Below are positions 1-64,000 of a stretch of DNA of 64,000 nt, piece by piece; positions within the stretch are counted from its first letter, which is position 1, and the number at the start of each line of letters is the position of its first letter. Source of the DNA: Neoroseomonas oryzicola (lineage in GTDB: Bacteria; Pseudomonadota; Alphaproteobacteria; Acetobacterales; Acetobacteraceae). Location: the NCBI RefSeq assembly GCF_012163135.1, contig NZ_JAAVUP010000004.1, positions 310,001-374,000 on the forward strand, in the 5' to 3' direction. Made by a program: the position numbers and the translations under genes. The notes under the pieces were generated by a model. It was not told the origin of the DNA and made no database searches. It saw nothing but the letters and a program-made list of their open reading frames with translations.

Positions 1-528
1 GTTCATGCTCACCACGTCCTGCTCGGGGACCTGAAGGGCATGGGCGATCTTCGCCACCTGCTCGTCCTTGAGGTCGCCTTCCTCGAGCGCGGACATCTGC
101 GCCTTCAGCCGCCGCAGGTTGAAGAACAGCTTCTTCTGCGACGCCGTGGTGCCCATCTTCACGAGCGACCAGGAGTGCAGGATGTATTCCTGGATGGCGG
201 CGCGGATCCACCACATCGCATAGGTGGCCAGGCGGAAGCCGCGCTCCGGGTCGAAGCGCTTGACCGCCTGCATCATGCCGACATTGCCTTCGGAGATCAG
301 CTCGCCGACAGGCAGGCCGTAGCCGCGGTAGCCCATGGCGATCTTGGCGACCAGGCGAAGATGCGACGTGACCAGCTTGTGCGCGGCCCGTTCATCACCA
401 TCTTCTTTCCAACGGCGCGCAAGGTTCAGCTCTTCCTCGGGGGCGAGCATCGGGAACTTGCGGATCTCCTGCAGGTAGCGGGAGAGGTTCCCTTCCGTCG
501 CCATCGGGATGGCCATGCTGGAAGCCAT
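1..528 (-). CDS. rpoH: RNA polymerase sigma-32 (heat-shock) factor, 3' end cut by window edge
   Basis: The visible 176 residues are the N-terminal part of a sigma-70 family factor of the RpoH group, which directs RNA polymerase to heat-shock promoters. The protein begins MASSMAIPMATEGNLSRYLQ and contains the conserved region 2 sequence, with HLRLVAKIAMGYRGYGLP, then ISEGNVGMMQAVKRFDPERG, then the region 2.4 block FRLATYAMWWIRAAIQEYIL. The RpoH-box-like stretch SQKKLFFNLRR follows near residue 140. The start is the ATG at 528, preceded by an AGGAGG ribosome binding site about 9 nt upstream. The C-terminal sigma-4 region lies outside the window. The gene is on the same strand as the RluA-family gene upstream, as is common in alphaproteobacteria, but a terminator separates them. 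Confidence 0.95.
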   Translation of the reverse strand, partial: MASSMAIPMATEGNLSRYLQEIRKFPMLAPEEELNLARRWKEDGDERAAHKLVTSHLRLVAKIAMGYRGYGLPVGELISEGNVGMMQAVKRFDPERGFRLATYAMWWIRAAIQEYILHSWSLVKMGTTASQKKLFFNLRRLKAQMSALEEGDLKDEQVAKIAHALQVPEQDVVSMN

Positions 529-731
529 GGGTCATCTGCCTCCTGGGCCGGGCGTACCCCCCGTGACGGCGGAGCGCGCGATCGGCCAAAACTCGGTTGT
601 GTCGCCTCCCTCAGGGCCCTGAGCCCGGGCCGCCAGCCCCGGTCACGACGGGACAGGCCGGACGGGATGCTGTTTGGCACCCTTCGGAATCCGACAACGC
701 TTTTGTACCCGCCCCGGTTTCGCAGTGCAAG

Positions 732-753
732 AAAAACCGACTGCAATAGTCGG
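732..753 (-). terminator. Intrinsic terminator of the pseudouridine synthase gene
   Basis: Read on the minus strand, CCGACT-ATTGC-AGTCGG is followed directly by TTTTT (736-732). It begins two bases after the stop codon of the upstream rluD-like gene. The 203 bases between it and the rpoH start should therefore hold the rpoH promoter. I did not identify its -35 and -10 elements with confidence. Confidence 0.8.
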
Positions 754-754
754 G

Positions 755-1759
755 TTACTGGCTGTTACCATCCAGCAACGCGACGAGGGCCCTGAGGTCG
801 TCCGGCAAGGGGCTTTCGAAGGACAGGGCCCGCCCGGTTACGGGGTGCGCGAAGCCGAGCGTCGCGGCGTGCAGCGCCTGGCGGGGGAAGGCCAGCAGGG
901 CGGCGCGGGTGTCCTCGGGCAGCAGGCGGGCGGAGGCCGGGGTGCGCCGCAGGTAGACCGGGTCCCCCACCAGGGGATGGCCGATATGGGCCATGTGGAC
1001 CCGGATCTGGTGGGTCCGCCCGGTCAGCAGCCGGCATTCGACGAGGGAAACCGCCGCCCCCCAGGCCCGGCGCAGCTTGTAACGCGTCGTCGCCGGCTTG
1101 CCGCCCCGTGTGACCACGGCCATGCGCTTGCGGTCGGCCGGGTGGCGGCCGATGGCGGCGGAGACCTCGCCCTCGGTCGGAGCCGGCAGCCCCCAGGCGA
1201 GGGCCAGGTAGGCCCGGTCGAGGTCGCGGGCGGCGAAGGCCTCGGACAGCGCGCGGTGGGCGCGATCGGTCTTGGCCGCGACCATGACGCCCGAGGTGTC
1301 CTTGTCGAGCCGATGGACGATGCCCGGCCTCTTCTCCCCGCCGATGCCGGGCAGGTCCTCCCCCGCATGGGCGAGCAGCGCGTTGACCAGCGTCCCGTCG
1401 AGGTTGCCCGGGGCCGGGTGGACGACCAGGCCCGCGGGCTTGTCGACCACGATCAGGTCCCGGTCCTCGTACAGGATCGTCAGCGGGATGGCCTGGGGCT
1501 GGGGCGTGGCGGGGACGGCGGGCGGGATCTCGACCACATAGCGGGCGCCTGCGCGGACCGATTCGGAGGGGTCGGTCATGGGCGCGCCGTCGCGCGAGGC
1601 GTGGCCGGCCTCGATCAGCGCCTTGACCCGGGAGCGGGAGAGCGAACCTATGGCGTCCGCGAGGAAGCGGTCGGCACGGCTGCCGGCGGCCTCGGGCGGG
1701 GCGAGGGCTTCGACGCGCTCCGGTTCGCTGGACGAGGGGGTAGGGGTGGCTGGGCTCAA
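755..1759 (-). CDS. rluD: RluA-family 23S rRNA pseudouridine synthase (RluD-like)
   Basis: This enzyme isomerises specific uridines of 23S rRNA to pseudouridine. An N-terminal S4-like domain (RADRFLADAIGSLSRSRVKALI) is followed by the RluA catalytic domain. The catalytic motif is GIVHRLDKDTSGVMVAAKT, whose HRLDKDTSG core carries the catalytic Asp. Downstream TGRTHQIRVHMAHIGHPLVG is the second family signature. The reading frame stays open far upstream, but homology begins near 1750. The only plausible start there is a TTG at 1759, which gives 334 residues, the usual family length. No strong ribosome binding site precedes it, so the start is uncertain. It would overlap the divergent DUF6476 gene by 14 bp. 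RluD is the best family guess; RluC is less likely. Confidence 0.88.
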   Translation of the reverse strand: MSPATPTPSSSEPERVEALAPPEAAGSRADRFLADAIGSLSRSRVKALIEAGHASRDGAPMTDPSESVRAGARYVVEIPPAVPATPQPQAIPLTILYEDRDLIVVDKPAGLVVHPAPGNLDGTLVNALLAHAGEDLPGIGGEKRPGIVHRLDKDTSGVMVAAKTDRAHRALSEAFAARDLDRAYLALAWGLPAPTEGEVSAAIGRHPADRKRMAVVTRGGKPATTRYKLRRAWGAAVSLVECRLLTGRTHQIRVHMAHIGHPLVGDPVYLRRTPASARLLPEDTRAALLAFPRQALHAATLGFAHPVTGRALSFESPLPDDLRALVALLDGNSQ

Positions 1760-2024
1760 GGCTCTGGTGATCGGAATGGGGGTGCTGATCGTGGTCGGCA
1801 CCGTGGCGCTGGGGATCGTGCTCGTCCAGCGGCTTGGCGGCAGCCAGCCGCCGGCGCGCATGGCCCAGCACGTCCTGGGGGAACCGGAAGGCAGCCGGAT
1901 CGGCGGAATCGCCGCGGTCGACCGGTCGCTTGCCATCTGGGTGGTCCGGCCCGACGGCGAAAGGGTGGTGCTGGTCGATCCCGCGAGCGGTCGCCGCACC
2001 GGCGAGATCCGGCTGCGCGACTGA
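1746..2024 (+). CDS. Small membrane-anchored protein, DUF6476-like
   Basis: This 92-residue protein has one N-terminal transmembrane segment (ALVIGMGVLIVVGTVALGIV) followed by a short exported domain. The exported part ends with VDRSLAIWVVRPDGERVVLVD and TGEIRLRD. The layout matches the DUF6476 family, commonly found next to rluD and rpoH in alphaproteobacteria; its function is unknown. The GTG at 1746 is chosen because a purine-rich GAGGGGG tract lies just upstream. An alternative ATG is at 1776, immediately before the membrane segment. It is divergent from rluD and lies 8 bp before the DUF2256 gene, with which it may form an operon. Confidence 0.7.
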   Translation: MAGLKALVIGMGVLIVVGTVALGIVLVQRLGGSQPPARMAQHVLGEPEGSRIGGIAAVDRSLAIWVVRPDGERVVLVDPASGRRTGEIRLRD

Positions 2025-2032
2025 GGTTTCAC

Positions 2033-2215
2033 GTGGCACACCGCAAGCCGAACCTGCCCGAGAAGACCTGCGCCGCCTGCGGCCGCCCCTTCGCCTGGCG
2101 ACGCAAATGGACGCGGGTGTGGGCGGAGGTCCGGTTCTGCTCGGATGCCTGCCGCGAGGGGCGACGTGCGGCGGCGCGCAGAAGGGTGCTTGATCAACCG
2201 GCCGGGCAAGGCTAG
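2033..2215 (+). CDS. DUF2256 zinc-ribbon-like small protein
   Basis: The protein is 60 residues, starting at GTG (VAHRKPNLPEKTCAACGRPF). Two CxxC-type cysteine pairs, CAAC near residue 13 and FCSDAC near residue 41, flank the conserved FAWRRKWTRVW segment. This is the DUF2256 pattern and suggests a small metal-binding fold. The biochemical role is unknown. It sits 8 bp behind the DUF6476 gene and just ahead of tRNA-Glu, so it marks the last native protein gene before the integrated element. Confidence 0.8.
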   Translation: MAHRKPNLPEKTCAACGRPFAWRRKWTRVWAEVRFCSDACREGRRAAARRRVLDQPAGQG

Positions 2216-2234
2216 AAGCGCGCCCCTGGCCAGG

Positions 2235-2310
2235 GTCCCATTCGTCTAGAGGCCTAGGACACCGCCCTCTCACGGCGGCAACAGGGGTTCGAATCCCCTA
2301 TGGGACGCCA
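2235..2310 (+). tRNA. tRNA-Glu(CTC), intact, integration target
   Basis: This is a 76-nt cloverleaf. The acceptor GTCCCAT (2235-2241) pairs with ATGGGAC (2300-2306), followed by discriminator G and encoded CCA. The anticodon stem CCGCC/GGCGG encloses the loop CTCTCAC, giving anticodon CTC. The T arm contains GGGGTTCGAATCCCC. The last 48 bases recur exactly at 27017-27064, so this gene is the attL side of the integrated element. The gene remains complete and should be functional. Confidence 0.97.
2263..2310 (+). repeat. attL: 48-bp direct repeat inside tRNA-Glu
   Basis: The sequence from the anticodon stem of tRNA-Glu through the CCA end is identical to 27017-27064. The flanking bases differ on both sides (c/g before, g/t after). 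This is the classic footprint of integrase-mediated insertion into the 3' part of a tRNA gene. Confidence 0.93.
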
Positions 2311-2343
2311 GATTTTCCAATAATTTATGGTCGATCCTGAGTG

Positions 2344-2368
2344 CCGCACCTGATTCGGCACCTGATAT
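2344..2368 (+). promoter_or_regulatory. Left-end arm-type repeat (probable integrase site)
   Basis: This 25-bp stretch contains two tandem ACCTGAT units 12 bp apart. It matches the right-end sequence at 26889-26913 at 22 of 25 positions in the same orientation. It lies 34 bp inside attL. Placement just inside both ends fits arm-type binding sites of a tyrosine integrase or its excisionase. Confidence 0.6.
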
Positions 2369-2593
2369 TGGTTCGCTTGGCGCCCAGGGGTCCTTTGCGT
2401 CCCCCGCAGATCCTGGCGTGCCAATGCCTAGCCCCGGAGGATGAGGAACCCTCGCGCGAAAGCTGGCTGCGCCGGCTGGCCGAGTATGGTGTGCGATCGA
2501 TAGTGATGGTTGTGCCATCTTGGCCCCTCTGTAAGCTTGGCGGAGGCCTCAGCAACCGTAGTTTCGAGAATCGCGAGATCGAGGACAAAGCCC

Positions 2594-3397
2594 TTGCGTC
2601 TTACCGCGATACTTCTCGCCTTCCTGATGACGGCGTCGGCCCCAGCCGTCGCGCAGCAACAACGCGAGCAGGGCATTGCGAATTGTCAGGACCAGCAGGA
2701 TCGCACCATTCAGCGGGCGATATCCAGTTGTACTCAGATAATCAATTCGGAGAACGAGCCAAACGACGTTCGCGCAGCCGCCTTCCTGTATAGGGGCCGG
2801 GCGCAACGAAGGCTGCGACAGTACGACGGCGCCCTGGCCGACGTGAACGAAGCGATTAGGCTGCGAAGGAACTGGGCCGAAGCGCATTATGAACGTGGGT
2901 TGGTGCGCCTCGATACAGGAAACCGGTATCGAGCAATCGATGACTTTAGCGACGCGATTCAGGCCAATCCCCAGTTCGGAATTGCGTGGCTCCATCGGGC
3001 CGTGTTGCGTCGTTCATGGGGCGATCTGACAGGCGCCACGGCTGACTACAACGAGGCGCTTCGACTTGATCCCACGCTCACGAGGTCTCCACTGGCGGCA
3101 GACATGAGGCGTCCCTTGCCGCAAGCCCGGCAAAGCGCCCCTGGACAGGGTGAGGTTGCCGAGGAGGGAACGCAGATCCGGAGAGGTGACCCATCGAGCC
3201 AAGCGTGTTTCGCCAGGCGGCGAAGTTGCATGGAGGCGGCCAGGGCTTGCGGTGGTGGCGCCCAGTGCATGAACGCATTTCGCAACTGCGTCGGGCCATG
3301 CACCCAGCCGTTCTCGCCTCCGCCTGCGATCTTTGTTCCAGCTACCCCAATCGCTCCGGGGGCAACCGTTGTTCCTGGCATTGTAGTGCCTCGCTAG
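2594..3397 (+). CDS. Exported TPR-repeat protein with Cys-rich tail
   Basis: This is a secreted or periplasmic protein of unknown function. A signal peptide (LRLTAILLAFLMTASAPAVA) follows the TTG at 2594, which has GAGG 9 nt upstream. A longer reading from ATG 2510 would bury the signal peptide. Three tetratricopeptide-like repeats follow, around AAAFLYRGRAQRRLRQYDGA, WAEAHYERGLVRLDTGNRYR and GIAWLHRAVLRRSWGDLTGA. A C-terminal segment contains six cysteines (CFARRRSC, ACGGGAQC, CVGPC), then a proline-rich end. TPR units mediate protein contacts. It is the first gene inside attL and has no recognisable operon partner. Confidence 0.75.
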   Translation: MRLTAILLAFLMTASAPAVAQQQREQGIANCQDQQDRTIQRAISSCTQIINSENEPNDVRAAAFLYRGRAQRRLRQYDGALADVNEAIRLRRNWAEAHYERGLVRLDTGNRYRAIDDFSDAIQANPQFGIAWLHRAVLRRSWGDLTGATADYNEALRLDPTLTRSPLAADMRRPLPQARQSAPGQGEVAEEGTQIRRGDPSSQACFARRRSCMEAARACGGGAQCMNAFRNCVGPCTQPFSPPPAIFVPATPIAPGATVVPGIVVPR

Positions 3398-3694
3398 AAT
3401 GACGCTCGGATTGGGATGCTCAGACTTCAACCCGATCGAGAGCGGTTCCGCGAAGCGACATCTCGAAACGGCCGACAACCTCGTGCTCGAACACTATCGG
3501 GAAGTGTTCGGGCCTTCCGGCTTTCCATACGACTATTGCACCCGCCTATGGCGCGCACCGCTGGGCATTCGGCGCAAAGATTGCCTAGGCAGAGGTCGAG
3601 TAGGGCACCTGACGATGAGGAATTAGGCCGCCCCAAATACGGGAGCGAGTGGTACAGGCTGACTAAGGTTTCGACCACAACGGGACCGCGTGGC
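3398..3694. other. Intergenic stretch without a recognisable gene
   Basis: These 297 bases separate the TPR gene from the SRAP gene. Frames are open here, including one continuous with the SRAP gene, but the sequence shows no conserved motif and the SRAP family requires its start at 3695. I see no terminator or clear promoter. Confidence 0.5.
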
Positions 3695-4438
3695 ATGTGC
3701 AACCTCTACAGTATCGTCTCGAACCAGCAGGCCATCCGCCAGCTATCGATGGCATTCCGGGACACCACGGGGAACCTGCAGCCGATGCCTGGCGTGTTCC
3801 CGGACTATGCCGCGCCGATCGTGCGGAACACGGCCGAGGGCCGTGAGTTGGCCATGGTGCGGTGGGGCATGCCCAGCTCGAAGAAGGCGCTACTCGACGC
3901 AGCCACCAGGCGCGCCGAAAAGCTGCGGGCGAAGGGCAAGCCGGTCGACTTCGATGAGTTGCTTCGCATGGAGCCGGACGCAGGCACGACGAACATCCGC
4001 AACACTACCTCGAGCCATTGGAAGCGTTGGCTCGGCGTCGAGCACCGCTGCGTCGTGCCGTTCACTTCCTTCAGCGAGTTCAATCGTGATGCCGGCGGCG
4101 ACATCTGGTTTGCCCTCAACGAGGCGCGCCCGCTCGCGTTCTTCGCTGGGGTGTGGGTTCCGCAGTGGACGAGCGTGCGGAAAATGAAGACCGGCGAGGA
4201 GACGATCGACCTCTTTGGCTTCCTCACATGCGAGCCCAACGCCGAGGTGCAGGCCATCCATCCAAAGGCGATGCCGGTTATCCTGACGAAGCCAGATGAG
4301 ATCGAGGCTTGGATGAGCGCGGATTGGTCCGAGGCGAAGAGGCTTCAGCGGCCCTTGCCGGATGGATCGCTCGCCATCGTGTCGAGAGGCGTGAAGCGCG
4401 ACCCGCCCGCGCACCCTGAGCAGGGTTCGTTGATCTAG
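3695..4438 (+). CDS. SRAP domain abasic-site crosslinking protein (YedK/HMCES family)
   Basis: SOS-response-associated peptidase family proteins form a thiazolidine crosslink with abasic sites in single-stranded DNA through Cys2. The start at ATG 3695 is fixed by this chemistry because the protein must begin Met-Cys (MCNLYSIV). At 247 residues it has the normal family length. Expected active-site residues are visible: Cys2, Asn100 in TTNIRNTT, Glu128 in FTSFSEFN, and His189 in AIHPKAMPVIL. It lies in the same island as error-prone polymerase DnaE2. Both would act on damaged or single-stranded DNA, perhaps during element replication; that link is inference. I see no LexA box directly upstream. 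Confidence 0.92.
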   Translation: MCNLYSIVSNQQAIRQLSMAFRDTTGNLQPMPGVFPDYAAPIVRNTAEGRELAMVRWGMPSSKKALLDAATRRAEKLRAKGKPVDFDELLRMEPDAGTTNIRNTTSSHWKRWLGVEHRCVVPFTSFSEFNRDAGGDIWFALNEARPLAFFAGVWVPQWTSVRKMKTGEETIDLFGFLTCEPNAEVQAIHPKAMPVILTKPDEIEAWMSADWSEAKRLQRPLPDGSLAIVSRGVKRDPPAHPEQGSLI

Positions 4439-4635
4439 CTACCTTTCCTTTGCTCTCTTCCGGGATTCCTTGGGTATGATTGGTGAGGAAATTGGATGTA
4501 ACAACGCGTTTCCACGGTGAACGTTTCATCGCAACGCGCCGTTCGCGGCCACAGTTATCGACCGCTCGGCTTCATTTCAGTTCTCTGACCGTATTGACCA
4601 AAGATCGATTCTCGTCGTGATTCCAATATCATCGG

Positions 4636-5868
4636 ATGTTTGGAGATCCCGCATTGTTTCGTGGCCTCGCTATTCACGTCGACCATACGACTTGGCCGAT
4701 CCCCGGACCGCCGGCTTTCCCAGCGACCTTTCAGGCCGGACACAGCATGTATTCGCTGCATTTTCCGAGCATGCTGCTCGTAATCGGATATCTCACAACC
4801 CCAACAACCGCGACCGGTGTTTCCCTAAGCGAGTTCTGGGCATGGGTACGCTACCTAGCTGCTCTTACCTCGGATACGGACCTCCGACTAAACTCAAGCT
4901 TCGCGGATTTAGACCCCCACCAGAAGACGATTTTAAGCGATGACTTTGGTATGGGAGCGCCAATGCTCTGGTTGGCTGAGCGCCTGTCACTCGAGGATGT
5001 GTGCGATGGCCGCTACTTTATGGAACGGTTAGCGGCTGGGCTCTCTGTGACATCTGCCAATACGTCAAGGCGCGGGCCCAACAAGACCCCGGATTTCGTA
5101 GCACGCGACGCGAGCGGCCTCTGGCACGTCGTTGAGTGCAAGGGGACTCAGAGCGGTGACACATTCTCGAAGACGCAGATTGGCGACGCTGGACCGCCCG
5201 CGGTGAATGGCGTCGCACAGAAGCGCTCTATCGTGTTCCCACCCGGCTACACGGGACAGCGCCTAGTTTCTGGCCTATCGATCGCCGTCCAAGGTTCGGC
5301 GCACGGGAGCCGCCTGCGTATCGTTGACCCCGAACCCAAGGAGCCCTTTCGGATTACTGAAAGCAGCCTCAAACTTGCAACAGACGCGGCGGCTCGGGCG
5401 GTCGTCGCGCGCGCTTTGAGGCTCGCTGGATTTGAGATTGCATCGCAGGCGATGGCATCACCGCTTGGCGACCGCCCCTCGGCCAAGCGGGCGAAAACCC
5501 CGCGAGTCGAGCGGGAACGGGCACGGCGCGTGGCGGAAAGAGATGGCTTGGCGCGCGCGGAGCTTACCAACCCAGATTTGCTCCGCGGAGTATCGGACGA
5601 CGGGCGATTTGTCGGGCGCAAGCTTCTATTCGACCTGCCGCGACCAATCGAAGTCGATGGACAAAAGGTTCTACGGGCGGAGATCCGGCAGGGTGTGAAC
5701 AAGGAAATCCTGACTGAGCTAGCGGAAGAGCCGACAATCGAGGACCTGCTGCAGGCGTCCGATGCTGAGTGGGTCAAGAAGCGTGGGCGAACCACGGTTG
5801 TGGCTGACGGACGGCATGCGACGTTTCGCATCGGAGACTTGTTCATGTCGGAGATCAAGCTGACCTAG
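4636..5868 (+). CDS. Putative PD-(D/E)XK nuclease-like protein
   Basis: This 410-residue protein is not one I recognise by family. A probable nuclease core is visible: TPDFVARDASGLWHVVECKG contains Pro152-Asp153 and the Glu167-x-Lys169 pair, spaced as in PD-(D/E)XK restriction-like folds. The N-terminal third contains a hydrophobic segment (SMLLVIGYLTTPTTAT) and helices. The C-terminal part is charged, with an Arg/Lys-rich stretch near residues 280-305. Base composition is lower in GC than the host chromosome. Either the ATG at 4636 or an in-frame ATG at 4747 could be the start; neither has a good ribosome binding site. In an island rich in defence-type genes it could be a restriction or anti-invader nuclease, but no methylase or helicase partner is adjacent. 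Confidence 0.6.
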   Translation: MFGDPALFRGLAIHVDHTTWPIPGPPAFPATFQAGHSMYSLHFPSMLLVIGYLTTPTTATGVSLSEFWAWVRYLAALTSDTDLRLNSSFADLDPHQKTILSDDFGMGAPMLWLAERLSLEDVCDGRYFMERLAAGLSVTSANTSRRGPNKTPDFVARDASGLWHVVECKGTQSGDTFSKTQIGDAGPPAVNGVAQKRSIVFPPGYTGQRLVSGLSIAVQGSAHGSRLRIVDPEPKEPFRITESSLKLATDAAARAVVARALRLAGFEIASQAMASPLGDRPSAKRAKTPRVERERARRVAERDGLARAELTNPDLLRGVSDDGRFVGRKLLFDLPRPIEVDGQKVLRAEIRQGVNKEILTELAEEPTIEDLLQASDAEWVKKRGRTTVVADGRHATFRIGDLFMSEIKLT

Positions 5869-6119
5869 AGCGGGCAACGGCGACAGGCTCTTCAGACCGA
5901 CGCCATGTTCGCTTAGCGGCTAACTCGCATGGATGACATCCATCGCTGCCTCTGCCTGATTGTGTGTCGCGCCTGGCGCGCGGGCGTGCGCGAAGGATTC
6001 ACGGCTGATACGCCCCATCTCCGCCAAGGCGGCGGGGCGATCCATCTCGGCGTCGGGCATGAATGCCTCCTCCGATCTGCTGGCCAGCGCGATTTCGGCT
6101 GGCGAGGCATCCTTACAGT

Positions 6120-6134
6120 GTTCTTGATTCGTTC
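6120..6134 (+). promoter_or_regulatory. LexA (SOS) box upstream of the dnaE2 operon
   Basis: GTTC-TTGATTC-GTTC matches the alphaproteobacterial LexA operator GTTC-N7-GTTC exactly. It lies 25 bp before the ATG of the small gene that precedes dnaE2. This predicts induction of both genes by DNA damage. Confidence 0.85.
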
Positions 6135-6158
6135 TCGAGCGTGCGCCATCGTCCGCCC

Positions 6159-6401
6159 ATGTCCGACCCCCTCGCCATTCCCCCTCTTCCCGCTGCCAGC
6201 GCCGCCCTGATGCCGGCAAACCCGGCCGAAGTGGCGCAATCCCTGGCCTATGCCCTGCGGTACGACGAGCGCGGCAAGGCCCGGGCGGCCGGGTTGGAGC
6301 TCATTGCGGCGATCGCCGCGGAACGCCTGGTCGAACATCTGCAGCGCAGCGGCTTCGTGGTGCTCAAGGCGAGGACTGCACCGTCGCACTCCGCGGGATG
6401 A
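6159..6401 (+). CDS. Small protein preceding dnaE2, function unknown
   Basis: This 80-residue protein starts at ATG 6159 (MSDPLAIPPLPAAS). It has an Ala-rich N-terminus and a helical block (AEVAQSLAYALRYDERGKAR, then ERLVEHLQRSGFVVLK). Its stop codon is 3 bp from the dnaE2 start, so the two are almost certainly co-transcribed behind the LexA box. Short proteins with this AYALRYD...ERLVEHLxxSGFVV pattern occur as hypothetical proteins in alphaproteobacteria. I assign no function. It is not ImuA or ImuB, the usual partners of DnaE2. Confidence 0.7.
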   Translation: MSDPLAIPPLPAASAALMPANPAEVAQSLAYALRYDERGKARAAGLELIAAIAAERLVEHLQRSGFVVLKARTAPSHSAG

Positions 6402-6404
6402 CAC

Positions 6405-9400
6405 ATGACCGCCCCGGCTTTCGCCGAGCTGTGCGCCAGGAGCAATTTCAGCCTCCTCGACGGCGCCTCGCATCCTGCCGAGCTTGTGTCGAAGGGTGCT
6501 GACCTCGGCCTCGCCGGGATCAGCATTTGCGACACCAACACCCTCGCCGGCGTGGTGCAGGCGCATGTCGCCGCCAAGGAACTCGGCCTGCCCTTCGCGG
6601 TCGGTGCGCGGGTCCTGGTGGACGACGGCGCCGAGTATCTGGTCTGGCCGACGGACCGCGCGGCCTATGGCCGGCTGACCGCCCTCCTGTCCCGTGGCCG
6701 GATGCTGGCCCCGAAGGGCGAATGCCGGATCAGCCGCGCCGATCTGATCGGCGCCGTGCAGGGCTCGGCGGTGGCTCTGCTGGCGCCGGACGCTGCCTCC
6801 GCCGAGTTCGGCGCCCGCCTGTCTGCCGATGCCGAAGCCCTGAGGGACCGTCTGCCCCTTCCGCTCCACTGCGCCGTCCCGTGCTCTATGGACGGCGGCT
6901 TGGACCGGCGGCTCGACTGCGCCTCCGCTTCCGGTGTGCCGCTGCTCGCCACCACGGCACCGCGCTACCACGAGGCTTCCCGACGACGCCTGGCCGATGT
7001 GCTGACGGCCGTCCGATTGCGAACCACCGTCGACCGGATCGGTCGGGCCGCGGAGATCAACTCGGAACGTCGCCTGAAGTCCCCGGAGGAGATCGCAAAA
7101 CTATTTTACCGTCATCCGGAGGCGCTGACGGCGTCGCTTCGCATCCTCGAGGCCACGCGCAGCTTCAGCCTCGACCAACTCCGCTACGAGTATCCCGAGG
7201 AGGTGTTGGAACCCCGCAGGACGGCGCAGGAGACGCTCGTCGCGCGCATTGCCGAGGCCGTTGCGGAGCGCTGGCCCCACGGCGTGTCGGACGACATCAC
7301 GAGGCGGCTGGATCACGAACTGCAACTGATCGAGCAACTCGGTTACGCGCCCTACTTCCTGACGGTCCACGAGATCGTCCGGTTTGCGAGATCCAAGGGC
7401 ATCCTCTGCCAGGGGCGCGGCAGCGCCGCCAACTCCGCCGTCTGCTACGTCCTCGGCATCACGGCCGTCGATCCGGCCAAGCATGACCTCCTCTTCGAAC
7501 GCTTCGTCTCTGCCTCCCGCGGCGAACCGCCTGACATCGACGTCGACTTCGAGCATGAGCGCCGCGAGGAGGTGATCCAGCACATCTACGACCGCTATGG
7601 CCGCGACCGTGCGGCCATCGTGGCGACGGTCATCCGGTACCGGACGCGCAGCGCCATCCGCGAAGTCGGGAAGGCGATGGGCCTGTCCGAGGACGTCACG
7701 GGCAAGCTCGCGAAATCGGCCTGGGGTCCTGGGTCCGATGAGCCGCTCGAGGACATCGCATCGTCGGCGGGACTGGACACCAGCGACCCGCGCCTCGGCA
7801 TGGCGCTGGAACTCGCCGAGGAGATTCAGAACTTCCCGCGCCATCTCGCGACGCATGTCGGGGGTTTCGTCATCACGCGGGGACCGCTCGTCGAGCTGGC
7901 GGTGGTGTCGAATGCGGCCATGGAAGGCCGCACCGTGCTCGAATGGGACAAGGACGACGTCGAGGCGCTCGGCATCCTCAAGGTGGATGTGCTCGGTCTC
8001 GGCATGCTGTCCTGCCTGCGCCGGGGCTTCGACCTTCTGCGCAACCACCGGCACGTTGCGCTCGATCTGGCCAGCGTGCCGAAGGACGACCCGGCCACCT
8101 ACGCCATGCTCCGCCGCGCCGACAGCCTCGGCGTCTTCCAGGTCGAGAGTCGGGCGCAGATGGCGATGCTGCCGCGCCTGCGTCCGAGGGAGTTCTACGA
8201 CCTGGTCGTGCAGGTCGCGATCGTGCGGCCCGGGCCGATCCAGGGCGACATGGTCCACCCCTACATCCGCCGGCGGTGGGGCCTTGAGGAGCCCGAGTAT
8301 CCGGGTCCCTCGCCGGAGCATGGGCCGGCCGATGAACTGAAACAGGTTCTCGGCCGCACCCTCGGCGTGCCGCTGTTCCAGGAGCAGGCCATGCGCCTCG
8401 CGATCGTCGCAGCACAGTTCTCGCCCGAGGAGGCAGACGCGCTGCGGCGGGCCATGGCCACGTTCAAGTACACCCAGGGCGTCGGCGCGTACCGGGAGCG
8501 CCTGGTGAGCGGCATGGTGCGCCGCGGCTATTCGGAGGAGATGGCCGAGCGGGTCTTCAAGCAGATCGAGGGGTTCGGCAGCTACGGCTTCCCCGAAAGC
8601 CACGCCGCCAGCTTCGCCCACCTCGTCTATGCGTCGAGTTGGCTGAAGTGCCACCACCCGGCGGTGTTCGCCTGCGCCCTGCTCAACAGCCAGCCCATGG
8701 GCTTCTACGCGCCGGCGCAGATCGTCCGGGACGCGCGAGAGCATGACGTTGTCGTGCGCCCGGTCAGCGTCGACGCCAGCGCGTGGGACTGCTCCCTCGA
8801 GCCCGACCCGGCGAGCGCCGATCAGCATGCGCTGCGGCTTGGCCTGCGGATGGTGGCAGGTCTTCCGGAGGAGGAAGGCCGGGCGCTGGTGAAGGCGCGG
8901 GTCGCGAACAACGGCGCTCCGTTCGCCTCCGTCGAGGAGGTGGCGCGGCGGGCTGGCCTGAGCCGTCGTGCCATCGAAGCCCTTGCGGACGCGGATGCCT
9001 TTGCCGCCCTCGGCTCAGGGCGCAGGGAGGCGGCCTGGGATGCCGCGGCAATCGACCGTGGACTGACGACCGACCTGCCGCTCTTTGCGGCGGTGGCGGC
9101 GGCCGACCATCCCGAGGTGCGGTCCCTGATCCCGGAGCCTGCTCCGACGCTGCCGGCCATGCCCGAGGGCGAGGCCATCGGGCGGGACTACAGCGCGACC
9201 GGCCTGACCCTGCGTCGGCATCCCCTGGCGCTGCTGCGCCCGATCCTCGCCCGCCTGCGCTGCGACGACACGCGGACCCTGGCGCGGGCTCCCGCGGGGC
9301 GGCGCGTCCATGTTCCCGGCTTGGTGCTGATGCGGCAACAGCCGATGACCGCGAAGGGCGTGATCTTCATGACGATCGAGGACGAGCACGGACACGGCAA

Positions 9401-9650
9401 CATCGTCGTCTACACGCACATCGCGGAGCGCGACCGCATTCCGCTGCTGACGTCGCGACTCATTGTGGTCGAGGGGCGTGTCGAGCGAGAGGACCAGCAC
9501 GCGGAGGTGCCGATTATCCACCTCATCGCGTCGCGGCTGATCGACCGGTCCGACCTGTTGCGGCAGCTCATGGCGATGGGAAACGACGACACGGCGGACC
9601 TGGAAGCGGTTTCGCATATGAAAATCCCGGCGACGCGGGACTTTCGATGA
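6405..9650 (+). CDS. dnaE2: Error-prone DNA polymerase DnaE2 (ImuC)
   Basis: This is a C-family DNA polymerase alpha subunit of the DnaE2/ImuC type, which performs mutagenic translesion synthesis during the SOS response. At 1081 residues it has family length. It starts with the PHP domain (FAELCARSNFSLLDGASHP). Polymerase signatures include CQGRGSAANSAVCYVLGIT and the acidic active-site block EPPDIDVDFEHERREEVIQ, followed by the LFQEQAMRLA and GSYGFPESHAASFAHLVYAS regions. A C-terminal OB-fold (GVIFMTIEDEHGHGNIVVY) ends with ATRDFR. It is controlled with the small upstream gene by a perfect LexA box. No imuA or imuB is present in the window, so partners would have to come from elsewhere. A fragment of a second, divergent dnaE2 lies at 10410-10622. 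Confidence 0.97.
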   Translation: MTAPAFAELCARSNFSLLDGASHPAELVSKGADLGLAGISICDTNTLAGVVQAHVAAKELGLPFAVGARVLVDDGAEYLVWPTDRAAYGRLTALLSRGRMLAPKGECRISRADLIGAVQGSAVALLAPDAASAEFGARLSADAEALRDRLPLPLHCAVPCSMDGGLDRRLDCASASGVPLLATTAPRYHEASRRRLADVLTAVRLRTTVDRIGRAAEINSERRLKSPEEIAKLFYRHPEALTASLRILEATRSFSLDQLRYEYPEEVLEPRRTAQETLVARIAEAVAERWPHGVSDDITRRLDHELQLIEQLGYAPYFLTVHEIVRFARSKGILCQGRGSAANSAVCYVLGITAVDPAKHDLLFERFVSASRGEPPDIDVDFEHERREEVIQHIYDRYGRDRAAIVATVIRYRTRSAIREVGKAMGLSEDVTGKLAKSAWGPGSDEPLEDIASSAGLDTSDPRLGMALELAEEIQNFPRHLATHVGGFVITRGPLVELAVVSNAAMEGRTVLEWDKDDVEALGILKVDVLGLGMLSCLRRGFDLLRNHRHVALDLASVPKDDPATYAMLRRADSLGVFQVESRAQMAMLPRLRPREFYDLVVQVAIVRPGPIQGDMVHPYIRRRWGLEEPEYPGPSPEHGPADELKQVLGRTLGVPLFQEQAMRLAIVAAQFSPEEADALRRAMATFKYTQGVGAYRERLVSGMVRRGYSEEMAERVFKQIEGFGSYGFPESHAASFAHLVYASSWLKCHHPAVFACALLNSQPMGFYAPAQIVRDAREHDVVVRPVSVDASAWDCSLEPDPASADQHALRLGLRMVAGLPEEEGRALVKARVANNGAPFASVEEVARRAGLSRRAIEALADADAFAALGSGRREAAWDAAAIDRGLTTDLPLFAAVAAADHPEVRSLIPEPAPTLPAMPEGEAIGRDYSATGLTLRRHPLALLRPILARLRCDDTRTLARAPAGRRVHVPGLVLMRQQPMTAKGVIFMTIEDEHGHGNIVVYTHIAERDRIPLLTSRLIVVEGRVEREDQHAEVPIIHLIASRLIDRSDLLRQLMAMGNDDTADLEAVSHMKIPATRDFR

Positions 9651-9772
9651 GCGCTGACAGGCGCCAATGGCCTCGCGGCACCAAGAAGTTGATTGAAGAG
9701 GGACCTTCAGCGACTTAGGGTCGATATCGCAACATCCTAGCCCTTGATAAGGCTCCGTTTGCGAGGATCGCC

Positions 9773-10261
9773 ATGCCCAATATCCTGCTTCAAGGCCGAA
9801 TGAGGTGGCAGTTCTTTCATTACAACGGCTTGTTGGTCGACCTGAACTGCGGATGGTACTGTCTCAAGGCAGCGCTCGGTATCAAGCACGCAATTGCCGG
9901 TACCCCGCAGCCCCACGTTCCCCATCCTGGCCTCGGGCACATTGCATACGATCCAAGTAATTCACCCTTGGTTACAACAGTCGCGACGCCAGTGAGCACC
10001 GCAGCGTGGGTTGCCATGTTGACCAACCATGGGCCCGTCATAGCAAGCGGCAAGCTCGGGGGAGCGGATTGGGGCAAGATTGGAGGTCACCGCCTCGGGG
10101 TCGGCCATTTCATCCTTATAAACGGGGCCGACACGGCTCTCGACGTCGCGGATGGCGGGCGCCTTTATTACCTCGATCCACTTCAGGGGCGATTTCAGAG
10201 ACACGATACATTCAATCATTTAGACCAACGCATGAACGCAACTGTTGATTATGTCACCTGA
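9773..10261 (+). CDS. C39/papain-like cysteine peptidase-fold protein
   Basis: This 162-residue protein has all three landmarks of a papain-like cysteine peptidase. Cys26 lies in DLNCGWYCLKAAL, which resembles the C39 DCGxACL motif. His112 lies in GVGHFILINGAD, and Asp135 in LYYLDPLQGRF. The AvrRpt2-type cysteine protease family has the same order. There is no signal peptide and no adjacent exporter, so it is probably cytoplasmic or an effector-like toxin. It is wedged between dnaE2 and relics of a second dnaE2, which suggests a later insertion. The start ATG at 9773 follows GGATCGCC; the ribosome binding site is weak. Confidence 0.65.
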   Translation: MPNILLQGRMRWQFFHYNGLLVDLNCGWYCLKAALGIKHAIAGTPQPHVPHPGLGHIAYDPSNSPLVTTVATPVSTAAWVAMLTNHGPVIASGKLGGADWGKIGGHRLGVGHFILINGADTALDVADGGRLYYLDPLQGRFQRHDTFNHLDQRMNATVDYVT

Positions 10262-10343
10262 GCTGCGCCATCAACCGCAGCGCCACTCGCACCGGACCAG
10301 GGATAGCGCGCTCTCCTAGCGCCCATCGCCGCACGGTGCGCGC
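10254..10343 (-). pseudogene. 3' fragment of a second small HTH gene
   Basis: On the minus strand this encodes RTVRRWALGERAIPGPVRVA and a short tail. That is the C-terminal third of the HTH protein at 11583-11759. The 63-bp core at 10281-10343 is nearly identical to 11616-11678. The 5' part is absent, and its end overlaps the peptidase gene stop. Confidence 0.75.
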
Positions 10344-10409
10344 ATTCTCCGCGCTTCGTTTGCCTGCCCGCCTCGGGTCCTGGCTACGGAGACCGTTCCG
10401 AGAGATTGG

Positions 10410-10622
10410 GTGCAGCTCCTGACTTCGAGGCTTTTAGTCGTCGAGAGGCGCGTCGAGCGGGAGGCCCAGCACGCCGAGGTGCCGATCGTCCATCTAATCG
10501 CGTCGCGACTCATCGACCGATCGGACCTGCTTGGGCAGTTGGCAGCGATGGGCGAGGACGGGGCCGAGGGGACGGAAGCGGTTTCGGAGTTGCGGACGCC
10601 GGCGACGCGGGACTTCCGATGA
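10410..10622 (+). pseudogene. C-terminal fragment of a second dnaE2
   Basis: The 70 codons encode LLTSRLLVVERRVEREAQHA to the terminal TPATRDFR. They align with the last ~68 residues of the intact DnaE2 (9449-9650), with about a quarter of residues changed. The divergence indicates a relic of another dnaE2 copy and not a recent tandem duplication. Confidence 0.85.
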
Positions 10623-10626
10623 CCGT

Positions 10627-11484
10627 TCAGTGACTGTGGCCCGAGGTGTTTCGTGCTATCGAAATCTCTAGAGTAGTCACAGTGAACGGAATGCTCACAA
10701 GATCTGCCGATTTCTTGAATAGTCTGAGGGCTTCAAGGCGAGTGTTGTCGAACCAATCAGCCAACTCAGCGCTGTGTACCATATAGAATTTGCGCCCATC
10801 GCGGCGGGTCTGCTCTGTAATTTCGCCGGACTCACGAGCTATAAGGTACCTCGAACGTATTGCACGAAGAATCTGCACAAATGCGTCAATTTGTGAACGA
10901 AGAAGTGGATTCTTTAAGTAAGATTTTCCCATATGCGTCTGCAGAACGACCCCATCTCTGGATCGGAGCGCCCCCGTATTAAAGGCTGTTATTGTGTCTT
11001 CCAAGGCACGGTCAAATTCTTCTGTTGATCGCTCGCGATGAAATAGGTCATTGAAGGCAGGCCGATCAAGACACATCGACATAAAGTAGACGATACTCCT
11101 ATCATCGAATGATGATGGGTACTGCGAACCTAATTCCGACTGCGCACTAGATTCCGCGAGATCCTTCCATCCATTTAGAAACGCAATATCATATGCACTT
11201 ACATCTCGATCTATCCGGGCTGCACAGACTTGGCAAAGCCAGATCGCGTTGCTGGAACTCACCCTTTCCGCCCGACTCATTAATTGCTGGTATCGGGGGC
11301 CTCCGGGTGCTGCTGCCGCAATGTGCGCGGCCACTCCAATGCTAACCGACCCACTGGGTTGCTTCTTCGGTCCAGCCGTTGGGCAGCGGCAGCCAGGATT
11401 CGAGCACCGCATCCCAGCTCGCAACGCAACTTCAAGCTTAACTCTTTGAGAAAAATCGTCCCTGTTCTTCGCCATCTGGACCAT
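10627..11484 (-). CDS. HNH nuclease-like protein with unknown C-terminal domain
   Basis: This 285-residue protein has an N-terminal zinc-HNH module. CSNPGC (Cys27, Cys32) is followed by GVAAHIAAAAPGGPRY with His54, and then by SNAIWLCQVCAARID with Asn79, Cys84 and Cys87. The AAHI-x-AAPGGPRY...NxIWLCxxC pattern is typical of HNH domains attached to bacterial conflict proteins. The remaining 170 residues are helical, with no motif I recognise. Codon use and composition are strikingly AT-richer than neighbouring genes, a sign of recent acquisition. ATG at 11475 is an alternative start. The protein could be a DNA-cleaving effector with a sensor C-terminus; this is inference. Confidence 0.7.
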   Translation of the reverse strand: MVQMAKNRDDFSQRVKLEVALRAGMRCSNPGCRCPTAGPKKQPSGSVSIGVAAHIAAAAPGGPRYQQLMSRAERVSSSNAIWLCQVCAARIDRDVSAYDIAFLNGWKDLAESSAQSELGSQYPSSFDDRSIVYFMSMCLDRPAFNDLFHRERSTEEFDRALEDTITAFNTGALRSRDGVVLQTHMGKSYLKNPLLRSQIDAFVQILRAIRSRYLIARESGEITEQTRRDGRKFYMVHSAELADWFDNTRLEALRLFKKSADLVSIPFTVTTLEISIARNTSGHSH

Positions 11485-11582
11485 CAGTTGCTACGCGCCG
11501 CCTCGCGGATGGGAGCGCTTAGAACAGATAGTAGCTCGATCTGCCGACACCGCAACGACGATACTGGTCCCAGCGGTGAATG

Positions 11583-11759
11583 TTAATGCGGGCCGGCCGC
11601 AGCCATCAGGCGCAACGCCACTCGCACCGGACCAGGAATAGCGCGCTCTCCTAGCGCCCATCGCCGCACCGTACGTGCGTCGACCTCAAGCGCTGCGGCT
11701 GCCTCGACCTGCGTCATGCCGAGATCCGCGATCGCCTTGCGGAACTCATCCGCGGACAA
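11583..11759 (-). CDS. Small HTH regulator, coupled to upstream gene
   Basis: This 58-residue helix-turn-helix protein contains GMTQVEAAAALEVDARTVRR followed by WALGERAIPGPVRVALRLM, an XRE-like arrangement. The TTG at 11759 overlaps the end of the preceding 76-aa gene, so the pair looks translationally coupled. The upstream palindrome at 11987-12005 is the natural candidate for its binding site. A second, truncated copy of the gene lies at 10254-10343. Confidence 0.7.
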   Translation of the reverse strand: MSADEFRKAIADLGMTQVEAAAALEVDARTVRRWALGERAIPGPVRVALRLMAAAGPH

Positions 11760-11976
11760 CGATGCCGTCCTCGTGCAGCGTCATGCCGTGCTCGGCGAAC
11801 ACAGGGCGCAGCGTCTCGTAGGTGTCTTCGATGCCGAAGGTGTTCGAGATGGTTCCGTCCGCCCGGAACAGAGCCAGGCGTTCCGGCCGGTCGACGCGCC
11901 GCGAGACGTAGCCCACGGCGTCGGCCGGCAAGTCGGGACGGGTCATCGGAGCGGGGTTGTAGGTGCGCTTGGCCAT
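11746..11976 (-). CDS. 76-aa protein paired with HTH gene, function unknown
   Basis: The protein starts MAKRTYNPAPMTRPDLPADA and ends GMTLHEDGIVVRG. It contains LALFRADGTISNTFGIEDTY and no motif I can name. Start ATG 11976 is favoured over ATG 12012 because a perfect palindrome lies between them and is better explained as an operator in the leader. It overlaps the HTH gene by 14 bp. The two-gene layout with an operator resembles a toxin-antitoxin or autoregulated immunity module, but sequence alone does not establish that. Confidence 0.55.
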   Translation of the reverse strand: MAKRTYNPAPMTRPDLPADAVGYVSRRVDRPERLALFRADGTISNTFGIEDTYETLRPVFAEHGMTLHEDGIVVRG

Positions 11977-11986
11977 AGGAGCCACT

Positions 11987-12005
11987 ATAGGGCCAATGGC
12001 CCTAT
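11987..12005. promoter_or_regulatory. Palindromic operator candidate
   Basis: ATAGGGCC-AAT-GGCCCTAT is a perfect inverted repeat with 8-bp arms and a 3-bp spacer. It sits 11 bp upstream of the 76-aa/HTH gene pair and just after the SIR2 gene stop. No T-run follows on either strand, so an operator is more likely than a terminator. Confidence 0.6.
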
Positions 12006-12037
12006 TCATCAAGACGAAAAATCATCCAACCCTATCG

Positions 12038-15000
12038 CTATCGACGAGAGAGAGCGGATAACCGCGAGTAGCGCGGATCGAGCCTCACCGCACTGTTCTG
12101 GGCCGCAATGTGATCGAGGACGGTGTCTAGGCCCAACGGGACGCGAGCATCTGGGCTCGTCCCAATAGTCAGATCGAGGAGATCCACCGCCGCCATCGCC
12201 TCATCTGCGCCAAGTATGACGTTAGGCTCGACCGCCCGCGTGGTAAGGTTGAAAATTCCCCAGTCACTCATCGACCAGGCTTCGAACGGGACAAGAGCAT
12301 GCCGCACCAGGAGGACCACTTTCGCAAATCTGCGGCCACACACCGCGGGGAGTGATGCGAAAGCTTCTGAAACCGCGGGAGTAACGACGGCCTTTTCTCG
12401 CGGCCAAACGAGACGAACAAACGGCTCTACCGCGCGATCAAAGACTTCCTCCGGACTAAACGCCGTGCCCCCTGACCGGAGCCCAGTGACATCCTTGACG
12501 AAGCTCTCAGCCGCGCCTGCTGCATAGGCGCGCAAGTCGTCCGGAACCGTTCGCAGCATCTGCTCGACTTCAGGCAGCAGACTTTCAACGACCCGGTCCT
12601 TCCAGAAGTCCCCGAGAACTGCGATGCACACGCGCGCGACCAATGATCGGCGCGCCTCCATTTCCAATCCACCCAGGGCTGCGCGGCGCGTCATGGCTAG
12701 GGCGAGGCGCGCCATGACGTTCTGCGCGATAGGAGAGTGGGCAAGTGCGTGCCAGAGAGAATCGCTTTCAGCCCCCGATTCCAATCGGGAGATCAGCGTG
12801 AGTTCTGTCCAATCCTCGTCAGCGCTCATTAGGTAAGGCAGATCGGCGACGCACCTGTAGCGAGCGATCGTTCCAGGCCTTCCCTGTGTCTCCGCTACGA
12901 GATCCAGGATGGCCCGAAGGCCCGGATCGACTTCGAACGGCCTTGTGCGCGTTCCGTCCTGCTGCGTCGCTATGGTCGGGCACGCGAGCAGAAAGGCGCC
13001 AGTCAGCCGGCCGATCGGCGCGTTGAGCGAGTCATGCGCAATTCGCTTCGCCTCCGCCCCAGCCTCGTCCTCATAGTCGGTTGCATCAGAGGAATGTCCA
13101 CTTCCCGCAACAGCATGAGGCCAAACGCGCCGGATTGCAGTGGTGAGCCCTGCATCTCCTCGGAGACGGCGTGCCCAATTCTCTAGCCACGTGCAGAGCC
13201 CCGAAGCAGCCTCGCGCAATGTCTCATCTGGCAAACGAGATATTGCATCGAGCAGCGCTCTAGCATCCGAATAGTGGTCGGTCTGGTCGTCGCTGTCCGC
13301 CGGGTCACGCTGCGCGGGCAGGTGACGCCGGCCGACTGCCTCCCACGCATGGCCCAAATAACGCACTCTAGATGCTTCGGAGATCAGCGCCCGCACCAGA
13401 CGGGTGGCGTTGTCCCGCACGTCAAGCCAGTCCCACACGGCTCGTTCGGGACCTTCCCATCGTCCTGTTCCGTGACGAAGCCGCTCATCCACGGCGCCAG
13501 GAAGTTCCTCATCGTCTACGGCGTCTAGGGTACTGTCGCGGTTTGGCGGCACCCAGCCTGAGGAAAAGCTCGTTCGAAAGCCGGCGTCGACAGATGTCGA
13601 CATGAACTCTGGAAACGCCAGATGCTCCCGCTGCAGCCATGCGGCTGCCTTTGGTGGCAAAGATGCGCCCGTAGCTTCAATACGGCTAAGCTCGCGAATG
13701 GCCGCGCCGATCTTCAAGCGGCGGCGCTCTGATGTCGAAAGTCCTCGGCGGCGTAAACGCGCGCGAGGGGGGCCAAGAATCAACACTCCGCAGATCGAAG
13801 TCTGATCGGCGCGGGACAACTCGCCAAATCGCAGGGCTCGCAACGCTGCGATCTCGGGAAACCGGCTCAGATCCCACGTCTGGTCGGGCGTGCGACTTCG
13901 GAGGAATCTGCCGACGTGATCTGGATCAACGAGTCGCGGCTCAACAGCAGCCGCGGCAAACATGCGCATGCGTACAGGATCGTCTCGCGTCTCCCATCGA
14001 CTCAGAACAGGGACCGCGGCCGCAGGATCCAAATCTACAAGCCGCTCAACAACGCGCATGAGAAGATGCACCGCGGGCGCTATACCCTTGTGATAGCGGT
14101 CCGCCGAGTCGCTATCCTCATTACTTGATCGGAGCTGCACCCTATCCAAGCCGCCTAGCCAAATGAAGCCGCGGTCCACAGTCCAACCAACTTCTTGGCC
14201 CAGGTGGAGCGCGCGGGACACTTCGGCATCCAGCGCGTCGCACAAGCTGAGGAGGAACGGAATCTCTGTGACATCTCGCAAGCTGAGGGAGCGATCTAAG
14301 AGCGCCTCTCCGCTCGTCACCCACCTGGACAGCAAATCGTCAACTGACTTGGGATTCCCGGGAAGCCTTTTCCCGCGCCATAGCTCGTCATCACGCCACC
14401 CAATCCGCAATCGCGGCGCAACCCAACGCGCAATATCAGCAACTAGTTCCGCAGACCTAACACCTTGCTTCACACGTTGTCCGAGGTGGTAGTCCTCGTG
14501 CTCTCGATGCGTGTTGCCTGCTCGTGCGGCCAGCGCGTCGGAGATTAGGCGCCAAGCTTCGAGCCACGGCTGCGGAACTGTCTTGTCCAGGTTCCACCGA
14601 AGTGCCTCAAAGATTGCAGTGCGCTCGGTTCGTCTCTCGACCGGCAATTGGGCGACCCATTGCAGCATGCTGGCGTCGGTGAACCGCCCGACAAGTGATG
14701 CATGACAAAGTTGGGTCACGTGGGCCTCTCGGTCAGCCCGAGCGCCGCCCTCCCGAACAATCTCGATCATGCCATCCAACCACGCAGGATCTGCAAGCAT
14801 TTCGCGCGATATCGCTGCAATGCGAATTTGCGCTGCGTCAGAACTGCGGCGGAAAAGGTGCCCAAAGAGGGACGCACTTGCTTCCGACGCGGCAGATCTC
14901 GGGAACTGCAGGATGCGGCGGATCCTCCGGTAGGGATCGGTCTGCTTTCCGAAAGGCGATATGGCGGCCCACGATTCAAGAACATTCGCCAGGGCGGCGT

Positions 15001-15955
15001 GGCCTTTGGCGACATCATACGGCAAGGGTGTGATGCCACGCTCTTTCCAGGTGGCCAAAACCACGGGATCGAAGGGGGGCTTCAATCCAACGAATGCAAA
15101 GCGTTCCTTGAGATCACCAAAGCGCTGGCCGTCTGCCGCTACTGCATTCAGCAGATATCGCATTGGCGGGTCGGCCAGACTGTAGCCTACGAGAACGATA
15201 TGAAAGATCCGCGCTGCATCGTAGATGAGATCAGGGATCGCGCGCCGCCTCATGTAGTGCTCGCCAAAATCGCGATCTGTGAGGACCAGGTCGGTATCGC
15301 GTATCCCCTGCAAATCTAAGGCGCCGTGAAGGTGCAGCACGCCTCCGAAATCCGGCCGGAGGGAGGGGCGTGGAATATCTTGAAGTGCGTATCGCTGGAG
15401 AGGTACGCGGAGTGCGCGAGCTGCACGTTCGAGCAGTAGGTCGAAATTGGTTGTTGCTATTGTGTGGGTAGCGCCGCGGTTCGAGAGTTTCACCAGAGAA
15501 GCGTGGATAGGTGCGTGTCGCCTCGCCTCCCTAAGAATGCTGCACACGGCTTGCCTAACCCGGCTTGCTTTCTCTTGGTCACGATCAACTCGGCGTTCCA
15601 GCATGCCCAGGGCGACATCGTACTCCTGATCGATAATTCGTCTGAGCATTGCAGTCTGCGCATCACTGAGCGGAGGAAGGGACGAGTTCGAGGCGGCCTC
15701 AGGGTTTGCCAGTGCCTCTAGGTGCAAGCCGATCGCGGAATCCAAGTCGCGAAACACTCGACGGACAAGACGATCAAAATTCGGCAGGCTCGACGGGGCG
15801 TGCATCGAAACCCCGGCGCCCGCGACGAAGAGAACTCGACCTTCGGCGTGGGCGAGTAGGAGCCTCTCTGGTAGATCGGGAAGCCCTGTACCGAGTGTGA
15901 CAGTGTTGTCCCCCGATGGGGATCTCGCGAGACTCGGGAGGGGAAGCTGCTTCAC
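12038..15955 (-). CDS. Large SIR2-domain protein, probable antiphage NADase
   Basis: This 1305-residue protein has an N-terminal SIR2 domain and a long, helix-rich C-terminal region. Motifs visible are FVAGAGVS (residues 44-50, NAD-binding Rossmann loop), ATTNFD with Asn170, VLHLHGALD with His210 as the candidate catalytic histidine, and VLVGYSLADPPMRYLL near residue 257. This set matches SIR2 domains of defence-associated sirtuins and Thoeris ThsA, where infection triggers NAD+ depletion. The size and single-gene layout most resemble DSR-type systems. The C-terminal 1000 residues show no named motif and could be the phage sensor. The GTG at 15955 lacks a clear ribosome binding site, so the start is moderately certain. 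It is followed 61 bp later by the 76-aa/HTH pair, possibly its regulator. Confidence 0.82.
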   Translation of the reverse strand: MKQLPLPSLARSPSGDNTVTLGTGLPDLPERLLLAHAEGRVLFVAGAGVSMHAPSSLPNFDRLVRRVFRDLDSAIGLHLEALANPEAASNSSLPPLSDAQTAMLRRIIDQEYDVALGMLERRVDRDQEKASRVRQAVCSILREARRHAPIHASLVKLSNRGATHTIATTNFDLLLERAARALRVPLQRYALQDIPRPSLRPDFGGVLHLHGALDLQGIRDTDLVLTDRDFGEHYMRRRAIPDLIYDAARIFHIVLVGYSLADPPMRYLLNAVAADGQRFGDLKERFAFVGLKPPFDPVVLATWKERGITPLPYDVAKGHAALANVLESWAAISPFGKQTDPYRRIRRILQFPRSAASEASASLFGHLFRRSSDAAQIRIAAISREMLADPAWLDGMIEIVREGGARADREAHVTQLCHASLVGRFTDASMLQWVAQLPVERRTERTAIFEALRWNLDKTVPQPWLEAWRLISDALAARAGNTHREHEDYHLGQRVKQGVRSAELVADIARWVAPRLRIGWRDDELWRGKRLPGNPKSVDDLLSRWVTSGEALLDRSLSLRDVTEIPFLLSLCDALDAEVSRALHLGQEVGWTVDRGFIWLGGLDRVQLRSSNEDSDSADRYHKGIAPAVHLLMRVVERLVDLDPAAAVPVLSRWETRDDPVRMRMFAAAAVEPRLVDPDHVGRFLRSRTPDQTWDLSRFPEIAALRALRFGELSRADQTSICGVLILGPPRARLRRRGLSTSERRRLKIGAAIRELSRIEATGASLPPKAAAWLQREHLAFPEFMSTSVDAGFRTSFSSGWVPPNRDSTLDAVDDEELPGAVDERLRHGTGRWEGPERAVWDWLDVRDNATRLVRALISEASRVRYLGHAWEAVGRRHLPAQRDPADSDDQTDHYSDARALLDAISRLPDETLREAASGLCTWLENWARRLRGDAGLTTAIRRVWPHAVAGSGHSSDATDYEDEAGAEAKRIAHDSLNAPIGRLTGAFLLACPTIATQQDGTRTRPFEVDPGLRAILDLVAETQGRPGTIARYRCVADLPYLMSADEDWTELTLISRLESGAESDSLWHALAHSPIAQNVMARLALAMTRRAALGGLEMEARRSLVARVCIAVLGDFWKDRVVESLLPEVEQMLRTVPDDLRAYAAGAAESFVKDVTGLRSGGTAFSPEEVFDRAVEPFVRLVWPREKAVVTPAVSEAFASLPAVCGRRFAKVVLLVRHALVPFEAWSMSDWGIFNLTTRAVEPNVILGADEAMAAVDLLDLTIGTSPDARVPLGLDTVLDHIAAQNSAVRLDPRYSRLSALSRR

Positions 15956-16281
15956 GACGACAAGTTAGAAGAGATGACCCATTTTGGAAGTATAGTTGCC
16001 TGACGTTCGGAAAGCGCGGTCCGCGGTGAAGGGGTAACGGGTCCCTCCGAGCCCCCCGGCCACCCGCGGGAGGGCGCTGAGCCCGGGTCGGCACAATTTC
16101 TGGTCCCACCCGGGCACCATTGGTGGGGGATTTCCGGGGCAGGAGAACCCCATTCGCCCTGCACCATTGATGAGAATTCCGGTCGAAATGGCCGGAGCAG
16201 ATCGAGAACTAGTTTTCTGTCTGACACCGCGCCGTCTCCCCCGGCTCGGTAATCCGGACCAGGGGGCGGCGGTCGCATGCG
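15956..16281. other. Gap upstream of the SIR2 gene, no gene seen
   Basis: These 326 bases contain short open frames without recognisable motifs. They presumably contain the SIR2 promoter and the 3' end signal of the gene at 16282. I could not place either with confidence. Confidence 0.4.
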
Positions 16282-17175
16282 TCAGAAGGTAGTGCGGTGT
16301 CCGCCGCGGGGGCGCTCAGGCAGCGGCGTGGTTGCCATCACGGATGCCACCGCGAGACCCTCAGGCCGCGGCCCACGCCAATGCTCGTCGACGCCGCCGG
16401 CCTTCCTGATGCTGGAAACTAGCTTTTCCTCCGCCTGCCGGGTTGAGCCGATTGGTTCGAACCTGGCACCGTCACGCGCCAACGTGCGGAGGTCTCGGTC
16501 GTCGGGCGGATATGCTCCGGTGAGCGCCCGGGTTGCCCGCAGCGTCACATCAAGGGCGCCGAGCAGCGGTGAAATCTGCACACCGCCGACGATGAGGATC
16601 TGCTGGTGGATGACAGCAGCCCGCTTCTTACCGAGATGCCAGATGGCCTCAGATACCGCCATGTTTGCTTCCGCGAGGTTCGCCTCGGCATCTGCAATCA
16701 GCGCATCACCGTGCGCCGCGGCGTCCAAGTCCCGTCCGAGATTCAGTTCCGCCTCGGATAGAGTTGCGGCTGCGGCCGTCGCAGCAGCGTCAGCCGCGCG
16801 ACCGGCGTCGGTCGGCTTTCCGCCATGCTTAACAAGCGCCTCGGCATGGAGCAGTGCTGCGTTGTTGGCGGCCTCCGTAGCAGCTTCACGCAGCGCATTC
16901 AGGCGGTCGCGGGTTTCCCTGAACTCGGCCACGCGGTCCTTCACCCGCTCGAGGGCCGCTTTCATGGCGGAGCGGTGGATGCCTGCCTCCCTCAGATTAC
17001 GAACCTCCTCCGCCCACAGATGGCGCAGCGGTGCGAGTGCTGCCGCGTGCATCCGCTCAACGGGGTCCGTATCTCCGCCGCGCGCGAACTCCTGCACCAG
17101 GGCGAGAAGGGCCGGAGGAAAATCCGGATCAGTGACGTCGCCGGATGGCGGTTTAGCCGAGCTGTGTTCAGACAT
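16282..17175 (-). CDS. Ala-rich helical protein, function unknown
   Basis: This 297-residue protein has a long alanine-rich, probably coiled-coil middle. It runs from KAALERVKDRVAEFRETRDR through DAAATAAAATLSEAELNLG to LAEANMAVSEAIWHLGKK. A short moderately hydrophobic stretch (HQQILIVGGVQISPLLGALD) follows. There is no catalytic motif I recognise. The ATG start has AAGGAG about 10 nt upstream. It is 26 bp downstream of the 226-aa gene and likely in the same transcript as the replication genes further upstream. It could be a structural or regulatory protein of the element. Confidence 0.6.
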   Translation of the reverse strand: MSEHSSAKPPSGDVTDPDFPPALLALVQEFARGGDTDPVERMHAAALAPLRHLWAEEVRNLREAGIHRSAMKAALERVKDRVAEFRETRDRLNALREAATEAANNAALLHAEALVKHGGKPTDAGRAADAAATAAAATLSEAELNLGRDLDAAAHGDALIADAEANLAEANMAVSEAIWHLGKKRAAVIHQQILIVGGVQISPLLGALDVTLRATRALTGAYPPDDRDLRTLARDGARFEPIGSTRQAEEKLVSSIRKAGGVDEHWRGPRPEGLAVASVMATTPLPERPRGGHRTTF

Positions 17176-17201
17176 TGTGAGATGTCTCCTTCGGTTGGGA
17201 A

Positions 17202-17861
17202 TCAGAGGTCGTCGTCGACGGGAACGGGGGTCGGCGCCGATCGGCGGAGCAGGGCAGGCCGATCGATCTCGCTGCGCTCGCCGCGATAGTGAGGATCGAG
17301 CGCATACCCGAGCTTCTTCGCCAGATAGGCCAGACTGCGGCTTGCTTCGATCGCGTCCTCAGAAGGGAGGCGAGGCCACGCATCGGCGACGCAGCGCATG
17401 GCGCTGCCGAGCGACTCCATGGCTGCCAGGCTCGGCGAGGCGACGCCCAGGAAGTTCGGGGGGAGTACATCGGACTCGGCCTGCAGCAACGCAGTCGTCA
17501 CCTGCTCGAACATCCCTGCTGAGTCCTGCGACGGTGGCTCATTGCGTGCGGGGTCCGGCGCAAGGGCAAACTGAGTCAGCACGAAGCCGATCGCCTGCTT
17601 CGCTTCATCGCGCTCGGATCTCTCGAGGTAACGCCACTCTTCGGCCGCCCGATGTAGGGCATGCCCGACTGCGGCGGTTGCGCCTATGTCACGAACGGGC
17701 TCTCCGTGAGCGCCAAATGGAAGCGTCGCCCGCGAGGCACGCTCGATATCCGCGGCGAGATCGAGAAAGTGACGGCGCCTCATCGCTTCTCGGCGAGCGC
17801 GTGCTAGCCGCTCGAACTCATCGCGGTCCGCGAAGATGCTGCGAAGTGGGCTGCTCATCAT
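17202..17861 (-). CDS. Hypothetical island protein
   Basis: The 219-residue protein starts with tandem Met codons (MMSSPLRSIFADRDEFERLA), chosen for an AAAAGGG ribosome binding site just upstream. It is helical, with RARREAMRRRHFLDLAADIE near the start and SLGSAMRCVADAWPRLPSED toward the end. It closes with PTPVPVDDDL. I recognise no family. It sits between the possible origin region and the 297-aa gene, on the same strand as the replication proteins. Confidence 0.6.
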   Translation of the reverse strand: MMSSPLRSIFADRDEFERLARARREAMRRRHFLDLAADIERASRATLPFGAHGEPVRDIGATAAVGHALHRAAEEWRYLERSERDEAKQAIGFVLTQFALAPDPARNEPPSQDSAGMFEQVTTALLQAESDVLPPNFLGVASPSLAAMESLGSAMRCVADAWPRLPSEDAIEASRSLAYLAKKLGYALDPHYRGERSEIDRPALLRRSAPTPVPVDDDL

Positions 17862-18218
17862 GGTGATCCCTTTTCGGCGCAATGGCGGTGTGACGTGCGC
17901 GGCATGGTCCGTTGTCTCCTTCTCAGAGTGAGGTGCGAGGGCTTGGTTTGACGTTGGGTCGAGTGGGACGGAGAACGCGGCTGCATGTCACGGCGCATCT
18001 CTGCCAAGCCCGAGAACTTCCGGACGCCGCCTCTCCGGGCGCCCGGAAGTTCTCCGGGGGTATGGGGGAGACTCCTCCGGGCGAATTCCGCCGACCTCCG
18101 CGCGAGATTCCAGGCACTTAGACGCAAACCTCCGCGACTTCCGGCGAAGTTCCGTGTCAATGATTTCAATGACTTAGAGGAGGACTTCCGGAACCTCCAT
18201 GCCCGCCCCTCGGGTCGA
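17862..18218. other. Repeat-rich gap next to replication genes, possible origin
   Basis: The 8-mer ACTTCCGG occurs four times: 18016-18023, 18043-18050 (inverted), 18137-18144 and 18184-18191. Two copies form a perfect 12-bp inverted repeat, GAGAACTTCCGG (18012-18023) and CCGGAAGTTCTC (18043-18054), around a 19-nt loop. A weaker inverted pair, ACTTC/GAAGT, is at 18137-18150. The stretch lies directly downstream of the helicase and primase genes. Iterons plus a hairpin fit a replication origin; a terminator is the alternative, but no T-run follows the hairpin. Confidence 0.5.
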
Positions 18219-19361
18219 TCAGAAGGCATCGTCGGGTCTCCGAACGACGCGGAGCCCGCGCTTCTTCGTCGACGGGTCGACGAGGTCTGAGGTCAGCACG
18301 CCGTCCCGAAGCCACTTGGCGACGAGTTCCACGGTGGCTCTTTCCGGGATACGGAATTGATCGTGCACCCAGGCCGGGAAGTACCGACCATCCCTTCGAG
18401 TCTGCGGGGAGTGAGACCATGCCGATCCCCGGCGCCATGCGCGCTCGATCTCATCGAACAGAGTATCCAGTGTCTCGGCACTGAGCCCGGCCGCGGCAAC
18501 ATTGTCGTCGCGGATTAGCGCTCCATCGCGCCAGACGAGACGGATGTCGGCATTCCGGCCCGCATAGTTCGCCTTTTTGCGGGACAGGATGCGTGCATTG
18601 GGATCTGCAGCACTACCGCCCTCATGAACAAGGTAGAGGCGTGACCTAACGGTGTTATTCCACGCGGTGCTTCCACCCGTACCTTCCCCCGACGCGATGC
18701 CCGATTGCGAAGGGTGCGCGAGAAGCACAACGCTGCAGTTGAATGCTCGGGCGATGCGGCCCAGGCCGGCCTGTATGAACCATCGAACTTTGGGCCGCTC
18801 ATTCTCGTTATCGGGATAGAGATCGGCGGCGGTGTCGAGCACGAGCACGTCTGGCCGCCAGCTGTCGCAGGTTGCCATCACCAGTCCGTGGAATTCGGTC
18901 AGCGTTCCTGTGCCGTTTCTGTCGAACCGCACCATCGCGTTGTCCTCGCCAAAGCGAGACACGAGACGCAGGCTGCCCAGATCGAGCATGTCGCAACCGT
19001 ACGCTCGATTGATCGCCTCCTGCCGCCTGTGAAGTTCGTCGGTGTCGTCCTCGCAGAAGATGCCAAGCACTCGCCCCTTGGTGACAGGCACCTCGCACCA
19101 CGGCTTCCCGAGCGCGACAGAAGTGAGGAGTTGCTGAGCGAGAAGGGTCTTGCCGACCCCGCCGTCGCCATAGACGGCTGTCACGACCCCACGGGGAAAC
19201 CAGTCTGGGACTATCCATTGCCGCGACGGGGCGGGCGACGTCCAAGTTCGTGGATCAATGGCACCGAGCAGCCCCGGCTCAGCCGAGGGCTCGTCGAGAT
19301 CCGGGCAGCCGAATTGCTTTGCGAGATGGAAGAGCGTACCTACGCCACTGCGCGCCGTCAC
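18219..19361 (-). CDS. RepA-like AAA ATPase (AAA_25 family helicase)
   Basis: This 380-residue RecA-like ATPase has Walker A (VYGDGGVGKTLLAQQLL, near residue 65), Walker B (DVLVLDTAADLYP) and a RecA-type sensor strand (CSVVLLAHPSQSG). It matches AAA_25/RepA proteins, hexameric replicative helicases of plasmids and mobile elements. The C-terminal part (WVHDQFRIPERATVELVAKW) resembles a winged-helix tail. The GTG start overlaps the primase stop by 4 bp (GTGA), so the two are translationally coupled. Together with the primase it should drive autonomous replication of the excised element. Confidence 0.85.
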   Translation of the reverse strand: MTARSGVGTLFHLAKQFGCPDLDEPSAEPGLLGAIDPRTWTSPAPSRQWIVPDWFPRGVVTAVYGDGGVGKTLLAQQLLTSVALGKPWCEVPVTKGRVLGIFCEDDTDELHRRQEAINRAYGCDMLDLGSLRLVSRFGEDNAMVRFDRNGTGTLTEFHGLVMATCDSWRPDVLVLDTAADLYPDNENERPKVRWFIQAGLGRIARAFNCSVVLLAHPSQSGIASGEGTGGSTAWNNTVRSRLYLVHEGGSAADPNARILSRKKANYAGRNADIRLVWRDGALIRDDNVAAAGLSAETLDTLFDEIERAWRRGSAWSHSPQTRRDGRYFPAWVHDQFRIPERATVELVAKWLRDGVLTSDLVDPSTKKRGLRVVRRPDDAF

Positions 19362-20488
19362 TGCTTGACCTCATCACGACGAAGGGTCGAGAGGAGATGG
19401 CGACAATCACTTTCACCCTTGTATGCAGCCGGAACTCGCGCTCCGTCGTGGCGCATGTCGCCCCGAGACCAGCGAATGAAGAGATCCTCGATCTCCTCGC
19501 CTGAGGTTGCGGCCCAGGCCTTCAGCGCGCCACCTACTCGCAGCCAGATATCCCGAGCGTCGGGCGGGATGTAGGCCAAGGCCGCTTCAATACGACGCCT
19601 TGAGGGCAGGGGCAGATCGCGCCGTGTGTCGATCCACCGTGTCCAGTCGTCCTCGTCGCCTTCGACGGTCAGGCCCGATGACCCGCGGCGCTTCACGGCC
19701 CATCCGAGAGCCTTGCATCGGTTCTCAAACCACGTCTTCAGGGCCTGGACCTGAGCCACGGTGATCGGCGGAAGATCCGCCGCCTTGACTTCGAGCGGAT
19801 CGGCGCCGGGCCACTCGTACGGTTTCTTCGTGTCGGGGTGGATGGCGTAGGCGACGAACTGCTCGCCTTCACCGAGGCCCTCGATCTGCGCCTTGCGGCC
19901 TTGCGCGTCGACGAACTCGGCCGAGGCGATCTTCTTGATCGGCGCTTCGGTGCGGAACAGCAGGAGGACTTTCGGAGCCAGGCCGATGCGCTGCGGCGGG
20001 TTACCGGGCAGGTTCCACATGCACCAGTCGAGCGCCTCTCCGACCAGCTCGGGGTCGAGGATGTCGATGTCGATGGCGAAGAGGTTGCGTCCTAGGTTGA
20101 TGCCGACACCGGCGCCCGCCAGGCGCTTGTCGTTGAGCCACCGTCTGACCCTGGCGAGATCCGGCTTCACCGCGGACCAAGAGTCGCCGTTCTTGTGCGA
20201 CATCCACCCCGGCGGGCGCTTCGTGCCGGCGACAATCGGGATGACGGCGTAGCCATTGCGGACAAGGGTCTCGCCGAAGCGAGACATGTACGACTGACCT
20301 GCTGACGATGACGGTGTCCCCGGCCTGCTTGTGGACAGATCGAGGAACGCTGAGGCCGCTCCGGTATCGGCGGTGTGCCGGACACGCGCCCTTACAGCGT
20401 GCTCGACGCTGCGGGGGTCCGGCGCCGCCCCTGGCGCGGACGACAACGGAAAATCATTGAAATGGGAGTCGGTGTCGGATATTTTCAC
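19358..20488 (-). CDS. Bifunctional DNA primase/polymerase (Prim-Pol, AEP)
   Basis: This 376-residue protein has an N-terminal primase-polymerase domain. It has the entry motif RNGYAVIPIVAGTKRPPGW, the acidic metal-binding pair in GRNLFAIDIDILDPELVGEA, and LAPKVLLLFRTEAPI. The C-terminal region contains ALAYIPPDARDIWLRVGGAL, a module often found after Prim-Pol domains in phage and satellite primases (PriCT-like). It starts at GTG 20488 with a weak ribosome binding site. The gene is coupled to the RepA-like ATPase and follows the AlpA-type regulator by 75 bp, as in the replication block of phage-inducible islands. Confidence 0.87.
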   Translation of the reverse strand: MKISDTDSHFNDFPLSSAPGAAPDPRSVEHAVRARVRHTADTGAASAFLDLSTSRPGTPSSSAGQSYMSRFGETLVRNGYAVIPIVAGTKRPPGWMSHKNGDSWSAVKPDLARVRRWLNDKRLAGAGVGINLGRNLFAIDIDILDPELVGEALDWCMWNLPGNPPQRIGLAPKVLLLFRTEAPIKKIASAEFVDAQGRKAQIEGLGEGEQFVAYAIHPDTKKPYEWPGADPLEVKAADLPPITVAQVQALKTWFENRCKALGWAVKRRGSSGLTVEGDEDDWTRWIDTRRDLPLPSRRRIEAALAYIPPDARDIWLRVGGALKAWAATSGEEIEDLFIRWSRGDMRHDGARVPAAYKGESDCRHLLSTLRRDEVKQ

Positions 20489-20563
20489 GCCATCGTCTCT
20501 CTGCTTGAGCGATAGTTCTGTGGCAGTTGGAAGCCCTCGCCGAACCCGAGCCGGCGGGGGTTT

Positions 20564-20821
20564 CTACTTTCCTACGCTCAGGAGTCGATCGATGTATGCG
20601 TCGACGGACGCCATATCGATCAGCGATCGGCGGCCCACTTTCACCAGCCGGATCTCGCCCTTTCTGATCAGATCGTAGGTGGTCGTTCGCCCCCAGCCTC
20701 CCCGCGCGCTGGCGTTCGGGATCGGCGCAAGCCTGGCTCCCTGCGGCGGTGGCTCATGGCGTCGAGGAGGGCGCGCGCGCTTCACACCGGAACCGCGGGA
20801 ACTGTCTTGATCGGCAGGCAT
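20564..20821 (-). CDS. AlpA/excisionase-type HTH protein
   Basis: The protein is 85 residues with a MerR-like/HTH_17 core: GWGRTTTYDLIRKGEIRLVK followed by VGRRSLIDMASVDAYIDRLL. The basic Pro-rich N-terminus precedes the fold. The ATG start has AAAGGG 7 nt upstream. Proteins of this kind act as excisionases or as transcriptional activators such as AlpA of P4-like and PICI elements. Its position ahead of the primase operon suggests that it switches on replication or excision. Which of the two roles applies cannot be told from sequence. Confidence 0.8.
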   Translation of the reverse strand: MPADQDSSRGSGVKRARPPRRHEPPPQGARLAPIPNASARGGWGRTTTYDLIRKGEIRLVKVGRRSLIDMASVDAYIDRLLSVGK

Positions 20822-21058
20822 CGTGAACCCTTTCCGAATCGGATCGGTGGAAGCGAGCCCTGCATTTCACGATGTCACGGGTTCACGGGTTTCTGGCTCG
20901 CTACGGCCTTCATCTCACGACTACGAACAAGAGGTCAAGAAAAAATCGCATTCGCCCAATACGTGGGGCCTTTCCGACAAGTAAGACTCAACAAAATGTT
21001 GACTCGGCAGCATGGGCTCCGGCGCGGAATTCGCACCGCCAACGATCGCGTCGAGCCG

Positions 21059-24000
21059 TCACCCGCGGACGAGCTGCCGCACCGTGGCGGCGTTGGTCTT
21101 CAGGACGTTCATGACGAGCCGCTCACCAGGGGCGCCGACCATCGCGTCCGCGATCTGGTCTGGCGAAATGGCCAGCACGTTCCGCAGTTGCACGATCGGC
21201 GCACCGCCGCCCTGAACACCGCCTCCGTTGAGGATGTTCCTGGGGTCGCTCTTGGACAGCACCTCTTCGCCGCGCTGCAGGATCGCCGGAACCTCATCAG
21301 GGCGCAGTCCGGCGATGCCGCCTGAGTGCAGCCGCGGGGCGTTGGCGAACCAAGAGACGGAGGCTTGTCGCATCACCGACGCGCCGCCTTCGCCGATGAC
21401 GCCGCCGGCGTGCTTCTGGATCACCGGGACGCCGCCGCCACCGACGCTCCCTGAAACTGCCTTCAGGATGGTCTGAGCGACGGTGAGGGCCTGCGTCTGT
21501 ATGATCGCCTGGCCGATGGCCCGCAGGAAGTCTGCCGCGAACTGCAGCGACGCCCGGCCTGCCTCCCGGAATGCATCGCTGAACTTCGCCACCCCTGCGA
21601 AGGCGTTGCCGATGGACTCGGCGATCGAGTTGAAGGCCGTCGATGACGACTGGACGAAGCCCTGCTCAATCGAGGTCCGCAGTTGCGCCATCTGTGGGTT
21701 CACGTACTCGATCTGCTGCCGCCACAGCTCGACCGAGGCGGCGTTCTGCGACGCCTGGGCTTGTGTGATGGCGCCGTTCTCCTGCGCCGCCAGTGACGCC
21801 GCTGCGTAGGCATCCACCGCTTGCCGCACGGTGTCGTTCGTCTGCCGCCAGAAATCCTGGATGCGGGCCTGCGCGTCGCCCTGGGTGATGACACCCTGTT
21901 GCACGAGGGCATTCTGCGTCTGCGCGAACTGCTGACGTTCCTGCAGGAGGCGCTGCACTTCCTGCTGCTGCGTCGAGAGCACTTGCCCGGCACCTTGCCG
22001 CGAGCCGAGCGCCCCGGCCTGCCGCTCGGCCTGTGCGACCAGGGAGTCGATGGCAGCGCGTCGGACGGCATCGCCGCCCTGCTGTGTGTCGCGGAACCGC
22101 CGCGCCTCTTCGGCGAGGCGCTGCAGGGCCGGACGGGCTGCGTCGGCGGCCTCCTGGATCTTCTGGATCGCCTCGGCCGGCGTCAGTGCTCCCGCCGCCA
22201 CGTCCTCCTGCGCGCTGCGGATGGTCTCGTCGCGCGTGCGGATGGTGGCGGTGATGTCGTTCTGGATCGCCTGGAAATCGCGGCGGACTGCCGCAGCAGC
22301 AGCCGCACCGCCGCGCGTCAATTCCTCCTGGATCTTCTGCCTGATCGCGATCTCCGCCAGATCGGCGATCTCGGCGAGATCGACATCCGACGCCTCGGGG
22401 TTCTGCTCGCGGAATCGCCGGGTCGCCAGCTCACGCGCAGCGGCAATGCGCCGCGCCCTGGGTAGGGTCCGCTCGTCCCGTTCGAACTCGAGAACCTGCT
22501 CCTGGCGTGCCCGTTCTGCCGACTGCTGGCCGGGCGTCATTCCACCAACGGCGGCCCGGCCAGTGGGGGTGCCCGGCGTCCGCGCTGCTTCGCCCTGCGG
22601 AATGAGGCCAAGCGACCGGGCGATCCGCGCAGCGACATCGAGTGCCGCGATCGCTGGCGCGAGCGCCGTCGTGATGCCTCGGCCAAGCGCATGGAATGCG
22701 AGCCGTGCAGCCTGTGCGCTCTCCCCGATGCGCGCGAGCGCCGTCGCCACGAGTTGCAGCGGCGCCGAGTTCCCGATGTCGTCCAGGAAGTCGCGCCACG
22801 CATTCCGCAGCTCGCGCGTTGCCCGCTGGAACGGCGTGAGGGCCTGCTGCTCCGCATCGCGGAACCTTTGGCCGAGAATGCCGAGGATCTGCTGTTGCCG
22901 CTCGAACGTGTCGGAGGTCTGGTTCGCCTGGGCAATGGCATCCCGCTCCGCTTGCGTGAAGCGGACGCCCGCCTCCTGCAGCGCCATGAAGCCCGCCTGT
23001 CCGTCGCGCAGCGCGCGGGACACCAGCCGCGTCGCATCGGCGACGTCGATGCCAAGTACGGTCGCGAGGCGTGCCGACGCCGTTGCCGCCGCTTCGATGT
23101 TGGCCGGCGCCAGTCCGTCGCGGAGGAAGGAAAGGGCGGCCTTGCGCGCATCCTCGAAGGACGGGCCAAGACGCTCGACCTGGCGCGCGATCTCGGTGAG
23201 CTGCTGCGCGGAGACACCGAAGGCCGCTCCACCGGACCCGCCGCCGGCTAGGAGACTGAGGTTGCCGGCAAAGCCTCGGTTCGACGAGGCCGTCTCGTAC
23301 AGGCGGCCGATCGCCGCGGTGAGGGTGACGAAGCCCGCGGCGAGACCGCCGATCATGGGAGACCAGCGCGCCAGGGATGCCCATGCGCCCGGACCGAACA
23401 CCTGGACCATCTGCCCGCCCTGCTGAGCGAGCGCCTGCGTTGCGCTGGTGCCGGATGCGATCTGCGTGAAAAGGTCGTTCAACTGGAAGCTGAGATTCTG
23501 CACCTGGTAGGGTTCGAGGCCGAGGACGCCCCGTTGCCCGGCATTCGCCTGTCCCGCCTCGCGTGTCGCCCTTGCGGCCTCCCTGGCATTGCGGGCATAG
23601 CCGAGCATCGCGGTCGTTAGGACGGTGGCCGCCTGGCCCGCCTGCGTCGCCGACTGGACGATGGTGCGCTGTGCATCCGCGAGGTTCCGGGTGTCGATCC
23701 CGGCCGACTGCAGCGCGGTGCGCGACGCGGTGAGGGCTTCCGCATTTCGTCGCTGCGCAGCCTGTGCGGACTGGTAGGCACGCTCGAGGCGCTTGAACTC
23801 CGCCTCCTGCTTCCGCGTGATATCCGCGGAGCCGGCGAGGGAGTACGAGAACTCGCGAAGCGCGCGGCCGGCATCCCGCACGTTGTCCTCGAGGCGTGCA
23901 GCATCCGCGGACAGTCGGTTGAACCGATCCAGGGAACCCTGCTGTTGCGAAAGGGCACGACCGGCCTGCTGCACCTCCTTCAGAGATGCGGCCAATTCCC

Positions 24001-24148
24001 CGAACGATGTCTCGCCACGCTTGGCCGCCGCCACCTGGTCGCCGAGGTTCTCGGTGACCTGCTGAATGGCGCCGGCAACGTCGCGTAGTGGCTTCGAGCT
24101 AAGATCCTTGGCGCGGATGAGAAGTTCGACGTCGCGGCGCTCGACCAT
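21059..24148 (-). CDS. Phage tail length tape-measure protein
   Basis: This 1029-residue protein resembles prophage tail length tape-measure proteins (TMP_2 type). The N-terminus (VELLIRAKDLSSKPLRDVAG) leads into long coiled coil. The family core has YQVQNLSFQLNDLFTQIASG, then ALAQQGGQMVQVFGPGAWAS, then a hydrophobic segment, then FEDARKAALSFLRDGL and LQEAGVRFTQAERDAI. Glu/Gln/Ala-rich helices and a Gly-rich C-terminal region (GGVIGEGGASVMRQASVSWF) follow. The reading frame is intact. In tailed phages this protein sets tail length at about 1.5 angstrom per residue, here roughly 150 nm. It is the last gene of a four-gene overlapping cassette and has no other tail genes around it. Confidence 0.9.
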   Translation of the reverse strand: MVERRDVELLIRAKDLSSKPLRDVAGAIQQVTENLGDQVAAAKRGETSFGELAASLKEVQQAGRALSQQQGSLDRFNRLSADAARLEDNVRDAGRALREFSYSLAGSADITRKQEAEFKRLERAYQSAQAAQRRNAEALTASRTALQSAGIDTRNLADAQRTIVQSATQAGQAATVLTTAMLGYARNAREAARATREAGQANAGQRGVLGLEPYQVQNLSFQLNDLFTQIASGTSATQALAQQGGQMVQVFGPGAWASLARWSPMIGGLAAGFVTLTAAIGRLYETASSNRGFAGNLSLLAGGGSGGAAFGVSAQQLTEIARQVERLGPSFEDARKAALSFLRDGLAPANIEAAATASARLATVLGIDVADATRLVSRALRDGQAGFMALQEAGVRFTQAERDAIAQANQTSDTFERQQQILGILGQRFRDAEQQALTPFQRATRELRNAWRDFLDDIGNSAPLQLVATALARIGESAQAARLAFHALGRGITTALAPAIAALDVAARIARSLGLIPQGEAARTPGTPTGRAAVGGMTPGQQSAERARQEQVLEFERDERTLPRARRIAAARELATRRFREQNPEASDVDLAEIADLAEIAIRQKIQEELTRGGAAAAAAVRRDFQAIQNDITATIRTRDETIRSAQEDVAAGALTPAEAIQKIQEAADAARPALQRLAEEARRFRDTQQGGDAVRRAAIDSLVAQAERQAGALGSRQGAGQVLSTQQQEVQRLLQERQQFAQTQNALVQQGVITQGDAQARIQDFWRQTNDTVRQAVDAYAAASLAAQENGAITQAQASQNAASVELWRQQIEYVNPQMAQLRTSIEQGFVQSSSTAFNSIAESIGNAFAGVAKFSDAFREAGRASLQFAADFLRAIGQAIIQTQALTVAQTILKAVSGSVGGGGVPVIQKHAGGVIGEGGASVMRQASVSWFANAPRLHSGGIAGLRPDEVPAILQRGEEVLSKSDPRNILNGGGVQGGGAPIVQLRNVLAISPDQIADAMVGAPGERLVMNVLKTNAATVRQLVRG

Positions 24149-24160
24149 AATCCGGTGTCC

Positions 24161-24568
24161 TCAGTGCAACGAGGGAAGGTGCGGCCCGATCAGCGGGCCG
24201 AGGATCTCGGCGAAGGGACGACGGTCGCCTGATTGGCCGAAGGTGAGGCGGTCGATCGCGCCGAGGAGGTGAAGCACGACACCGAATGGCAGACGCCGCG
24301 CTGCCTCGACCTGGTCCGGCTCATCGGACGCGAGGGCGATGACATGGGCGATGGCGCGTGGCGCAATCTCGAGCAGCGCCAGAACCGACGCGACGGGCTC
24401 AGCTCGGATCGATCGCAGCGGCACTGCGATGTCAGCCGCGTACTCCCCGACCAGTGTCGCGATATCCTCCGCCGAAAGAGCGCGGACGGAGAGGGCGACA
24501 CCCCGCGACAGGACGACGTCCTCACACTCGGCGGCAATGGAGGCCAGGGCGGCGAGGCGGCCGGTCAT
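24161..24568 (-). CDS. Probable pre-tape-measure/tail assembly protein
   Basis: The 135-residue protein starts MTGRLAALASIAAECEDVVL. It is helical, with ALSAEDIATLVGEYAADIAV and AIAHVIALASDEPDQVEAAR. Its position immediately before the tape-measure gene (12 bp) is where tail assembly chaperones or pre-tape-measure proteins are encoded in siphophages, which is the basis of the call. Its start overlaps the stop of the previous gene by 4 bp (ATGA), implying coupled translation. I see no programmed frameshift signal of the lambda G/GT type. Confidence 0.65.
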   Translation of the reverse strand: MTGRLAALASIAAECEDVVLSRGVALSVRALSAEDIATLVGEYAADIAVPLRSIRAEPVASVLALLEIAPRAIAHVIALASDEPDQVEAARRLPFGVVLHLLGAIDRLTFGQSGDRRPFAEILGPLIGPHLPSLH

Positions 24569-24774
24569 GCCCGGCACCCCTCGGCCTTCAGGTGCCGAAG
24601 ATCGGCAAGGCACTCATCGACCTCGGGCCATTCCAGTTCGACCTGCCCGCGGCGATTGACGAGGGCGTAGCCGGTGGGGCGGGTGTCGGTGGTGTGCAGC
24701 GTCATGCCGAGGCGCTGAGCGATCTGCCGTGCCTGGCGCTCGGCGTCGCCGCGGCTGAGGAGGTGATCAGGCAT
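24565..24774 (-). CDS. Small tail-cassette protein
   Basis: The protein is 69 residues: MPDHLLSRGDAERQARQIAQ, then TTDTRPTGYALVNRRGQVEL and a C-terminal helix with ECLADLRHLKAEGC. The GYALVNRRG segment looks like a small beta unit. I recognise no family. The ATG at 24774 overlaps the upstream gene by 8 bp and its stop overlaps the downstream gene, so it belongs to the tape-measure operon. Confidence 0.6.
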   Translation of the reverse strand: MPDHLLSRGDAERQARQIAQRLGMTLHTTDTRPTGYALVNRRGQVELEWPEVDECLADLRHLKAEGCRA

Positions 24775-24976
24775 GGGCAGCCTCCTGCGGCAGCAGGCCG
24801 CACGCCTCGAGGTTGGCGAGGATGGAGGCCGCGCGGCCACTCCCGGACTGCGGTGCTCTGCTCGCCGGTGCCGGGGGCTTGTCCTCGTCGGTGATCGCGA
24901 TGCCGATCGCTCGGGCGGCGGTCAGGAGGCGCGCCGCGCCCTCCCCGGAAGAATCGGTGCTGGTGGCTGCGGACAT
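24767..24976 (-). CDS. First gene of the tail cassette, unknown function
   Basis: The protein is 69 residues starting MSAATSTDSSGEGAARLLTA. The N-terminal half forms a helix (LLTAARAIGIAI); a Pro/Ser-rich linker and a helix (AASILANLEACGLLPQEAAH) follow. No family is recognised. The ATG at 24976 has GAGGAG close upstream (AGGAGATTTGTGGC). It overlaps the next gene by 8 bp, making four tightly packed genes that end with the tape measure. Confidence 0.6.
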   Translation of the reverse strand: MSAATSTDSSGEGAARLLTAARAIGIAITDEDKPPAPASRAPQSGSGRAASILANLEACGLLPQEAAHA

Positions 24977-25094
24977 GCCACAAATCTCCTCGCTTGCGCG
25001 AGGCGAGGCTGTGTCAGAATTCAATCTGGAGTCAAAGAGAAATCAAAATAACAATGGCATTTGGCCAACAGAAGAGGTTGAGAAATTACGATTT

Positions 25095-25143
25095 AATTGT
25101 TCGTGTATGTTCGTTATTGGTTTCAATTGTTCGTAGAAGTTCG
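25095..25143. repeat. Two 19-bp direct repeats upstream of the tail cassette
   Basis: AATTGTTCGTGTATGTTCG (25095-25113) and AATTGTTCGTAGAAGTTCG (25125-25143) are identical at 15 of 19 positions and are spaced 30 bp start to start, close to three helical turns. They lie 120-170 bp before the first tail gene in an AT-rich leader. A regulator binding site is likely. Confidence 0.5.
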
Positions 25144-25181
25144 GGCGGCGGAGGGTTGTTATTCCCCTCCGCTGCCAGCGA

Positions 25182-25412
25182 TCAGGCGGCGATTCGCGCC
25201 GCTCGGTCCTGCCAACCCTCGAGCAGAAGTTTCTCCGACCCGGGCGGGATCTTCTCACCCGCCTCGATGGCGCAACGAAGAAGGCCGAAAAGCAAATCGC
25301 GCCCCCTTTCCAAGAGGCGGTCGCCCTCCTCGGACGGTTCGCAGTCCAGCGCCGTGTTGATGGCATCAAGAATTTCACAATAGGCGGCGAGATCGGTATG
25401 GTAATGCGGCAT
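25182..25412 (-). CDS. Small island protein, unknown function
   Basis: The 76-residue protein starts MPHYHTDLAAYCEILDAINT. This ATG is preceded by AAGGAG at ideal spacing, which outranks in-frame upstream starts at 25496, 25451 and 25442. It is acidic and helical (EEGDRLLERGRDLLFGLLRC), ending EGWQDRAARIAA. No family is recognised. It lies between the integrase and the tail cassette. A GC-rich hairpin (GCGGAGGG/CCCTCCGC) follows its stop at 25147-25172 and may end its transcript. Confidence 0.6.
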   Translation of the reverse strand: MPHYHTDLAAYCEILDAINTALDCEPSEEGDRLLERGRDLLFGLLRCAIEAGEKIPPGSEKLLLEGWQDRAARIAA

Positions 25413-25557
25413 ATAACACTCCTTCGATTGGCGGCAGAGCATCGATTCCATAGAGTAAAATAGATCGTCAATGGACTTTTTTATTGAGTTATCCAACTAA
25501 ATGTTGAGGTTATCCGCATTTTGTACTGCTTGAGTCGGGAACGACAGAGGGGTCGCG

Positions 25558-26877
25558 CTACTGGCTGGTCAAATCAAAGGCGGCCCGCCGCAGCAAGTCT
25601 TCCGACGCATCGACGATATACGCCGCGTAGTGGCTCTCGATCATCTTGGCGCTTGTGTCATGGGCCTTCGCCACGAGCTGGACCGGGAGTCCTGCCCTGA
25701 GACCTCGCACGATGGAACTGTGCCGCAAGCAATAGGCCACAAGGTCGCCGGCCAAGCCCGCGGTCCTTACTGCTTTTGCCCAGGGGCGTGTTATCTCGGA
25801 AGAGTCGGACCATGCGACACGGTCTTTGCGCTCCCAACGAATGACTGGGCCGGGGACCTGTTTGTGGCGCCACCGCATTAGCAATGGCTCGTGCGCGGCC
25901 CGGCCTGCGGCAATCTGGCGCAGGCGGACTAACGTATCCGGCGGTAGCGGGGCTGGGGACGGCGCAGCCTTCCGAGTCCCTCGGCCCTTGGCGCTGGGCG
26001 GTATCAGGATGCGGCCGGCGTCGGGCTGAAGGTCTCCGACCGTTAGTCGTGCCGCCTGGCTGAAGCGTGCTCCGGTTACGGCGAGGACATAGATCAAAGC
26101 ACCGAAATCAGGGTCATGAGCGTCCGCCGCGGCGACAAGCTTTCGCACGTCAGCGTCCGCGACCACCTGCATCGGCCGCGCGCGTTGAGCGGCAGCCGGC
26201 GGGCGGGTGCCCTCAAATATTGCAGCATGGACGCCAGTTGGTGCCTTCGCCCTTCGGGCTGCGGCCGTTAGCGCTGCGCGAAGATCGTTGAGGAGCCGAG
26301 CGAGGGTTGAGGGCGCCAAGGGTACATCCGACCGCTTCTCTCGCCCTCCGCGCTTCACGCCGCGTTGCCAGCGGGCAAAATCATCTTCGGTTAGCCCGAG
26401 GAGCGATACGTCGGCCAGAGGTGACGTCAGCACATGTCGAGCAAGGCGCCATTCCGCGTCCTTGCCGGCAGCGGCAGCGCGGCGTTTCCGGCTGGCGACG
26501 TAAGATCCTATCGCCTCCTTCACGGTGAGGTCGGCGCCGCTTGCCTTGGCTCGATCTTCTGCCGATTGCTGGACAGACCAATCCCGCGCGGCTGCTGAAG
26601 CCTGATGGAAGGTCATCGAGATCGCGCCATCAGCGACGGAATCCGGGTGATCGTCTGCCGTGCCGAGGGCCTTCTCGAGATATCGCGTCCGATCGCCTTG
26701 CTTTGTGATTGCGCGACGCGCGACCCACGTACCGTTGCGGCCTTTGCCCGATGGAGACCGATAGCCGAGGTGCGTTTGAGGGGCGATCAGCATCCAGTGC
26801 GGATTGCGCTGCGCCGGCAATCGCGCCCGCTGAGTTCGGTTCTCGAGCCTGCCAGCGGCCGTCGTCTTTCGCGCCAT
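25558..26877 (-). CDS. Tyrosine site-specific integrase of the island
   Basis: This 439-residue phage-type recombinase integrates the element into tRNA-Glu. The catalytic domain shows Arg271 (VTGARFSQAARL), Arg385 in AYCLRHSSIVRGL, His406 in AKAHDTSAKMIE and nucleophile Tyr417 in SHYAAY. The usual first histidine of the HxLRH box is replaced by Tyr, a variation also seen in some phage integrases. A core-binding helical domain spans roughly residues 115-210. The gene ends 139 bp inside attR and is transcribed inward. Its promoter region holds one of the two arm-type repeats, so the integrase or excisionase may repress it. Confidence 0.93.
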   Translation of the reverse strand: MARKTTAAGRLENRTQRARLPAQRNPHWMLIAPQTHLGYRSPSGKGRNGTWVARRAITKQGDRTRYLEKALGTADDHPDSVADGAISMTFHQASAAARDWSVQQSAEDRAKASGADLTVKEAIGSYVASRKRRAAAAGKDAEWRLARHVLTSPLADVSLLGLTEDDFARWQRGVKRGGREKRSDVPLAPSTLARLLNDLRAALTAAARRAKAPTGVHAAIFEGTRPPAAAQRARPMQVVADADVRKLVAAADAHDPDFGALIYVLAVTGARFSQAARLTVGDLQPDAGRILIPPSAKGRGTRKAAPSPAPLPPDTLVRLRQIAAGRAAHEPLLMRWRHKQVPGPVIRWERKDRVAWSDSSEITRPWAKAVRTAGLAGDLVAYCLRHSSIVRGLRAGLPVQLVAKAHDTSAKMIESHYAAYIVDASEDLLRRAAFDLTSQ

Positions 26878-26888
26878 GTCGCGTAGAT

Positions 26889-26913
26889 CCGTACCTGATT
26901 CTTCACCTGATAT
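26889..26913 (+). promoter_or_regulatory. Right-end arm-type repeat (probable integrase site)
   Basis: This 25-bp partner of 2344-2368 has the same double ACCTGAT arrangement and 22 of 25 identities. It lies 104 bp inside attR and 12 bp upstream of the integrase start codon, so occupancy could also regulate int. Confidence 0.6.
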
Positions 26914-27016
26914 CCCATGGCGGACACCGGCGGATCAATGCAGACATTTAGTTCATTATATCAAATGCATAATCCGTTCGTGTTCGTCCGCCGTTGTGCG
27001 ATCTTGGCCACTTAGG

Positions 27017-27064
27017 CGCCCTCTCACGGCGGCAACAGGGGTTCGAATCCCCTATGGGACGCCA
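27017..27064 (+). repeat. attR: 48-bp copy of the tRNA-Glu 3' end
   Basis: Exact repeat of 2263-2310 without the 5' half of the tRNA. It cannot fold into a complete tRNA and marks the right boundary of the island. Confidence 0.93.
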
Positions 27065-27141
27065 TCCAGCCCTCAAGGGCTTGATCGGCCAGGAAATCTA
27101 GGACAATCCAGGGCTTACGCGCCGTCCGGTGATACAAGCGG

Positions 27142-27424
27142 ATGGTCCAAATGGTCCTGAGCATTGCCCGCCCAACAAGGCACCCGAAATCCGGCGTCTA
27201 CCGAGCGCGCAAGGTCGTCCCTGAGGACCTTCGGGCGGTCATCGGTAAGCGGGAACTCATCGCCTCCCTACGGACGAAGGACCCTGCCGAGGCGAAGGCC
27301 CGCCACGCGGCCGCTATGGCTACTCTGGAAGCCCGCCTCACCGCAGCACGTGCCGAGGTCGCGGGGACCTTCACGCGCCTGACTGCGCGCCAGATCGCGG
27401 AGATTGCTGGCGAGGTCTACCGCG
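27142..27424 (+). pseudogene. Truncated integrase of an older element
   Basis: The first ~94 codons encode an integrase-type N-terminus (MVQMVLSIARPTRHPKSGVY, then KVVPEDLRAVIGKRELIASL and DPAEAKARHAAAMATLEARL). This is the DUF6538-like segment of phage integrases. After EIAGEVYR the similarity ends. The frame continues to 27645 as low-complexity sequence, and the catalytic domain is absent. It lies 77 bp right of attR, where an integrase of a second element in the same tRNA would be expected. Confidence 0.75.
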
Positions 27425-27863
27425 CTCCGGCATTGGGTGTGAACCCATCCGACTCCGCCGGGCCTTTTTCTGTCGATTTATTTTTCGCACGCTGCCGACC
27501 AACGATGACTCGTCCTGTCACGCCAGGATGCACGCGAGGACCGGAAGCGCGGTGTGCTGAGGCTTCCAGCGCGGCGCGGATCACCGGAGGCGGCGAGGCC
27601 CCCACCCCCGGGGCAATCGGCAATGTCGTTCCAGAAGTCGGCTAAAGGTTGTTGTTGTTAGACCACCCCCGGGGGTCTTCCTTCGGGCGCGCCGCAGATT
27701 CCGGTCTGCTCTGGGTCTCCCCGCAAGTCCCCGCCCCCCGGGGGGAGGGGGTGCTCGGCGCCGGATCGCCGAGGCCAGGGCCGTCTTCGGGTCCCTCTGT
27801 GGGTCCTTGCCGGAACGGCGGTCGGCGCTTGAGGGGCGCGCTCGGCCTAGTCATGCTGCGACC

Positions 27864-28574
27864 ATGCCGGTTCCCGCGTCCCTAGCCCCATCCGTAGGCT
27901 CAGCCTCGGGCGCGGAGCCCGTGCCGCTCTACCTAGGACGCAAGAGGGTAGTCCTCGCGGTCTTTCTGCTCGCGCTAAGCGCCGCCCTCTCGGGCTTCAC
28001 GGCGGGTCTGCTGCTGATTGGACTTTTCGGCAACGCGCATTCGTTGTCGGTCGGCGCCGCAGCGGCGGTTTTCGTGGCCGGTGCGGGGTGTATTGCATGG
28101 TTCGTCTTGTCTCTGGCCTACGTCGTATCACTGGTTGCGTATGCACTGGCGGCGCGATGGCACGGGGCGACGTCAAGCGGGCTGTTCTTTGTCGATGAAC
28201 AGCATGGCACCATCGCCGACTTTCTGGGACGAAGCTGGTCGGCACGTGTGCACCGACCGGCCCAACTCAGGTGGGGAGAGCGCATAAGTGGTAGCCGCGC
28301 TTTCCTCTTCTTCGATTACGCAAAAAGTGCGGAGTTCAACGAGCGCAGGCATGCCCGAGACGTTCGTGTGTTCCTCTGGGCCGAAAGGGTGCTTGCTCGC
28401 GTCATCCGAGCCACGCGCTTCGGCACCGCGGATGCATTTTTCGTCCCGGCACTGCTCGTTAGAAATGCCGGCGTCATCAATCGCATCCACACATGGGCTC
28501 AGTGGGGAACGAAACAGGTCTCGTTGGGCAGCGGGCCTCGAATGGCGCGGTCTGGCGGTGATCCGCAAGTGTGA
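27864..28574 (+). CDS. Membrane protein with two predicted TM segments
   Basis: The 236-residue protein starts at ATG 27864 (MPVPASLAPSVGSASG). Two hydrophobic segments, VVLAVFLLALSAALSGFTAG with LLLIGLF and AAAVFVAGAGCIAWFVLSLA, are followed by a soluble domain with HGTIADFLGRSWSARVHRPA and FFDYAKSAEFNERRHARDVR. No family is recognised. It lies inside the degenerate second element (27065-28648), so it may be cargo. Codon use is somewhat less GC-rich than the flanks. The 218 bases between the integrase relic frame and this gene show no feature apart from G/C-rich runs. Confidence 0.6.
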   Translation: MPVPASLAPSVGSASGAEPVPLYLGRKRVVLAVFLLALSAALSGFTAGLLLIGLFGNAHSLSVGAAAAVFVAGAGCIAWFVLSLAYVVSLVAYALAARWHGATSSGLFFVDEQHGTIADFLGRSWSARVHRPAQLRWGERISGSRAFLFFDYAKSAEFNERRHARDVRVFLWAERVLARVIRATRFGTADAFFVPALLVRNAGVINRIHTWAQWGTKQVSLGSGPRMARSGGDPQV

Positions 28575-28630
28575 TACAAACGGCCTCCCAGAAGGTGTCA
28601 AAACCTCAGGAAATCCCTGGGTCTCCGCCC

Positions 28631-28648
28631 ATCCCCTATGGGACGACA
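28631..28648 (+). repeat. Partial third att copy (tRNA-Glu acceptor end)
   Basis: ATCCCCTATGGGACG (28631-28645) followed by ACA matches the last 18 bases of the tRNA-Glu gene at 17 of 18 positions. It lies 1.6 kb right of attR, beyond the truncated integrase. It probably bounds an older insertion at the same site. Confidence 0.6.
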
Positions 28649-28721
28649 TCCTTTCGCAAGGATCGGCAGCAACCCGGCCCCAGGCATTTGTATCGCCGCC
28701 CGTATCCGGCTCCCCACGCAC

Positions 28722-29330
28722 TCACACCAGCGCCTCCGCCGCCCCCTTCCGCGGCACGGTCATCGCGCCGGCCCTGCCCATCGCCTCGACTACATAGCCT
28801 ACCCTCCGCGCCGGCAGCCCAAGGCGCGCGGCCAGCGCGACAGCCAGGCCCTCCGCCTGCTCCCGCGCCAGCGCCGGCGCGCCGGGCGTCCGGAACCAGT
28901 CCAGCCTCAGCCTCCGTCCCCCACGCAGCGCCACCGTGTAACCCATCAGCTTCTGGTCGCCTTCGACCGTGCCGTCGCTCACGACGAACCTCGAACGGTA
29001 GATCGCCGTCGTCACCGTCACCGCCGAGAAGCGATCGAGGCCGATCCGCCGCGTGAGCGCGATCCCGAGCAGCCGGTGGGTGACGGTCACCCGCCGCTCC
29101 TCGGGCGCCAGGCGGACCTCCCGCGTCGTCACGCAGGCGGCGGCGAGGAGCGCGAGCATCGGTCCGACGGCCAGCATCACTTCCGGAGCACCGGCCGACA
29201 GCATCGCGACGCCGATGACCACGAAGGCGGCGCCGGTGATGCCGATGCCGATCCAGCCCTCGCCGATCCGCCCGCTTCCGAAGACGAGCGGGGGATCCTC
29301 GGAACCCGCCGCCGGCCGCTTTGGTGCCAT
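28722..29330 (-). CDS. Hypothetical inner-membrane protein
   Basis: The 202-residue protein starts MAPKRPAAGSEDPPLVFGSG at an ATG with AGGAG upstream. Two adjacent transmembrane segments (WIGIGITGAAFVVIGVAMLS and VMLAVGPMLALLAAACV) are followed by a mainly beta domain (EVRLAPEERRVTVTHRLLGI, then KLMGYTVALRGGRRLRLDWF). The pattern resembles PH-like membrane proteins of unknown function. It is the first normal chromosomal gene right of the insertion hotspot. Confidence 0.65.
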   Translation of the reverse strand: MAPKRPAAGSEDPPLVFGSGRIGEGWIGIGITGAAFVVIGVAMLSAGAPEVMLAVGPMLALLAAACVTTREVRLAPEERRVTVTHRLLGIALTRRIGLDRFSAVTVTTAIYRSRFVVSDGTVEGDQKLMGYTVALRGGRRLRLDWFRTPGAPALAREQAEGLAVALAARLGLPARRVGYVVEAMGRAGAMTVPRKGAAEALV

Positions 29331-29639
29331 GCCTTCTCCTCGACCGGCCCGATGGGCGGCGCCTCCGCGTCGACCGAGGCCGGTACGGCAGGACCCTACG
29401 CGAGAAACTGTCGCCGATCGCCCGCAGCGACGGACGCCGACAGACCGCAGGCCCGCGGGTTCCGCCCGGCCGGCCACGCCCGCTCCGTGTCGGCTGACCG
29501 CCCGATCGCCCGCAGCGCGCCGCGACCTCCTCGATCATCGGCTTGTCGCGATCCGGACCGAGGCACCGAAGCGCCCTGACGGGGTGTGCCCGATCGCCGC
29601 TCTCGCCACGCTGGGCCCGCGTATCCGGACGGCGCCCGC
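29331..29639. other. Gap with no gene recognised
   Basis: These 309 GC-rich bases lie between the hypothetical membrane protein and the ABC transporter end. Only overlapping antisense-type frames are present. I see no terminator with a T-run and no RNA gene. Confidence 0.4.
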
Positions 29640-31451
29640 TCAGGCCGCCACCCTGCGCCGCCGTTCCAGCGCCCGCTCGCTCACCGCCCGCGGCGGCAGG
29701 CGCTGGAAGCGCGCGCCCTCCGCGCTCTTCACCAGCGTCAGGCTGCGGGTGTGGAAGGCCTCCAGCCCCGGCCGGTGGCCGATGGAGATCACCGCAGCCT
29801 CGGGCAGTTCCTCGATCACCAGCGTCATCATCGCGTCCTGGTTCGCCTCATCGAGCGCCGAGGTCGCCTCGTCCATGAAGATCCAGCGCGGCCGGTGCAG
29901 CAGCAGCCGCGCGAAGGCCAGGCGCTGCTGCTCGCCGAGCGACAGCACGCGGTCCCAGCGCTCCTCTTCCTCGAGCCGGTCGGCCAGCGCCTCGAGCCCC
30001 ACCTTGCCCAGCGCGGCCTGCACCTCCGCCGGGTCGAAATCCTCGGCCGGGCGCGGGTAGCAGGTCACGCCGGCGAGCGTGCCGAGCGGCAGGTAGGGCC
30101 GCTGCGGCAGGAAGGCCATCGCCGCGCGCGGCGGCGTGGCGATGCGCCCGCCACCCCACGGCCAAAGCCCACCGATGGCGCGGAACAACGTCGACTTGCC
30201 GGTGCCGGATTCGCCCTTGATCAGCACGCGCTCGCCAGGTGCGACGACGGCCGAGGCGCCGGCGATCACGGTGGTGCCGTCGGCGAAGGCGATCTCGAGC
30301 GCGTCGAGCTCCAGCGCCTCCGCCGCACCTTCCTCGATCACGATGGTCGGCTGCGCGGGATCGGCCGCGATGGCGTCGAGGTCGTCCAGCGCGTCCTGGA
30401 AGGCGACGAGCCGCGCGACGGCGCCGCGCCATTCGGCGATTCGGGGGAAACTGTCGACGAACCAGTTGAGCGCCGCCTGCACCTGGCCGAAGGCCGCGCC
30501 CACCTGCATCAGCACGCCGAGCGACATCGCCCCCGCGAAATAGGCCGGCGCCGCGACCACGGTGGGGAAGATCATGGCAAGCGTTCCGTAGGCGCTGGTC
30601 AGCCACATCAGGTTGCGCTGGCTGCGCATCAGCGCGTGCATCGCCTCCCGCACCCGCCCGAACAGCAGGCCGAGGCCGCGCCGCTCGTCCGGCTCGCCGC
30701 GGATCAGGGCGATGCTCTCGCCGCTTTCGCGCGCGCGGGTCAGGCCGAAGCGGAAATCGGCCTCGGCGGTGGTGCGGCGGACATTGATGCCGACCATCGG
30801 CCGGCCGACCAGCCAGGTCGCGGCGGACCCGAGCGCGGCATAGAGCACCGCCGCCCAGACCATGTAGCCCGGTACCTCCACCGCATGGCCTGCCAGGGTG
30901 ACGGCGAGCGGCCCCGACAGCGCCCACAGGATGCCGACGAAGGCGACCAGCGTGCTGACGGAGATCAGCAGGCCGACGCTGAACTCGATGGCGAGCTCGG
31001 TCGCGACGCGCACATCCTCGGCGATGCGCTGGTCGGGGTTGTCGGCCTCGGCGGCGCCGGCTTCGAGCTGGTAGTGCCGCGCCTCGCGCATCCAGGCCTC
31101 GGTCAGGCGCCCGGTGAGCCACTCCCGCCAGCCCAGCTGCAGCAATTGCTTGAGGTAGAGTTGGTAGACCGCGGCCGACATCGACGCCGCGGCGAGCAGC
31201 AGGAAGACCTGGATCTGCGTGCGGAAGGCCGCGGCGTCGCGGTGTTCCAGCGCATTGAAGAAGTCGCGGTTCCAGGTGTTGAAGCGGATCTGGATCGCCA
31301 CCTGCACCAGCGTCAGCAGCACCACGCCCGCGAGCAGCCACCGCGCATGCCCGCGATCGGGCGCGGCGAGCCAGGCGCGCGCCCATCTCGCGAAGCCCCG
31401 CAGGTCCGGGGTGGACGGCCGCGGGGCGGGGGTGGGGTCGGGCTGTGTCAT
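29640..31451 (-). CDS. SbmA/BacA-type ABC transporter, fused permease-ATPase
   Basis: This 603-residue protein has an ABC_membrane_2 domain followed by an ATPase. The membrane part begins near WLLAGVVLLTLVQVAIQIRF and contains NTWNRDFFNALEHRDAAAF, a signature of the SbmA/BacA/YddA family. The ATPase carries Walker A (GESGTGKSTLFRAI), the signature LSLGEQQRLAFAR and Walker B (RWIFMDEATSALDE). Family members move peptides or cobalamin-like compounds across the inner membrane. Start ATG 31451 (MTQPDPTPAP) is chosen because upstream in-frame sequence is low-complexity. Likely homodimeric. It stands alone. Confidence 0.88.
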   Translation of the reverse strand: MTQPDPTPAPRPSTPDLRGFARWARAWLAAPDRGHARWLLAGVVLLTLVQVAIQIRFNTWNRDFFNALEHRDAAAFRTQIQVFLLLAAASMSAAVYQLYLKQLLQLGWREWLTGRLTEAWMREARHYQLEAGAAEADNPDQRIAEDVRVATELAIEFSVGLLISVSTLVAFVGILWALSGPLAVTLAGHAVEVPGYMVWAAVLYAALGSAATWLVGRPMVGINVRRTTAEADFRFGLTRARESGESIALIRGEPDERRGLGLLFGRVREAMHALMRSQRNLMWLTSAYGTLAMIFPTVVAAPAYFAGAMSLGVLMQVGAAFGQVQAALNWFVDSFPRIAEWRGAVARLVAFQDALDDLDAIAADPAQPTIVIEEGAAEALELDALEIAFADGTTVIAGASAVVAPGERVLIKGESGTGKSTLFRAIGGLWPWGGGRIATPPRAAMAFLPQRPYLPLGTLAGVTCYPRPAEDFDPAEVQAALGKVGLEALADRLEEEERWDRVLSLGEQQRLAFARLLLHRPRWIFMDEATSALDEANQDAMMTLVIEELPEAAVISIGHRPGLEAFHTRSLTLVKSAEGARFQRLPPRAVSERALERRRRVAA

Positions 31452-31548
31452 CGCGCTCGGCACCGCGGTGGCGGGCGCTGCGGCGCCGGCCCCGCCGGGA
31501 TGGGGGTGGATCGGTCGGGACCGGCGCCTGCCGGATGCGGGGCGGGCG

Positions 31549-31713
31549 TCAGCCCGCGAAGCCGCGTCCGGCAACGATCGAGACGAGGAACAGCACCAGG
31601 AAGATGACGAAGAGCACCTTCGCGATGCCGCTCGCCGTCGACGCGATGCCGCCGAAGCCGAGCACGCCGGCGACCAGCGCGACGACCAGGAAGATCAGGG
31701 TCCAGTAGAGCAT
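31549..31713 (-). CDS. DUF1328 small membrane protein
   Basis: This 54-residue protein ([20 protein letters not shown], then [20 protein letters not shown] and [10 protein letters not shown]) has two transmembrane helices and the full DUF1328/YtjA pattern. The ATG at 31713 is preceded by GGAGGA. Such genes are often induced by general stress. It sits with csbD next to the PhyR locus, and a near-consensus EcfG-type promoter is seen 30 bp upstream. Confidence 0.9.
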
Positions 31714-31742
31714 CGGGGTCCTCCGTTTCTCCGTGCCTGATC

Positions 31743-31767
31743 AACGCGGCTGTGGCGCGCGGGTTGC
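31743..31767 (-). promoter_or_regulatory. Candidate EcfG-type promoter (variant) for the DUF1328 gene
   Basis: On the minus strand, GCAAC-N17-GTT lies 30 bp upstream of the start codon. The consensus is GGAAC-N16/17-GTT, so one -35 base differs. The same variant is found upstream of csbD. Confidence 0.4.
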
Positions 31768-31837
31768 CTCGACAGCGAAACGCCGCCGGGATTGCTCCCG
31801 GCGGCGTCGTGCCTCCGCGCGCGATGCGCCCGTCGCG

Positions 31838-32035
31838 TCAGAGTGCGCGCTCCCAGTCACGCACCTGCTCCTCCGCCTTGTCCTTGGCGATCCCGTAGCG
31901 TTCCTGGATGCGGCCGATGAGCTGGTCGCGCTTGCCCTCGACGACGGCGATGTCGTCGTCGGTCAGCTTGCCCCACTGCTCCTTCACCTTGCCGGTGATC
32001 TGCTTCCAGTTGCCGGCGATGCGGTCGCTGTTCAT
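31838..32035 (-). CDS. CsbD family stress protein
   Basis: This 65-residue protein starts MNSDRIAGNWKQITGKVKEQ and continues WGKLTDDDIAVVEGKRDQLI, then GRIQERYGIAKDKAEEQV, the complete CsbD signature. CsbD proteins are small and hydrophilic and accumulate in general stress; their molecular role is unclear. ATG 32035 is preferred over the upstream ATG at 32050 because family members begin with MN. It neighbours the PhyR cassette, which probably controls it. Confidence 0.92.
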   Translation of the reverse strand: MNSDRIAGNWKQITGKVKEQWGKLTDDDIAVVEGKRDQLIGRIQERYGIAKDKAEEQVRDWERAL

Positions 32036-32090
32036 GGCGTTCTCCCGCACGCGATGCGCGACGCCGGGGTGGCGCCGCCTCCGAAGGAAG

Positions 32091-32115
32091 AACGCTCCGG
32101 TGATGGCGGGGTTGC
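32091..32115 (-). promoter_or_regulatory. Candidate EcfG-type promoter (variant) for csbD
   Basis: On the minus strand, GCAAC-N17-GTT lies 56 bp upstream of the csbD start. It deviates from GGAAC at one base, exactly as in front of the DUF1328 gene. Confidence 0.4.
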
Positions 32116-32137
32116 CCTCAGAGGCCGTCCGGGAATG

Positions 32138-32221
32138 CCGGCACCGGCCCGCTCCCCCACCCGGCCACCCAACGACAGTATCCTGGATGGGTGGCCGGGT
32201 GGGGGTGCGGGCCGGTGCCGG
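32138..32221. terminator. Very long GC-rich hairpin between phyR and csbD
   Basis: Arms at 32138-32171 and 32188-32221 pair over 34 bp with a single mismatch around a 16-nt loop. It lies 41 bp after the phyR stop and before csbD on the same strand. No T-run follows, so it may act as a factor-dependent terminator, an mRNA 3' stabiliser or a dispersed palindromic repeat. Confidence 0.55.
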
Positions 32222-32261
32222 ACTGCGGAATGCGCCGCACGGCGCATTCGCGAACCGTCTC

Positions 32262-32981
32262 TCAGAGCCCCGGCGCGCGGCCCTGGTGCACCGCCTGGTA
32301 GACGGCGATGGCGAGCGCCAGAGGCTCGAAGGGCTTGCTCACGACGAAGGCGGGCTCGACGCCCTCTGCGGTCAGCAGGCGCTCGGGATAGGCGGTGACG
32401 AAGATGACGGGCACGTCCATCGCGCTCTGGATGCGCGCGACCGCCGCGCTGCCGTCCCCGCCGCGGCCGAGGTTGATGTCCGCGAGGATCAGCCCCGGGC
32501 GCATCGCCGTCGCCTTGCGCACCGCGTCGGCCTCGGTCGCCGCGATGCCGACGACGCGATGGCCGCAGGCCTCGACCAGACGCCGCAGGTCGAGCGCGAT
32601 GATGGGCTCGTCCTCGATCACCAGGATCTCGGTCGAGGCGACGCCGCGCAGCGCGTCGCGTCCGGCCTGGAGCTCGGCGGCCGCTTCCTCCGGCGCGAGG
32701 TCGAGCACCGCGCCGGCATCCTCTACCGCCAGGTCCTCGAGCGCGGTCAGCAGCAGCATGTGCCGTTGAGTGGCGGCGAGGCCCACCCCGCCCGCCTGGC
32801 CCGGCGCCGCGCGGGCGACGGCGGCATAGAGTGCCAGGCGCGGCGGCAGGTCGGGCAGCGGCGCGCGCAGGGCGGCGGCCACCAGCGCGTCGCCGCGGTC
32901 GCGGTCGCCGGTCGCCGCGCGGGCGAAGCGGCGCGCATAGGGCAGGGCGCGGAGCAACTCGGCCTGGGGGGCTGCGTTCAT
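32262..32981 (-). CDS. phyR: PhyR general stress response regulator
   Basis: This 239-residue protein has an N-terminal sigma-like domain (LLRALPYARRFARAATGDRD, then ALEDLAVEDAGAVLDLAPEE) and a C-terminal receiver domain. Receiver landmarks are Glu123-Asp124 in VIEDEP, phospho-acceptor Asp168 in LILADINLG, Thr196 in IFVTAYPE and Lys216 in VVSKPF. When phosphorylated, PhyR binds NepR and releases the EcfG sigma factor. It is divergent from an ECF sigma gene 89 bp away, and nepR and a HisKA_2 kinase lie nearby, completing the switch. Confidence 0.95.
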   Translation of the reverse strand: MNAAPQAELLRALPYARRFARAATGDRDRGDALVAAALRAPLPDLPPRLALYAAVARAAPGQAGGVGLAATQRHMLLLTALEDLAVEDAGAVLDLAPEEAAAELQAGRDALRGVASTEILVIEDEPIIALDLRRLVEACGHRVVGIAATEADAVRKATAMRPGLILADINLGRGGDGSAAVARIQSAMDVPVIFVTAYPERLLTAEGVEPAFVVSKPFEPLALAIAVYQAVHQGRAPGL

Positions 32982-33070
32982 CTTGGCACCTGTGATGCGA
33001 AGTCCATTATGCGATCCATGGGAATGCCACGTGGCGTGCACGTCCGGCCAGCCTGTCGCGGGGCCTTGGC

Positions 33071-33562
33071 GTGACGCCCGGCGGGGCGGAATTCCGCGCG
33101 GCGCTCGCCGCGCTGACGCCACAGCTGCGCGGCTTCGCGCGCTTCTTGGCACGCGATGCGGCGCGGGCGGACGACCTGGTGCAGGACGCGCTGCTGCGCG
33201 CGCTGGAACATGCGGCGTCCTGGCAGGAGGGGACGGAGCTCCGCGCCTGGATCTTCCGCATCCTGCGCAACGCCTTCCTGGATGAGGAACGGCGGCGCGG
33301 GACCGAGCGGCGGGGCCTCGCCGCCATGCCCGCGCCCGAGGCGCCGGCCCCGGCCCAGACGGCGGCGGCCGACCTCGGGGACCTGGCCCGTGGCCTGTCG
33401 GACCTGCCGGCGCCGCAGCGGGAGGCGCTGCTGCTTGTCGCCGCGCTCGGCTTCGAGGTCGCGGAGGCGGCGGCAATCACCGGGGTTCCGGCTGGCACGG
33501 TGAAGGCGCGCCTGTCCCGCGCGCGCGCCAGCCTGGCGCGGCGCTTCGGTCCGCGGGCCTGA
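33071..33562 (+). CDS. ECF sigma factor (EcfG-like), paralogue 1
   Basis: This 163-residue ECF sigma factor has region 2 (FARFLARDAARADDLVQDAL, then TELRAWIFRILRNAFLDEER) and region 4 (DLPAPQREALLLVAALGFEV, then AITGVPAGTVKARLSRARAS). It contains no extra domain. It is divergent from phyR and precedes a second ECF gene. It likely belongs to the general stress system, either as a second EcfG or as a modulator. No EcfG-type promoter is seen in the 89 bp upstream. Confidence 0.9.
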   Translation: MTPGGAEFRAALAALTPQLRGFARFLARDAARADDLVQDALLRALEHAASWQEGTELRAWIFRILRNAFLDEERRRGTERRGLAAMPAPEAPAPAQTAAADLGDLARGLSDLPAPQREALLLVAALGFEVAEAAAITGVPAGTVKARLSRARASLARRFGPRA

Positions 33563-33609
33563 CGGCGCGGGGCTGGGGGATTCCGGCGCGGGAAGGACTC
33601 CATGCGCGT

Positions 33610-33634
33610 GGAACGGTGTGGCCGGGTAGGAGTT
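33610..33634 (+). promoter_or_regulatory. EcfG-type promoter of the ecfG-nepR operon
   Basis: GGAAC (33610-33614), 17 bp, then GTT (33632-33634) is an exact match to the alphaproteobacterial general stress promoter. It lies 84 bp upstream of the second sigma gene and predicts positive autoregulation. Confidence 0.8.
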
Positions 33635-33717
33635 GCATGCGTATATAGCAATTCAGATATGCGCAAACTGCATCGATCCAATTGCAACCTCCCGCCGCCT
33701 CCATCCGTTGTCCGGGC

Positions 33718-34368
33718 ATGACGATGGTCAGCGACAGTGCGGCCCAGCCGGTGGCGAACGCGCCGGTGCAGGGCTTCCACGAGGAGCTGGTGGCGCTCCT
33801 CCCGAAATTGCGGGTCCAGGCCCTGTCCCTGACCCGCAACAGGGCGGATGCGGACGACCTCGTGCAGGCGGCGCTCGCCAATGCCCTGGCGGCGCAGCAC
33901 AGCTTCACCCCGGGCACCAACCTCGGCGCCTGGATGTATCGCATCCTGCGCAACCGCTTTATCTCGGACCGCCGCCGCCTGCGCGAGACGGTCGACATCG
34001 ACGACACGCCGGCCGAGGCCTTCGCCCGCCCCGGTGGCCAGGAGGACAGCCTGGCGCTCCGCGAACTGCGCGTGGAACTCGCCCGCCTGCCGGCCGACCA
34101 GCGCACGGCGCTCATCATGGTGACGGTCCAGGGCATGTCCTACGAGGAGGTCGCCGCGGCCATGGGTTGCGCCGTCGGCACCGCGAAATGCCGCGTCTTC
34201 CGTGCCCGGCGCACGCTGGAGGCCCGCCTGATGGGTGAGGAGCCGGCCGCCGCGCCGCGCCCCGCGCGCCGTCCCGGCGCTGGCGCCGCCATCGCCGCGC
34301 CGCGTAGCATGCGCGGGGTGGAGGACGGGCGGCTTGCCGCTGCCGCAGGACGCGATGGATTCATCTGA
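33718..34368 (+). CDS. ecfG: ECF sigma factor EcfG of the general stress response
   Basis: The 216-residue protein starts MTMVSDSAAQPVANAPVQGF. Region 2 (LLPKLRVQALSLTRNRADAD, then NLGAWMYRILRNRFISDRRR) and region 4 (RLPADQRTALIMVTVQGMSY, then AAAMGCAVGTAKCRVFRARR) are clear. The C-terminal Ala/Pro/Arg tail is longer than usual and runs 14 bp into the nepR start. Operon position with nepR, its cognate anti-sigma factor, and a perfect EcfG promoter upstream make this the main EcfG. An alternative Met two codons later is possible. Confidence 0.9.
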   Translation: MTMVSDSAAQPVANAPVQGFHEELVALLPKLRVQALSLTRNRADADDLVQAALANALAAQHSFTPGTNLGAWMYRILRNRFISDRRRLRETVDIDDTPAEAFARPGGQEDSLALRELRVELARLPADQRTALIMVTVQGMSYEEVAAAMGCAVGTAKCRVFRARRTLEARLMGEEPAAAPRPARRPGAGAAIAAPRSMRGVEDGRLAAAAGRDGFI

Positions 34369-34555
34369 CGAGGAGAAGCCGGCGGTGCCGCCGCGTGGCC
34401 GCGCGCGTCGGGCCGGGGGGAACAAGCCCTCCGTGCCCGACGCCGCCTTCGACATCTGGCTGCGGCGCGGGCTGCATCAGATGTTCGACGACGTCGCGCG
34501 CGAACCCATCCCGCCCGAGCTGCTCCGCCTGATCGAGGAGGATCGCAAGAAGTGA
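34355..34555 (+). CDS. nepR: NepR anti-sigma factor
   Basis: The protein is 66 residues starting MDSSDEEKPAVPPRGRARRA. The NepR core is visible: FDIWLRRGLHQMFDDVAREPIP, reported here only as its landmarks LRRGLHQMFDDV and EPIPPELLRLIEED. NepR holds EcfG inactive until PhyR-P displaces it. The ATG has AGGA 5 nt upstream. It overlaps both the sigma gene (14 bp) and the kinase gene (4 bp), showing tight translational coupling. Confidence 0.9.
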   Translation: MDSSDEEKPAVPPRGRARRAGGNKPSVPDAAFDIWLRRGLHQMFDDVAREPIPPELLRLIEEDRKK

Positions 34556-36297
34556 CCGGCGGCGAAGAGCCGCCGACGCCGTCGCGCCCGCGTGCCGTCT
34601 TCGGCGGGGTGCGCGGCCGCCTCCTGGCCCTCGCGACCGCCGCGACCATTCCGATCGCCGGTATCGCCGGCAGCAATGCCTGGACCGCCTACCAGGCCGC
34701 CCTCGCCCAAGGGCCGCGCAACGCGATGATCCTGCGGGAGGTCGCCGTCGCCCGCCACGGCGCCGCCATGGAAGCGCTGCGCGAGGTGGTCACCGGCCTC
34801 GCCCAGCGCGGCAACCTCCTCGACATCGCGCCCGAGGCCTGCGACGCGCAGCTCGCTCGCCTGCGCGCCCTGACGCCCGAGCGTTATTCCAATTTCTGGG
34901 TGCTCGACCCCGAGGGAAGGCTCGTCTGCAGCGGCCTGCCGGCGCCGCGGGGGGAAAGCTACGCGCAGCTCGACTACGTCCCCGCGGTCCAGCGCAGCCA
35001 TGCCTTCGAGTTCGGCGAATTCACCATTGGCGTGCTGTCGCAGCGCGCGGTGCTGCCGGGCGTCGCGCCCATCCTGGGGCCCGGCGACGCGCTGCGCGGC
35101 ATGGTGGGCGGCAGCCTCTTCCTCGGCTTCTTCCTGCGCTCCGACCGCGGCACGCAGGTCGCCGGCCAGCACAGCGTCTGGCTGATCGACCAGGACGGAT
35201 CCGTGCTGCCCTTCGGTTCCGCGTTGTCCGGCGCGCTGCCGCCGCCCGACATCCTCGCGCGCATCGGCCGCCGCGGGGAGGAGGAGATGCAGGGTCGCGC
35301 GCGCGACGGCACCGACCACGCCTGGTCGGCGCAGGAGCTGGAACCCGGACTGCGCCTGCTGGTCGGCCTGCCGGTGGAAACGGAAGTCGCCGCCGCCCGC
35401 GCCGCGCTGCTGCGGCGGCTGCTCGAACTCGGCGTGTTTCTCGCCGGCTGCCTCGGCGCGATCGTCGTGGGCGTCGAGGTCGCGGTCTCGCGCCCGCTGC
35501 GCCGCCTGGCCGCGCGGGTGCGGGGCTGGGCGCCGGGCAGCCCGCTCGCACCCGACCCCAAGGCGACGGGACCGACCGAGGTGCGCGACCTCGACCGTGC
35601 CCTCGGCGCCGCCGCCGCGGCGCTGACCGAGCGCGAGGAGGCGCTGACCGGCGCGCTGCGTCAGCGCGACCTGCTGATGGCCGAGATCCATCACCGGGTG
35701 AAGAACAACCTGCAGATCGTCGCCTCGCTGCTGAACCTGCAGGCGGGGCGGCTGCGCAGCCCGGCAGCGCAGGCGGAATTCGCCGTGGCGCGCGACCGCG
35801 TGCAGGCGCTCGCGACGCTGCACCGCCATCTTTATCTCCATCATTCCTTCGAGCGCATCTCGCTGCGCCCCTTCCTCGAGGAACTCTCGCGCCAGCTCGG
35901 CGACGCGCTGGGCAGCGGGGCCGACAGCGGCATCGCGATCCGCATCGCGGCGGAGGACATCGAGCTCAGTTCCGACCAGGCCATCTCGCTCGCGCTGCTG
36001 ATCACGGAATCGGTCGGCAACGCGATGCGCTACGCCTTCCCCGACGGGCTGGGCGGGACCATCGACATCTCCCTCGCGGTGCAGGGCGACGAGGTGTTGC
36101 TCGTCATCTGCGACGACGGCGTCGGCCTCGGCGGCACCGAGCCGAACGGGGACGGCCTCGGGTTGCAGTTGATCGAGGGTTTCGCCGCGCATCTCGGCGG
36201 CAGCGCCGAGATCGCGGGTGAGCACGGCACCCGCATCGCCGTGCGCTTCCCGATCCATCACCGTAGCCTCGAGGACACGCTGCGCGGCGCGGCCTGA
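34552..36297 (+). CDS. HisKA_2 sensor histidine kinase, probable PhyR kinase
   Basis: This 581-residue membrane sensor has an N-terminal transmembrane helix (LLALATAATIPIAGIAGSNA). A periplasmic sensing region runs to about residue 285, and a second helix is at LLELGVFLAGCLGAIVVGVE. HAMP-like and coiled sequence precedes the kinase core. The phospho-acceptor lies in LLMAEIHHRVKNNLQIVASL (His380/His381) and the ATPase has LLITESVGNAMRYAF and ICDDGVGLGG. The HisKA_2 type and the GTGA overlap with nepR make it the likely PhyK. The signal it senses is unknown. Confidence 0.9.
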   Translation: MTGGEEPPTPSRPRAVFGGVRGRLLALATAATIPIAGIAGSNAWTAYQAALAQGPRNAMILREVAVARHGAAMEALREVVTGLAQRGNLLDIAPEACDAQLARLRALTPERYSNFWVLDPEGRLVCSGLPAPRGESYAQLDYVPAVQRSHAFEFGEFTIGVLSQRAVLPGVAPILGPGDALRGMVGGSLFLGFFLRSDRGTQVAGQHSVWLIDQDGSVLPFGSALSGALPPPDILARIGRRGEEEMQGRARDGTDHAWSAQELEPGLRLLVGLPVETEVAAARAALLRRLLELGVFLAGCLGAIVVGVEVAVSRPLRRLAARVRGWAPGSPLAPDPKATGPTEVRDLDRALGAAAAALTEREEALTGALRQRDLLMAEIHHRVKNNLQIVASLLNLQAGRLRSPAAQAEFAVARDRVQALATLHRHLYLHHSFERISLRPFLEELSRQLGDALGSGADSGIAIRIAAEDIELSSDQAISLALLITESVGNAMRYAFPDGLGGTIDISLAVQGDEVLLVICDDGVGLGGTEPNGDGLGLQLIEGFAAHLGGSAEIAGEHGTRIAVRFPIHHRSLEDTLRGAA

Positions 36298-36306
36298 GGC
36301 CGCCGG

Positions 36307-38034
36307 TCAGGCCGGCGCAGGCAGGCCCTCGGGCGGCGCGGTCGCGGCCTCCGCCGCGACCTGACGGCGCGGGTGCTCGAGCCGCGCGGCGATCGCCTCG
36401 ATGCTGCGCGATACGCTGCCGGGCCGGCCGGTGGCGAGCTGCAGCGCGGCGGGCTCCTCGGGTGCGAAGCCGGCGATGGCGGCGGCTTCGCGCCCGGCAT
36501 GGGCGAACACACGCCGCAGCCGTGCCGCCGAAACGGGCAGGGAGGCACAGACGATGGCAAGCTCCGCCTGTTCGCCCGGCGCGGCGATGTGCCAGCCTGC
36601 CTCGATCGCGAGGGCGGTGACGAGGCCCACCAGCGCACGGTCCGCCGCGCCGGCGACCGGCAAGATGCGTACGGCCCGCGCATCGTCGCTGGGTGCCGGC
36701 TCTTCCGCGAGGCTGGTCGCGAGCGTCGCGAGCCCGTCCCCGATGCGGTCCGCCGCCGCGGGACCGAGCGCGCCCGCGGCACGATCCACGGCAAGGGCGA
36801 GGGCGGCCGGCATCACCAGCTCGCGCAGCGTCGCCGCCGTGCCCTGTTCCTCCTGCCGCGTCTCGGCAATCTGCTGCGCGCCCTCCGGGTCGCCGGCGAG
36901 GAAGCGCTGGTAGAAGCGCAGCGGCGCGGGCAGCGCCTCCCCATTGCCGAGCAGGATCTCGAGGAAGCCGAGAGTGGGGACGTGGCGGCCGAGGATGGCG
37001 AGGCACGCCGTGATCGGAGGCGCGAGCAGCAGCCCGATTGGCCCCCAGAGCACCGTCCACACCGCCGAGGAGACCAGCAGCGCGAGCGGGGAGATGCCGG
37101 TCGAGCGGCCGTAGATCAGCGGCTCGAGCACATGCGTCACGACGCCGTCGACGACGGCGAAGAGCAGCAGCACCAGCAGTGGCTCGGTCCAGCCTTCTCC
37201 GGTGACGAAGGCGACCATCAGAGGCAGCGCCGCCGCGATCCAGGCGCCGAGGAAGGGGATGAAGCGCAGCATGAAGCCGAGCACACCCCAGAGTGGCGCG
37301 TTCGGTACGCCGATCACCGCGAGCCCTGCGCCCATGCCGACGCCGAAGACCGCGTTCAGCAGCATCTGCATCAGCAGGTAGCGACCGACGCGCTCGGTCG
37401 CGTCCGCAAGGGCGCGTGTCGTGCGATGGATGTCGTTGAGGCCCGCGAGGCGCAGGAAGCGGTCGCGCACGTCCTCCCGCTGCATCAGAAGGTAGGCCAT
37501 CAGCAGCAGCGAGATGGCGAGCGAGGACAGCGGGCCGGCCGCCATGGCGGCGAGGCCGAGCAGCGCCTCGAGATTGCTCGGGCCCGCGGAGGCGAGCGCG
37601 ACCGGCGCCGCGGTGGGCGCGACACCGCCGCTGCCAAGCTCCTCGGAGAGGCGCCGCAGCGTGCCCATCGCCCGGTCGAGCGCGCCCGAGCCTTCCGACA
37701 GCGTATGCAGCTTGCGCGTCAGGCTCGCTTCCCAGTTCGACAGGTCGGCCGCGAGGTTCAGCACCTGCGAGGTGACGAGCAGCGCGCCCCCGGCGATGAC
37801 GCCGAGCGCGACAATCAGCAGCAGCAGCACCGCGAGCGGCCGCGGCAGGCCGAGGCGCTGCAGCGCGCGGGCGGGCGGCACCAGCACCACCGAGAGCAGC
37901 AGCGCGAGCGCCATCGGGATGAAGACGTCGCGACCGAGATGCAGCGCCGCCAGCACCATCAGCGCCGCGATAACCCAGAGCGGGCCGGCGCTGGATCGTC
38001 CCTCACGAGTGGTCGTCTCGACATCAGCGGTCAC
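36307..38034 (-). CDS. AI-2E family transporter (permease) with extended C-terminus
   Basis: The 575-residue protein starts at GTG 38034 (VTADVETTTREGRSS), chosen for a GGGAGG ribosome binding site 5 nt upstream. An in-frame ATG at 38127 lacks one. The membrane domain has about eight helices (LWVIAALMVLAALHLGRDVF, then LAVLLLLIVALGVIAGGALL, then LWGVLGFMLRFIPFLGAWIA). Family motifs include VVDGVVTHVLEPLIYGRSTG and LLLAPPITACLAILG. About 210 cytoplasmic residues follow, unusual for the family. AI-2E family members move diverse small molecules; a quorum-sensing role is not implied. Confidence 0.85.
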   Translation of the reverse strand: MTADVETTTREGRSSAGPLWVIAALMVLAALHLGRDVFIPMALALLLSVVLVPPARALQRLGLPRPLAVLLLLIVALGVIAGGALLVTSQVLNLAADLSNWEASLTRKLHTLSEGSGALDRAMGTLRRLSEELGSGGVAPTAAPVALASAGPSNLEALLGLAAMAAGPLSSLAISLLLMAYLLMQREDVRDRFLRLAGLNDIHRTTRALADATERVGRYLLMQMLLNAVFGVGMGAGLAVIGVPNAPLWGVLGFMLRFIPFLGAWIAAALPLMVAFVTGEGWTEPLLVLLLFAVVDGVVTHVLEPLIYGRSTGISPLALLVSSAVWTVLWGPIGLLLAPPITACLAILGRHVPTLGFLEILLGNGEALPAPLRFYQRFLAGDPEGAQQIAETRQEEQGTAATLRELVMPAALALAVDRAAGALGPAAADRIGDGLATLATSLAEEPAPSDDARAVRILPVAGAADRALVGLVTALAIEAGWHIAAPGEQAELAIVCASLPVSAARLRRVFAHAGREAAAIAGFAPEEPAALQLATGRPGSVSRSIEAIAARLEHPRRQVAAEAATAPPEGLPAPA

Positions 38035-38062
38035 GGCCGCCTCCCATCCGTTCACGCAAAGG

Positions 38063-38087
38063 GGAACGCTGGCGGTGGGCTCCGGTT
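38063..38087 (+). promoter_or_regulatory. EcfG-type promoter of the DUF883 operon
   Basis: GGAAC (38063-38067), 17 bp, GTT (38085-38087) is an exact consensus match. It lies 96 bp upstream of the DUF883 gene and inside the leader of the divergent AI-2E gene. Confidence 0.8.
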
Positions 38088-38182
38088 GCGGGGAGGCGCA
38101 ACTACCGCCGCTGCCGTTCGTTGACATCGCATGGGCGCGGTGGGTTCCGCCTGCCGCCCCGATCCGAGAAGGAGACAGATCG

Positions 38183-38464
38183 ATGCGTGCGAAGGTCGAG
38201 ACCAACGAGACCCCGACCCCGACCCCGACCCTGACCGAGGCCGCCGCCGCCGAGCTCGCCGTGTTGCGCGAGAAGGTGGACGCGCTGGTGCGCGAACACC
38301 TCACGCCGGCTGTCGATGGCGTCGGCGATCGCGCAGCGGAAGCCCGCGACGCGCTGCGCGCCGGGGCCGACGGCATCGCCGAGCGGGTGCGCGAACAGCC
38401 CTTCGTTGCGCTAGGCGCGGCGGCGATGGTCGGCATCGCCCTCGGCGTGCTGCTGCGGCGCTGA
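38183..38464 (+). CDS. DUF883 (ElaB/YqjD-like) membrane-anchored stress protein
   Basis: The 93-residue protein starts MRAKVETNETPTPTPTLTEA with AAGGAG upstream. An amphipathic helical region (AVLREKVDALVREHLTPAV) leads to the family C-terminus VREQPFVALGAAAMVGIALG, ending LLRR. ElaB/YqjD homologues anchor to the inner membrane and bind ribosomes in stationary phase. The perfect EcfG promoter upstream makes it a predicted general stress gene. It lies two bases before the next gene. Confidence 0.88.
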   Translation: MRAKVETNETPTPTPTLTEAAAAELAVLREKVDALVREHLTPAVDGVGDRAAEARDALRAGADGIAERVREQPFVALGAAAMVGIALGVLLRR

Positions 38465-38466
38465 CC

Positions 38467-38877
38467 ATGGGCCCGCTGCGCCTGCTCGGCGTCGCGGCGG
38501 AGGCGGAGGGGCTGCGCCTCCGCCGCAGCTGCGGCCTGGCCGCCCGTCGGGCCGGCTGGCTCGGCGGTGCGGCAGTGTTCGGCGTCGCCGCGCTCGCCCT
38601 GGCTCATGTCGCGGCGGTGGAGCTGATGCTGCCGCACCTGGGCCTGGCAGGCGCCTGCGGCGTCATGGCGCTGGCGGACCTGGTGCTGGCCGGCATGCTG
38701 GTGCTGGTCGCGCGGCAGCTGCGCGATCCTGTGATGGACGAGGCGCTGCTGCTACGCCGGGCAAGCCTCGCCGCCGCCGCGAGCAACAATGCGCTGCTGT
38801 CGGGTGGTGCGAGCGCGGTGCCGATGCTGGGCGCCATCGCCGGGACCGTGCTCGTGGAATGGATGCGCCGCCGCTGA
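38467..38877 (+). CDS. Small membrane protein in DUF883 operon
   Basis: The 136-residue protein starts MGPLRLLGVAAEAEGLRLRR. It has two strong transmembrane helices (AGWLGGAAVFGVAALALAHV and LGLAGACGVMALADLVLAGM, then LVLVA). The layout resembles the YqjE/phage holin superfamily proteins that often accompany YqjD-like genes, so it is likely that partner. It is co-transcribed with DUF883 and followed by a terminator. Confidence 0.7.
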   Translation: MGPLRLLGVAAEAEGLRLRRSCGLAARRAGWLGGAAVFGVAALALAHVAAVELMLPHLGLAGACGVMALADLVLAGMLVLVARQLRDPVMDEALLLRRASLAAAASNNALLSGGASAVPMLGAIAGTVLVEWMRRR

Positions 38878-38895
38878 GCGGCGGGCAGTGAGTCG

Positions 38896-38928
38896 AAAGG
38901 CCCGAGGAGGTGGCTCCCCGGGCCTTTT
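38896..38928 (+). terminator. Intrinsic terminator of the DUF883 operon
   Basis: AAAGGCCCG and CGGGCCTTTT form a stem with a 14-nt loop ending in a short T-run. It lies 19 bp after the stop codon and faces the convergent small gene at 38939. Confidence 0.8.
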
Positions 38929-38938
38929 CATCGTGTGG

Positions 38939-39106
38939 TCAGACGGCCTCCGGATCCTCGAGCATGGCGGTGCACCATTGGCCTGCCGGATCGCGGTAGA
39001 CGACCCACCAGGGATCGCGCGGATCCTCCGGCGCGATGGCGAATCGGGCCAGGCAACGGCCGCAGGCCGTGCGCACGGAGAGCGGGACGGGAAAGACGCG
39101 GATCAT
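38939..39106 (-). CDS. Small CxxC protein, unknown function
   Basis: The protein is 55 residues: MIRVFPVPLSVRTACGRCLA, then RFAIAPEDPRDPWWVVYRDP and AGQWCTAMLEDPEAV. The ATG has a strong TAGGAGG site upstream. One CGRC pair and a conserved-looking Trp-rich middle suggest a small folded domain. No family is recognised. Confidence 0.65.
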   Translation of the reverse strand: MIRVFPVPLSVRTACGRCLARFAIAPEDPRDPWWVVYRDPAGQWCTAMLEDPEAV

Positions 39107-39186
39107 GCCGGGGCCTCCTATGTTCGCGGCACTCCTGGGGCGAACGCGTGGCCAGAGCGCGGGTTGCGTCGCCTCACGGCAACGTG

Positions 39187-40773
39187 TCAGGCGCCGGGGC
39201 GCCGCCGCATGATCGCGACCGGCACCAGCGCCGCGAGGCAGCCCAGCGCGACCGCGAGGAAGGTGTCGCGGAAGGCGAGCATGCTCGCCTGCTGCAGCAC
39301 CACCTGGCCGAGATAGTCCTGCGCCATCGCCTGGCGGGTCCATTCGTCCATGCCGCCCTCGGCGAGCAGGCGTTCGACCTCCCGCAGCACGCTGCGCGTC
39401 GCCGCCCGGCCTTCCTGGGTGGCGTTGAGCGCCTGGGCGTGGAACTGGGTGCGGCGCTCGAGCAGAATGGACAGCAGGTTCACCCCGATCGCCCCGCCGA
39501 ACTGGCGCGCGAAGTTGACCGCGCCCGACCCTTGCCCAACCCAGCGCGGCGGCAAGGCGCGCAGCGCCCCCGCATTCATCGACGGCATGGCGAGTCCGAA
39601 GCCGATGCGCCCGACCAGGATCCAGATCGCGAAGGTCCAGAAGGCGGTGTTGGTGTCCACGCCGGTCATCAGCCAGGTCGACAGCGCAAACAGCGTCAGC
39701 CCGATCCCGATCGGCAGCCAGGGCGGCAGCCGGTCCGCGAGGCGCCCTGCGATCGGGAAGACCAGCACCATGGCGAGGCCCGCCGGCATCAGCAGCAACC
39801 CCGCGCGCGTCGGCGTATAGCCCTGCACCGTCTGCACGAAGAGCGGCGCGAGATAGGTCGACCCGAACAGCCCCGCGCCATAGACCAGGCCCACCGCTGC
39901 CGAGCAGGCGAAGCCGCGCACCGCGAACAGGCGCGGGTTCAGCATCGGCGCGTCGGTGTGCAGTTCCCACAGCACGAAGCCGATCGCGGCCGCCGCGGCG
40001 ATCGAGAGCTCGACCACGACGCGGTCGGATTCCCACCCCTCGCGCTGGCCGCTCGACAGGCCGGTGAGCAAGGCCAGCAGCGCGATGACCAGCAGCGCGA
40101 AGCCTGGCCCGTCGAAGCGCCGCCGCGCGCCGGTATCCGCTGGTCCCGGCATGAAGATCAGGCCGAGCACCAGGCCGAGCAGCGCCGCCGGAATGCCGAG
40201 GAAGAACACTGACCGCCAGCCGAAATTGTCGACGATCAGCCCGCCCAGTGTCGGCCCCAGCGCCGGCGCCAGCACCACGCCCACGGCATAGAGCCCCATC
40301 GCCGAGCCGCGCCGTTCCGCCGGGAAGACCTGGAAGATGATCTGCATCCCCAGCGGCTGGACCATCCCCGCCGACGCGCCCTGCAGCACGCGGCCGGCGA
40401 TCAGCACGCCTTCGTTCGGCGCGGCGCCCGAGACGACGGAACCGGCGATGAACATCACCAGAGCGGCGGCATAGGTCAGGCGGCATCCGAAGGTGTCGAC
40501 CAGCCAGCCGTTCAGCAGCATCGTGCCCGTCACCGCGGCGAGGAAGGCCGTCGCGATCAGCTGCGCATGGTCCTGGCCGATGCCGAAGGCGCCCATCACC
40601 TGCGGCAGCGCTACGTTGACGATGGTCGCCGAGAGGATCGTCGCGACGGTGCCGATCATCGCCGCGAAGGTCACCAGCACGCGGTAGGGCGCGCCCCAGC
40701 GGGCCTGTAGTTCCTCGATGCCCGGCCCGGCCCAGGCACGCCGCGACGGGCCGCCGAGTGCGGCCTCACTCAC
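39187..40773 (-). CDS. EmrB/QacA-type MFS drug exporter (DHA2)
   Basis: This 528-residue protein has about 14 transmembrane segments. DHA2 markers are visible: VNVALPQVMGAFGIGQDHAQ, LLNGWLVDTFGCRLTYAAAL, and motif C-like GPTLGGLIVDNFGWRSVFFL. It exports hydrophobic drugs by proton antiport and would work with the adjacent membrane fusion protein. The GTG at 40773 overlaps the end of that gene by 8 bp, so the pair is translationally coupled. No TolC-type outer membrane gene is in the window. Confidence 0.92.
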   Translation of the reverse strand: MSEAALGGPSRRAWAGPGIEELQARWGAPYRVLVTFAAMIGTVATILSATIVNVALPQVMGAFGIGQDHAQLIATAFLAAVTGTMLLNGWLVDTFGCRLTYAAALVMFIAGSVVSGAAPNEGVLIAGRVLQGASAGMVQPLGMQIIFQVFPAERRGSAMGLYAVGVVLAPALGPTLGGLIVDNFGWRSVFFLGIPAALLGLVLGLIFMPGPADTGARRRFDGPGFALLVIALLALLTGLSSGQREGWESDRVVVELSIAAAAAIGFVLWELHTDAPMLNPRLFAVRGFACSAAVGLVYGAGLFGSTYLAPLFVQTVQGYTPTRAGLLLMPAGLAMVLVFPIAGRLADRLPPWLPIGIGLTLFALSTWLMTGVDTNTAFWTFAIWILVGRIGFGLAMPSMNAGALRALPPRWVGQGSGAVNFARQFGGAIGVNLLSILLERRTQFHAQALNATQEGRAATRSVLREVERLLAEGGMDEWTRQAMAQDYLGQVVLQQASMLAFRDTFLAVALGCLAALVPVAIMRRRPGA

Positions 40774-41911
40774 GCGCGGCGGCCTCGACCTCGACCATCA
40801 TGCCGGGGCGTAGCAGCCCGTCCGAGGCGCCGGTGGGCAGGGCGATGCGCACCGGCAGGCGCTGGGTGATCTTGGTGAAGTTGCCCGAGGGGTTGGGACT
40901 CGGCAGCAGGGCGAATTCGCTGGTCGCGGCGGCGCCGACGCGCTCGACCGTGCCCTCGAAGGTGCGGCCGGGATAGGCATCGACGCGCAGGCGGACCGTC
41001 GCGCCGGGGCGGAAGAAGCGGATCTCCGTCTCCTTCACATTGGCCTCGACGCGCACCCGGGCGGGGTCGTGGACCAGCAGCAGGCGCTGGCCGGGGGTTA
41101 CGTATTCGCCGGGATCGACGAAGACGCGGTCCACCACGCCGTCGAAGGGCATCAGCAGCGTGCGGTCGCGGATCTCGAGGGCGATGCGCTCGCGCTGCGC
41201 CGTCAGTTCGCGGATCTGCGGCTCGGTTGCGTCGAGCTGGCGGTGCAGGACGGTCAGTTCCTCCCGCGCCGCGCCGGCGTTCGCGAGTTGCGCCTCGACG
41301 TTGCGGATCTCGGCGGCGACGGCGAGGACGCGCTGCGTCGCGGTCTCCAGTTGGGCGCGCGTCTGCTCGTGGCGCTGGCGCGTGCCGCTGCCGGTGCCCA
41401 TCAGCTGCACGGCGCGGGCGAATTCCCCTTCGGCATAGATGCGCTCGGCCTCGGCCGCGGGGAGCTGCGCGCGGGCGGCCTCGAGCCTGGCGCGCTGGGC
41501 GTCCTCCTGGCTGCCGGTCTGGCGGTCGACCATGGCGAGGCGGGCTTCCAGTTCCGCGCGCCGGGCAGCGATGCCGGCGAGGCGCGCCTCGGTCTCGCGC
41601 AGGGCGATCTCGGCCTCCCGGCTGTCGAGGCGGAGCAGCACGCCGCCCTGGCGGACCGTGTCGCCGGCGATGATGTCCAGCTCGGTGATCCAGCCAGGCA
41701 GGCGGCTCGACAGCGTGACCATGTCCGCGGCGATGCGCGCGTCGTCGACGAAGACGGTGGTGAACTGCCGGTGCAGCCAGGTCGTCCCGCCGGCGAGCAC
41801 GGCGAGGATCGCGGTCAGCGCGGCGGCGATGCGAAGGCGGCGCCGTACCGTGCGGCGGGCGGTGATGGCCGGCTGCTCGCGCAGCGGCGCGCTAGAGGGG
41901 CCGGCGTCCAT
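40766..41911 (-). CDS. EmrA/HlyD-type membrane fusion protein
   Basis: The 381-residue periplasmic adaptor starts MDAGPSSAPLREQPAITARR, chosen because the upstream frame is low-complexity. One N-terminal transmembrane helix (IAAALTAILAVLAGGTTWL) is followed by a lipoyl-like half (LPGWITELDIIAGDTVRQGG) and a long coiled-coil hairpin. The second half (LLMPFDGVVDRVFVDPGEYV) and a beta-barrel domain (VRVEANVKETEIRFFRPGAT) complete the fold. It links the DHA2 exporter to an outer membrane channel encoded elsewhere. Confidence 0.92.
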   Translation of the reverse strand: MDAGPSSAPLREQPAITARRTVRRRLRIAAALTAILAVLAGGTTWLHRQFTTVFVDDARIAADMVTLSSRLPGWITELDIIAGDTVRQGGVLLRLDSREAEIALRETEARLAGIAARRAELEARLAMVDRQTGSQEDAQRARLEAARAQLPAAEAERIYAEGEFARAVQLMGTGSGTRQRHEQTRAQLETATQRVLAVAAEIRNVEAQLANAGAAREELTVLHRQLDATEPQIRELTAQRERIALEIRDRTLLMPFDGVVDRVFVDPGEYVTPGQRLLLVHDPARVRVEANVKETEIRFFRPGATVRLRVDAYPGRTFEGTVERVGAAATSEFALLPSPNPSGNFTKITQRLPVRIALPTGASDGLLRPGMMVEVEAAARE

Positions 41912-42087
41912 GCCGTCGTGCCTGGCGCGCAGCGCGCCCGCCTGCCGCCCTCGTGCCGCCCCACCATCGGGTCCGATCGCACATGGGGCGATGTTAGGCT
42001 GCCGCGGGAGTCCCGACCAGGGGCCGCGGCGGTTGACAGGCGCCCCCCGCCCGCTACGCCTTTGCCGCAACGCAGCAGGAGGACGCC

Positions 42088-43395
42088 ATGGCTCGCCATC
42101 TGAAGAAGGGCCGCGACGCGGAAGCCCGCGCCGAGGACGACGCGAAGGTTCGCGCGACGGTCGAGGGAATCCTCGCCGACATCGCGGCCCGCGGCGATGC
42201 TGCGGTGCGGGAGATGTCGATCCGGTTCGACAAGTGGGACCGCACGGATTTCCGCCTGACCGATGCCGAGATCAAGGACTGCCTGTCGCAGCTCTCGGCG
42301 CGCGACCTGGACGACATCCGCTTCGCGCAGGAGCAGGTGCGCAACTTCGCGCAGCACCAGAAGGACGCGCTGCGCGACATCGAGGTCGAGACCCTGCCGG
42401 GCGTGGTGCTCGGCCACAAGAACATCCCGGTGAACTCGGTCGGCTGCTACGTGCCGGGCGGGAAGTATCCGCTGCTGGCGTCCGCGCACATGTCGGTGGT
42501 CACGGCGAAGGTCGCGGGCTGCAAGCGCATCGTCACCTGCGCGCCGCCCTTCGAGGGCAAGCCCGCGCCGGCGATCGTGGCCGCGCAGCACCTGGCGGGT
42601 GCCGACGTGATCTACTGCCTCGGCGGGATCCAGGCGGTCGGCGCGATGGCGCTCGGCACGCAGACCATCGATCCGGTCGACATGCTGGTCGGGCCCGGCA
42701 ATGCCTTCGTCGCGGAGGCCAAGCGGCAGTTGTTCGGCCGTGTCGGCATCGACCTTTTCGCCGGGCCGACCGAGACGCTGGTGATCGCCGACGAGACGGT
42801 GGATGGCGAGCTCTGCGCCACCGACCTGCTCGGCCAGGCGGAGCATGGGCCGAACTCGCCCGCCATCCTGCTGACCAATTCCGAGAAGCTGGCGCGGGAG
42901 ACGATGGCCGAGGTCGAGCGCCTGCTGACCATCCTGCCGACCGCCGGCATCGCCCGGAAGGCCTGGGAGGACTACGGCGAGGTCATCGTCTGCGACAGCG
43001 AGGAGGAGATGGTGCGCGAGGCCGACCGCATCGCCTCGGAGCATGTCCAGGTCATGACGCGCGACCCGGACTACTTCCTTGCCAACATGACCAACTACGG
43101 CGCGCTGTTCCTCGGGCCGCGCACCAATGTCTCCTACGGGGACAAGGTGATCGGCACCAACCACACCCTGCCGACCAAGAAGGCCGCGCGCTACACGGGT
43201 GGGCTCTGGGTCGGGAAGTTCCTCAAGACCGTCACCTACCAGCGCGTGCTGACGGACGAGGCGGCGACGATGATCGGCGAATACTGCTCGCGCCTCTGCA
43301 TGCTCGAGGGCTTCGCGGGGCATGCCGAGCAGGCGAACATCCGGGTGCGCCGCTATGGCGGGCGCAACATCCCCTACGCGACCGCGGCGGACTGA
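42088..43395 (+). CDS. Histidinol dehydrogenase family enzyme (HisD/HpsN-like)
   Basis: This 435-residue NAD-dependent dehydrogenase has the HisD fold. Landmarks include [40 protein letters not shown], the active-site segment [20 protein letters not shown], and [14 protein letters not shown] with the catalytic His region. The ATG has GGAGG 5 nt upstream. There are no other his genes nearby. Instead it precedes an SDR and sits in a catabolic-looking cluster, so a HpsN-like sulfonate or polyol alcohol dehydrogenase is likelier than histidine synthesis. The exact substrate cannot be told. Confidence 0.85.
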
Positions 43396-43398
43396 GCG

Positions 43399-44163
43399 AT
43401 GGATCTGCCGAGGACGCCGTCCTTCCGACTGGACGGCAAGCGGGCGCTAGTCTCCGGTGCGGGACGCGGCATCGGTCTCGCCGCGGCCGCGGCGCTGGCG
43501 GATGCGGGGGCGCGTGTGACGCTGCTCTCCCGCACGGCGCGCGAGATCGAGGAGGCCGCGGATGCGATCCGCGCCCGCGGCGGCGCGGCTGACACGCTGG
43601 TGCTCGACGTGCTGGATGCGGAAGCCGCTGCGCGCGCCATCGCAGCGGCCGAGCCTTTCGAGGTGCTGGTCAACAACGCCGGCACCAATCGCCCGAAGCC
43701 CTTCGCCGACGTCACGCATGACGATTTCGACGCGGTGATGGACCTCAATGTGCGCGCGGCGTTCTTCCTCGCCCAGGCCGTTGCGAAGCGGCTGCTGGCG
43801 GCGGGGCGTGGCGGGTCGATCATCAACGTCTCGTCCCAGATGGGCCATGTCGGTGCGGCGAACCGCACCATCTACTGCGCCTCGAAATGGGCGATCGAGG
43901 GGCTGACCAAGGCGATGGCGGTGGAACTCGCCCCGCACGGCGTCCGGGTGAACACCCTCGGCCCGACCTTCATCGAGACGCCGCTGACCAGGCCCTTCTT
44001 CGAGGACGCCGCCTTCAAGGCGAGCGTGCTGACCAAGATCAAGCTCGGCCGCATCGGCCAGGTCGAGGATTTGATGGGCGCGATCCTGTTCCTGGCGAGC
44101 GATGCCTCGGCGCTGATGACCGGGTCCGCGCTGGTGGTGGACGGCGGCTGGACGGCAGACTGA
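43399..44163 (+). CDS. SDR family oxidoreductase
   Basis: This 254-residue short-chain dehydrogenase has the nucleotide loop LVSGAGRGIGLAAAAALADA, the NNAG motif in VLVNNAGTNRPKPF, catalytic Ser in IINVSSQMGHV and the YxxxK pair in IYCASKWAIEGL. The C-terminus has the usual ALMTGSALVVDGGW. It starts 3 bp after the HisD-like gene, so the two are one transcript. Together they may oxidise an alcohol in two steps. Confidence 0.92.
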   Translation: MDLPRTPSFRLDGKRALVSGAGRGIGLAAAAALADAGARVTLLSRTAREIEEAADAIRARGGAADTLVLDVLDAEAAARAIAAAEPFEVLVNNAGTNRPKPFADVTHDDFDAVMDLNVRAAFFLAQAVAKRLLAAGRGGSIINVSSQMGHVGAANRTIYCASKWAIEGLTKAMAVELAPHGVRVNTLGPTFIETPLTRPFFEDAAFKASVLTKIKLGRIGQVEDLMGAILFLASDASALMTGSALVVDGGWTAD

Positions 44164-44169
44164 GCCTCG

Positions 44170-45144
44170 TCAGGACGGGCGCAGACCCGCGAGTTGCGCT
44201 GCGCGGCGGGCATTCGCCAGTTCCTGGCTCAGGAAGGCGGCGAAGCCCTCGGGCGTGCGCTGCGCCGGGGCGCCGGGGATGGCGCCGACCTCGGCGATGC
44301 GGGAGACCACCGCGGGCTCCTGCAGCGTCGCGCGGAAGGCGGTGCTCAGCGCCGTCGTGACCTCCGCCGGCACGCCCGCCGGGGCCAGCAGGCCGCCATA
44401 GCTGCCGGCGGTGAAGCCGGGCAGGCCGGCCTCGATGAAGGTCTGAACGTTCGGGATGACGGACGAGCGCTCCATCGTCGCGATGCCGATGATGGGCGCC
44501 GTGCCGTCGCGATGCTGCGGCAGGGCAGAGGGCAGTTCCACCATTCCCGCATCGACCGTGCCGGTGATGAGGTCCGGGATCATCGCGCTGCCGCCGCGAT
44601 AGGGCACATGCGTCGCGCGGACATTCGCGCCCGCCATCAGCAGTTCGAGTGCCAGATGCGCCGCGCTGCCGCTGCCCGGCGTGCCGACCGTGATCGCGCC
44701 GGGCCGCGCGCGCATCAGGGCGATCAGCTCGGTCAGCGATCGCGCCTGCGTGCGGGCGCTGACCTGGCAGATCATTGGCAGGATGCCGACCAGGCCGATC
44801 GGGCGGAAGTCGCGCTCCACGTCGTAGCCGAGATTCGCCTGCAGCACCGGGTTCGCGGTCAGCGGGCCACCGGCGCCGAACAGCAGCGTGTAGCCATCAG
44901 GCGCCGCCTTCGCGACGAGTTCTGCGCCGACGCTGCCACCCGCGCCGGTGCGGTTCTCGATGACCATCGGCCGGCCGAGCCGCTCGGCCATCGGGGTGGC
45001 GAGGATCCGCGCAAGGATGTCGGTGTTGCCGCCGGCGGCGAAGGGGACGATCACACGGATCGGCCGGTCGGGATAGGCGGCCAGCGCAGGGCGGTGCAGC
45101 GCGGCAAGGGCCGGCGCGGCGAGCAGCAGGCGGCGTGACAGCAT
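44170..45144 (-). CDS. Bug/TctC family periplasmic solute receptor
   Basis: This 324-residue protein starts MLSRRLLLAAPALAALHRPA, a signal peptide. GGGAGG lies 9 nt upstream of the ATG at 45144. Family motifs are DRPIRVIVPFAAGGNTDILA, IENRTGAGGSVGAELVAKAA, DGYTLLFG, and YRGGSAMIPDLITGTVDAGM. It binds a small organic acid or similar ligand in the periplasm. No TctA/TctB membrane partners are adjacent, as is usual for the many solitary Bug proteins of these bacteria. It converges with the SDR gene. Confidence 0.93.
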   Translation of the reverse strand: MLSRRLLLAAPALAALHRPALAAYPDRPIRVIVPFAAGGNTDILARILATPMAERLGRPMVIENRTGAGGSVGAELVAKAAPDGYTLLFGAGGPLTANPVLQANLGYDVERDFRPIGLVGILPMICQVSARTQARSLTELIALMRARPGAITVGTPGSGSAAHLALELLMAGANVRATHVPYRGGSAMIPDLITGTVDAGMVELPSALPQHRDGTAPIIGIATMERSSVIPNVQTFIEAGLPGFTAGSYGGLLAPAGVPAEVTTALSTAFRATLQEPAVVSRIAEVGAIPGAPAQRTPEGFAAFLSQELANARRAAQLAGLRPS

Positions 45145-45280
45145 GCGAACCATCCTCCCGTCGGCACTGGCGGCCGTTGCGGGAAGCCTTGCATCCGTAA
45201 GCGACCGCGGCAAGGCCGCGTGCTTGTCGTGCCCGCGCCCGTGGCGCAGCATCCCCGCCGAGAGAGGGAACGACGGAACG

Positions 45281-46258
45281 ATGGAACAGCGACGTCTGGG
45301 CCGGACCGGCATCATGGTCTCGGTCCTCGGCTATGGCTGCGGCGCTATCGGCGGGCTGATGGTCAAGGGCACGGCCGCCGAGCAGGACCGCGCCATCGGC
45401 CGCGCCATCGACCAGGGCATCACCTATTTCGATACCGCCGCCGCCTATGGGGATGGCGTGTCGGAGACCAATCTCGGCCGCGCGCTGAAGGCGCTGGACG
45501 CCAAGGTCACGGTCGCGACGAAGGTGCGCATCCGCGGCGAGCAGCGCGGCGACATCGGCGGCGCGATCGTCGCCTCGGTCGAGGCGAGCCTTGCGCGGCT
45601 CGGCCGCGACAGCGTCGATATCCTCCACCTGCACGAACCGATCACGCGCGACGGCGCGCCGCCGACCTTCACCGCCGAGCGGATCCTGAACGAGGCGGTT
45701 CCCGTGCTGCAGCGGCTGAGGGACCAGGGCAAGTTCCGCTTCTACGGCATCACCGGCCTCGGCGAGGCGCCGGAGATCCGCCGCGTGCTGGACCAGGGCG
45801 GCTTTTCCACCGCGCAGATGCCCTACAACGTGCTGAACCCGAGCGGCGTGGCGCCGTTGCCCGCGGGATCGGCGATGCCGGATCTTGGCGGCTGCATCCG
45901 CCATGCGGCCTCGGTCGATGTGGGCGTGATGGCGATCCGCATCATCGCCGGCGGCGCGCTGAGCGGGTCGGAGGCGCGCAGCCCGCTCGGCGTGCCGAAC
46001 GTCGCGCCGATTGCCTCCGGCGTCACCTACGCCGCCGATGTTGCCGCGGCGCGGCGCCTGCTGCCGGTCATCCAGGCGGGCCATGCGGCGGACCTGGTGG
46101 AACTCGCGCTGCGCTATGCCGCCATGCCCAGGGAGATCTCGACCGCGATCGTCGGTACCTCCAGCATCGCCGAGCTCGACCACGCGGTTGCCGCCATCGC
46201 CAAGGGCCCGCTGCCGCCGGAGGCGATGGCGATGATCGCGGCGATCCAGGCCGGCTAG
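45281..46258 (+). CDS. Aldo/keto reductase
   Basis: This 325-residue TIM-barrel NADPH oxidoreductase starts MEQRRLGRTGIMVSVLGYGC. Catalytic residues are visible: Asp and Tyr in GITYFDTAAAYGDGVSE, Lys in VTVATKVRIRG and His in VDILHLHEPITRDG. It is divergent from the Bug receptor and overlaps the next gene tail-to-tail by 4 bp. The substrate is unknown; the neighbours suggest carbonyl metabolism in a catabolic pathway. Confidence 0.92.
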   Translation: MEQRRLGRTGIMVSVLGYGCGAIGGLMVKGTAAEQDRAIGRAIDQGITYFDTAAAYGDGVSETNLGRALKALDAKVTVATKVRIRGEQRGDIGGAIVASVEASLARLGRDSVDILHLHEPITRDGAPPTFTAERILNEAVPVLQRLRDQGKFRFYGITGLGEAPEIRRVLDQGGFSTAQMPYNVLNPSGVAPLPAGSAMPDLGGCIRHAASVDVGVMAIRIIAGGALSGSEARSPLGVPNVAPIASGVTYAADVAAARRLLPVIQAGHAADLVELALRYAAMPREISTAIVGTSSIAELDHAVAAIAKGPLPPEAMAMIAAIQAG

Positions 46259-47034
46259 AGGTTCCGCCGCTCCGCCCGCAGCGTCGGCAGGCCGATGCCG
46301 GTCGCGTCGAAACCGCCATCGACCGCGATGACCTGCCCGGTGAGATAGGAGGCGCGGTCGGAGCAGAGGAAGAAGATCGCCTCGGCGAGCTCCGTCTCGA
46401 GCCCATAGCGGTTGAGCGGGATGGTGTCGTGGTAGTCGCGGCGGATCTCCGGCGTGTGCACCGCCTTGGCCATTGCCGTGTCCACGGGCCCGGGGGCCAC
46501 CGCATTCACGCGGATGCCGAGCGCGGCGAGTTCCACCGCCTGCTGCTTCGTCAGATGCGCAAGCCCCGCCTTGGACGTCCCGTAGGCCACGCGCAGCGTC
46601 GACGCCCGCAGGCCGGAGATGGAGGTGATGTTCACCACCGCCCCGCCGCCGGTCTCGGCCATGATCGGCGCCGCCGCCTGGGTCGCGAGGAAGGGCCCGG
46701 TCAGGTTCACCGCCAGCACGCGCGCCCATTCGTCGGGCGTGGTTTCCAGGATCGGCTTGAACACGGCGGTGCCGGCGTTGTTCACGAGCGCGTCCAGCCG
46801 CCCGAAATGCGCCGCCGCGCGCCGCACCGCGGCCTGCACGCCAGCTACGTCCGCGACGTCGCAATGCAGCGCCAGCGTCTCCTCCGGCCGCGCCAGTTCC
46901 GCCATGGCGTGGCCGAGCAGCTCCCCGTCGATGTCGAGCAGCGCGACGCGCCAGCCCTCGGCGAGGAAGCGCCGCGTTGTGGCGAGGCCTATGCCGCGGC
47001 CGGATCCCGTGACGAGCGCGACCTTCTCGGACAT
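46255..47034 (-). CDS. SDR family oxidoreductase (3-oxoacyl reductase-like)
   Basis: The 259-residue protein starts MSEKVALVTGSGRGIGLATT. It has ALVNNAGTAVFKPILETTPD, catalytic Ser in VVNITSISGLRAST, YxxxK in RVAYGTSKAGLAHL and the tail SYLTGQVIAVDGGFDATGIG. It is a classical NAD(P)-dependent SDR. It is convergent with the aldo/keto reductase and divergent from the PEP mutase-family gene, with 126 bp between start codons. Confidence 0.92.
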   Translation of the reverse strand: MSEKVALVTGSGRGIGLATTRRFLAEGWRVALLDIDGELLGHAMAELARPEETLALHCDVADVAGVQAAVRRAAAHFGRLDALVNNAGTAVFKPILETTPDEWARVLAVNLTGPFLATQAAAPIMAETGGGAVVNITSISGLRASTLRVAYGTSKAGLAHLTKQQAVELAALGIRVNAVAPGPVDTAMAKAVHTPEIRRDYHDTIPLNRYGLETELAEAIFFLCSDRASYLTGQVIAVDGGFDATGIGLPTLRAERRNL

Positions 47035-47160
47035 GGCGCGATTCCTCCATCTCTTGGCGCGCATGCTTCCATGGCGAGGCGGGCCTGCCCAGCCCCGGGG
47101 GTTCGCGCGGGGCCCGCGCCATGCTCGGATGCGGGCGCGAACCACGCGAGGAAACGCCCG

Positions 47161-48024
47161 ATGACCGCCCCCGAACGCATGCGCGCCCTGCTGGCGCGGC
47201 CCGACTTCGTCGTCATGCCTGCCGTCTGGGATGGGCTGACGGCCAAGATGACGGCCGCGGCCGGCTTCCAGACCGCCTTCCTGTCGGGGTCCTGCGTGGC
47301 GGCGAGCCGCCTCGGCGGTCCGGACCTCGACCTCGTGACCTTCGCGGAGATGTTCGACAGCTTCAACATGGTGCATGGCGCCGCGCCGGACCTGCTGGTG
47401 CTGGCCGATGGCGACCATGGCTACGGCAATCCGATGAACGTGCAGCGCACCGTCCGCGCCTATGGCCGCGCCGGTGCCGCCGCCATCCTCATCGAGGACA
47501 AGATCACCCCGCGCGCCCTGACCGCCGCCGGCAAGCCCTGCCTGCCGCGGGAGGAAGCGCGCATGAAGGTCCGGGCCGCGGTCGAGGCCGCGAAGGAGTC
47601 CGGCATCCTCGTCCTCGCGCGGACCGATTGCCGCCCGACCGCCGGCATCGACGAGGCGGTGGCCCGCATCGAGATGTTCGTCGAGGAAGGGGCCGACATC
47701 CTCTTCCTAGACAGCCCCGCAGATGACGAGGAGATCCGCCGCGCCGTCGCGGCCGCCAAGGGGCGCCCGTCCTTCGCGGTGCTCTCGCCCGGCGCCCCGC
47801 GCGCCACGCCGGACCGCAAGCGGGCGGCGGAGCTCGGCTTCAAGATCGGCACCTATCCGACCGGGCTGCTCTCCCCGGTCGCGGCCGGCATCAAGGCCGG
47901 GCTCGCCGCGCTGAACGCGGGGGAGGCGGAATCGCCCATGGCCCTGCCGCCCCCGGAACTGCGCACGCTGCTCGGCTACGGGGATTACGACGCACAGGCC
48001 AGGCGCTTCATTCCTCAGGGCTGA
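47161..48024 (+). CDS. Isocitrate lyase/PEP mutase family protein
   Basis: This 287-residue TIM-barrel enzyme starts MTAPERMRALLARPDFVVMP. Family features are AVWDGLTAKMTAAAGFQTAF, the Mg-binding acidic residues in LLVLADGDHGYGNPMNVQRT, IEDKITPR and ILVLARTDCRPTAGIDEAVA. It could be an oxaloacetate decarboxylase, methylisocitrate lyase-like or carboxyphosphonate mutase-like enzyme. It lacks the KKCGH motif of isocitrate lyase. A terminator follows. Confidence 0.88.
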   Translation: MTAPERMRALLARPDFVVMPAVWDGLTAKMTAAAGFQTAFLSGSCVAASRLGGPDLDLVTFAEMFDSFNMVHGAAPDLLVLADGDHGYGNPMNVQRTVRAYGRAGAAAILIEDKITPRALTAAGKPCLPREEARMKVRAAVEAAKESGILVLARTDCRPTAGIDEAVARIEMFVEEGADILFLDSPADDEEIRRAVAAAKGRPSFAVLSPGAPRATPDRKRAAELGFKIGTYPTGLLSPVAAGIKAGLAALNAGEAESPMALPPPELRTLLGYGDYDAQARRFIPQG

Positions 48025-48031
48025 CGAAGGC

Positions 48032-48061
48032 AGGCCGGCGACGACCATCGCCGGCCTTTTC
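48032..48061 (+). terminator. Intrinsic terminator before the glycogen operon
   Basis: AGGCCGGCGA and TCGCCGGCCT form a perfect 10-bp stem with a 6-nt loop followed by TTT. It lies 7 bp after the stop of the PEP mutase-family gene and insulates the glg operon. Confidence 0.85.
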
Positions 48062-48076
48062 TCGCACCTGCACAAC

Positions 48077-50578
48077 ATGGTCTGGTATCAGGATGGATCG
48101 ACCCTCCGGAGACCAGCCCTGAACACCTCCGTTGCCGCCGCCGCCCCCGCCACCGCCGAGGTCTCGGCGTTGCGCGACCTGATCCTGCGCAAGCTGACCT
48201 ATACCCTCGGCAAGGCTGCCTCCGAGGCGCGCGATCGCGACTGGTTCATGGCGACCGCGCTCGCCGTGCGCGACCATGTGGTGGACCGCTTCCTCGCCCA
48301 GATGCGCGATCGCCCCGCCGCCTCGGGCAAGACGGTCTACTACCTGTCGCTCGAGTTCCTGATCGGGCGGCTGTTGCGGGAGAACATCTCGAATCTCGGC
48401 CTGACCGAGGAATTGCGCGCCGCGCTCGCCGAACTCGGCGTCACGCTGGACCAGGCGCGTCTTGCCGAACCCGATGCGGCGCTCGGCAATGGCGGCCTCG
48501 GGCGGCTCGCGGCCTGCTTCCTCGAGAGCATGTCGAGCCTCGGCATCCCCGCCTTCGGCTACGGCATCCGCTACGATCACGGGCTGTTCCGCCAGATCAT
48601 CCGCGAGGGCTGGCAGCAGGAATACCCCGAGGACTGGCTGACGTTCGGCAACCCCTGGGAATTCGCCCGTCCCGAGATCCGCCACCGCATCGGCTTCGGC
48701 GGGGAGGTGGCGACCGAGAACGGGCATGACGGCGAACCGCGCCATCGTTGGCATCCCGGCGAGACGGTCGACGCCGTCGCCTACGACACGCCGGTGGTCG
48801 GCTGGCGCGGGAAGCAGGTGAACCATCTGCGCCTGTGGCGCGCCCGCGCGCCGGATCCGATGCGCCTCGATGCCTTCAACCGCGGCGACCATCTCGGCGC
48901 GCTGGCCGAGCAGGTGCGCGCGGAGGCGATCTCCAAGGTCCTGTATCCGTCGGACGACAGCCCGGCGGGGCAGGAACTTCGGCTGCGCCAGGAATACTTC
49001 TTCACCTCGGCCGCGCTGCAGGACCTGCTGCGGCGGCACCTGCGCGCGGAGCCCTCGGTCGCGAACCTCGCCGACCACGTCGCGATCCAGCTGAACGATA
49101 CGCATCCCGCGATCGCCGTCGCGGAACTGATGCGCCTTCTCGTCGACGAGCACGAGCTGCCCTGGGCGGAAGCCTGGCGCATCACCTGCGCCGCACTCTC
49201 CTACACCAACCACACCCTGCTGCCCGAGGCGCTGGAGACCTGGCCGGTGCCGCTGATGGAGCGGCTGCTGCCGCGCCACATGCAGATCATCTACCGCATC
49301 AATGCCGAGCACCTCGATGCCGTGCGCGCGGCGCATCCGGGCGACGACCGGCTGCTCGCCTCGGTCTCCCTGATCGGGGAGGACCACGGGCGGCGCGTGC
49401 GCATGGGGCAGCTCGCCTTTGTCGGCTCGCACAAGGTCAACGGCGTCTCGGCCCTGCATACGGACCTGATGCGCCAGACGGTGTTCCACGACCTGAACGG
49501 CCTTTTCCCCGGGCGGATCGTGAACAAGACCAATGGCGTGTCCTTCCGCCGCTGGCTGATGCAGTGCAATCCCGGGCTGACGGCGCTACTGGTCGACGCT
49601 CTGGGGCCGCGCGTGCTGGACGCGCCCGAGGCGCTGGCGGAACTCCGCGCGCTGGCCGGCGATGCCGTGTTCCAGGGCCGCTTCGCCGCGGTGAAGCGGG
49701 CGAACAAGGAAGCGCTCGCGCTGCGCATCCGGGAACAGATCGGCGTGCGCGTCGATCCCGGCGCGCTGTTCGACGTGCAGATCAAGCGCATCCACGAATA
49801 CAAGCGGCAACTGCTCAACGTGCTGCAGACGGTCGCACTTTACGAGGCGATGCGCGCCCAGCCGATGCGCGACTGGACGCCGGTGGTGAAGGTCTTCTCC
49901 GGCAAGGCGGCGCCCGGCTACCACCGCGCCAAGCTGATCATCAAGCTCGCCTGCGACGTCGCGCGGGTGGTCAACCGCGACCCCTCGGTGCGCGGGCTGC
50001 TCAAGGTTGCCTTCCTGCCCAACTACAACGTCTCCGCGGCCGAGGTGATCGTGCCGGCGGCCGACCTGTCGGAGCAGATCTCGACGGCCGGCATGGAGGC
50101 GTCGGGCACCGGCAACATGAAGCTTGCGCTGAACGGGGCGCTGACCATCGGCACCCTGGACGGCGCGACGGTCGAGATGGCGGAGCATATCGGGTGCGAG
50201 CACCTGTTTCTCTTCGGCCTCTCGGCCGCCGAGGTGGCCGAGCGGCGCGCCAATGGCTGGCGTGGCGAGACGGCGGTCGCGGCCTCGGACTGCCTCGGGG
50301 AAGTGCTCGATGCGATCGGCGGCGGGGTCTTCTCGCCGGACGACCACGGCCGCTACCGCCCGCTGGTCGACAGCCTGACGGCCGAGGACTGGTTCATGGT
50401 GGCCGCGGATTTCGACTCCTACCTCGCGGCGCAGACGCGCGCGGCGCTGCTCTATCGCGACCCGCAGGCCTGGCGGCGCGAGGCGGTGCTGAACACGGCG
50501 GGGATGGGCTGGTTCTCCTCGGACCGCTCCATCGCCGAATATGCGGGCGAGATCTGGAACGTGCCCGTCGCGCCATGA
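48077..50578 (+). CDS. glgP: Glycogen phosphorylase
   Basis: This 833-residue family 35 phosphorylase releases glucose-1-phosphate from glycogen. It has the N-terminal core KTVYYLSLEFLIGRLLRENI, the AALGNGGLGRLAACFLESM block and the pyridoxal phosphate site EASGTGNMKLALNGALTIGT, with Lys682. The first ATG at 48077 has no ribosome binding site, and homology starts about 25 residues later, so the true start may be downstream. Its stop overlaps glgB by 4 bp. Being first in the operon it couples degradation and synthesis genes. Confidence 0.95.
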   Translation: MVWYQDGSTLRRPALNTSVAAAAPATAEVSALRDLILRKLTYTLGKAASEARDRDWFMATALAVRDHVVDRFLAQMRDRPAASGKTVYYLSLEFLIGRLLRENISNLGLTEELRAALAELGVTLDQARLAEPDAALGNGGLGRLAACFLESMSSLGIPAFGYGIRYDHGLFRQIIREGWQQEYPEDWLTFGNPWEFARPEIRHRIGFGGEVATENGHDGEPRHRWHPGETVDAVAYDTPVVGWRGKQVNHLRLWRARAPDPMRLDAFNRGDHLGALAEQVRAEAISKVLYPSDDSPAGQELRLRQEYFFTSAALQDLLRRHLRAEPSVANLADHVAIQLNDTHPAIAVAELMRLLVDEHELPWAEAWRITCAALSYTNHTLLPEALETWPVPLMERLLPRHMQIIYRINAEHLDAVRAAHPGDDRLLASVSLIGEDHGRRVRMGQLAFVGSHKVNGVSALHTDLMRQTVFHDLNGLFPGRIVNKTNGVSFRRWLMQCNPGLTALLVDALGPRVLDAPEALAELRALAGDAVFQGRFAAVKRANKEALALRIREQIGVRVDPGALFDVQIKRIHEYKRQLLNVLQTVALYEAMRAQPMRDWTPVVKVFSGKAAPGYHRAKLIIKLACDVARVVNRDPSVRGLLKVAFLPNYNVSAAEVIVPAADLSEQISTAGMEASGTGNMKLALNGALTIGTLDGATVEMAEHIGCEHLFLFGLSAAEVAERRANGWRGETAVAASDCLGEVLDAIGGGVFSPDDHGRYRPLVDSLTAEDWFMVAADFDSYLAAQTRAALLYRDPQAWRREAVLNTAGMGWFSSDRSIAEYAGEIWNVPVAP

Positions 50579-52782
50579 CCGGATGGCACGCCGGGGACGA
50601 GGCCATCGCCGCGATCCTCGCCGCGCGCCACGAGGATCCCTTCGCGCTGCTCGGGCCGCACGAGGTGGCTGGCGGCATTGTCATCCGCGCCTTCGTCCCG
50701 GGGGCCGACACGCTCACCGCGCTGGTGGGCGACGACGCCTGGCCGCTCGAGCGCCGCTCCGAGGCCGGTTTCTTCGAAGGCTTTCGGCCTGGTGCCGCGC
50801 GGCCCCGCGCCTATCGCCTGCGGGCGACCCGCGGCGACGATACCTGGGAGTTCCTCGATCCCTACGCCTTCGGCCCGACGCTGGGGCCGCTCGACGACCA
50901 TCTCCTGGTCGAGGGCACCCATGCGCGGCTCTTCGCCCGGCTCGGCGCGCATCCCTGCGACCATGAAGGCGCGGCGGGCGTGCGCTTCGCGGTCTGGGCG
51001 CCGGAGGCGCGGCGCGTCTCGGTCGTCGGCGACTTCAACGCCTGGGACGGGCGGCGCCACCCGATGCGCAAGCGCGTCGATTCCGGCTTGTGGGAGATCT
51101 TCCTCCCCGGCCTCGCCGAGGGCGTGCGCTACAAGTACGAGATCCTCGGCCGCGACGGCGCGGTCTGTCCGCTGAAGGCCGATCCCTTCGGCTTCGCGGC
51201 GGAACTGCGACCGGCGACGGCTTCGGTCGTCGCCCGCACCGATCGCCATGCCTGGGCCGACGCCGGATGGATGGCGCGGCGCGCCAAGGTCGACGCTCGC
51301 CGCGCGCCGATGACGATCTACGAGGTCCATGCCGGATCCTGGCGCCGCCATCCCGATGGCCGCTTCTACAGCTGGGACGAACTCGCGGACGCGTTGATCC
51401 CCTACGTCGCCGACCTCGGCTTCACCCATGTCGAGCTGATGCCCATCAGCGAGCATCCGCTCGATGCCTCCTGGGGCTACCAGCCGATCGGCCTCTATGC
51501 CGTCACGGCGCGGCACGGGCCGCCCGAGGGCCTGGCGCGGCTGATCGACCGAGCCCATGCGGCGGGGATCGGCGTCATCCTCGACTGGGTTCCGGCGCAT
51601 TTCCCGCTCGACGCGCCGGGCCTCGCGCGCTTCGACGGCGGGCCGCTCTACGAGCATCCCGACCCGCGGCGCGGCTTCCTGCCCGGCTGGGGAACCGCGG
51701 TGTTCGATTTCGGACGGAAGGAGGTCGCGGCCTTCCTCGCGGCGAACGCGCTGTTCTGGCTGAACCGCTACCACGCCGACGGGCTGCGCGTGGATGCCGT
51801 GTCGTCGATGCTCTACCTCGACTACGACCGCCCGCCGGACGGCTGGGCGCCCAACGAGGACGGCAGCAACGTCAACCGCGAGGCCGTCGCCTTCCTCCAG
51901 CACGTCAACGCGCTCATCGCGCGGGAGGCGCCGGGCGCGCTGACCTGCGCCGAGGAAGCTTCCGCCTGGCCCGGCATCACGGCGCCGCCGGGCGGCACCG
52001 GCCTCGGCTTCCGCTTCAAGTGGAACATGGGCTGGATGAACGACACGCTGCGCTACGTGGCGAAGGAGGCGGTGCACCGGCGCTGGCACCACGACCTCGT
52101 CACCTTCGGCCTGATGTATGCGTGGAACGAGGCCTTCATCCTGCCGCTCAGCCATGACGAGGTGGTGCACGGCAAGGGCACGCTGCTCGGCCGGCTGCCC
52201 GGCGACGACTGGCAGCGCTTCGCGACGCTGCGCTGCCTCTACGCGCATATGTGGGGGCATCCGGGCAAGAAGCTGCTGTTCATGGGCCAGGAGTTCGGCC
52301 CCTGGCGCGAATGGTCCGAGGAGCGCGAATGTGACTGGTGGCTGCTGCAGCACGCGCCGCATCGCGGCCTGCAGGACCTGGTGCGCGCGTTGAACCGGCT
52401 GCACCGCGACCGTCCCGCCCTGCATGCGCGCGACTGCGAACCCGAAGGCTTCCGCTGGATCGAGGCCGACGACGCGGGCAACTCCGTCTTCTCCTGGCTG
52501 CGCTTCGACGGCGCCGGCGGCCCGCCGGTCGCGGTGGTGACCAACTTCACCCCGCTGCCGCGCCAGGGCTACCGCATCGGCCTGCCGGTCGCGGGCGCCT
52601 GGCGCGTGGTGCTGAACACGGATGGCGGCGCCTATGGCGGCAGCGGCGCCGGCGCGGCAGGGGAGGTGGTCGCGACCGCCGACCCGCTGCACGGATTGCC
52701 CGCCTCGGCGGCGATCGACCTGCCGCCGCTCGGCGCGCTCTACCTCGAACCGGTTTCCTGGACCGCGCCCGGGGATGCATGA
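50575..52782 (+). CDS. glgB: 1,4-alpha-glucan branching enzyme
   Basis: This 735-residue GH13 enzyme starts MTGWHAGDEAIAAILAARHE. It contains an N-terminal branching-enzyme domain, a CBM48 domain (VSVVGDFNAWDGRRHPMRKR) and the catalytic barrel. Catalytic regions are ADGLRVDAVSSMLYLDY (nucleophile Asp), ALTCAEEASAWPG (acid Glu) and ILPLSHDEVVHGKGTLLG (transition-state Asp). It creates alpha-1,6 branches in glycogen. It is translationally coupled to glgP and is followed 15 bp later by glgC. Confidence 0.97.
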   Translation: MTGWHAGDEAIAAILAARHEDPFALLGPHEVAGGIVIRAFVPGADTLTALVGDDAWPLERRSEAGFFEGFRPGAARPRAYRLRATRGDDTWEFLDPYAFGPTLGPLDDHLLVEGTHARLFARLGAHPCDHEGAAGVRFAVWAPEARRVSVVGDFNAWDGRRHPMRKRVDSGLWEIFLPGLAEGVRYKYEILGRDGAVCPLKADPFGFAAELRPATASVVARTDRHAWADAGWMARRAKVDARRAPMTIYEVHAGSWRRHPDGRFYSWDELADALIPYVADLGFTHVELMPISEHPLDASWGYQPIGLYAVTARHGPPEGLARLIDRAHAAGIGVILDWVPAHFPLDAPGLARFDGGPLYEHPDPRRGFLPGWGTAVFDFGRKEVAAFLAANALFWLNRYHADGLRVDAVSSMLYLDYDRPPDGWAPNEDGSNVNREAVAFLQHVNALIAREAPGALTCAEEASAWPGITAPPGGTGLGFRFKWNMGWMNDTLRYVAKEAVHRRWHHDLVTFGLMYAWNEAFILPLSHDEVVHGKGTLLGRLPGDDWQRFATLRCLYAHMWGHPGKKLLFMGQEFGPWREWSEERECDWWLLQHAPHRGLQDLVRALNRLHRDRPALHARDCEPEGFRWIEADDAGNSVFSWLRFDGAGGPPVAVVTNFTPLPRQGYRIGLPVAGAWRVVLNTDGGAYGGSGAGAAGEVVATADPLHGLPASAAIDLPPLGALYLEPVSWTAPGDA

Positions 52783-52797
52783 TGCGGACAACACACA

Positions 52798-54081
52798 ATG
52801 GGGGTTCGCGTGATGCCGGATGACCGCCCGACCGTAGGCCCGCCCTATGCGCGCCATGCCATGGCCTATGTCCTCGCCGGTGGGCGCGGGTCGCGGCTGC
52901 TGGAACTGACCGACCGTCGCGCCAAGCCGGCGGTCTATTTCGGCGGCAAGTCGCGCATCATCGACTTCGCGCTGTCCAATGCGCTGAATTCCGGCATCCG
53001 CCGCATCGCGGTCGCGACGCAGTACAAGGCGCACAGCCTGATCCGCCACCTGCAGCGCGGCTGGAACTTCCTGCGGCCCGAACGCAACGAGACCTTCGAT
53101 ATCCTGCCCGCCAGCCAGCGCGTCGACGAACGCTCCTGGTATCTCGGCACGGCGGATGCGGTGTTCCAGAACCTCGACATCATCGAGGACTATGCGCCGC
53201 GCTTCATGGTCATCCTCGCGGGCGACCACGTCTACAAGATGGACTACGAGAAGATGCTCGCCCAGCATGTCGAGACGGGCGCCGACGTCACCGTTGGCTG
53301 CATCACTGTCCCGCGTGCCGAGGCGTCCGGCTTCGGCGTCATGCACATCGACGCGGCGGACCGCATCACGGCCTTCGTCGAGAAGCCGGCCGACCCGCCG
53401 CCGATCCCCGGGCAGCCCGATCATTCGCTCGCCTCGATGGGCATCTATGTCTTCGACCTGAAGTTCCTCGCCGACCAGCTGCGCCGCGACCATGAGGATG
53501 CGGACTCGACGCATGATTTCGGCAAGGACCTGATCCCCTGGATCGTGCAGCACGGCCGCGCCTTCGCGCATCGCTTCGAACGGTCCTGCGTGCGATCGGG
53601 TGCGGAGGCCGCGCCCTATTGGCGCGACGTCGGCACCGTCGACGCCTATTGGCAGGCCAATATCGACCTGACCGAGATCGTGCCCGAGCTCGACCTCTAC
53701 GACCGCGAATGGCCGATCTGGACGCATGCGGAGGTCACGCCGCCGGCGAAGTTCGTCCATGACGAGGACGGACGGCGCGGCGAGGCGGTCTCCTCCCTCG
53801 TCTCCGGCGGGTGCATCGTCTCGGGGGCGCGGGTGCGGCATTCGCTGCTCTCGACCGGGACGCACCTGCATTCCTACGCCGCGCTGCACGGCGCGGTGGT
53901 GCTGCCCAATGTCAGCGTCGGCCGCGGCGCGCGGCTGATGAACGTGATCGTGGATCGCGGCGTGGCGATCCCCGACGGGCTGGTGGTGGGCGAGGATCCG
54001 GTCGACGACGCCGCGCGCTTCCGCCGCACCGAATCCGGCATCTGCCTGATCACCCAGGCGATGATCGACAGGCTCGCCTGA
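52798..54081 (+). CDS. glgC: Glucose-1-phosphate adenylyltransferase
   Basis: This 427-residue enzyme makes ADP-glucose, the committed step of glycogen synthesis. It has the nucleotidyltransferase loop [20 protein letters not shown], the [20 protein letters not shown] motif, the [16 protein letters not shown] segment and a C-terminal left-handed beta-helix ([20 protein letters not shown]). Residues for allosteric control are in the usual places. ATG 52813 ([10 protein letters not shown]) is an equally plausible start. Confidence 0.97.
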
Positions 54082-54084
54082 CCC

Positions 54085-55521
54085 ATGGGTTTCGAGGTCC
54101 TGGCCGTCACCTCCGAGGCCTATCCGCTCATCAAGACCGGCGGGCTGGCGGACGCCGCCGGCGCGCTGCCCGCGGCGCTGGCGCAGGAGGACGTGTCGGT
54201 CCGCACCATGCTGCCGGGCTATCGCGCGGTGATGAGCGCGCTTGCGAAGCCGCGCGTGGTGCTCGACCTGCCGCGGCATTTCGGCGGTGCAGCACGGGTG
54301 CTCGCGGCGCGCGAGGCGGGGCTCGACCTGCTGGTGCTCGATGCGCCGCACCTGTTCGACCGGCCGGGCGGTCCCTATGTCGCGCCGGGCGGCGGGGAAT
54401 GGGGCGACAACGCCATCCGCTTCGCCGCCTTCGCCAGCGCCGCCGCGCTTGCCGCGCAGCATGTCGGCGTCTCGGCGGTGCATGCGCATGACTGGCAGGC
54501 GGGGCTGGTGCCGGCCTATCTGCGCTTCGCGCCGAAGCGCATCCCCTGCCTCTTCACCATCCACAACATGGCATTCCAGGGGAAGTTCCCGGCGAGCGTC
54601 TTCCCCACGCTCGGCCTGCCGCCGCAGGCCTTCGCGCGAGAAGGCCTCGAATACTACGGCGCGGTCGGCTTCCTGAAGGCGGGGCTATGGTTCGCGGACG
54701 CGATCAACACGGTCTCGCCGTCCTATGCCGAGGAGATCCTGACGCCGGAAGGCGGCATGGGCCTCGACGGTCTGCTGCGCGGACGCGCGGGCGACCTGCA
54801 CGGCATCCTCAACGGGCTCGACGTGGTGGATTGGAACCCTGAGACGGATCGCCACCTCGCCGCACGCTTCTCCGCGGCTGACACGGCGCCGCGCGCGATG
54901 AACAAGGCCGCGGTGCAGAAGGCCTTCGGACTGGCCGTGGATCCGGACGTGCCGCTGTTCGCCTTCATCGGGCGGCTCGCCTGGCAGAAGGGCGCGGACC
55001 TATTGCTCGAGGCCGCGCGCGTCCTGATGGACGGCGGTGCGCAGCTCGCGCTGATCGGATCGGGCGATGCGGCGCTGGAACAAGCCTGCAACGCCTTCGC
55101 CGCGGCACATCCGGGTCGTGCCGGCGTCTTCATCGGCTTCGACGAGGGCCGTGCGCGGCAGGTCTATGGCGGTGCGGATGCGATGGTCGTGCCGTCGCGC
55201 TTCGAACCCTGCGGGCTCGTCCAACTCTCGGCGCTGCGCTACGGGGCGCCGCCGGTCGTCGCGCGGACCGGTGGGCTGGCGGACACCATCATCGACGCCA
55301 GCCCGATGGCGCTTGCCGCGGGATGCGCGACGGGCGTGCAGGTGGCGCCGGGGCGCGCGGATGCGCTCGCCGCCGGGCTGCGGCGCGCCTTGGCCCTGTT
55401 CCGCGATGCGCCGACCTGGCGCGCGATACGGGCGCGCGGCATGGCGACCGACGTGTCCTGGGGGCCGTCGGCGAAGCGCTACGCCGCGCTGCTGAAGGGG
55501 ATCGCCGCGCGGCATGGATGA
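54085..55521 (+). CDS. glgA: Glycogen synthase (ADP-glucose)
   Basis: This 478-residue GT5 glycosyltransferase begins MGFEVLAVTSEAYPLIKTGG; the KTGGLADAAGALPAAL loop binds ADP-glucose. It has VHAHDWQAGLVPAYLRFAP, FTIHNMAFQGKFPASVFP and the C-terminal lobe with FIGRLAWQKGADLLLEAARV and VPSRFEPCGLVQLSALRYGA. It extends alpha-1,4 glucan chains. It starts 3 bp after glgC and overlaps the next gene by 8 bp. Confidence 0.97.
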   Translation: MGFEVLAVTSEAYPLIKTGGLADAAGALPAALAQEDVSVRTMLPGYRAVMSALAKPRVVLDLPRHFGGAARVLAAREAGLDLLVLDAPHLFDRPGGPYVAPGGGEWGDNAIRFAAFASAAALAAQHVGVSAVHAHDWQAGLVPAYLRFAPKRIPCLFTIHNMAFQGKFPASVFPTLGLPPQAFAREGLEYYGAVGFLKAGLWFADAINTVSPSYAEEILTPEGGMGLDGLLRGRAGDLHGILNGLDVVDWNPETDRHLAARFSAADTAPRAMNKAAVQKAFGLAVDPDVPLFAFIGRLAWQKGADLLLEAARVLMDGGAQLALIGSGDAALEQACNAFAAAHPGRAGVFIGFDEGRARQVYGGADAMVVPSRFEPCGLVQLSALRYGAPPVVARTGGLADTIIDASPMALAAGCATGVQVAPGRADALAAGLRRALALFRDAPTWRAIRARGMATDVSWGPSAKRYAALLKGIAARHG

Positions 55522-58500
55522 GGGGGCGCCGACGCCGCTCGGCGTCCACCTCGTCGAGGGCGGGGCGAATATCGCCATCCCCGCGCCCGGCGCGACGGCG
55601 ATCGATCTCTGCCTGTTCGACGCGGCGGGAGAACGCGAGACAGCGCGCTGGCGCCTGCCCGGCCGCACCGGCGACGTCTTCCACGGCTTCGCGCCGGCCC
55701 TGACGGAGGGCGCGCGCTACGGCCTGCGCGCGCTTGGCCCGACGGAACAGCACTTCGACCCTGCGAAGCTGCTGCTCGACCCCTGGGCGCGCGCCATCGA
55801 CCGGCCCTTCGCCCTCGCGCCCGCCATGTTCGAACCTGGCGCCGACACCGCCGCAGCCATGCCGAAGGCCGTGCTGGCCGCGATGCTGCCGCCCGTCGCG
55901 CCGCCGCGAATCACGGGCGGGCGCGTCGTCTACGAACTGCATGTCCGCGGCTCCACCCGCACCCATCCCGCGATCCCCGAAGCGATCCGCGGCACCTTTG
56001 CAGGCCTCGCGCATCCGGCGGCGATTGCGCATCTGCGGCGCCTCGGCATCACGCATGTCGAGCTCATGCCCTGCGCGGCCTGGGTGGATGAGCGCCACCT
56101 GCCGCCGCTCGGGCTCACCAACTACTGGGGCTACAACACGGTCGGCTGGCTGGCGCCCGATCCGCGCCTCGCGCCCGGTGGCATGGCAGACGTCCGCGCC
56201 GCCGTCGCCGCCCTGGCCGAGGCCGGGATCGGCACCATCCTCGACATCGTCCTGAACCATTCGGGGGAGGGCGACGAGCACGGGCCGACGCTCTCGCTGC
56301 GCGGCCTTGGCGATGCCGCCTGGTATCGCACCCGGCCCGGCGCACCCGGGCGCTACGCGAACGAGACCGGCTGCGGCAACAGCCTCGCCCTCGATCATCC
56401 CTGGCCCTTGCGGCTCGCCATGGATGCGATGCGGCACTGGGTGTCGCAGGCGGGCCTGGCGGGGTTGCGGCTCGACCTCGCGACGACGCTGGGGCGGCGG
56501 GCGGGAGGCTTCGATCCGCTGGCACCGCTGCTGCAGGCGATGCGCCAGGACCCGCTGCTCGCGGATCGTTGGATCATCGCCGAGCCCTGGGATGTCGGGC
56601 ATGGCGGCTATCGCCTCGGCGCCTTTCCGCCGGGCTGGGGCGAGTGGAACGACCGCTTCCGCGACGAGACGCGCCGCTTCTGGCGCGGCGATGCCGGCAG
56701 CCTCGGCGGCTTCGCGACGCGCTTCGCGGGATCGCGCGACGTCTTCGGCACGCGCCCCGCGACCGAGAGCGTGAACTTCGTCACGTCACATGACGGCTTC
56801 ACGCTGGCCGACCTCGTCAGCCACGCGCGGAAGCACAATGCGGCGAATGGCGAGGGCAACCGCGACGGCGCGGGCGAGAACCTGTCCTGGAATAACGGCG
56901 TCGAAGGTGCGACCGACGATCCTGCCATCCTCGCGCGGCGAAAGGCGGATGTGCGGGCGCTGCTGGCGACGCTGCTCGCCGCGCGCGGCACGCCGATGCT
57001 CTCCATGGGCGACGAGGCCGGGCGCAGCCAGCAGGGCAACAACAACGCCTGGTGCCAGGACGATGCGCTGTCCTGGTTCGACTGGACCGCCGCCGATGAC
57101 GCGCTCGTCGAGTTCACGGCACGTCTCGTCGCCGCGCGCCGCCGGCATCCCGCACTCGCCTCCGCGGCGCCGCTGACCGGCGCGGTCGATGCGGGCAGTG
57201 ACGCCGATGTGCGCTGGCTGCGCCTCGATGGCGGGCCGATGACTGACGGTGACTGGATGCATCCGGGCGCGCGCAGCGTCGTGGCATTGTTCCATGCCGC
57301 GGGCGATCGCGTATTGGTCGTGCTGCACGGCGACCAGACCGAGGCGACGCTGCACCTGCCGCCGCCACGCGCGGGGCATTGCTGGACGCTGATCGCCGAC
57401 AGCGCCGATCCGGCGCGGGAGGGCGAGGTCCGCGGTCCGCTGCCGCTCGCGCCGCGGTCCGTCGCCTGGTGCGCGGAAGCACCTTCCGCGCCGCGAGCCG
57501 CCACCGCCCCCGATACGGCGCTGCTGGCCGAACTCGCCGCAGCCGCCGGGATCGCGACGGCCTGGCACGACATCGCCGGCACGCGCCATGCGGTGCCCGA
57601 GGGCACGCTGCGCGCGCTGCTCGGCGCGCTCGACCTGCCAGCGGAAACCGCGATCCAGGCGCGCGACAGCCTCGCCCGCCGCCGAGCCACCCGGCGCGCG
57701 ACGGCGCCCACCATCGGCCATTGCGCACCGCCCCCGGAAGGCCGCCGCTTCGGCGTCGTCGCGCAGACCTTCGCGCTGCGCCATGCGGCGGACCAGGGGA
57801 TCGGCGACTATGGCGCGCTCGCGCGCCTCGCCGCCGCGGCGGGTGTGCGCGGCGCGGCGCTGATCGGCCTCAGCCCGCCCCACGCGCTGATGCCGGTCGA
57901 GCGCGAGCGCGCCAGCCCCTACCAACCCTCTGACCGGCGCTTCCTCGAACCCGTGCTGCTCGACGTCACGGCGCTGCCCGATGTCGGCGGCGCGCCCGCC
58001 GTGCGCGCGGCGCTTGCCGCGGCCGAACCCGTCTTCGCGGCGCTGCGTGGCGGCGCGCTGGTCGACTATCCCTCCGTCTGGACGGCGAAGCGCGGCGTGC
58101 TCGAGGCCGCCTTCCGCGCGCTGCCGGCCGATCATGCCGCCCTCCGCGCGCTGGACGATTCGGCGCTCGCGGATTTCTGCACCTTCGCCGCGCTCGCCGA
58201 CCGCCATGGACCGCGCGGTGCCTGGCCGTCCGGCCTTGCGCATCCGGCCGATCTCGCCGTTGCGCGCTTCCGCGCCGAACAGGCCGACGCCATCCGCTTC
58301 CACTCCGCGCTGCAATGGTTCTGCGACCGGCAACTCGCCGCGGCCGCTGCGGCCGGGCCTGGCCTCTATCGCGACCTCGCCGTCGGCGCCGCCCCGGACG
58401 GAGCTGAAACCTGGTCCCAGCCCGGGGCCTTCCTGGATGGTTTCTCGATCGGCGCGCCGCCCGATCCCTTCTCGGCCGAGGGCCAGGTCTGGGGCCTGCC

Positions 58501-59293
58501 GGTGCCGAACCCGCACGCGTCCGAGGCCTCGGGCCATGCCGGCTTCGCCGCGCTGCTCGCGGCCAATATGCGGCATGCGCGGGCGATGCGGCTCGATCAC
58601 GCGATGGGGCTCGAGCGGCTTTTCGTCGTGCCGGCGGGTGCCCGGGCTTCCGAAGGCTGCTACCTGCATGGCGATGGCGCCGGGATGCTCGCGACCCTGG
58701 CGCGCGAAAGCCGCGCGGCCGGCTGCGCCGTGGTCGGGGAGGCGCTCGGCACCGTGCCCGAGGGCTTCACCGACCGCCTGTCCGCTGCCGGCGTGCTCGC
58801 CTATCGCGTGCTGTGGTTCGAGCGCGACGGCACCGGCTTCCGCGACCCGCGGACCTGGCCGGCCTCGGCCGCCGCTTGCGTCTCCACCCACGACCTCGCG
58901 CCGCTCGCCGGCTGGTGGGAAGGCGCGGAGATCGCCGAACGCGCGGCCCTCGGCCTAGCCGCCGCGGAACCTGCGCTGCAGGACCGCGCACGCGACCGCG
59001 CCGCGCTCTGCGCCGCCTGCGGCATCTCGGACCGACCCTATGGCCCTCAGGCCGCCGCCGCCGTGCACGGCTTCGTCGCCGCGGCGCCGAGCGCGCTGAT
59101 GCTCGTCCAGGCCGAGGATCTCGCCGGCGAGCGCATCGGCGTGAACCTGCCCGGCACCGATCGCGAGCGCCCCAACTGGCGCCGCCGTCTGCCCGTCGCG
59201 GCCGATGCGCTGTTCGAGGGTGACCTGCCGCGCGCCATCCTCGGCGCGCTGCGCGAACGCGGGGCCGATGACGGCGGCCCGCCGAGGATGTAG
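55514..59293 (+). CDS. Fused glycogen debranching enzyme and 4-alpha-glucanotransferase (GlgX-MalQ)
   Basis: This 1259-residue protein joins two normally separate enzymes. Residues 1 to about 640 are GlgX-like. A CBM48-type start precedes a GH13 barrel with nucleophile Asp321 in LAGLRLDLATTLGRR, Glu357 in WIIAEPWDVGHGGY and His426-Asp427 in FVTSHDGFTLADLVSH. The GlgX-typical SMGDEAGRSQQGNNNAWCQD follows. From about residue 670 it is MalQ-like (FGVVAQTFALRHAADQGIGD, IGLSPPHALMPVERERASPY, MRLDHAMGLERLFVVPAG). Debranching and disproportionation would be tethered. The reading frame is continuous. It is last in the glycogen operon. Confidence 0.92.
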   Translation: MDEGAPTPLGVHLVEGGANIAIPAPGATAIDLCLFDAAGERETARWRLPGRTGDVFHGFAPALTEGARYGLRALGPTEQHFDPAKLLLDPWARAIDRPFALAPAMFEPGADTAAAMPKAVLAAMLPPVAPPRITGGRVVYELHVRGSTRTHPAIPEAIRGTFAGLAHPAAIAHLRRLGITHVELMPCAAWVDERHLPPLGLTNYWGYNTVGWLAPDPRLAPGGMADVRAAVAALAEAGIGTILDIVLNHSGEGDEHGPTLSLRGLGDAAWYRTRPGAPGRYANETGCGNSLALDHPWPLRLAMDAMRHWVSQAGLAGLRLDLATTLGRRAGGFDPLAPLLQAMRQDPLLADRWIIAEPWDVGHGGYRLGAFPPGWGEWNDRFRDETRRFWRGDAGSLGGFATRFAGSRDVFGTRPATESVNFVTSHDGFTLADLVSHARKHNAANGEGNRDGAGENLSWNNGVEGATDDPAILARRKADVRALLATLLAARGTPMLSMGDEAGRSQQGNNNAWCQDDALSWFDWTAADDALVEFTARLVAARRRHPALASAAPLTGAVDAGSDADVRWLRLDGGPMTDGDWMHPGARSVVALFHAAGDRVLVVLHGDQTEATLHLPPPRAGHCWTLIADSADPAREGEVRGPLPLAPRSVAWCAEAPSAPRAATAPDTALLAELAAAAGIATAWHDIAGTRHAVPEGTLRALLGALDLPAETAIQARDSLARRRATRRATAPTIGHCAPPPEGRRFGVVAQTFALRHAADQGIGDYGALARLAAAAGVRGAALIGLSPPHALMPVERERASPYQPSDRRFLEPVLLDVTALPDVGGAPAVRAALAAAEPVFAALRGGALVDYPSVWTAKRGVLEAAFRALPADHAALRALDDSALADFCTFAALADRHGPRGAWPSGLAHPADLAVARFRAEQADAIRFHSALQWFCDRQLAAAAAAGPGLYRDLAVGAAPDGAETWSQPGAFLDGFSIGAPPDPFSAEGQVWGLPVPNPHASEASGHAGFAALLAANMRHARAMRLDHAMGLERLFVVPAGARASEGCYLHGDGAGMLATLARESRAAGCAVVGEALGTVPEGFTDRLSAAGVLAYRVLWFERDGTGFRDPRTWPASAAACVSTHDLAPLAGWWEGAEIAERAALGLAAAEPALQDRARDRAALCAACGISDRPYGPQAAAAVHGFVAAAPSALMLVQAEDLAGERIGVNLPGTDRERPNWRRRLPVAADALFEGDLPRAILGALRERGADDGGPPRM

Positions 59294-59331
59294 AGCATCC
59301 CCGTCACACTCATCGGCAGGGAGAACACGCC

Positions 59332-59664
59332 ATGACCGACACGCTCATCGGCACGGGTGAGGAAGCGACCGCGGGCCGCACCGTCACCGTGCACTACACC
59401 GGCTGGCTCTTCGACCCCGAGGCGCCGGACAACAAGGGCCGCAAGTTCGACAGCTCGCGCGACCGTGGCGATCCCTTCAGCTTCGAGCTCGGCGCCGGCT
59501 ACGTCATCCAGGGCTGGGACAACGGCTTCGCCGGCATGAAGGTCGGCGGCCAGCGCACGCTGGTGATTCCGCCCGAGCAGGGCTACGGCGCGCGCGGCGC
59601 CGGCGGCGTCATCCCTCCCAACGCGACGCTGCTGTTCGAAGTGGAACTGCTCGCGGTCGACTGA
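59332..59664 (+). CDS. FKBP-type peptidyl-prolyl isomerase
   Basis: This 110-residue single-domain FKBP starts MTDTLIGTGEEATAGRTVTV. It has HYTGWLFDPEAPDNKGRKFD with the FDSS element, FELGAGYVIQGWDNGFAGMK and the GYGARGAGGVIPPNATLLFE loop. There is no signal peptide, so it is cytoplasmic. It catalyses proline isomerisation in protein folding. It follows the glycogen operon by 38 bp and may be partly co-transcribed. Confidence 0.95.
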   Translation: MTDTLIGTGEEATAGRTVTVHYTGWLFDPEAPDNKGRKFDSSRDRGDPFSFELGAGYVIQGWDNGFAGMKVGGQRTLVIPPEQGYGARGAGGVIPPNATLLFEVELLAVD

Positions 59665-59674
59665 CCGCGCGGCG

Positions 59675-61030
59675 ATGACCCCGCGCGACCTGGTCCGGCT
59701 GCTGCCGATCTTCCTCGGCACCGCGATCGTGCCGCTGGACAGTTCGGTGAACGTCGCCTTCCCCGCGATCGTCGCCGCCTTCGGGCTGGAGGTGGCGGCG
59801 ATCCAGTGGATCCCGATCTGCTACGTGCTGACCTATGGCAGCCTGATGCTTGCGGTCGGGCGGATCGGCGACATCTTCGGCCATGCGCGGGTCTTTCGCA
59901 TCGGGCTCGCCTGGTCGGCGGTGGCGCTCGCGCTCTGCGCGCTGTCGCCGACCTATGGCGCGCTGCTCGGTGCGCGGGTGCTGCAGGGGATCGGCGCGGC
60001 GCTCGCCATCGGATGCGGGCCGGCGCTCGCCGCGAACCTTTTTCCTGAAGGGATGCGCGTGAAGGCGCTCGCGGCCTATGCGACCGGCTTCGCGGCGGCG
60101 CAGGCGAGCGGCCCGCTGCTCGGCGGCGTGCTGGTGCAGGCGATGGACTGGCAGGGGGTCTATTGGTTCCGCGTGCCGCTGGCGCTTGCCGCGTTGTGGC
60201 TGGCGCGCGGGTTGCCCGCCGCACCCGTCGCCAAAGCGCGCGAGCCCTTCGACGCCGCGGGCGCGGTGCTGCTGACCACCACCGTCGCGACGGCGCTGCT
60301 CGCGGTGAACCGTGCGCCGGCCCCGGTCGCGCTGCTGCTCGCCGTGATCGCGGTCGGGACCTCGGCTGGCTTCCTGTGGCAGAGCGGGCGCGCCGCGCGA
60401 CCCATCATCGACCTGGGCCTGTTTCGGCGACCGGGCTTCGCGGCGCTGAACCTCGCCAACGCCATGGTGAACTTCGCCGCCTTCGCGGTGATGCTGGTGG
60501 GACCCTTCTACCTTGTGCGCGTTGCGGGGCTGTCCGCGCTCGCCCTCGGCGTCATGCTGGCGGCGAGCCATGGCGGGGCCGTACTCGGGGCCTCGCTCGG
60601 CGGCTGGGCGGTGCCGCGCTTCGGGGCGCGGGCCGTGGTGCTGACGGGCGCGGGGCTGACCGCGGCGGGGTTGCTCGGCATCGCGACCTGGGGTGCCGGC
60701 ACGGCGGTGCCGGTGCTCATGGTGACGCTGGCGGTGCAGGGCATCGGCACCGGCCTCTTCACCCTCGCCTATACCGATGCCGTGACGGCGACGATGCGGC
60801 GGGAGGATCGCGGCGTCGCCGGAAGCCTGACCACGCTGACGCGCACCCTCGGCGTCGTCGCCGCGGCCTCGCTGCTGATGCTGCTGCTCGGCGTGCGGGA
60901 GGCGGCCTTCGTGGCCGGCGGCGCCGCGCCGGCGGCCGCCTTCCTTGCCGCCTACCGGGAGGTCTTCCTGCTCGCCGCGGCGCTGGCGCTGCTCGCCCTA
61001 CCGGTGCTGCGGCTCAGGCCGCGCGCTTGA
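59675..61030 (+). CDS. MFS transporter, DHA2-like
   Basis: The 451-residue protein starts MTPRDLVRLLPIFLGTAIVP and has about 14 transmembrane helices. DSSVNVAFPAIVAAFGLEVA corresponds to the DHA2 motif, with YGSLMLAVGRIGDIFGHARV as motif A and ASGPLLGGVLVQAMDWQGVY as motif C. It probably exports a drug or metabolite. Its end overlaps the convergent GMC oxidoreductase gene by 17 bp. Confidence 0.9.
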   Translation: MTPRDLVRLLPIFLGTAIVPLDSSVNVAFPAIVAAFGLEVAAIQWIPICYVLTYGSLMLAVGRIGDIFGHARVFRIGLAWSAVALALCALSPTYGALLGARVLQGIGAALAIGCGPALAANLFPEGMRVKALAAYATGFAAAQASGPLLGGVLVQAMDWQGVYWFRVPLALAALWLARGLPAAPVAKAREPFDAAGAVLLTTTVATALLAVNRAPAPVALLLAVIAVGTSAGFLWQSGRAARPIIDLGLFRRPGFAALNLANAMVNFAAFAVMLVGPFYLVRVAGLSALALGVMLAASHGGAVLGASLGGWAVPRFGARAVVLTGAGLTAAGLLGIATWGAGTAVPVLMVTLAVQGIGTGLFTLAYTDAVTATMRREDRGVAGSLTTLTRTLGVVAAASLLMLLLGVREAAFVAGGAAPAAAFLAAYREVFLLAAALALLALPVLRLRPRA

Positions 61031-62627
61031 CGATGTCCGCGGCCTTTTCCGCCAGCATCAGCACGGCGGGGTGGATGTTCGATGACGGCACCAGCGGGAA
61101 AACCGAGGCATCCGCGACCCGCAGCCCCGTCACGCCACGCACGCGCAACTCCGGATCCACCACGGATCGATCGTCCGATCCCATCCGGTTCGTGCCGCAG
61201 GGGTGGTAGACGGTCGCGCCATTGGCGCGGATGTAGTCCAGCACCTGGTCCTCGCTCTCGGTGGCGGGGCCGGGGAATTCCTCCCGCTCGATCAGGTTCG
61301 CGAAGGGCTCGGTCGCGGCGATGCGCCGGCCGAGTTTCGCGCTTTCCAGCATGATGCGGATGTCGGATGCCGCGCTGAGGTAGTTCGCGCGGATCACCGG
61401 CTTGATGTCGGCGGACGGCGCGCGCAGCGTCAGCTCCCCGCGGCTGTCCGGGCGGCAGACGCAGAAATTGAAGGTGAAGCCGGGGTATTTCGCGAGGGAG
61501 CTCGCACCCTTCGACTGGTCGCCGAGGCTGAAGTTCACGAACTGGAACTGCACCTCCGGTTCTTCCGACCCCGGCAGCACGCGGGCGAACAGGCTCGCCT
61601 CGGACGCGCCGACGGCCATCTGGTTCTTCCCGCGCAGGAACCACCCCAGGCCGAGGCCCGCCGCGCGCACCGGGTTCGCCATGATCTCGTTCAGCGTCCC
61701 GCAGGGCTTGGTGCGGAAGGCGTAGCGGATCATGAAGTGGTCCTGCAGGTTCTTGCCGACCTCCGGCGCGTTCACCGCGACCGGGATGCCCATCCCCTGC
61801 AGCGCCGCGCCGTCGCCGATGCCCGAGAGCATCAGCAGCTTCGGGCTTTCGATCGCACCGGCGCAGAGGATGACCTCCCGCCGCGCGAGATAGGTCTCGT
61901 CGCCCTCGGGGCCACGCACGACCACGCCGATGGCGCGGCCATCCTTGACCAGGATGCGCTGGCCGAGGCGTTCGGTGTGCACCACGAGGTTCGGTCGCCC
62001 GAGCGCGGGCTTGAGGTAGGCCGTCGCCGGCGACCAGCGCCAGCCGCGATGGACGTTGAGCTGGTTCGGCGCCACGCCCTCGAACCACTCGCCGTTGTTG
62101 TCGGGGTTGCGCGTGAAGCCGAGGCGCTCGCAGGCCTCGACGAAGGCGCGGCAGCCGGGGGAGGGCTCGGGCACCTCGCCGATCTGCACCGGGCCGTCCT
62201 TGCCGCGGTACTCGCTCTCGGGCCCCGCGAAGGTTTCGAGCTTCTTGAAGGAGGGCAGGCAGTCCTCGTAGGACCAGCCGCGCGCGCCGGACTGCGCCCA
62301 GCGGTCGTAGTCGCGCGGCGAGCCGCGCAGGAAGACCAGGCCGTTGACGCTGCCCGACCCGCCGATGACGCGCCCGCGCGGCCAGTAGAGGCTGCGCCCG
62401 TTCAGCTCCGGCTCGGCCTCGGTCTGGTAGTTCCAGTCGAACTTCCGCGTGACGTAGAGCCGCGCGAAGCCCATCGGGATGTGGATCCAGGGGTTGCGGT
62501 CCCAGGGCCCGGCCTCGAGCAGGATGACCTTGGCGTTGGGGTCCTCGGACAGCCTGGCGGCCATCACGCAGCCGGCGGAACCCCCGCCCAGGATCACGTA
62601 GTCGGCTTCGCGCTGGCTGTCGCTCAC
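61014..62627 (-). CDS. GMC family FAD-dependent oxidoreductase (choline dehydrogenase-like)
   Basis: The 537-residue flavoprotein starts at GTG 62627 (VSDSQREADYVILGGGSAGC), 12 nt after AGGGGA. It has the FAD-binding GGGSAGCVMAARLSEDP loop, the GMC signature WPRGRVIGGSGSVNGLVFLR, CAGAIESPKLLMLSGIGDGA and the C-terminal active-site region ATVYHPCGTNRMGSDDRSVV with its catalytic His. It oxidises an alcohol. No betaine genes are adjacent, so the choline role is uncertain. It is divergent from a Bug receptor. Confidence 0.93.
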   Translation of the reverse strand: MSDSQREADYVILGGGSAGCVMAARLSEDPNAKVILLEAGPWDRNPWIHIPMGFARLYVTRKFDWNYQTEAEPELNGRSLYWPRGRVIGGSGSVNGLVFLRGSPRDYDRWAQSGARGWSYEDCLPSFKKLETFAGPESEYRGKDGPVQIGEVPEPSPGCRAFVEACERLGFTRNPDNNGEWFEGVAPNQLNVHRGWRWSPATAYLKPALGRPNLVVHTERLGQRILVKDGRAIGVVVRGPEGDETYLARREVILCAGAIESPKLLMLSGIGDGAALQGMGIPVAVNAPEVGKNLQDHFMIRYAFRTKPCGTLNEIMANPVRAAGLGLGWFLRGKNQMAVGASEASLFARVLPGSEEPEVQFQFVNFSLGDQSKGASSLAKYPGFTFNFCVCRPDSRGELTLRAPSADIKPVIRANYLSAASDIRIMLESAKLGRRIAATEPFANLIEREEFPGPATESEDQVLDYIRANGATVYHPCGTNRMGSDDRSVVDPELRVRGVTGLRVADASVFPLVPSSNIHPAVLMLAEKAADIVKRAA

Positions 62628-62758
62628 TGTTCCGTCCCCTGACTGCTTTGCGGGGAGGATAGCGGAAGCGGCGCGCCTGGCATCCCCCCTGGCATTGCCT
62701 CGGGCGCATGGCGCCACCTAGGCTTCGTCCGGGGAAACGGACAGGAACGCGCGGGACC

Positions 62759-63754
62759 ATGCCCGACGACATCAGGTTGCATCGGCGGCATCTGCTGGCT
62801 GCGGGCGGCGCTGCGCTGGCGGGGCCCGCGCTGGCCCAGCCGGCGGAGTGGCGGCCGACCCAGCCGGTCCGGATCGTCGTCGCGGCCGCGCCGGGCGGCA
62901 CGCTCGACATCCATGCGCGGGCGGCGCAGCCGCTGCTCGCCCAGCGGCTCGGCCAGGCGGTGGTGGTGGAGAACCAGGGCGGCGCCGCAGGCCGCGTCGC
63001 GGCCATGCAGGTCGGGCGCGCCGCGCCGGACGGGCATACGCTGCTGGTCGGCTCGGGCGACGGCATCGTGCTGCAGGACATCCTGCTCAGTGCCCGCCAG
63101 GGCCGGGCGCGAGCGAACCTGCGCGCGGTGACCATGACGATCAGCGCGGCGCAGCTGCTGGTGACGCATCCGCGCTCGGGGCTGCGCAGCGTGCAGGACT
63201 ATGTCGCGGCGCTGCGGACGCGCGGCGAGCGGGTGACGCTGGCCGTGCCCGGCATCGGCGGCATCGCGCACATCATCAGCGAGATGGTGAACCGGCAGCT
63301 CGGCCTGAAGGTGACCCACGTGCCCTATCGCGGCGGCGGGCCGGCGACGCTCGACCTGCTGGCGGGACAGGTGGATGCGATGATCATCACCCTGCCGGCG
63401 GTGACGACGCATGTGAGGGAAGGGCGGCTGGTGCCGCTCGCGGTCTCGACGCTGGCGCGCGATCCGGCGCTGCCGGACACGCCGTCCTTCGCCGAGAGCG
63501 TCGCGCCGGGCTTCGACGTGCCGAGCACCCAGGGCGCGCTGGTGCCGGCGGGCACGCCCGATCCGGTCGTCGCCGCGCTGTACTCGGCATGGCGCGATGC
63601 GCTGGCCGACGCGGGCGTGAAGGCGCGGCTCGAGGCGCTGGGCTTCGTCATCCACGCCAGCACCCCCGCCGAATTCGAACGCAGCCTGGCGGACTCCGAG
63701 GCGCGCTTCGCCGAGGTCATCTCCGCCGCCGGCATCCGCTCGGAAGACGGGTAG
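62759..63754 (+). CDS. Bug/TctC family periplasmic solute receptor
   Basis: The 331-residue protein starts MPDDIRLHRRHLLAAGGAAL, with a Tat-like or Sec signal ending LAGPALAQ. Family motifs are QPVRIVVAAAPGGTLDIHAR, VVENQGGAAGRVAAMQVGRA, VTHVPYRGGGPATLDLLAGQ and TPDPVVAALYSAWRDAL. It is a solitary periplasmic binding protein, divergent from the GMC oxidoreductase, and may capture that enzyme's substrate. In-frame sequence upstream of ATG 62759 is not signal-like. Confidence 0.92.
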   Translation: MPDDIRLHRRHLLAAGGAALAGPALAQPAEWRPTQPVRIVVAAAPGGTLDIHARAAQPLLAQRLGQAVVVENQGGAAGRVAAMQVGRAAPDGHTLLVGSGDGIVLQDILLSARQGRARANLRAVTMTISAAQLLVTHPRSGLRSVQDYVAALRTRGERVTLAVPGIGGIAHIISEMVNRQLGLKVTHVPYRGGGPATLDLLAGQVDAMIITLPAVTTHVREGRLVPLAVSTLARDPALPDTPSFAESVAPGFDVPSTQGALVPAGTPDPVVAALYSAWRDALADAGVKARLEALGFVIHASTPAEFERSLADSEARFAEVISAAGIRSEDG

Positions 63755-63762
63755 GCGCCTCC

Positions 63763-64000
63763 TCAGGCGTGGTGGCAGGCGACCTCGGTGCCATCCGGCT
63801 GCGCCGTCAGCACGGGGCGTTCGCGCCGGCAGAGATCGCTCGCGCGCGGGCAGCGCGGGTGGAAGGCGCAGCCTTCGGGCGGGGAGAGCGGGGAAGGGAG
63901 CTCGCCCGCGATCGGGCGGAACTCGACGCTCGCTGCGTCCAGCCGCAGCTTCGGCACGCTGTCGAGCAGGGCCTGCGTGTAGGGATGCCGCGGCGCGGCG
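63763..64000 (-). CDS. Oligopeptide/dipeptide ABC transporter ATPase, C-terminus only
   Basis: The visible 78 codons encode the end of an OppD/OppF-type ATPase. [16 protein letters not shown] is followed by the oligo_HPY iron-sulfur-like cysteine segment [20 protein letters not shown] and the end GTEVACHHA. The ATPase domain lies beyond the window edge. The gene converges with the Bug receptor gene, 8 bp apart. Confidence 0.9.

Follow-up and report, generated by a model that had tools for sequence, protein, structure and literature searches.

The locus described here raises the question of why an integrated element should keep a phage tape measure gene of its own with hardly any other part of a virion. 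It lies in a 64,000-nucleotide window of the Neoroseomonas oryzicola genome (the whole stretch analysed, positions 310,001 to 374,000 of contig NZ_JAAVUP010000004.1) and belongs to a bounded mobile island with an integrase, attachment sites and empty-site alleles. The left attachment site, attL (2263-2310, +), is the 3' end of a tRNA-Glu(CTC) gene (2235-2310) and forms a perfect 48-bp direct repeat with attR (27017-27064, +), the second copy of the tRNA-Glu 3' end; measured from repeat to repeat, the island spans 24.8 kb. Empty-site alleles at the same tRNA-Glu were found in N. marina and in the sister genome G006 (loci L125 and L126). A tyrosine integrase (25558-26877, -) adjoins attR; its PF00589 match (E = 4.3e-06) scored 27.0 bits, just below the cut-off of 27.1, and was supported by phrog_1 (3.8e-23).

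The integrase, AlpA-type HTH protein and Prim-Pol listed in the initial annotation were all confirmed by Pfam or PHROG matches. The AlpA-like protein (20564-20821, -) matched HTH_17 (6.1e-06; 26.9 bits, just below the cut-off of 27), with support from the excisionase family phrog_66 (8.6e-05). The Prim-Pol with a PriCT_2 domain (19358-20488, -; E = 3.7e-09) was 66% identical over 354 aa to its N. marina counterpart. The gene previously called a RepA-like helicase exists, but its RepA identity did not hold, as it encodes an AAA_25 ATPase (18219-19361, -; E = 2e-32). Further along the same strand are two uncharacterised proteins of 297 and 226 aa (16282-17882, -), without a match in Pfam or PHROGs, a 1305-aa SIR2/Dsr1-like defence cargo protein (12038-15955, -; PF13289 5.2e-18, PADLOC Dsr1 1.5e-52), and an HTH protein matching transcription-regulator PHROGs together with an 88-aa neighbour (11583-12012, -; 100% and 93% identical to N. 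marina over 52 and 76 aa, respectively). The opposite strand carries a polymerase (6405-9650, +; DNA polymerase PHROG 1.9e-162) that we read as DnaE2-type, which shares 96% of its residues with the N. marina island copy and has a 65% copy elsewhere in the N. oryzicola genome, and an SRAP protein (3416-4438, +; PF02586 2.6e-18) with 92% identical residues in N. marina. A separate ORF at 25182-25412 (-) is not among the overlapping genes described below. Prim-Pol alone was rejected as a satellite marker, because matches occurred in 39 of the 299 family genomes and the 16 fetched regions (L068-L083) mostly resembled phage replication modules by eye.

The cassette in question comprises a 1029-aa tape measure protein (TMP; 21059-24148, -; PF06791 (TMP_2) 4.5e-16, phrog_2335 3.4e-69), encoded by a single uninterrupted reading frame, and three small genes preceding it, which overlap, as had been proposed, the overlaps being 4 and 8 nt. 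The nearest of these encodes a tail assembly chaperone-type protein (Pre_tape_measure) of 135 aa without a T domain (24161-24568, -; PF23789 6.7e-20, phrog_5260 2.5e-16). The uncharacterised gene B (69 aa; 24565-24774, -) overlaps the chaperone by 4 nt and gene A by 8 nt, and a phage search at E<=1 retrieved nothing for it; gene A (69 aa; 24767-24976, -), also uncharacterised, had no match in PHROGs and was 77% identical in N. marina. Judged from the coding sequences, purifying selection on the cassette is visible, in agreement with the initial claim of selection and not decay: dN was 0.014-0.029 against a dS of 0.18-0.23 over TMP residues 1-719, and dN/dS for the chaperone was 0.17. The C-terminal part of the TMP (residues 720-930 and 981-1029) was exchanged between the sister islands, giving a mosaic. 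A PDB sequence search with the four-row chaperone alignment returned just two chance-level matches, and the AlphaFold model built from this alignment was unusable (mean pLDDT 45.9). Scans for promoters, terminators and Rfam families yielded nothing of use on the cassette. GAAC decamers upstream of it were considered as LexA boxes or primase iterons and rejected, being weak against shuffles (GAAC-N6-GAAC was reached by 7 of 100) and missing from the N. marina island.

The PHROG scan of 19 island proteins and gene A, which covered all but the DnaE2 3' fragment and the shortest ORF calls, gave no portal, terminase, capsid or further tail match; an ORF at 27142-27645, scanned as well, lies outside the island and is not one of the 19. 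Among the proteins scanned, the chaperone and the TMP are thus the sole phage-structural genes recognised in the island. This bore out the claim that packaging, capsid and other tail genes are missing, with the qualification that the chaperone-type gene is itself tail-related. Neither a packaging site nor a capsid-remodelling gene was recognised in the island. No helper came to light in the N. oryzicola genome itself, where neither a second TMP, nor a PF04860 portal, nor a counterpart of the capsid protein from the G345 phage contig was found. That phage contig has a Phage_cap_E match at 2.8e-51.

The cassette recurs elsewhere. The N. marina island has the same core with a different tRNA, a different integrase and different cargo, and an island in G735, from another alphaproteobacterial family, carries a chaperone-like gene and a TMP beside a Prim-Pol and is bounded by a 49-bp tRNA-Arg repeat. 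Among the PHROG-scanned proteins of these two islands, none was recognised as a head, packaging or further tail protein. The objection that relatives might carry the locus with full head and tail genes, making this copy a simple deletion derivative, therefore failed in all three islands. A single origin of the island TMPs was seen in 0% of 200 bootstrap trees, and the starred branches of the TMP tree force two; the three islands represent two independent captures of the chaperone-TMP pair, the G735 pair having been captured independently. The island TMPs were shorter than those of the phages grouping with them (1029 and 1022 versus 1350-1418 aa; 1431 versus 1661 and 1694 aa), in a comparison of three islands with phages picked by similarity. 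A longer phage TMP is not universal, since that of G686 has 975 aa and that of L021 is much shortened. In IMG/VR, the TMP alignment and the G735 TMP each retrieved one phage contig (L060 and L101, respectively), while the single TMP sequence and the Prim-Pol alignment had no match. phrog_2335 was matched in 62 of the 385 class genomes; by eye and with no formal classification, the 20 regions fetched held no further lone chaperone-TMP pair beside a Prim-Pol, two of them (L171 and L180) being short contigs that could not be judged. A PF23789 match in G567 (19.4 bits) was discarded as a chaperone, as it lies, by eye, among flagellar and other host-type genes.

The phage and island chaperones differ in the T extension. 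It was present at the chaperone in all 17 related phage loci, in 16 by profile (E = 3e-24 at L021) and in one by eye, the latter being the G686 locus (L065), where the extension frame is visible and the profile reached just E = 0.54, so that diverged extensions can be overlooked by this profile. None was recognised in the three islands, where the best score was E = 6. The G735 chaperone (23.5 bits against a Pfam cut-off of 27, no PHROG match) has about 185 aa, more than most of the phage G proteins compared, and it could thus hold a diverged T analogue. In lambda, according to passages of PMC5009743 and PMC4493119, G binds the TMP and T binds the tail tube. A chaperone without T would suit a poison equally well.

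Several known systems resemble the island in part. PLE satellites have a recombinase of the large serine type, which is absent from the island, the integrase being tyrosine-type (PF00589, phrog_1). PICIs are marked by an integrase, an AlpA-like regulator and a primase, and the island shares all three, as well as defence cargo, with PICIs and P4-like satellites. Defence cargo hot spots of these satellites are described in passages of PMC11364771, which also put PICI size at about 10-15 kb; the island, unlike PICIs, has 24.8 kb and carries a TMP. It is integrative and has a tmp gene, like the cf-PICIs for which putative tmp genes are reported, and differs from them in having no recognised capsid or packaging genes, both of which are encoded by cf-PICIs in the portion of PMC10690885 concerned. 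Casjensviridae (Enc34, Seifer, SAP012, RcRios, RHph_X2_30 and V16) share the chaperone and TMP families and the gene order, but their records, 58-70 kb long, are of full phages in which a T extension adjoins the chaperone, and their TMPs placed on the tree (all except that of Enc34) are longer than the island TMPs. The portal, terminase and capsid genes expected of a Casjensviridae prophage were not recognised in the island. A close precedent is provided by the PLEs of Vibrio cholerae (PLE1, PLE4 and PLE11), which carry a chaperone and a TMP, use helper tails and assemble chimeric ones, being the first satellites known for this according to PMC12987554. The earlier suggestion that no described satellite carries this gene was therefore not supported, and the island is not the first satellite with a TMP, as PLE TMPs were already published (PMC12987554, Nature 2026). 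In PLEs, loss of tmp cost 96 to about 99.9% of transduction; the TMPs of PLE11 and ICP1 differ by 95 aa, and PLE11 tails are shorter, by 10 nm for these 95 aa. The same study lists putative tmp genes in PLE-like elements and in cf-PICIs (PMC12987554). By published description, PLEs are like the island in having their own chaperone and TMP genes. PLE virions have contractile tails, to which PLE11 adds a baseplate hub, whereas the island TMP is siphophage-type and stands beside a tyrosine integrase and a Prim-Pol/AlpA core; no T extension was recognised on the island chaperone.

We consider it somewhat more probable than not that this tRNA-integrated, phage-satellite-like island depends on a tailed phage and uses its own TMP and G-type chaperone to build chimeric, probably shorter tails. 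The infecting helper would be a siphophage, probably of a Casjensviridae type that has these gene families in common. On infection, the island would make its own TMP, covered by the matching G-type chaperone; since the island lacks the T half, the tail tube would be recruited by the helper GT chaperone, and tube and tip alike would come from the helper. The island TMP would displace that of the helper, so that satellite particles receive tails that are chimeric and probably shorter, at the expense of the helper, and the exchanged C-terminus (720-930, 981-1029) would fit the TMP to different tail tips. With a helper TMP of 1350-1418 aa and 0.10-0.15 nm of tail per residue, tails would be expected to lose about 35-60 nm.

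Helper interference seems unlikely, though it is the strongest competitor. The island TMP and T-less chaperone would here act as a dominant-negative decoy, tying up helper tips or tubes and stopping tail assembly, while the island spreads with the few helpers that escape or in some other way. No T was recognised on the chaperone in three of three islands, the remaining cargo is defence-like, and satellites or prophages are known to target tail assembly, as passages on Tai (PMC11364771) and Tab (PMC10884400) report. However, the PLE blocker Rta has only 80 aa (PMC12987554), a 1029-aa TMP with both ends under selection would presumably be costly as a decoy, and PLEs carry the same gene pair and need tmp for efficient transduction (PMC12987554). 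There is little probability that the TMP serves DNA delivery over tail length, letting island particles get past envelope factors or superinfection exclusion directed against helper TMPs. The TMP C-terminus is mosaic, sequence at this end decides Tab sensitivity in the relevant part of PMC10884400, and a role of TMPs in DNA entry is given in passages of PMC5099701; such a function is nevertheless compatible with the chimeric-tail explanation, not opposed to it. That the cassette is a remnant of a Casjensviridae-like prophage is improbable: although Prim-Pol, chaperone and TMP co-occur in phage contig G345:C396, the identical reduced gene set occurs in two independently derived lineages, the overlapping frames are conserved with low dN, the integrases have perfect repeats and further phage structural genes were not recognised among the proteins scanned.

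Returning to chimeric tails, the islands show that the capture of a chaperone-TMP pair occurs outside PLEs, at least twice and from siphophage-type sources. How the PLE TMP is selectively incorporated is stated to be unknown (PMC12987554), and the T-less chaperone offers a testable clue. Tentatively, and at less than even likelihood, a split-chaperone rule might hold for satellites stealing tails, by which they capture the TMP and the G half and shed the T half, leaving their ruler to be clothed only with helper tube by the helper GT; it would have arisen at least twice in Alphaproteobacteria. If true, a single loss of T would explain both how a satellite TMP wins the helper tube and how chimeric, shortened tails arise.

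The element that the initial annotation had described as a satellite-like island with a lone tape measure cassette was recovered with all of its described genes, but only part of it had been seen: it extends over 24.8 kb between two identical 48-bp copies of the 3' end of tRNA-Glu(CTC) (2263-2310 and 27017-27064), and the integrase adjoins the right-hand copy. The search for empty sites covered 35 genomes of the genus, and five loci were inspected. Contig C42 of Neoroseomonas marina (94.9/90.7% identity) and contig C29 of another genome of the genus, G006 (81.6/71.4% identity), have empty sites: the left-hand flank leads through a single tRNA-Glu into the right-hand one, with no island in between. 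At the remaining three loci (L127-L129), the right flank alone was matched, adjoining tRNA-Thr. A fragment resembling an integrase N-terminus (27142-27645) is located immediately beyond attR; it is probably an older remnant, because the first 409 bp from attR onward are retained at the N. marina empty site.

The cassette includes the tape measure gene (TMP, 1029 aa, 21059-24148, minus strand; TMP_2, 4.5e-16; phrog_2335, 3.4e-69). Directly upstream lies a chaperone-type gene (24161-24568, 135 aa from its ATG; Pre_tape_measure PF23789, 6.7e-20), and many of its best phage matches were annotated as tail assembly chaperone, pre-tape measure or tail length tape measure. This gene is overlapped by 4 nt by small gene B (24565-24774), which in turn is overlapped by 8 nt by small gene A (24767-24976). 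A search of 50,697 phage records with an E-value limit of 1 returned nothing resembling gene B. Upstream of the cassette, the motif ACGAACA occurs in three copies in 10-bp phase (25098-25134), with one more adjoining attR (26981-26987); eight copies were observed in the window versus 2.5 expected, a count reached in 1 of 100 shuffles. These copies were absent from the corresponding place in N. marina.

The island cargo includes a SIR2_2/Dsr1-like protein of 1305 aa, a TPR protein, a SRAP protein (3416-4438) and a DnaE2-type polymerase (6405-9650), a second gene of the latter type (65%) being present elsewhere in the same genome. The SRAP and DnaE2 families are linked to the SOS response, and both are kept in the two Neoroseomonas islands. 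A copy of the DnaE2 3' end (9443-9653) recurs 972 bp downstream (10415-10625, 76%), and a small ORF lies between the two. This duplication and a partial one (10267-10343 and 11602-11678, 91%) mark a spot of cargo insertion, which in the N. marina island (region 22865-23050 of locus L004) is occupied by a TIR gene.

The contig scan with peptide patterns, which reaches close relatives only, returned one relative, N. marina JC162 (L004), whose island is bounded by a 40-bp tRNA-Arg(CCT) repeat (275845 and 298911). Common to both Neoroseomonas islands are SRAP, DnaE2, an HTH pair, the Prim-Pol N-terminus and the whole cassette, as well as an AlpA-like gene in the matching place. The N. marina island differs in its integrase (574 aa), its helicase-fused primase and its cargo, which comprises a dCTP deaminase-type protein, TIR and an Mrr-type nuclease. 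Regarding the question of whether the cassette recurs alongside integrase, AlpA-like and Prim-Pol genes without other recognised structural genes, it does so here: among the 15 N. marina proteins scanned against PHROG, the chaperone was the only structural one. The TMP search of 146 related genomes gave five matches, two of them full length (the own copy and that of N. marina). PF23789 was detected in 4 of 397 family genomes, namely in both islands and at two loci of phage type, L021 and L022; L022 belongs to a 59.7-kb phage contig (G345:C396). This contig, from an Acetobacteraceae assembly, carries a Casjensviridae-like phage gene set and, by eye, no integrase. The class search detected the domain in 5 of 385 genomes, with the own genome and the phage operons of G621 and G686 above the cut-off and G735 and G567 below it; the G567 match was a false positive.

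When the two Neoroseomonas islands were compared, the dN/dS of the chaperone was 0.17. The TMP is 84% identical overall; residues 1-719 are 97% identical (dN 0.014-0.029, dS 0.18-0.23), and identity falls to 53% for residues 720-930 and 33% for residues 981-1029, with dS above 1.2, while residues 931-980 are still 92% identical. It looks as though C-terminal segments have been swapped by recombination. For phage TP901-1, contact between the TMP C-terminus and the tail-tip initiator complex has been proposed (PMC5099701). The dN/dS values of genes A (0.81) and B (1.42) rest on few changes in genes too short to judge, and a strongly constrained role for gene B is disfavoured because one internal stretch is absent in N. 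marina.

A third island, from another alphaproteobacterial family (G735:C51), is bounded by a 49-bp perfect tRNA-Arg(ACG) repeat (114242 and 139660) and carries its own integrase and Prim-Pol-D5 primase. A small protein without a Pfam or PHROG match is, in our reading, AlpA-like. The cassette pairing recurs here as well, as a chaperone-like gene (PF23789, 23.5 bits, below the cut-off of 27) and a TMP of 1431 aa (TMP_3, 1.4e-22; phrog_2335, 2.8e-147), and 17 further proteins scanned, one of them in part, showed no structural PHROG. In a 15-row TMP tree, for which the program cautioned that eight rows had skewed composition, both Neoroseomonas copies clustered with phages Carli and R22L and the phage contigs G345 and L060, and G735 clustered with RHph_X2_30 and the phage contig L101. 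The starred branches force two changes, and a single change was obtained in 0% of 200 bootstrap trees; islands have therefore captured the chaperone-TMP pair at least twice.

The islands appear to lack one half of the tail chaperone. At 15 phage loci chosen for resemblance to the window genes (11 phage records, L060, L101, G345 and G621), a gap of 198-253 nt separates the end of the chaperone gene from the start of the TMP gene, and some 80 conserved residues (the T extension) are encoded in an overlapping frame; for S-ESS1 and Enc34, the TMP start was set by the open frame adjoining the chaperone, the records placing it later. The joined frameshift-type product is annotated in 4 of the 11 records (Smarc5, Enc34, Seifer and RcRios). 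A T profile built from 14 of these loci identified the one left out in all cases (E 4e-16 to 1e-34). The extension was also detected at L021 (E 3e-24), one of two further PF23789 loci. Diverged copies may be missed, because the other, the G686 operon, with a 219-nt gap and an extension frame open by eye, scored only E = 0.54. Across the three islands, 1855 six-frame ORFs gave no score better than E = 6. The distance between the chaperone stop and the TMP start is 12, 12 and minus 1 nt in these islands, and there is therefore no room for the extension ahead of the TMP. According to two sources (PMC5009743, PMC4493119), the lambda TMP is bound by G and the tail tube by T, and the G:GT ratio matters; in the latter source, TP901-1 without gpT production yields capsids without tails. 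By this logic, the island would be unable to assemble tails by itself. The tail module of L021 (G278:C58, 4600-5730) includes a chaperone and the T extension, but its TMP frame, between chaperone/T and the next tail gene, is reduced to under 300 aa, mostly the C-terminal part; transposase-like genes are nearby.

The impression that no satellite with this gene alone had been described is not supported, since tmp-bearing PLEs, the Vibrio cholerae satellites, have been published, and putative tmp genes are briefly mentioned for PLE-like elements and cf-PICIs (PMC12987554). No Roseomonas satellite was found in the literature searched, a body without preprints and with few subscription papers. Two integrase-bearing regions, L166 (G552) and L165 (G794), appear by eye to combine portal, terminase and head genes and a TMP of 650-750 aa with few other tail genes, and are possible candidates for capsid-forming satellites with tmp in Alphaproteobacteria.

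No helper was recognised in the own genome: apart from the island copy, no TMP was matched, and searches for a PF04860 portal and for the G345 capsid protein (Phage_cap_E) were likewise negative; G014, of the same genus, has a distant match to that protein (34% identical). A lytic helper, as ICP1 is for PLEs, would fit. Both ends of the window TMP have phage matches. Its alignment with Carli and R22L leaves out some 300 residues of the phage proteins within the N-terminal third, at an exact position made uncertain by repetitive coil. The Neoroseomonas island TMPs have 1029 and 1022 aa versus 1350-1418 for the phage TMPs grouping with them, and that of G735 has 1431 versus 1661 and 1694, although island TMPs are not shorter than every phage TMP (975 aa in G686). 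In PLEs, satellite-borne chaperone and TMP give chimeric tails from which the helper TMP is kept out, the tails are 10 nm shorter for a difference of 95 TMP residues, and loss of tmp lowers transduction by 96 to about 99.9% (PMC12987554). PLEs demonstrate the principle. In the Neoroseomonas and G735 islands, a helper phage would provide T, tube and tip, and the island TMP may give rise to shorter, chimeric tails.
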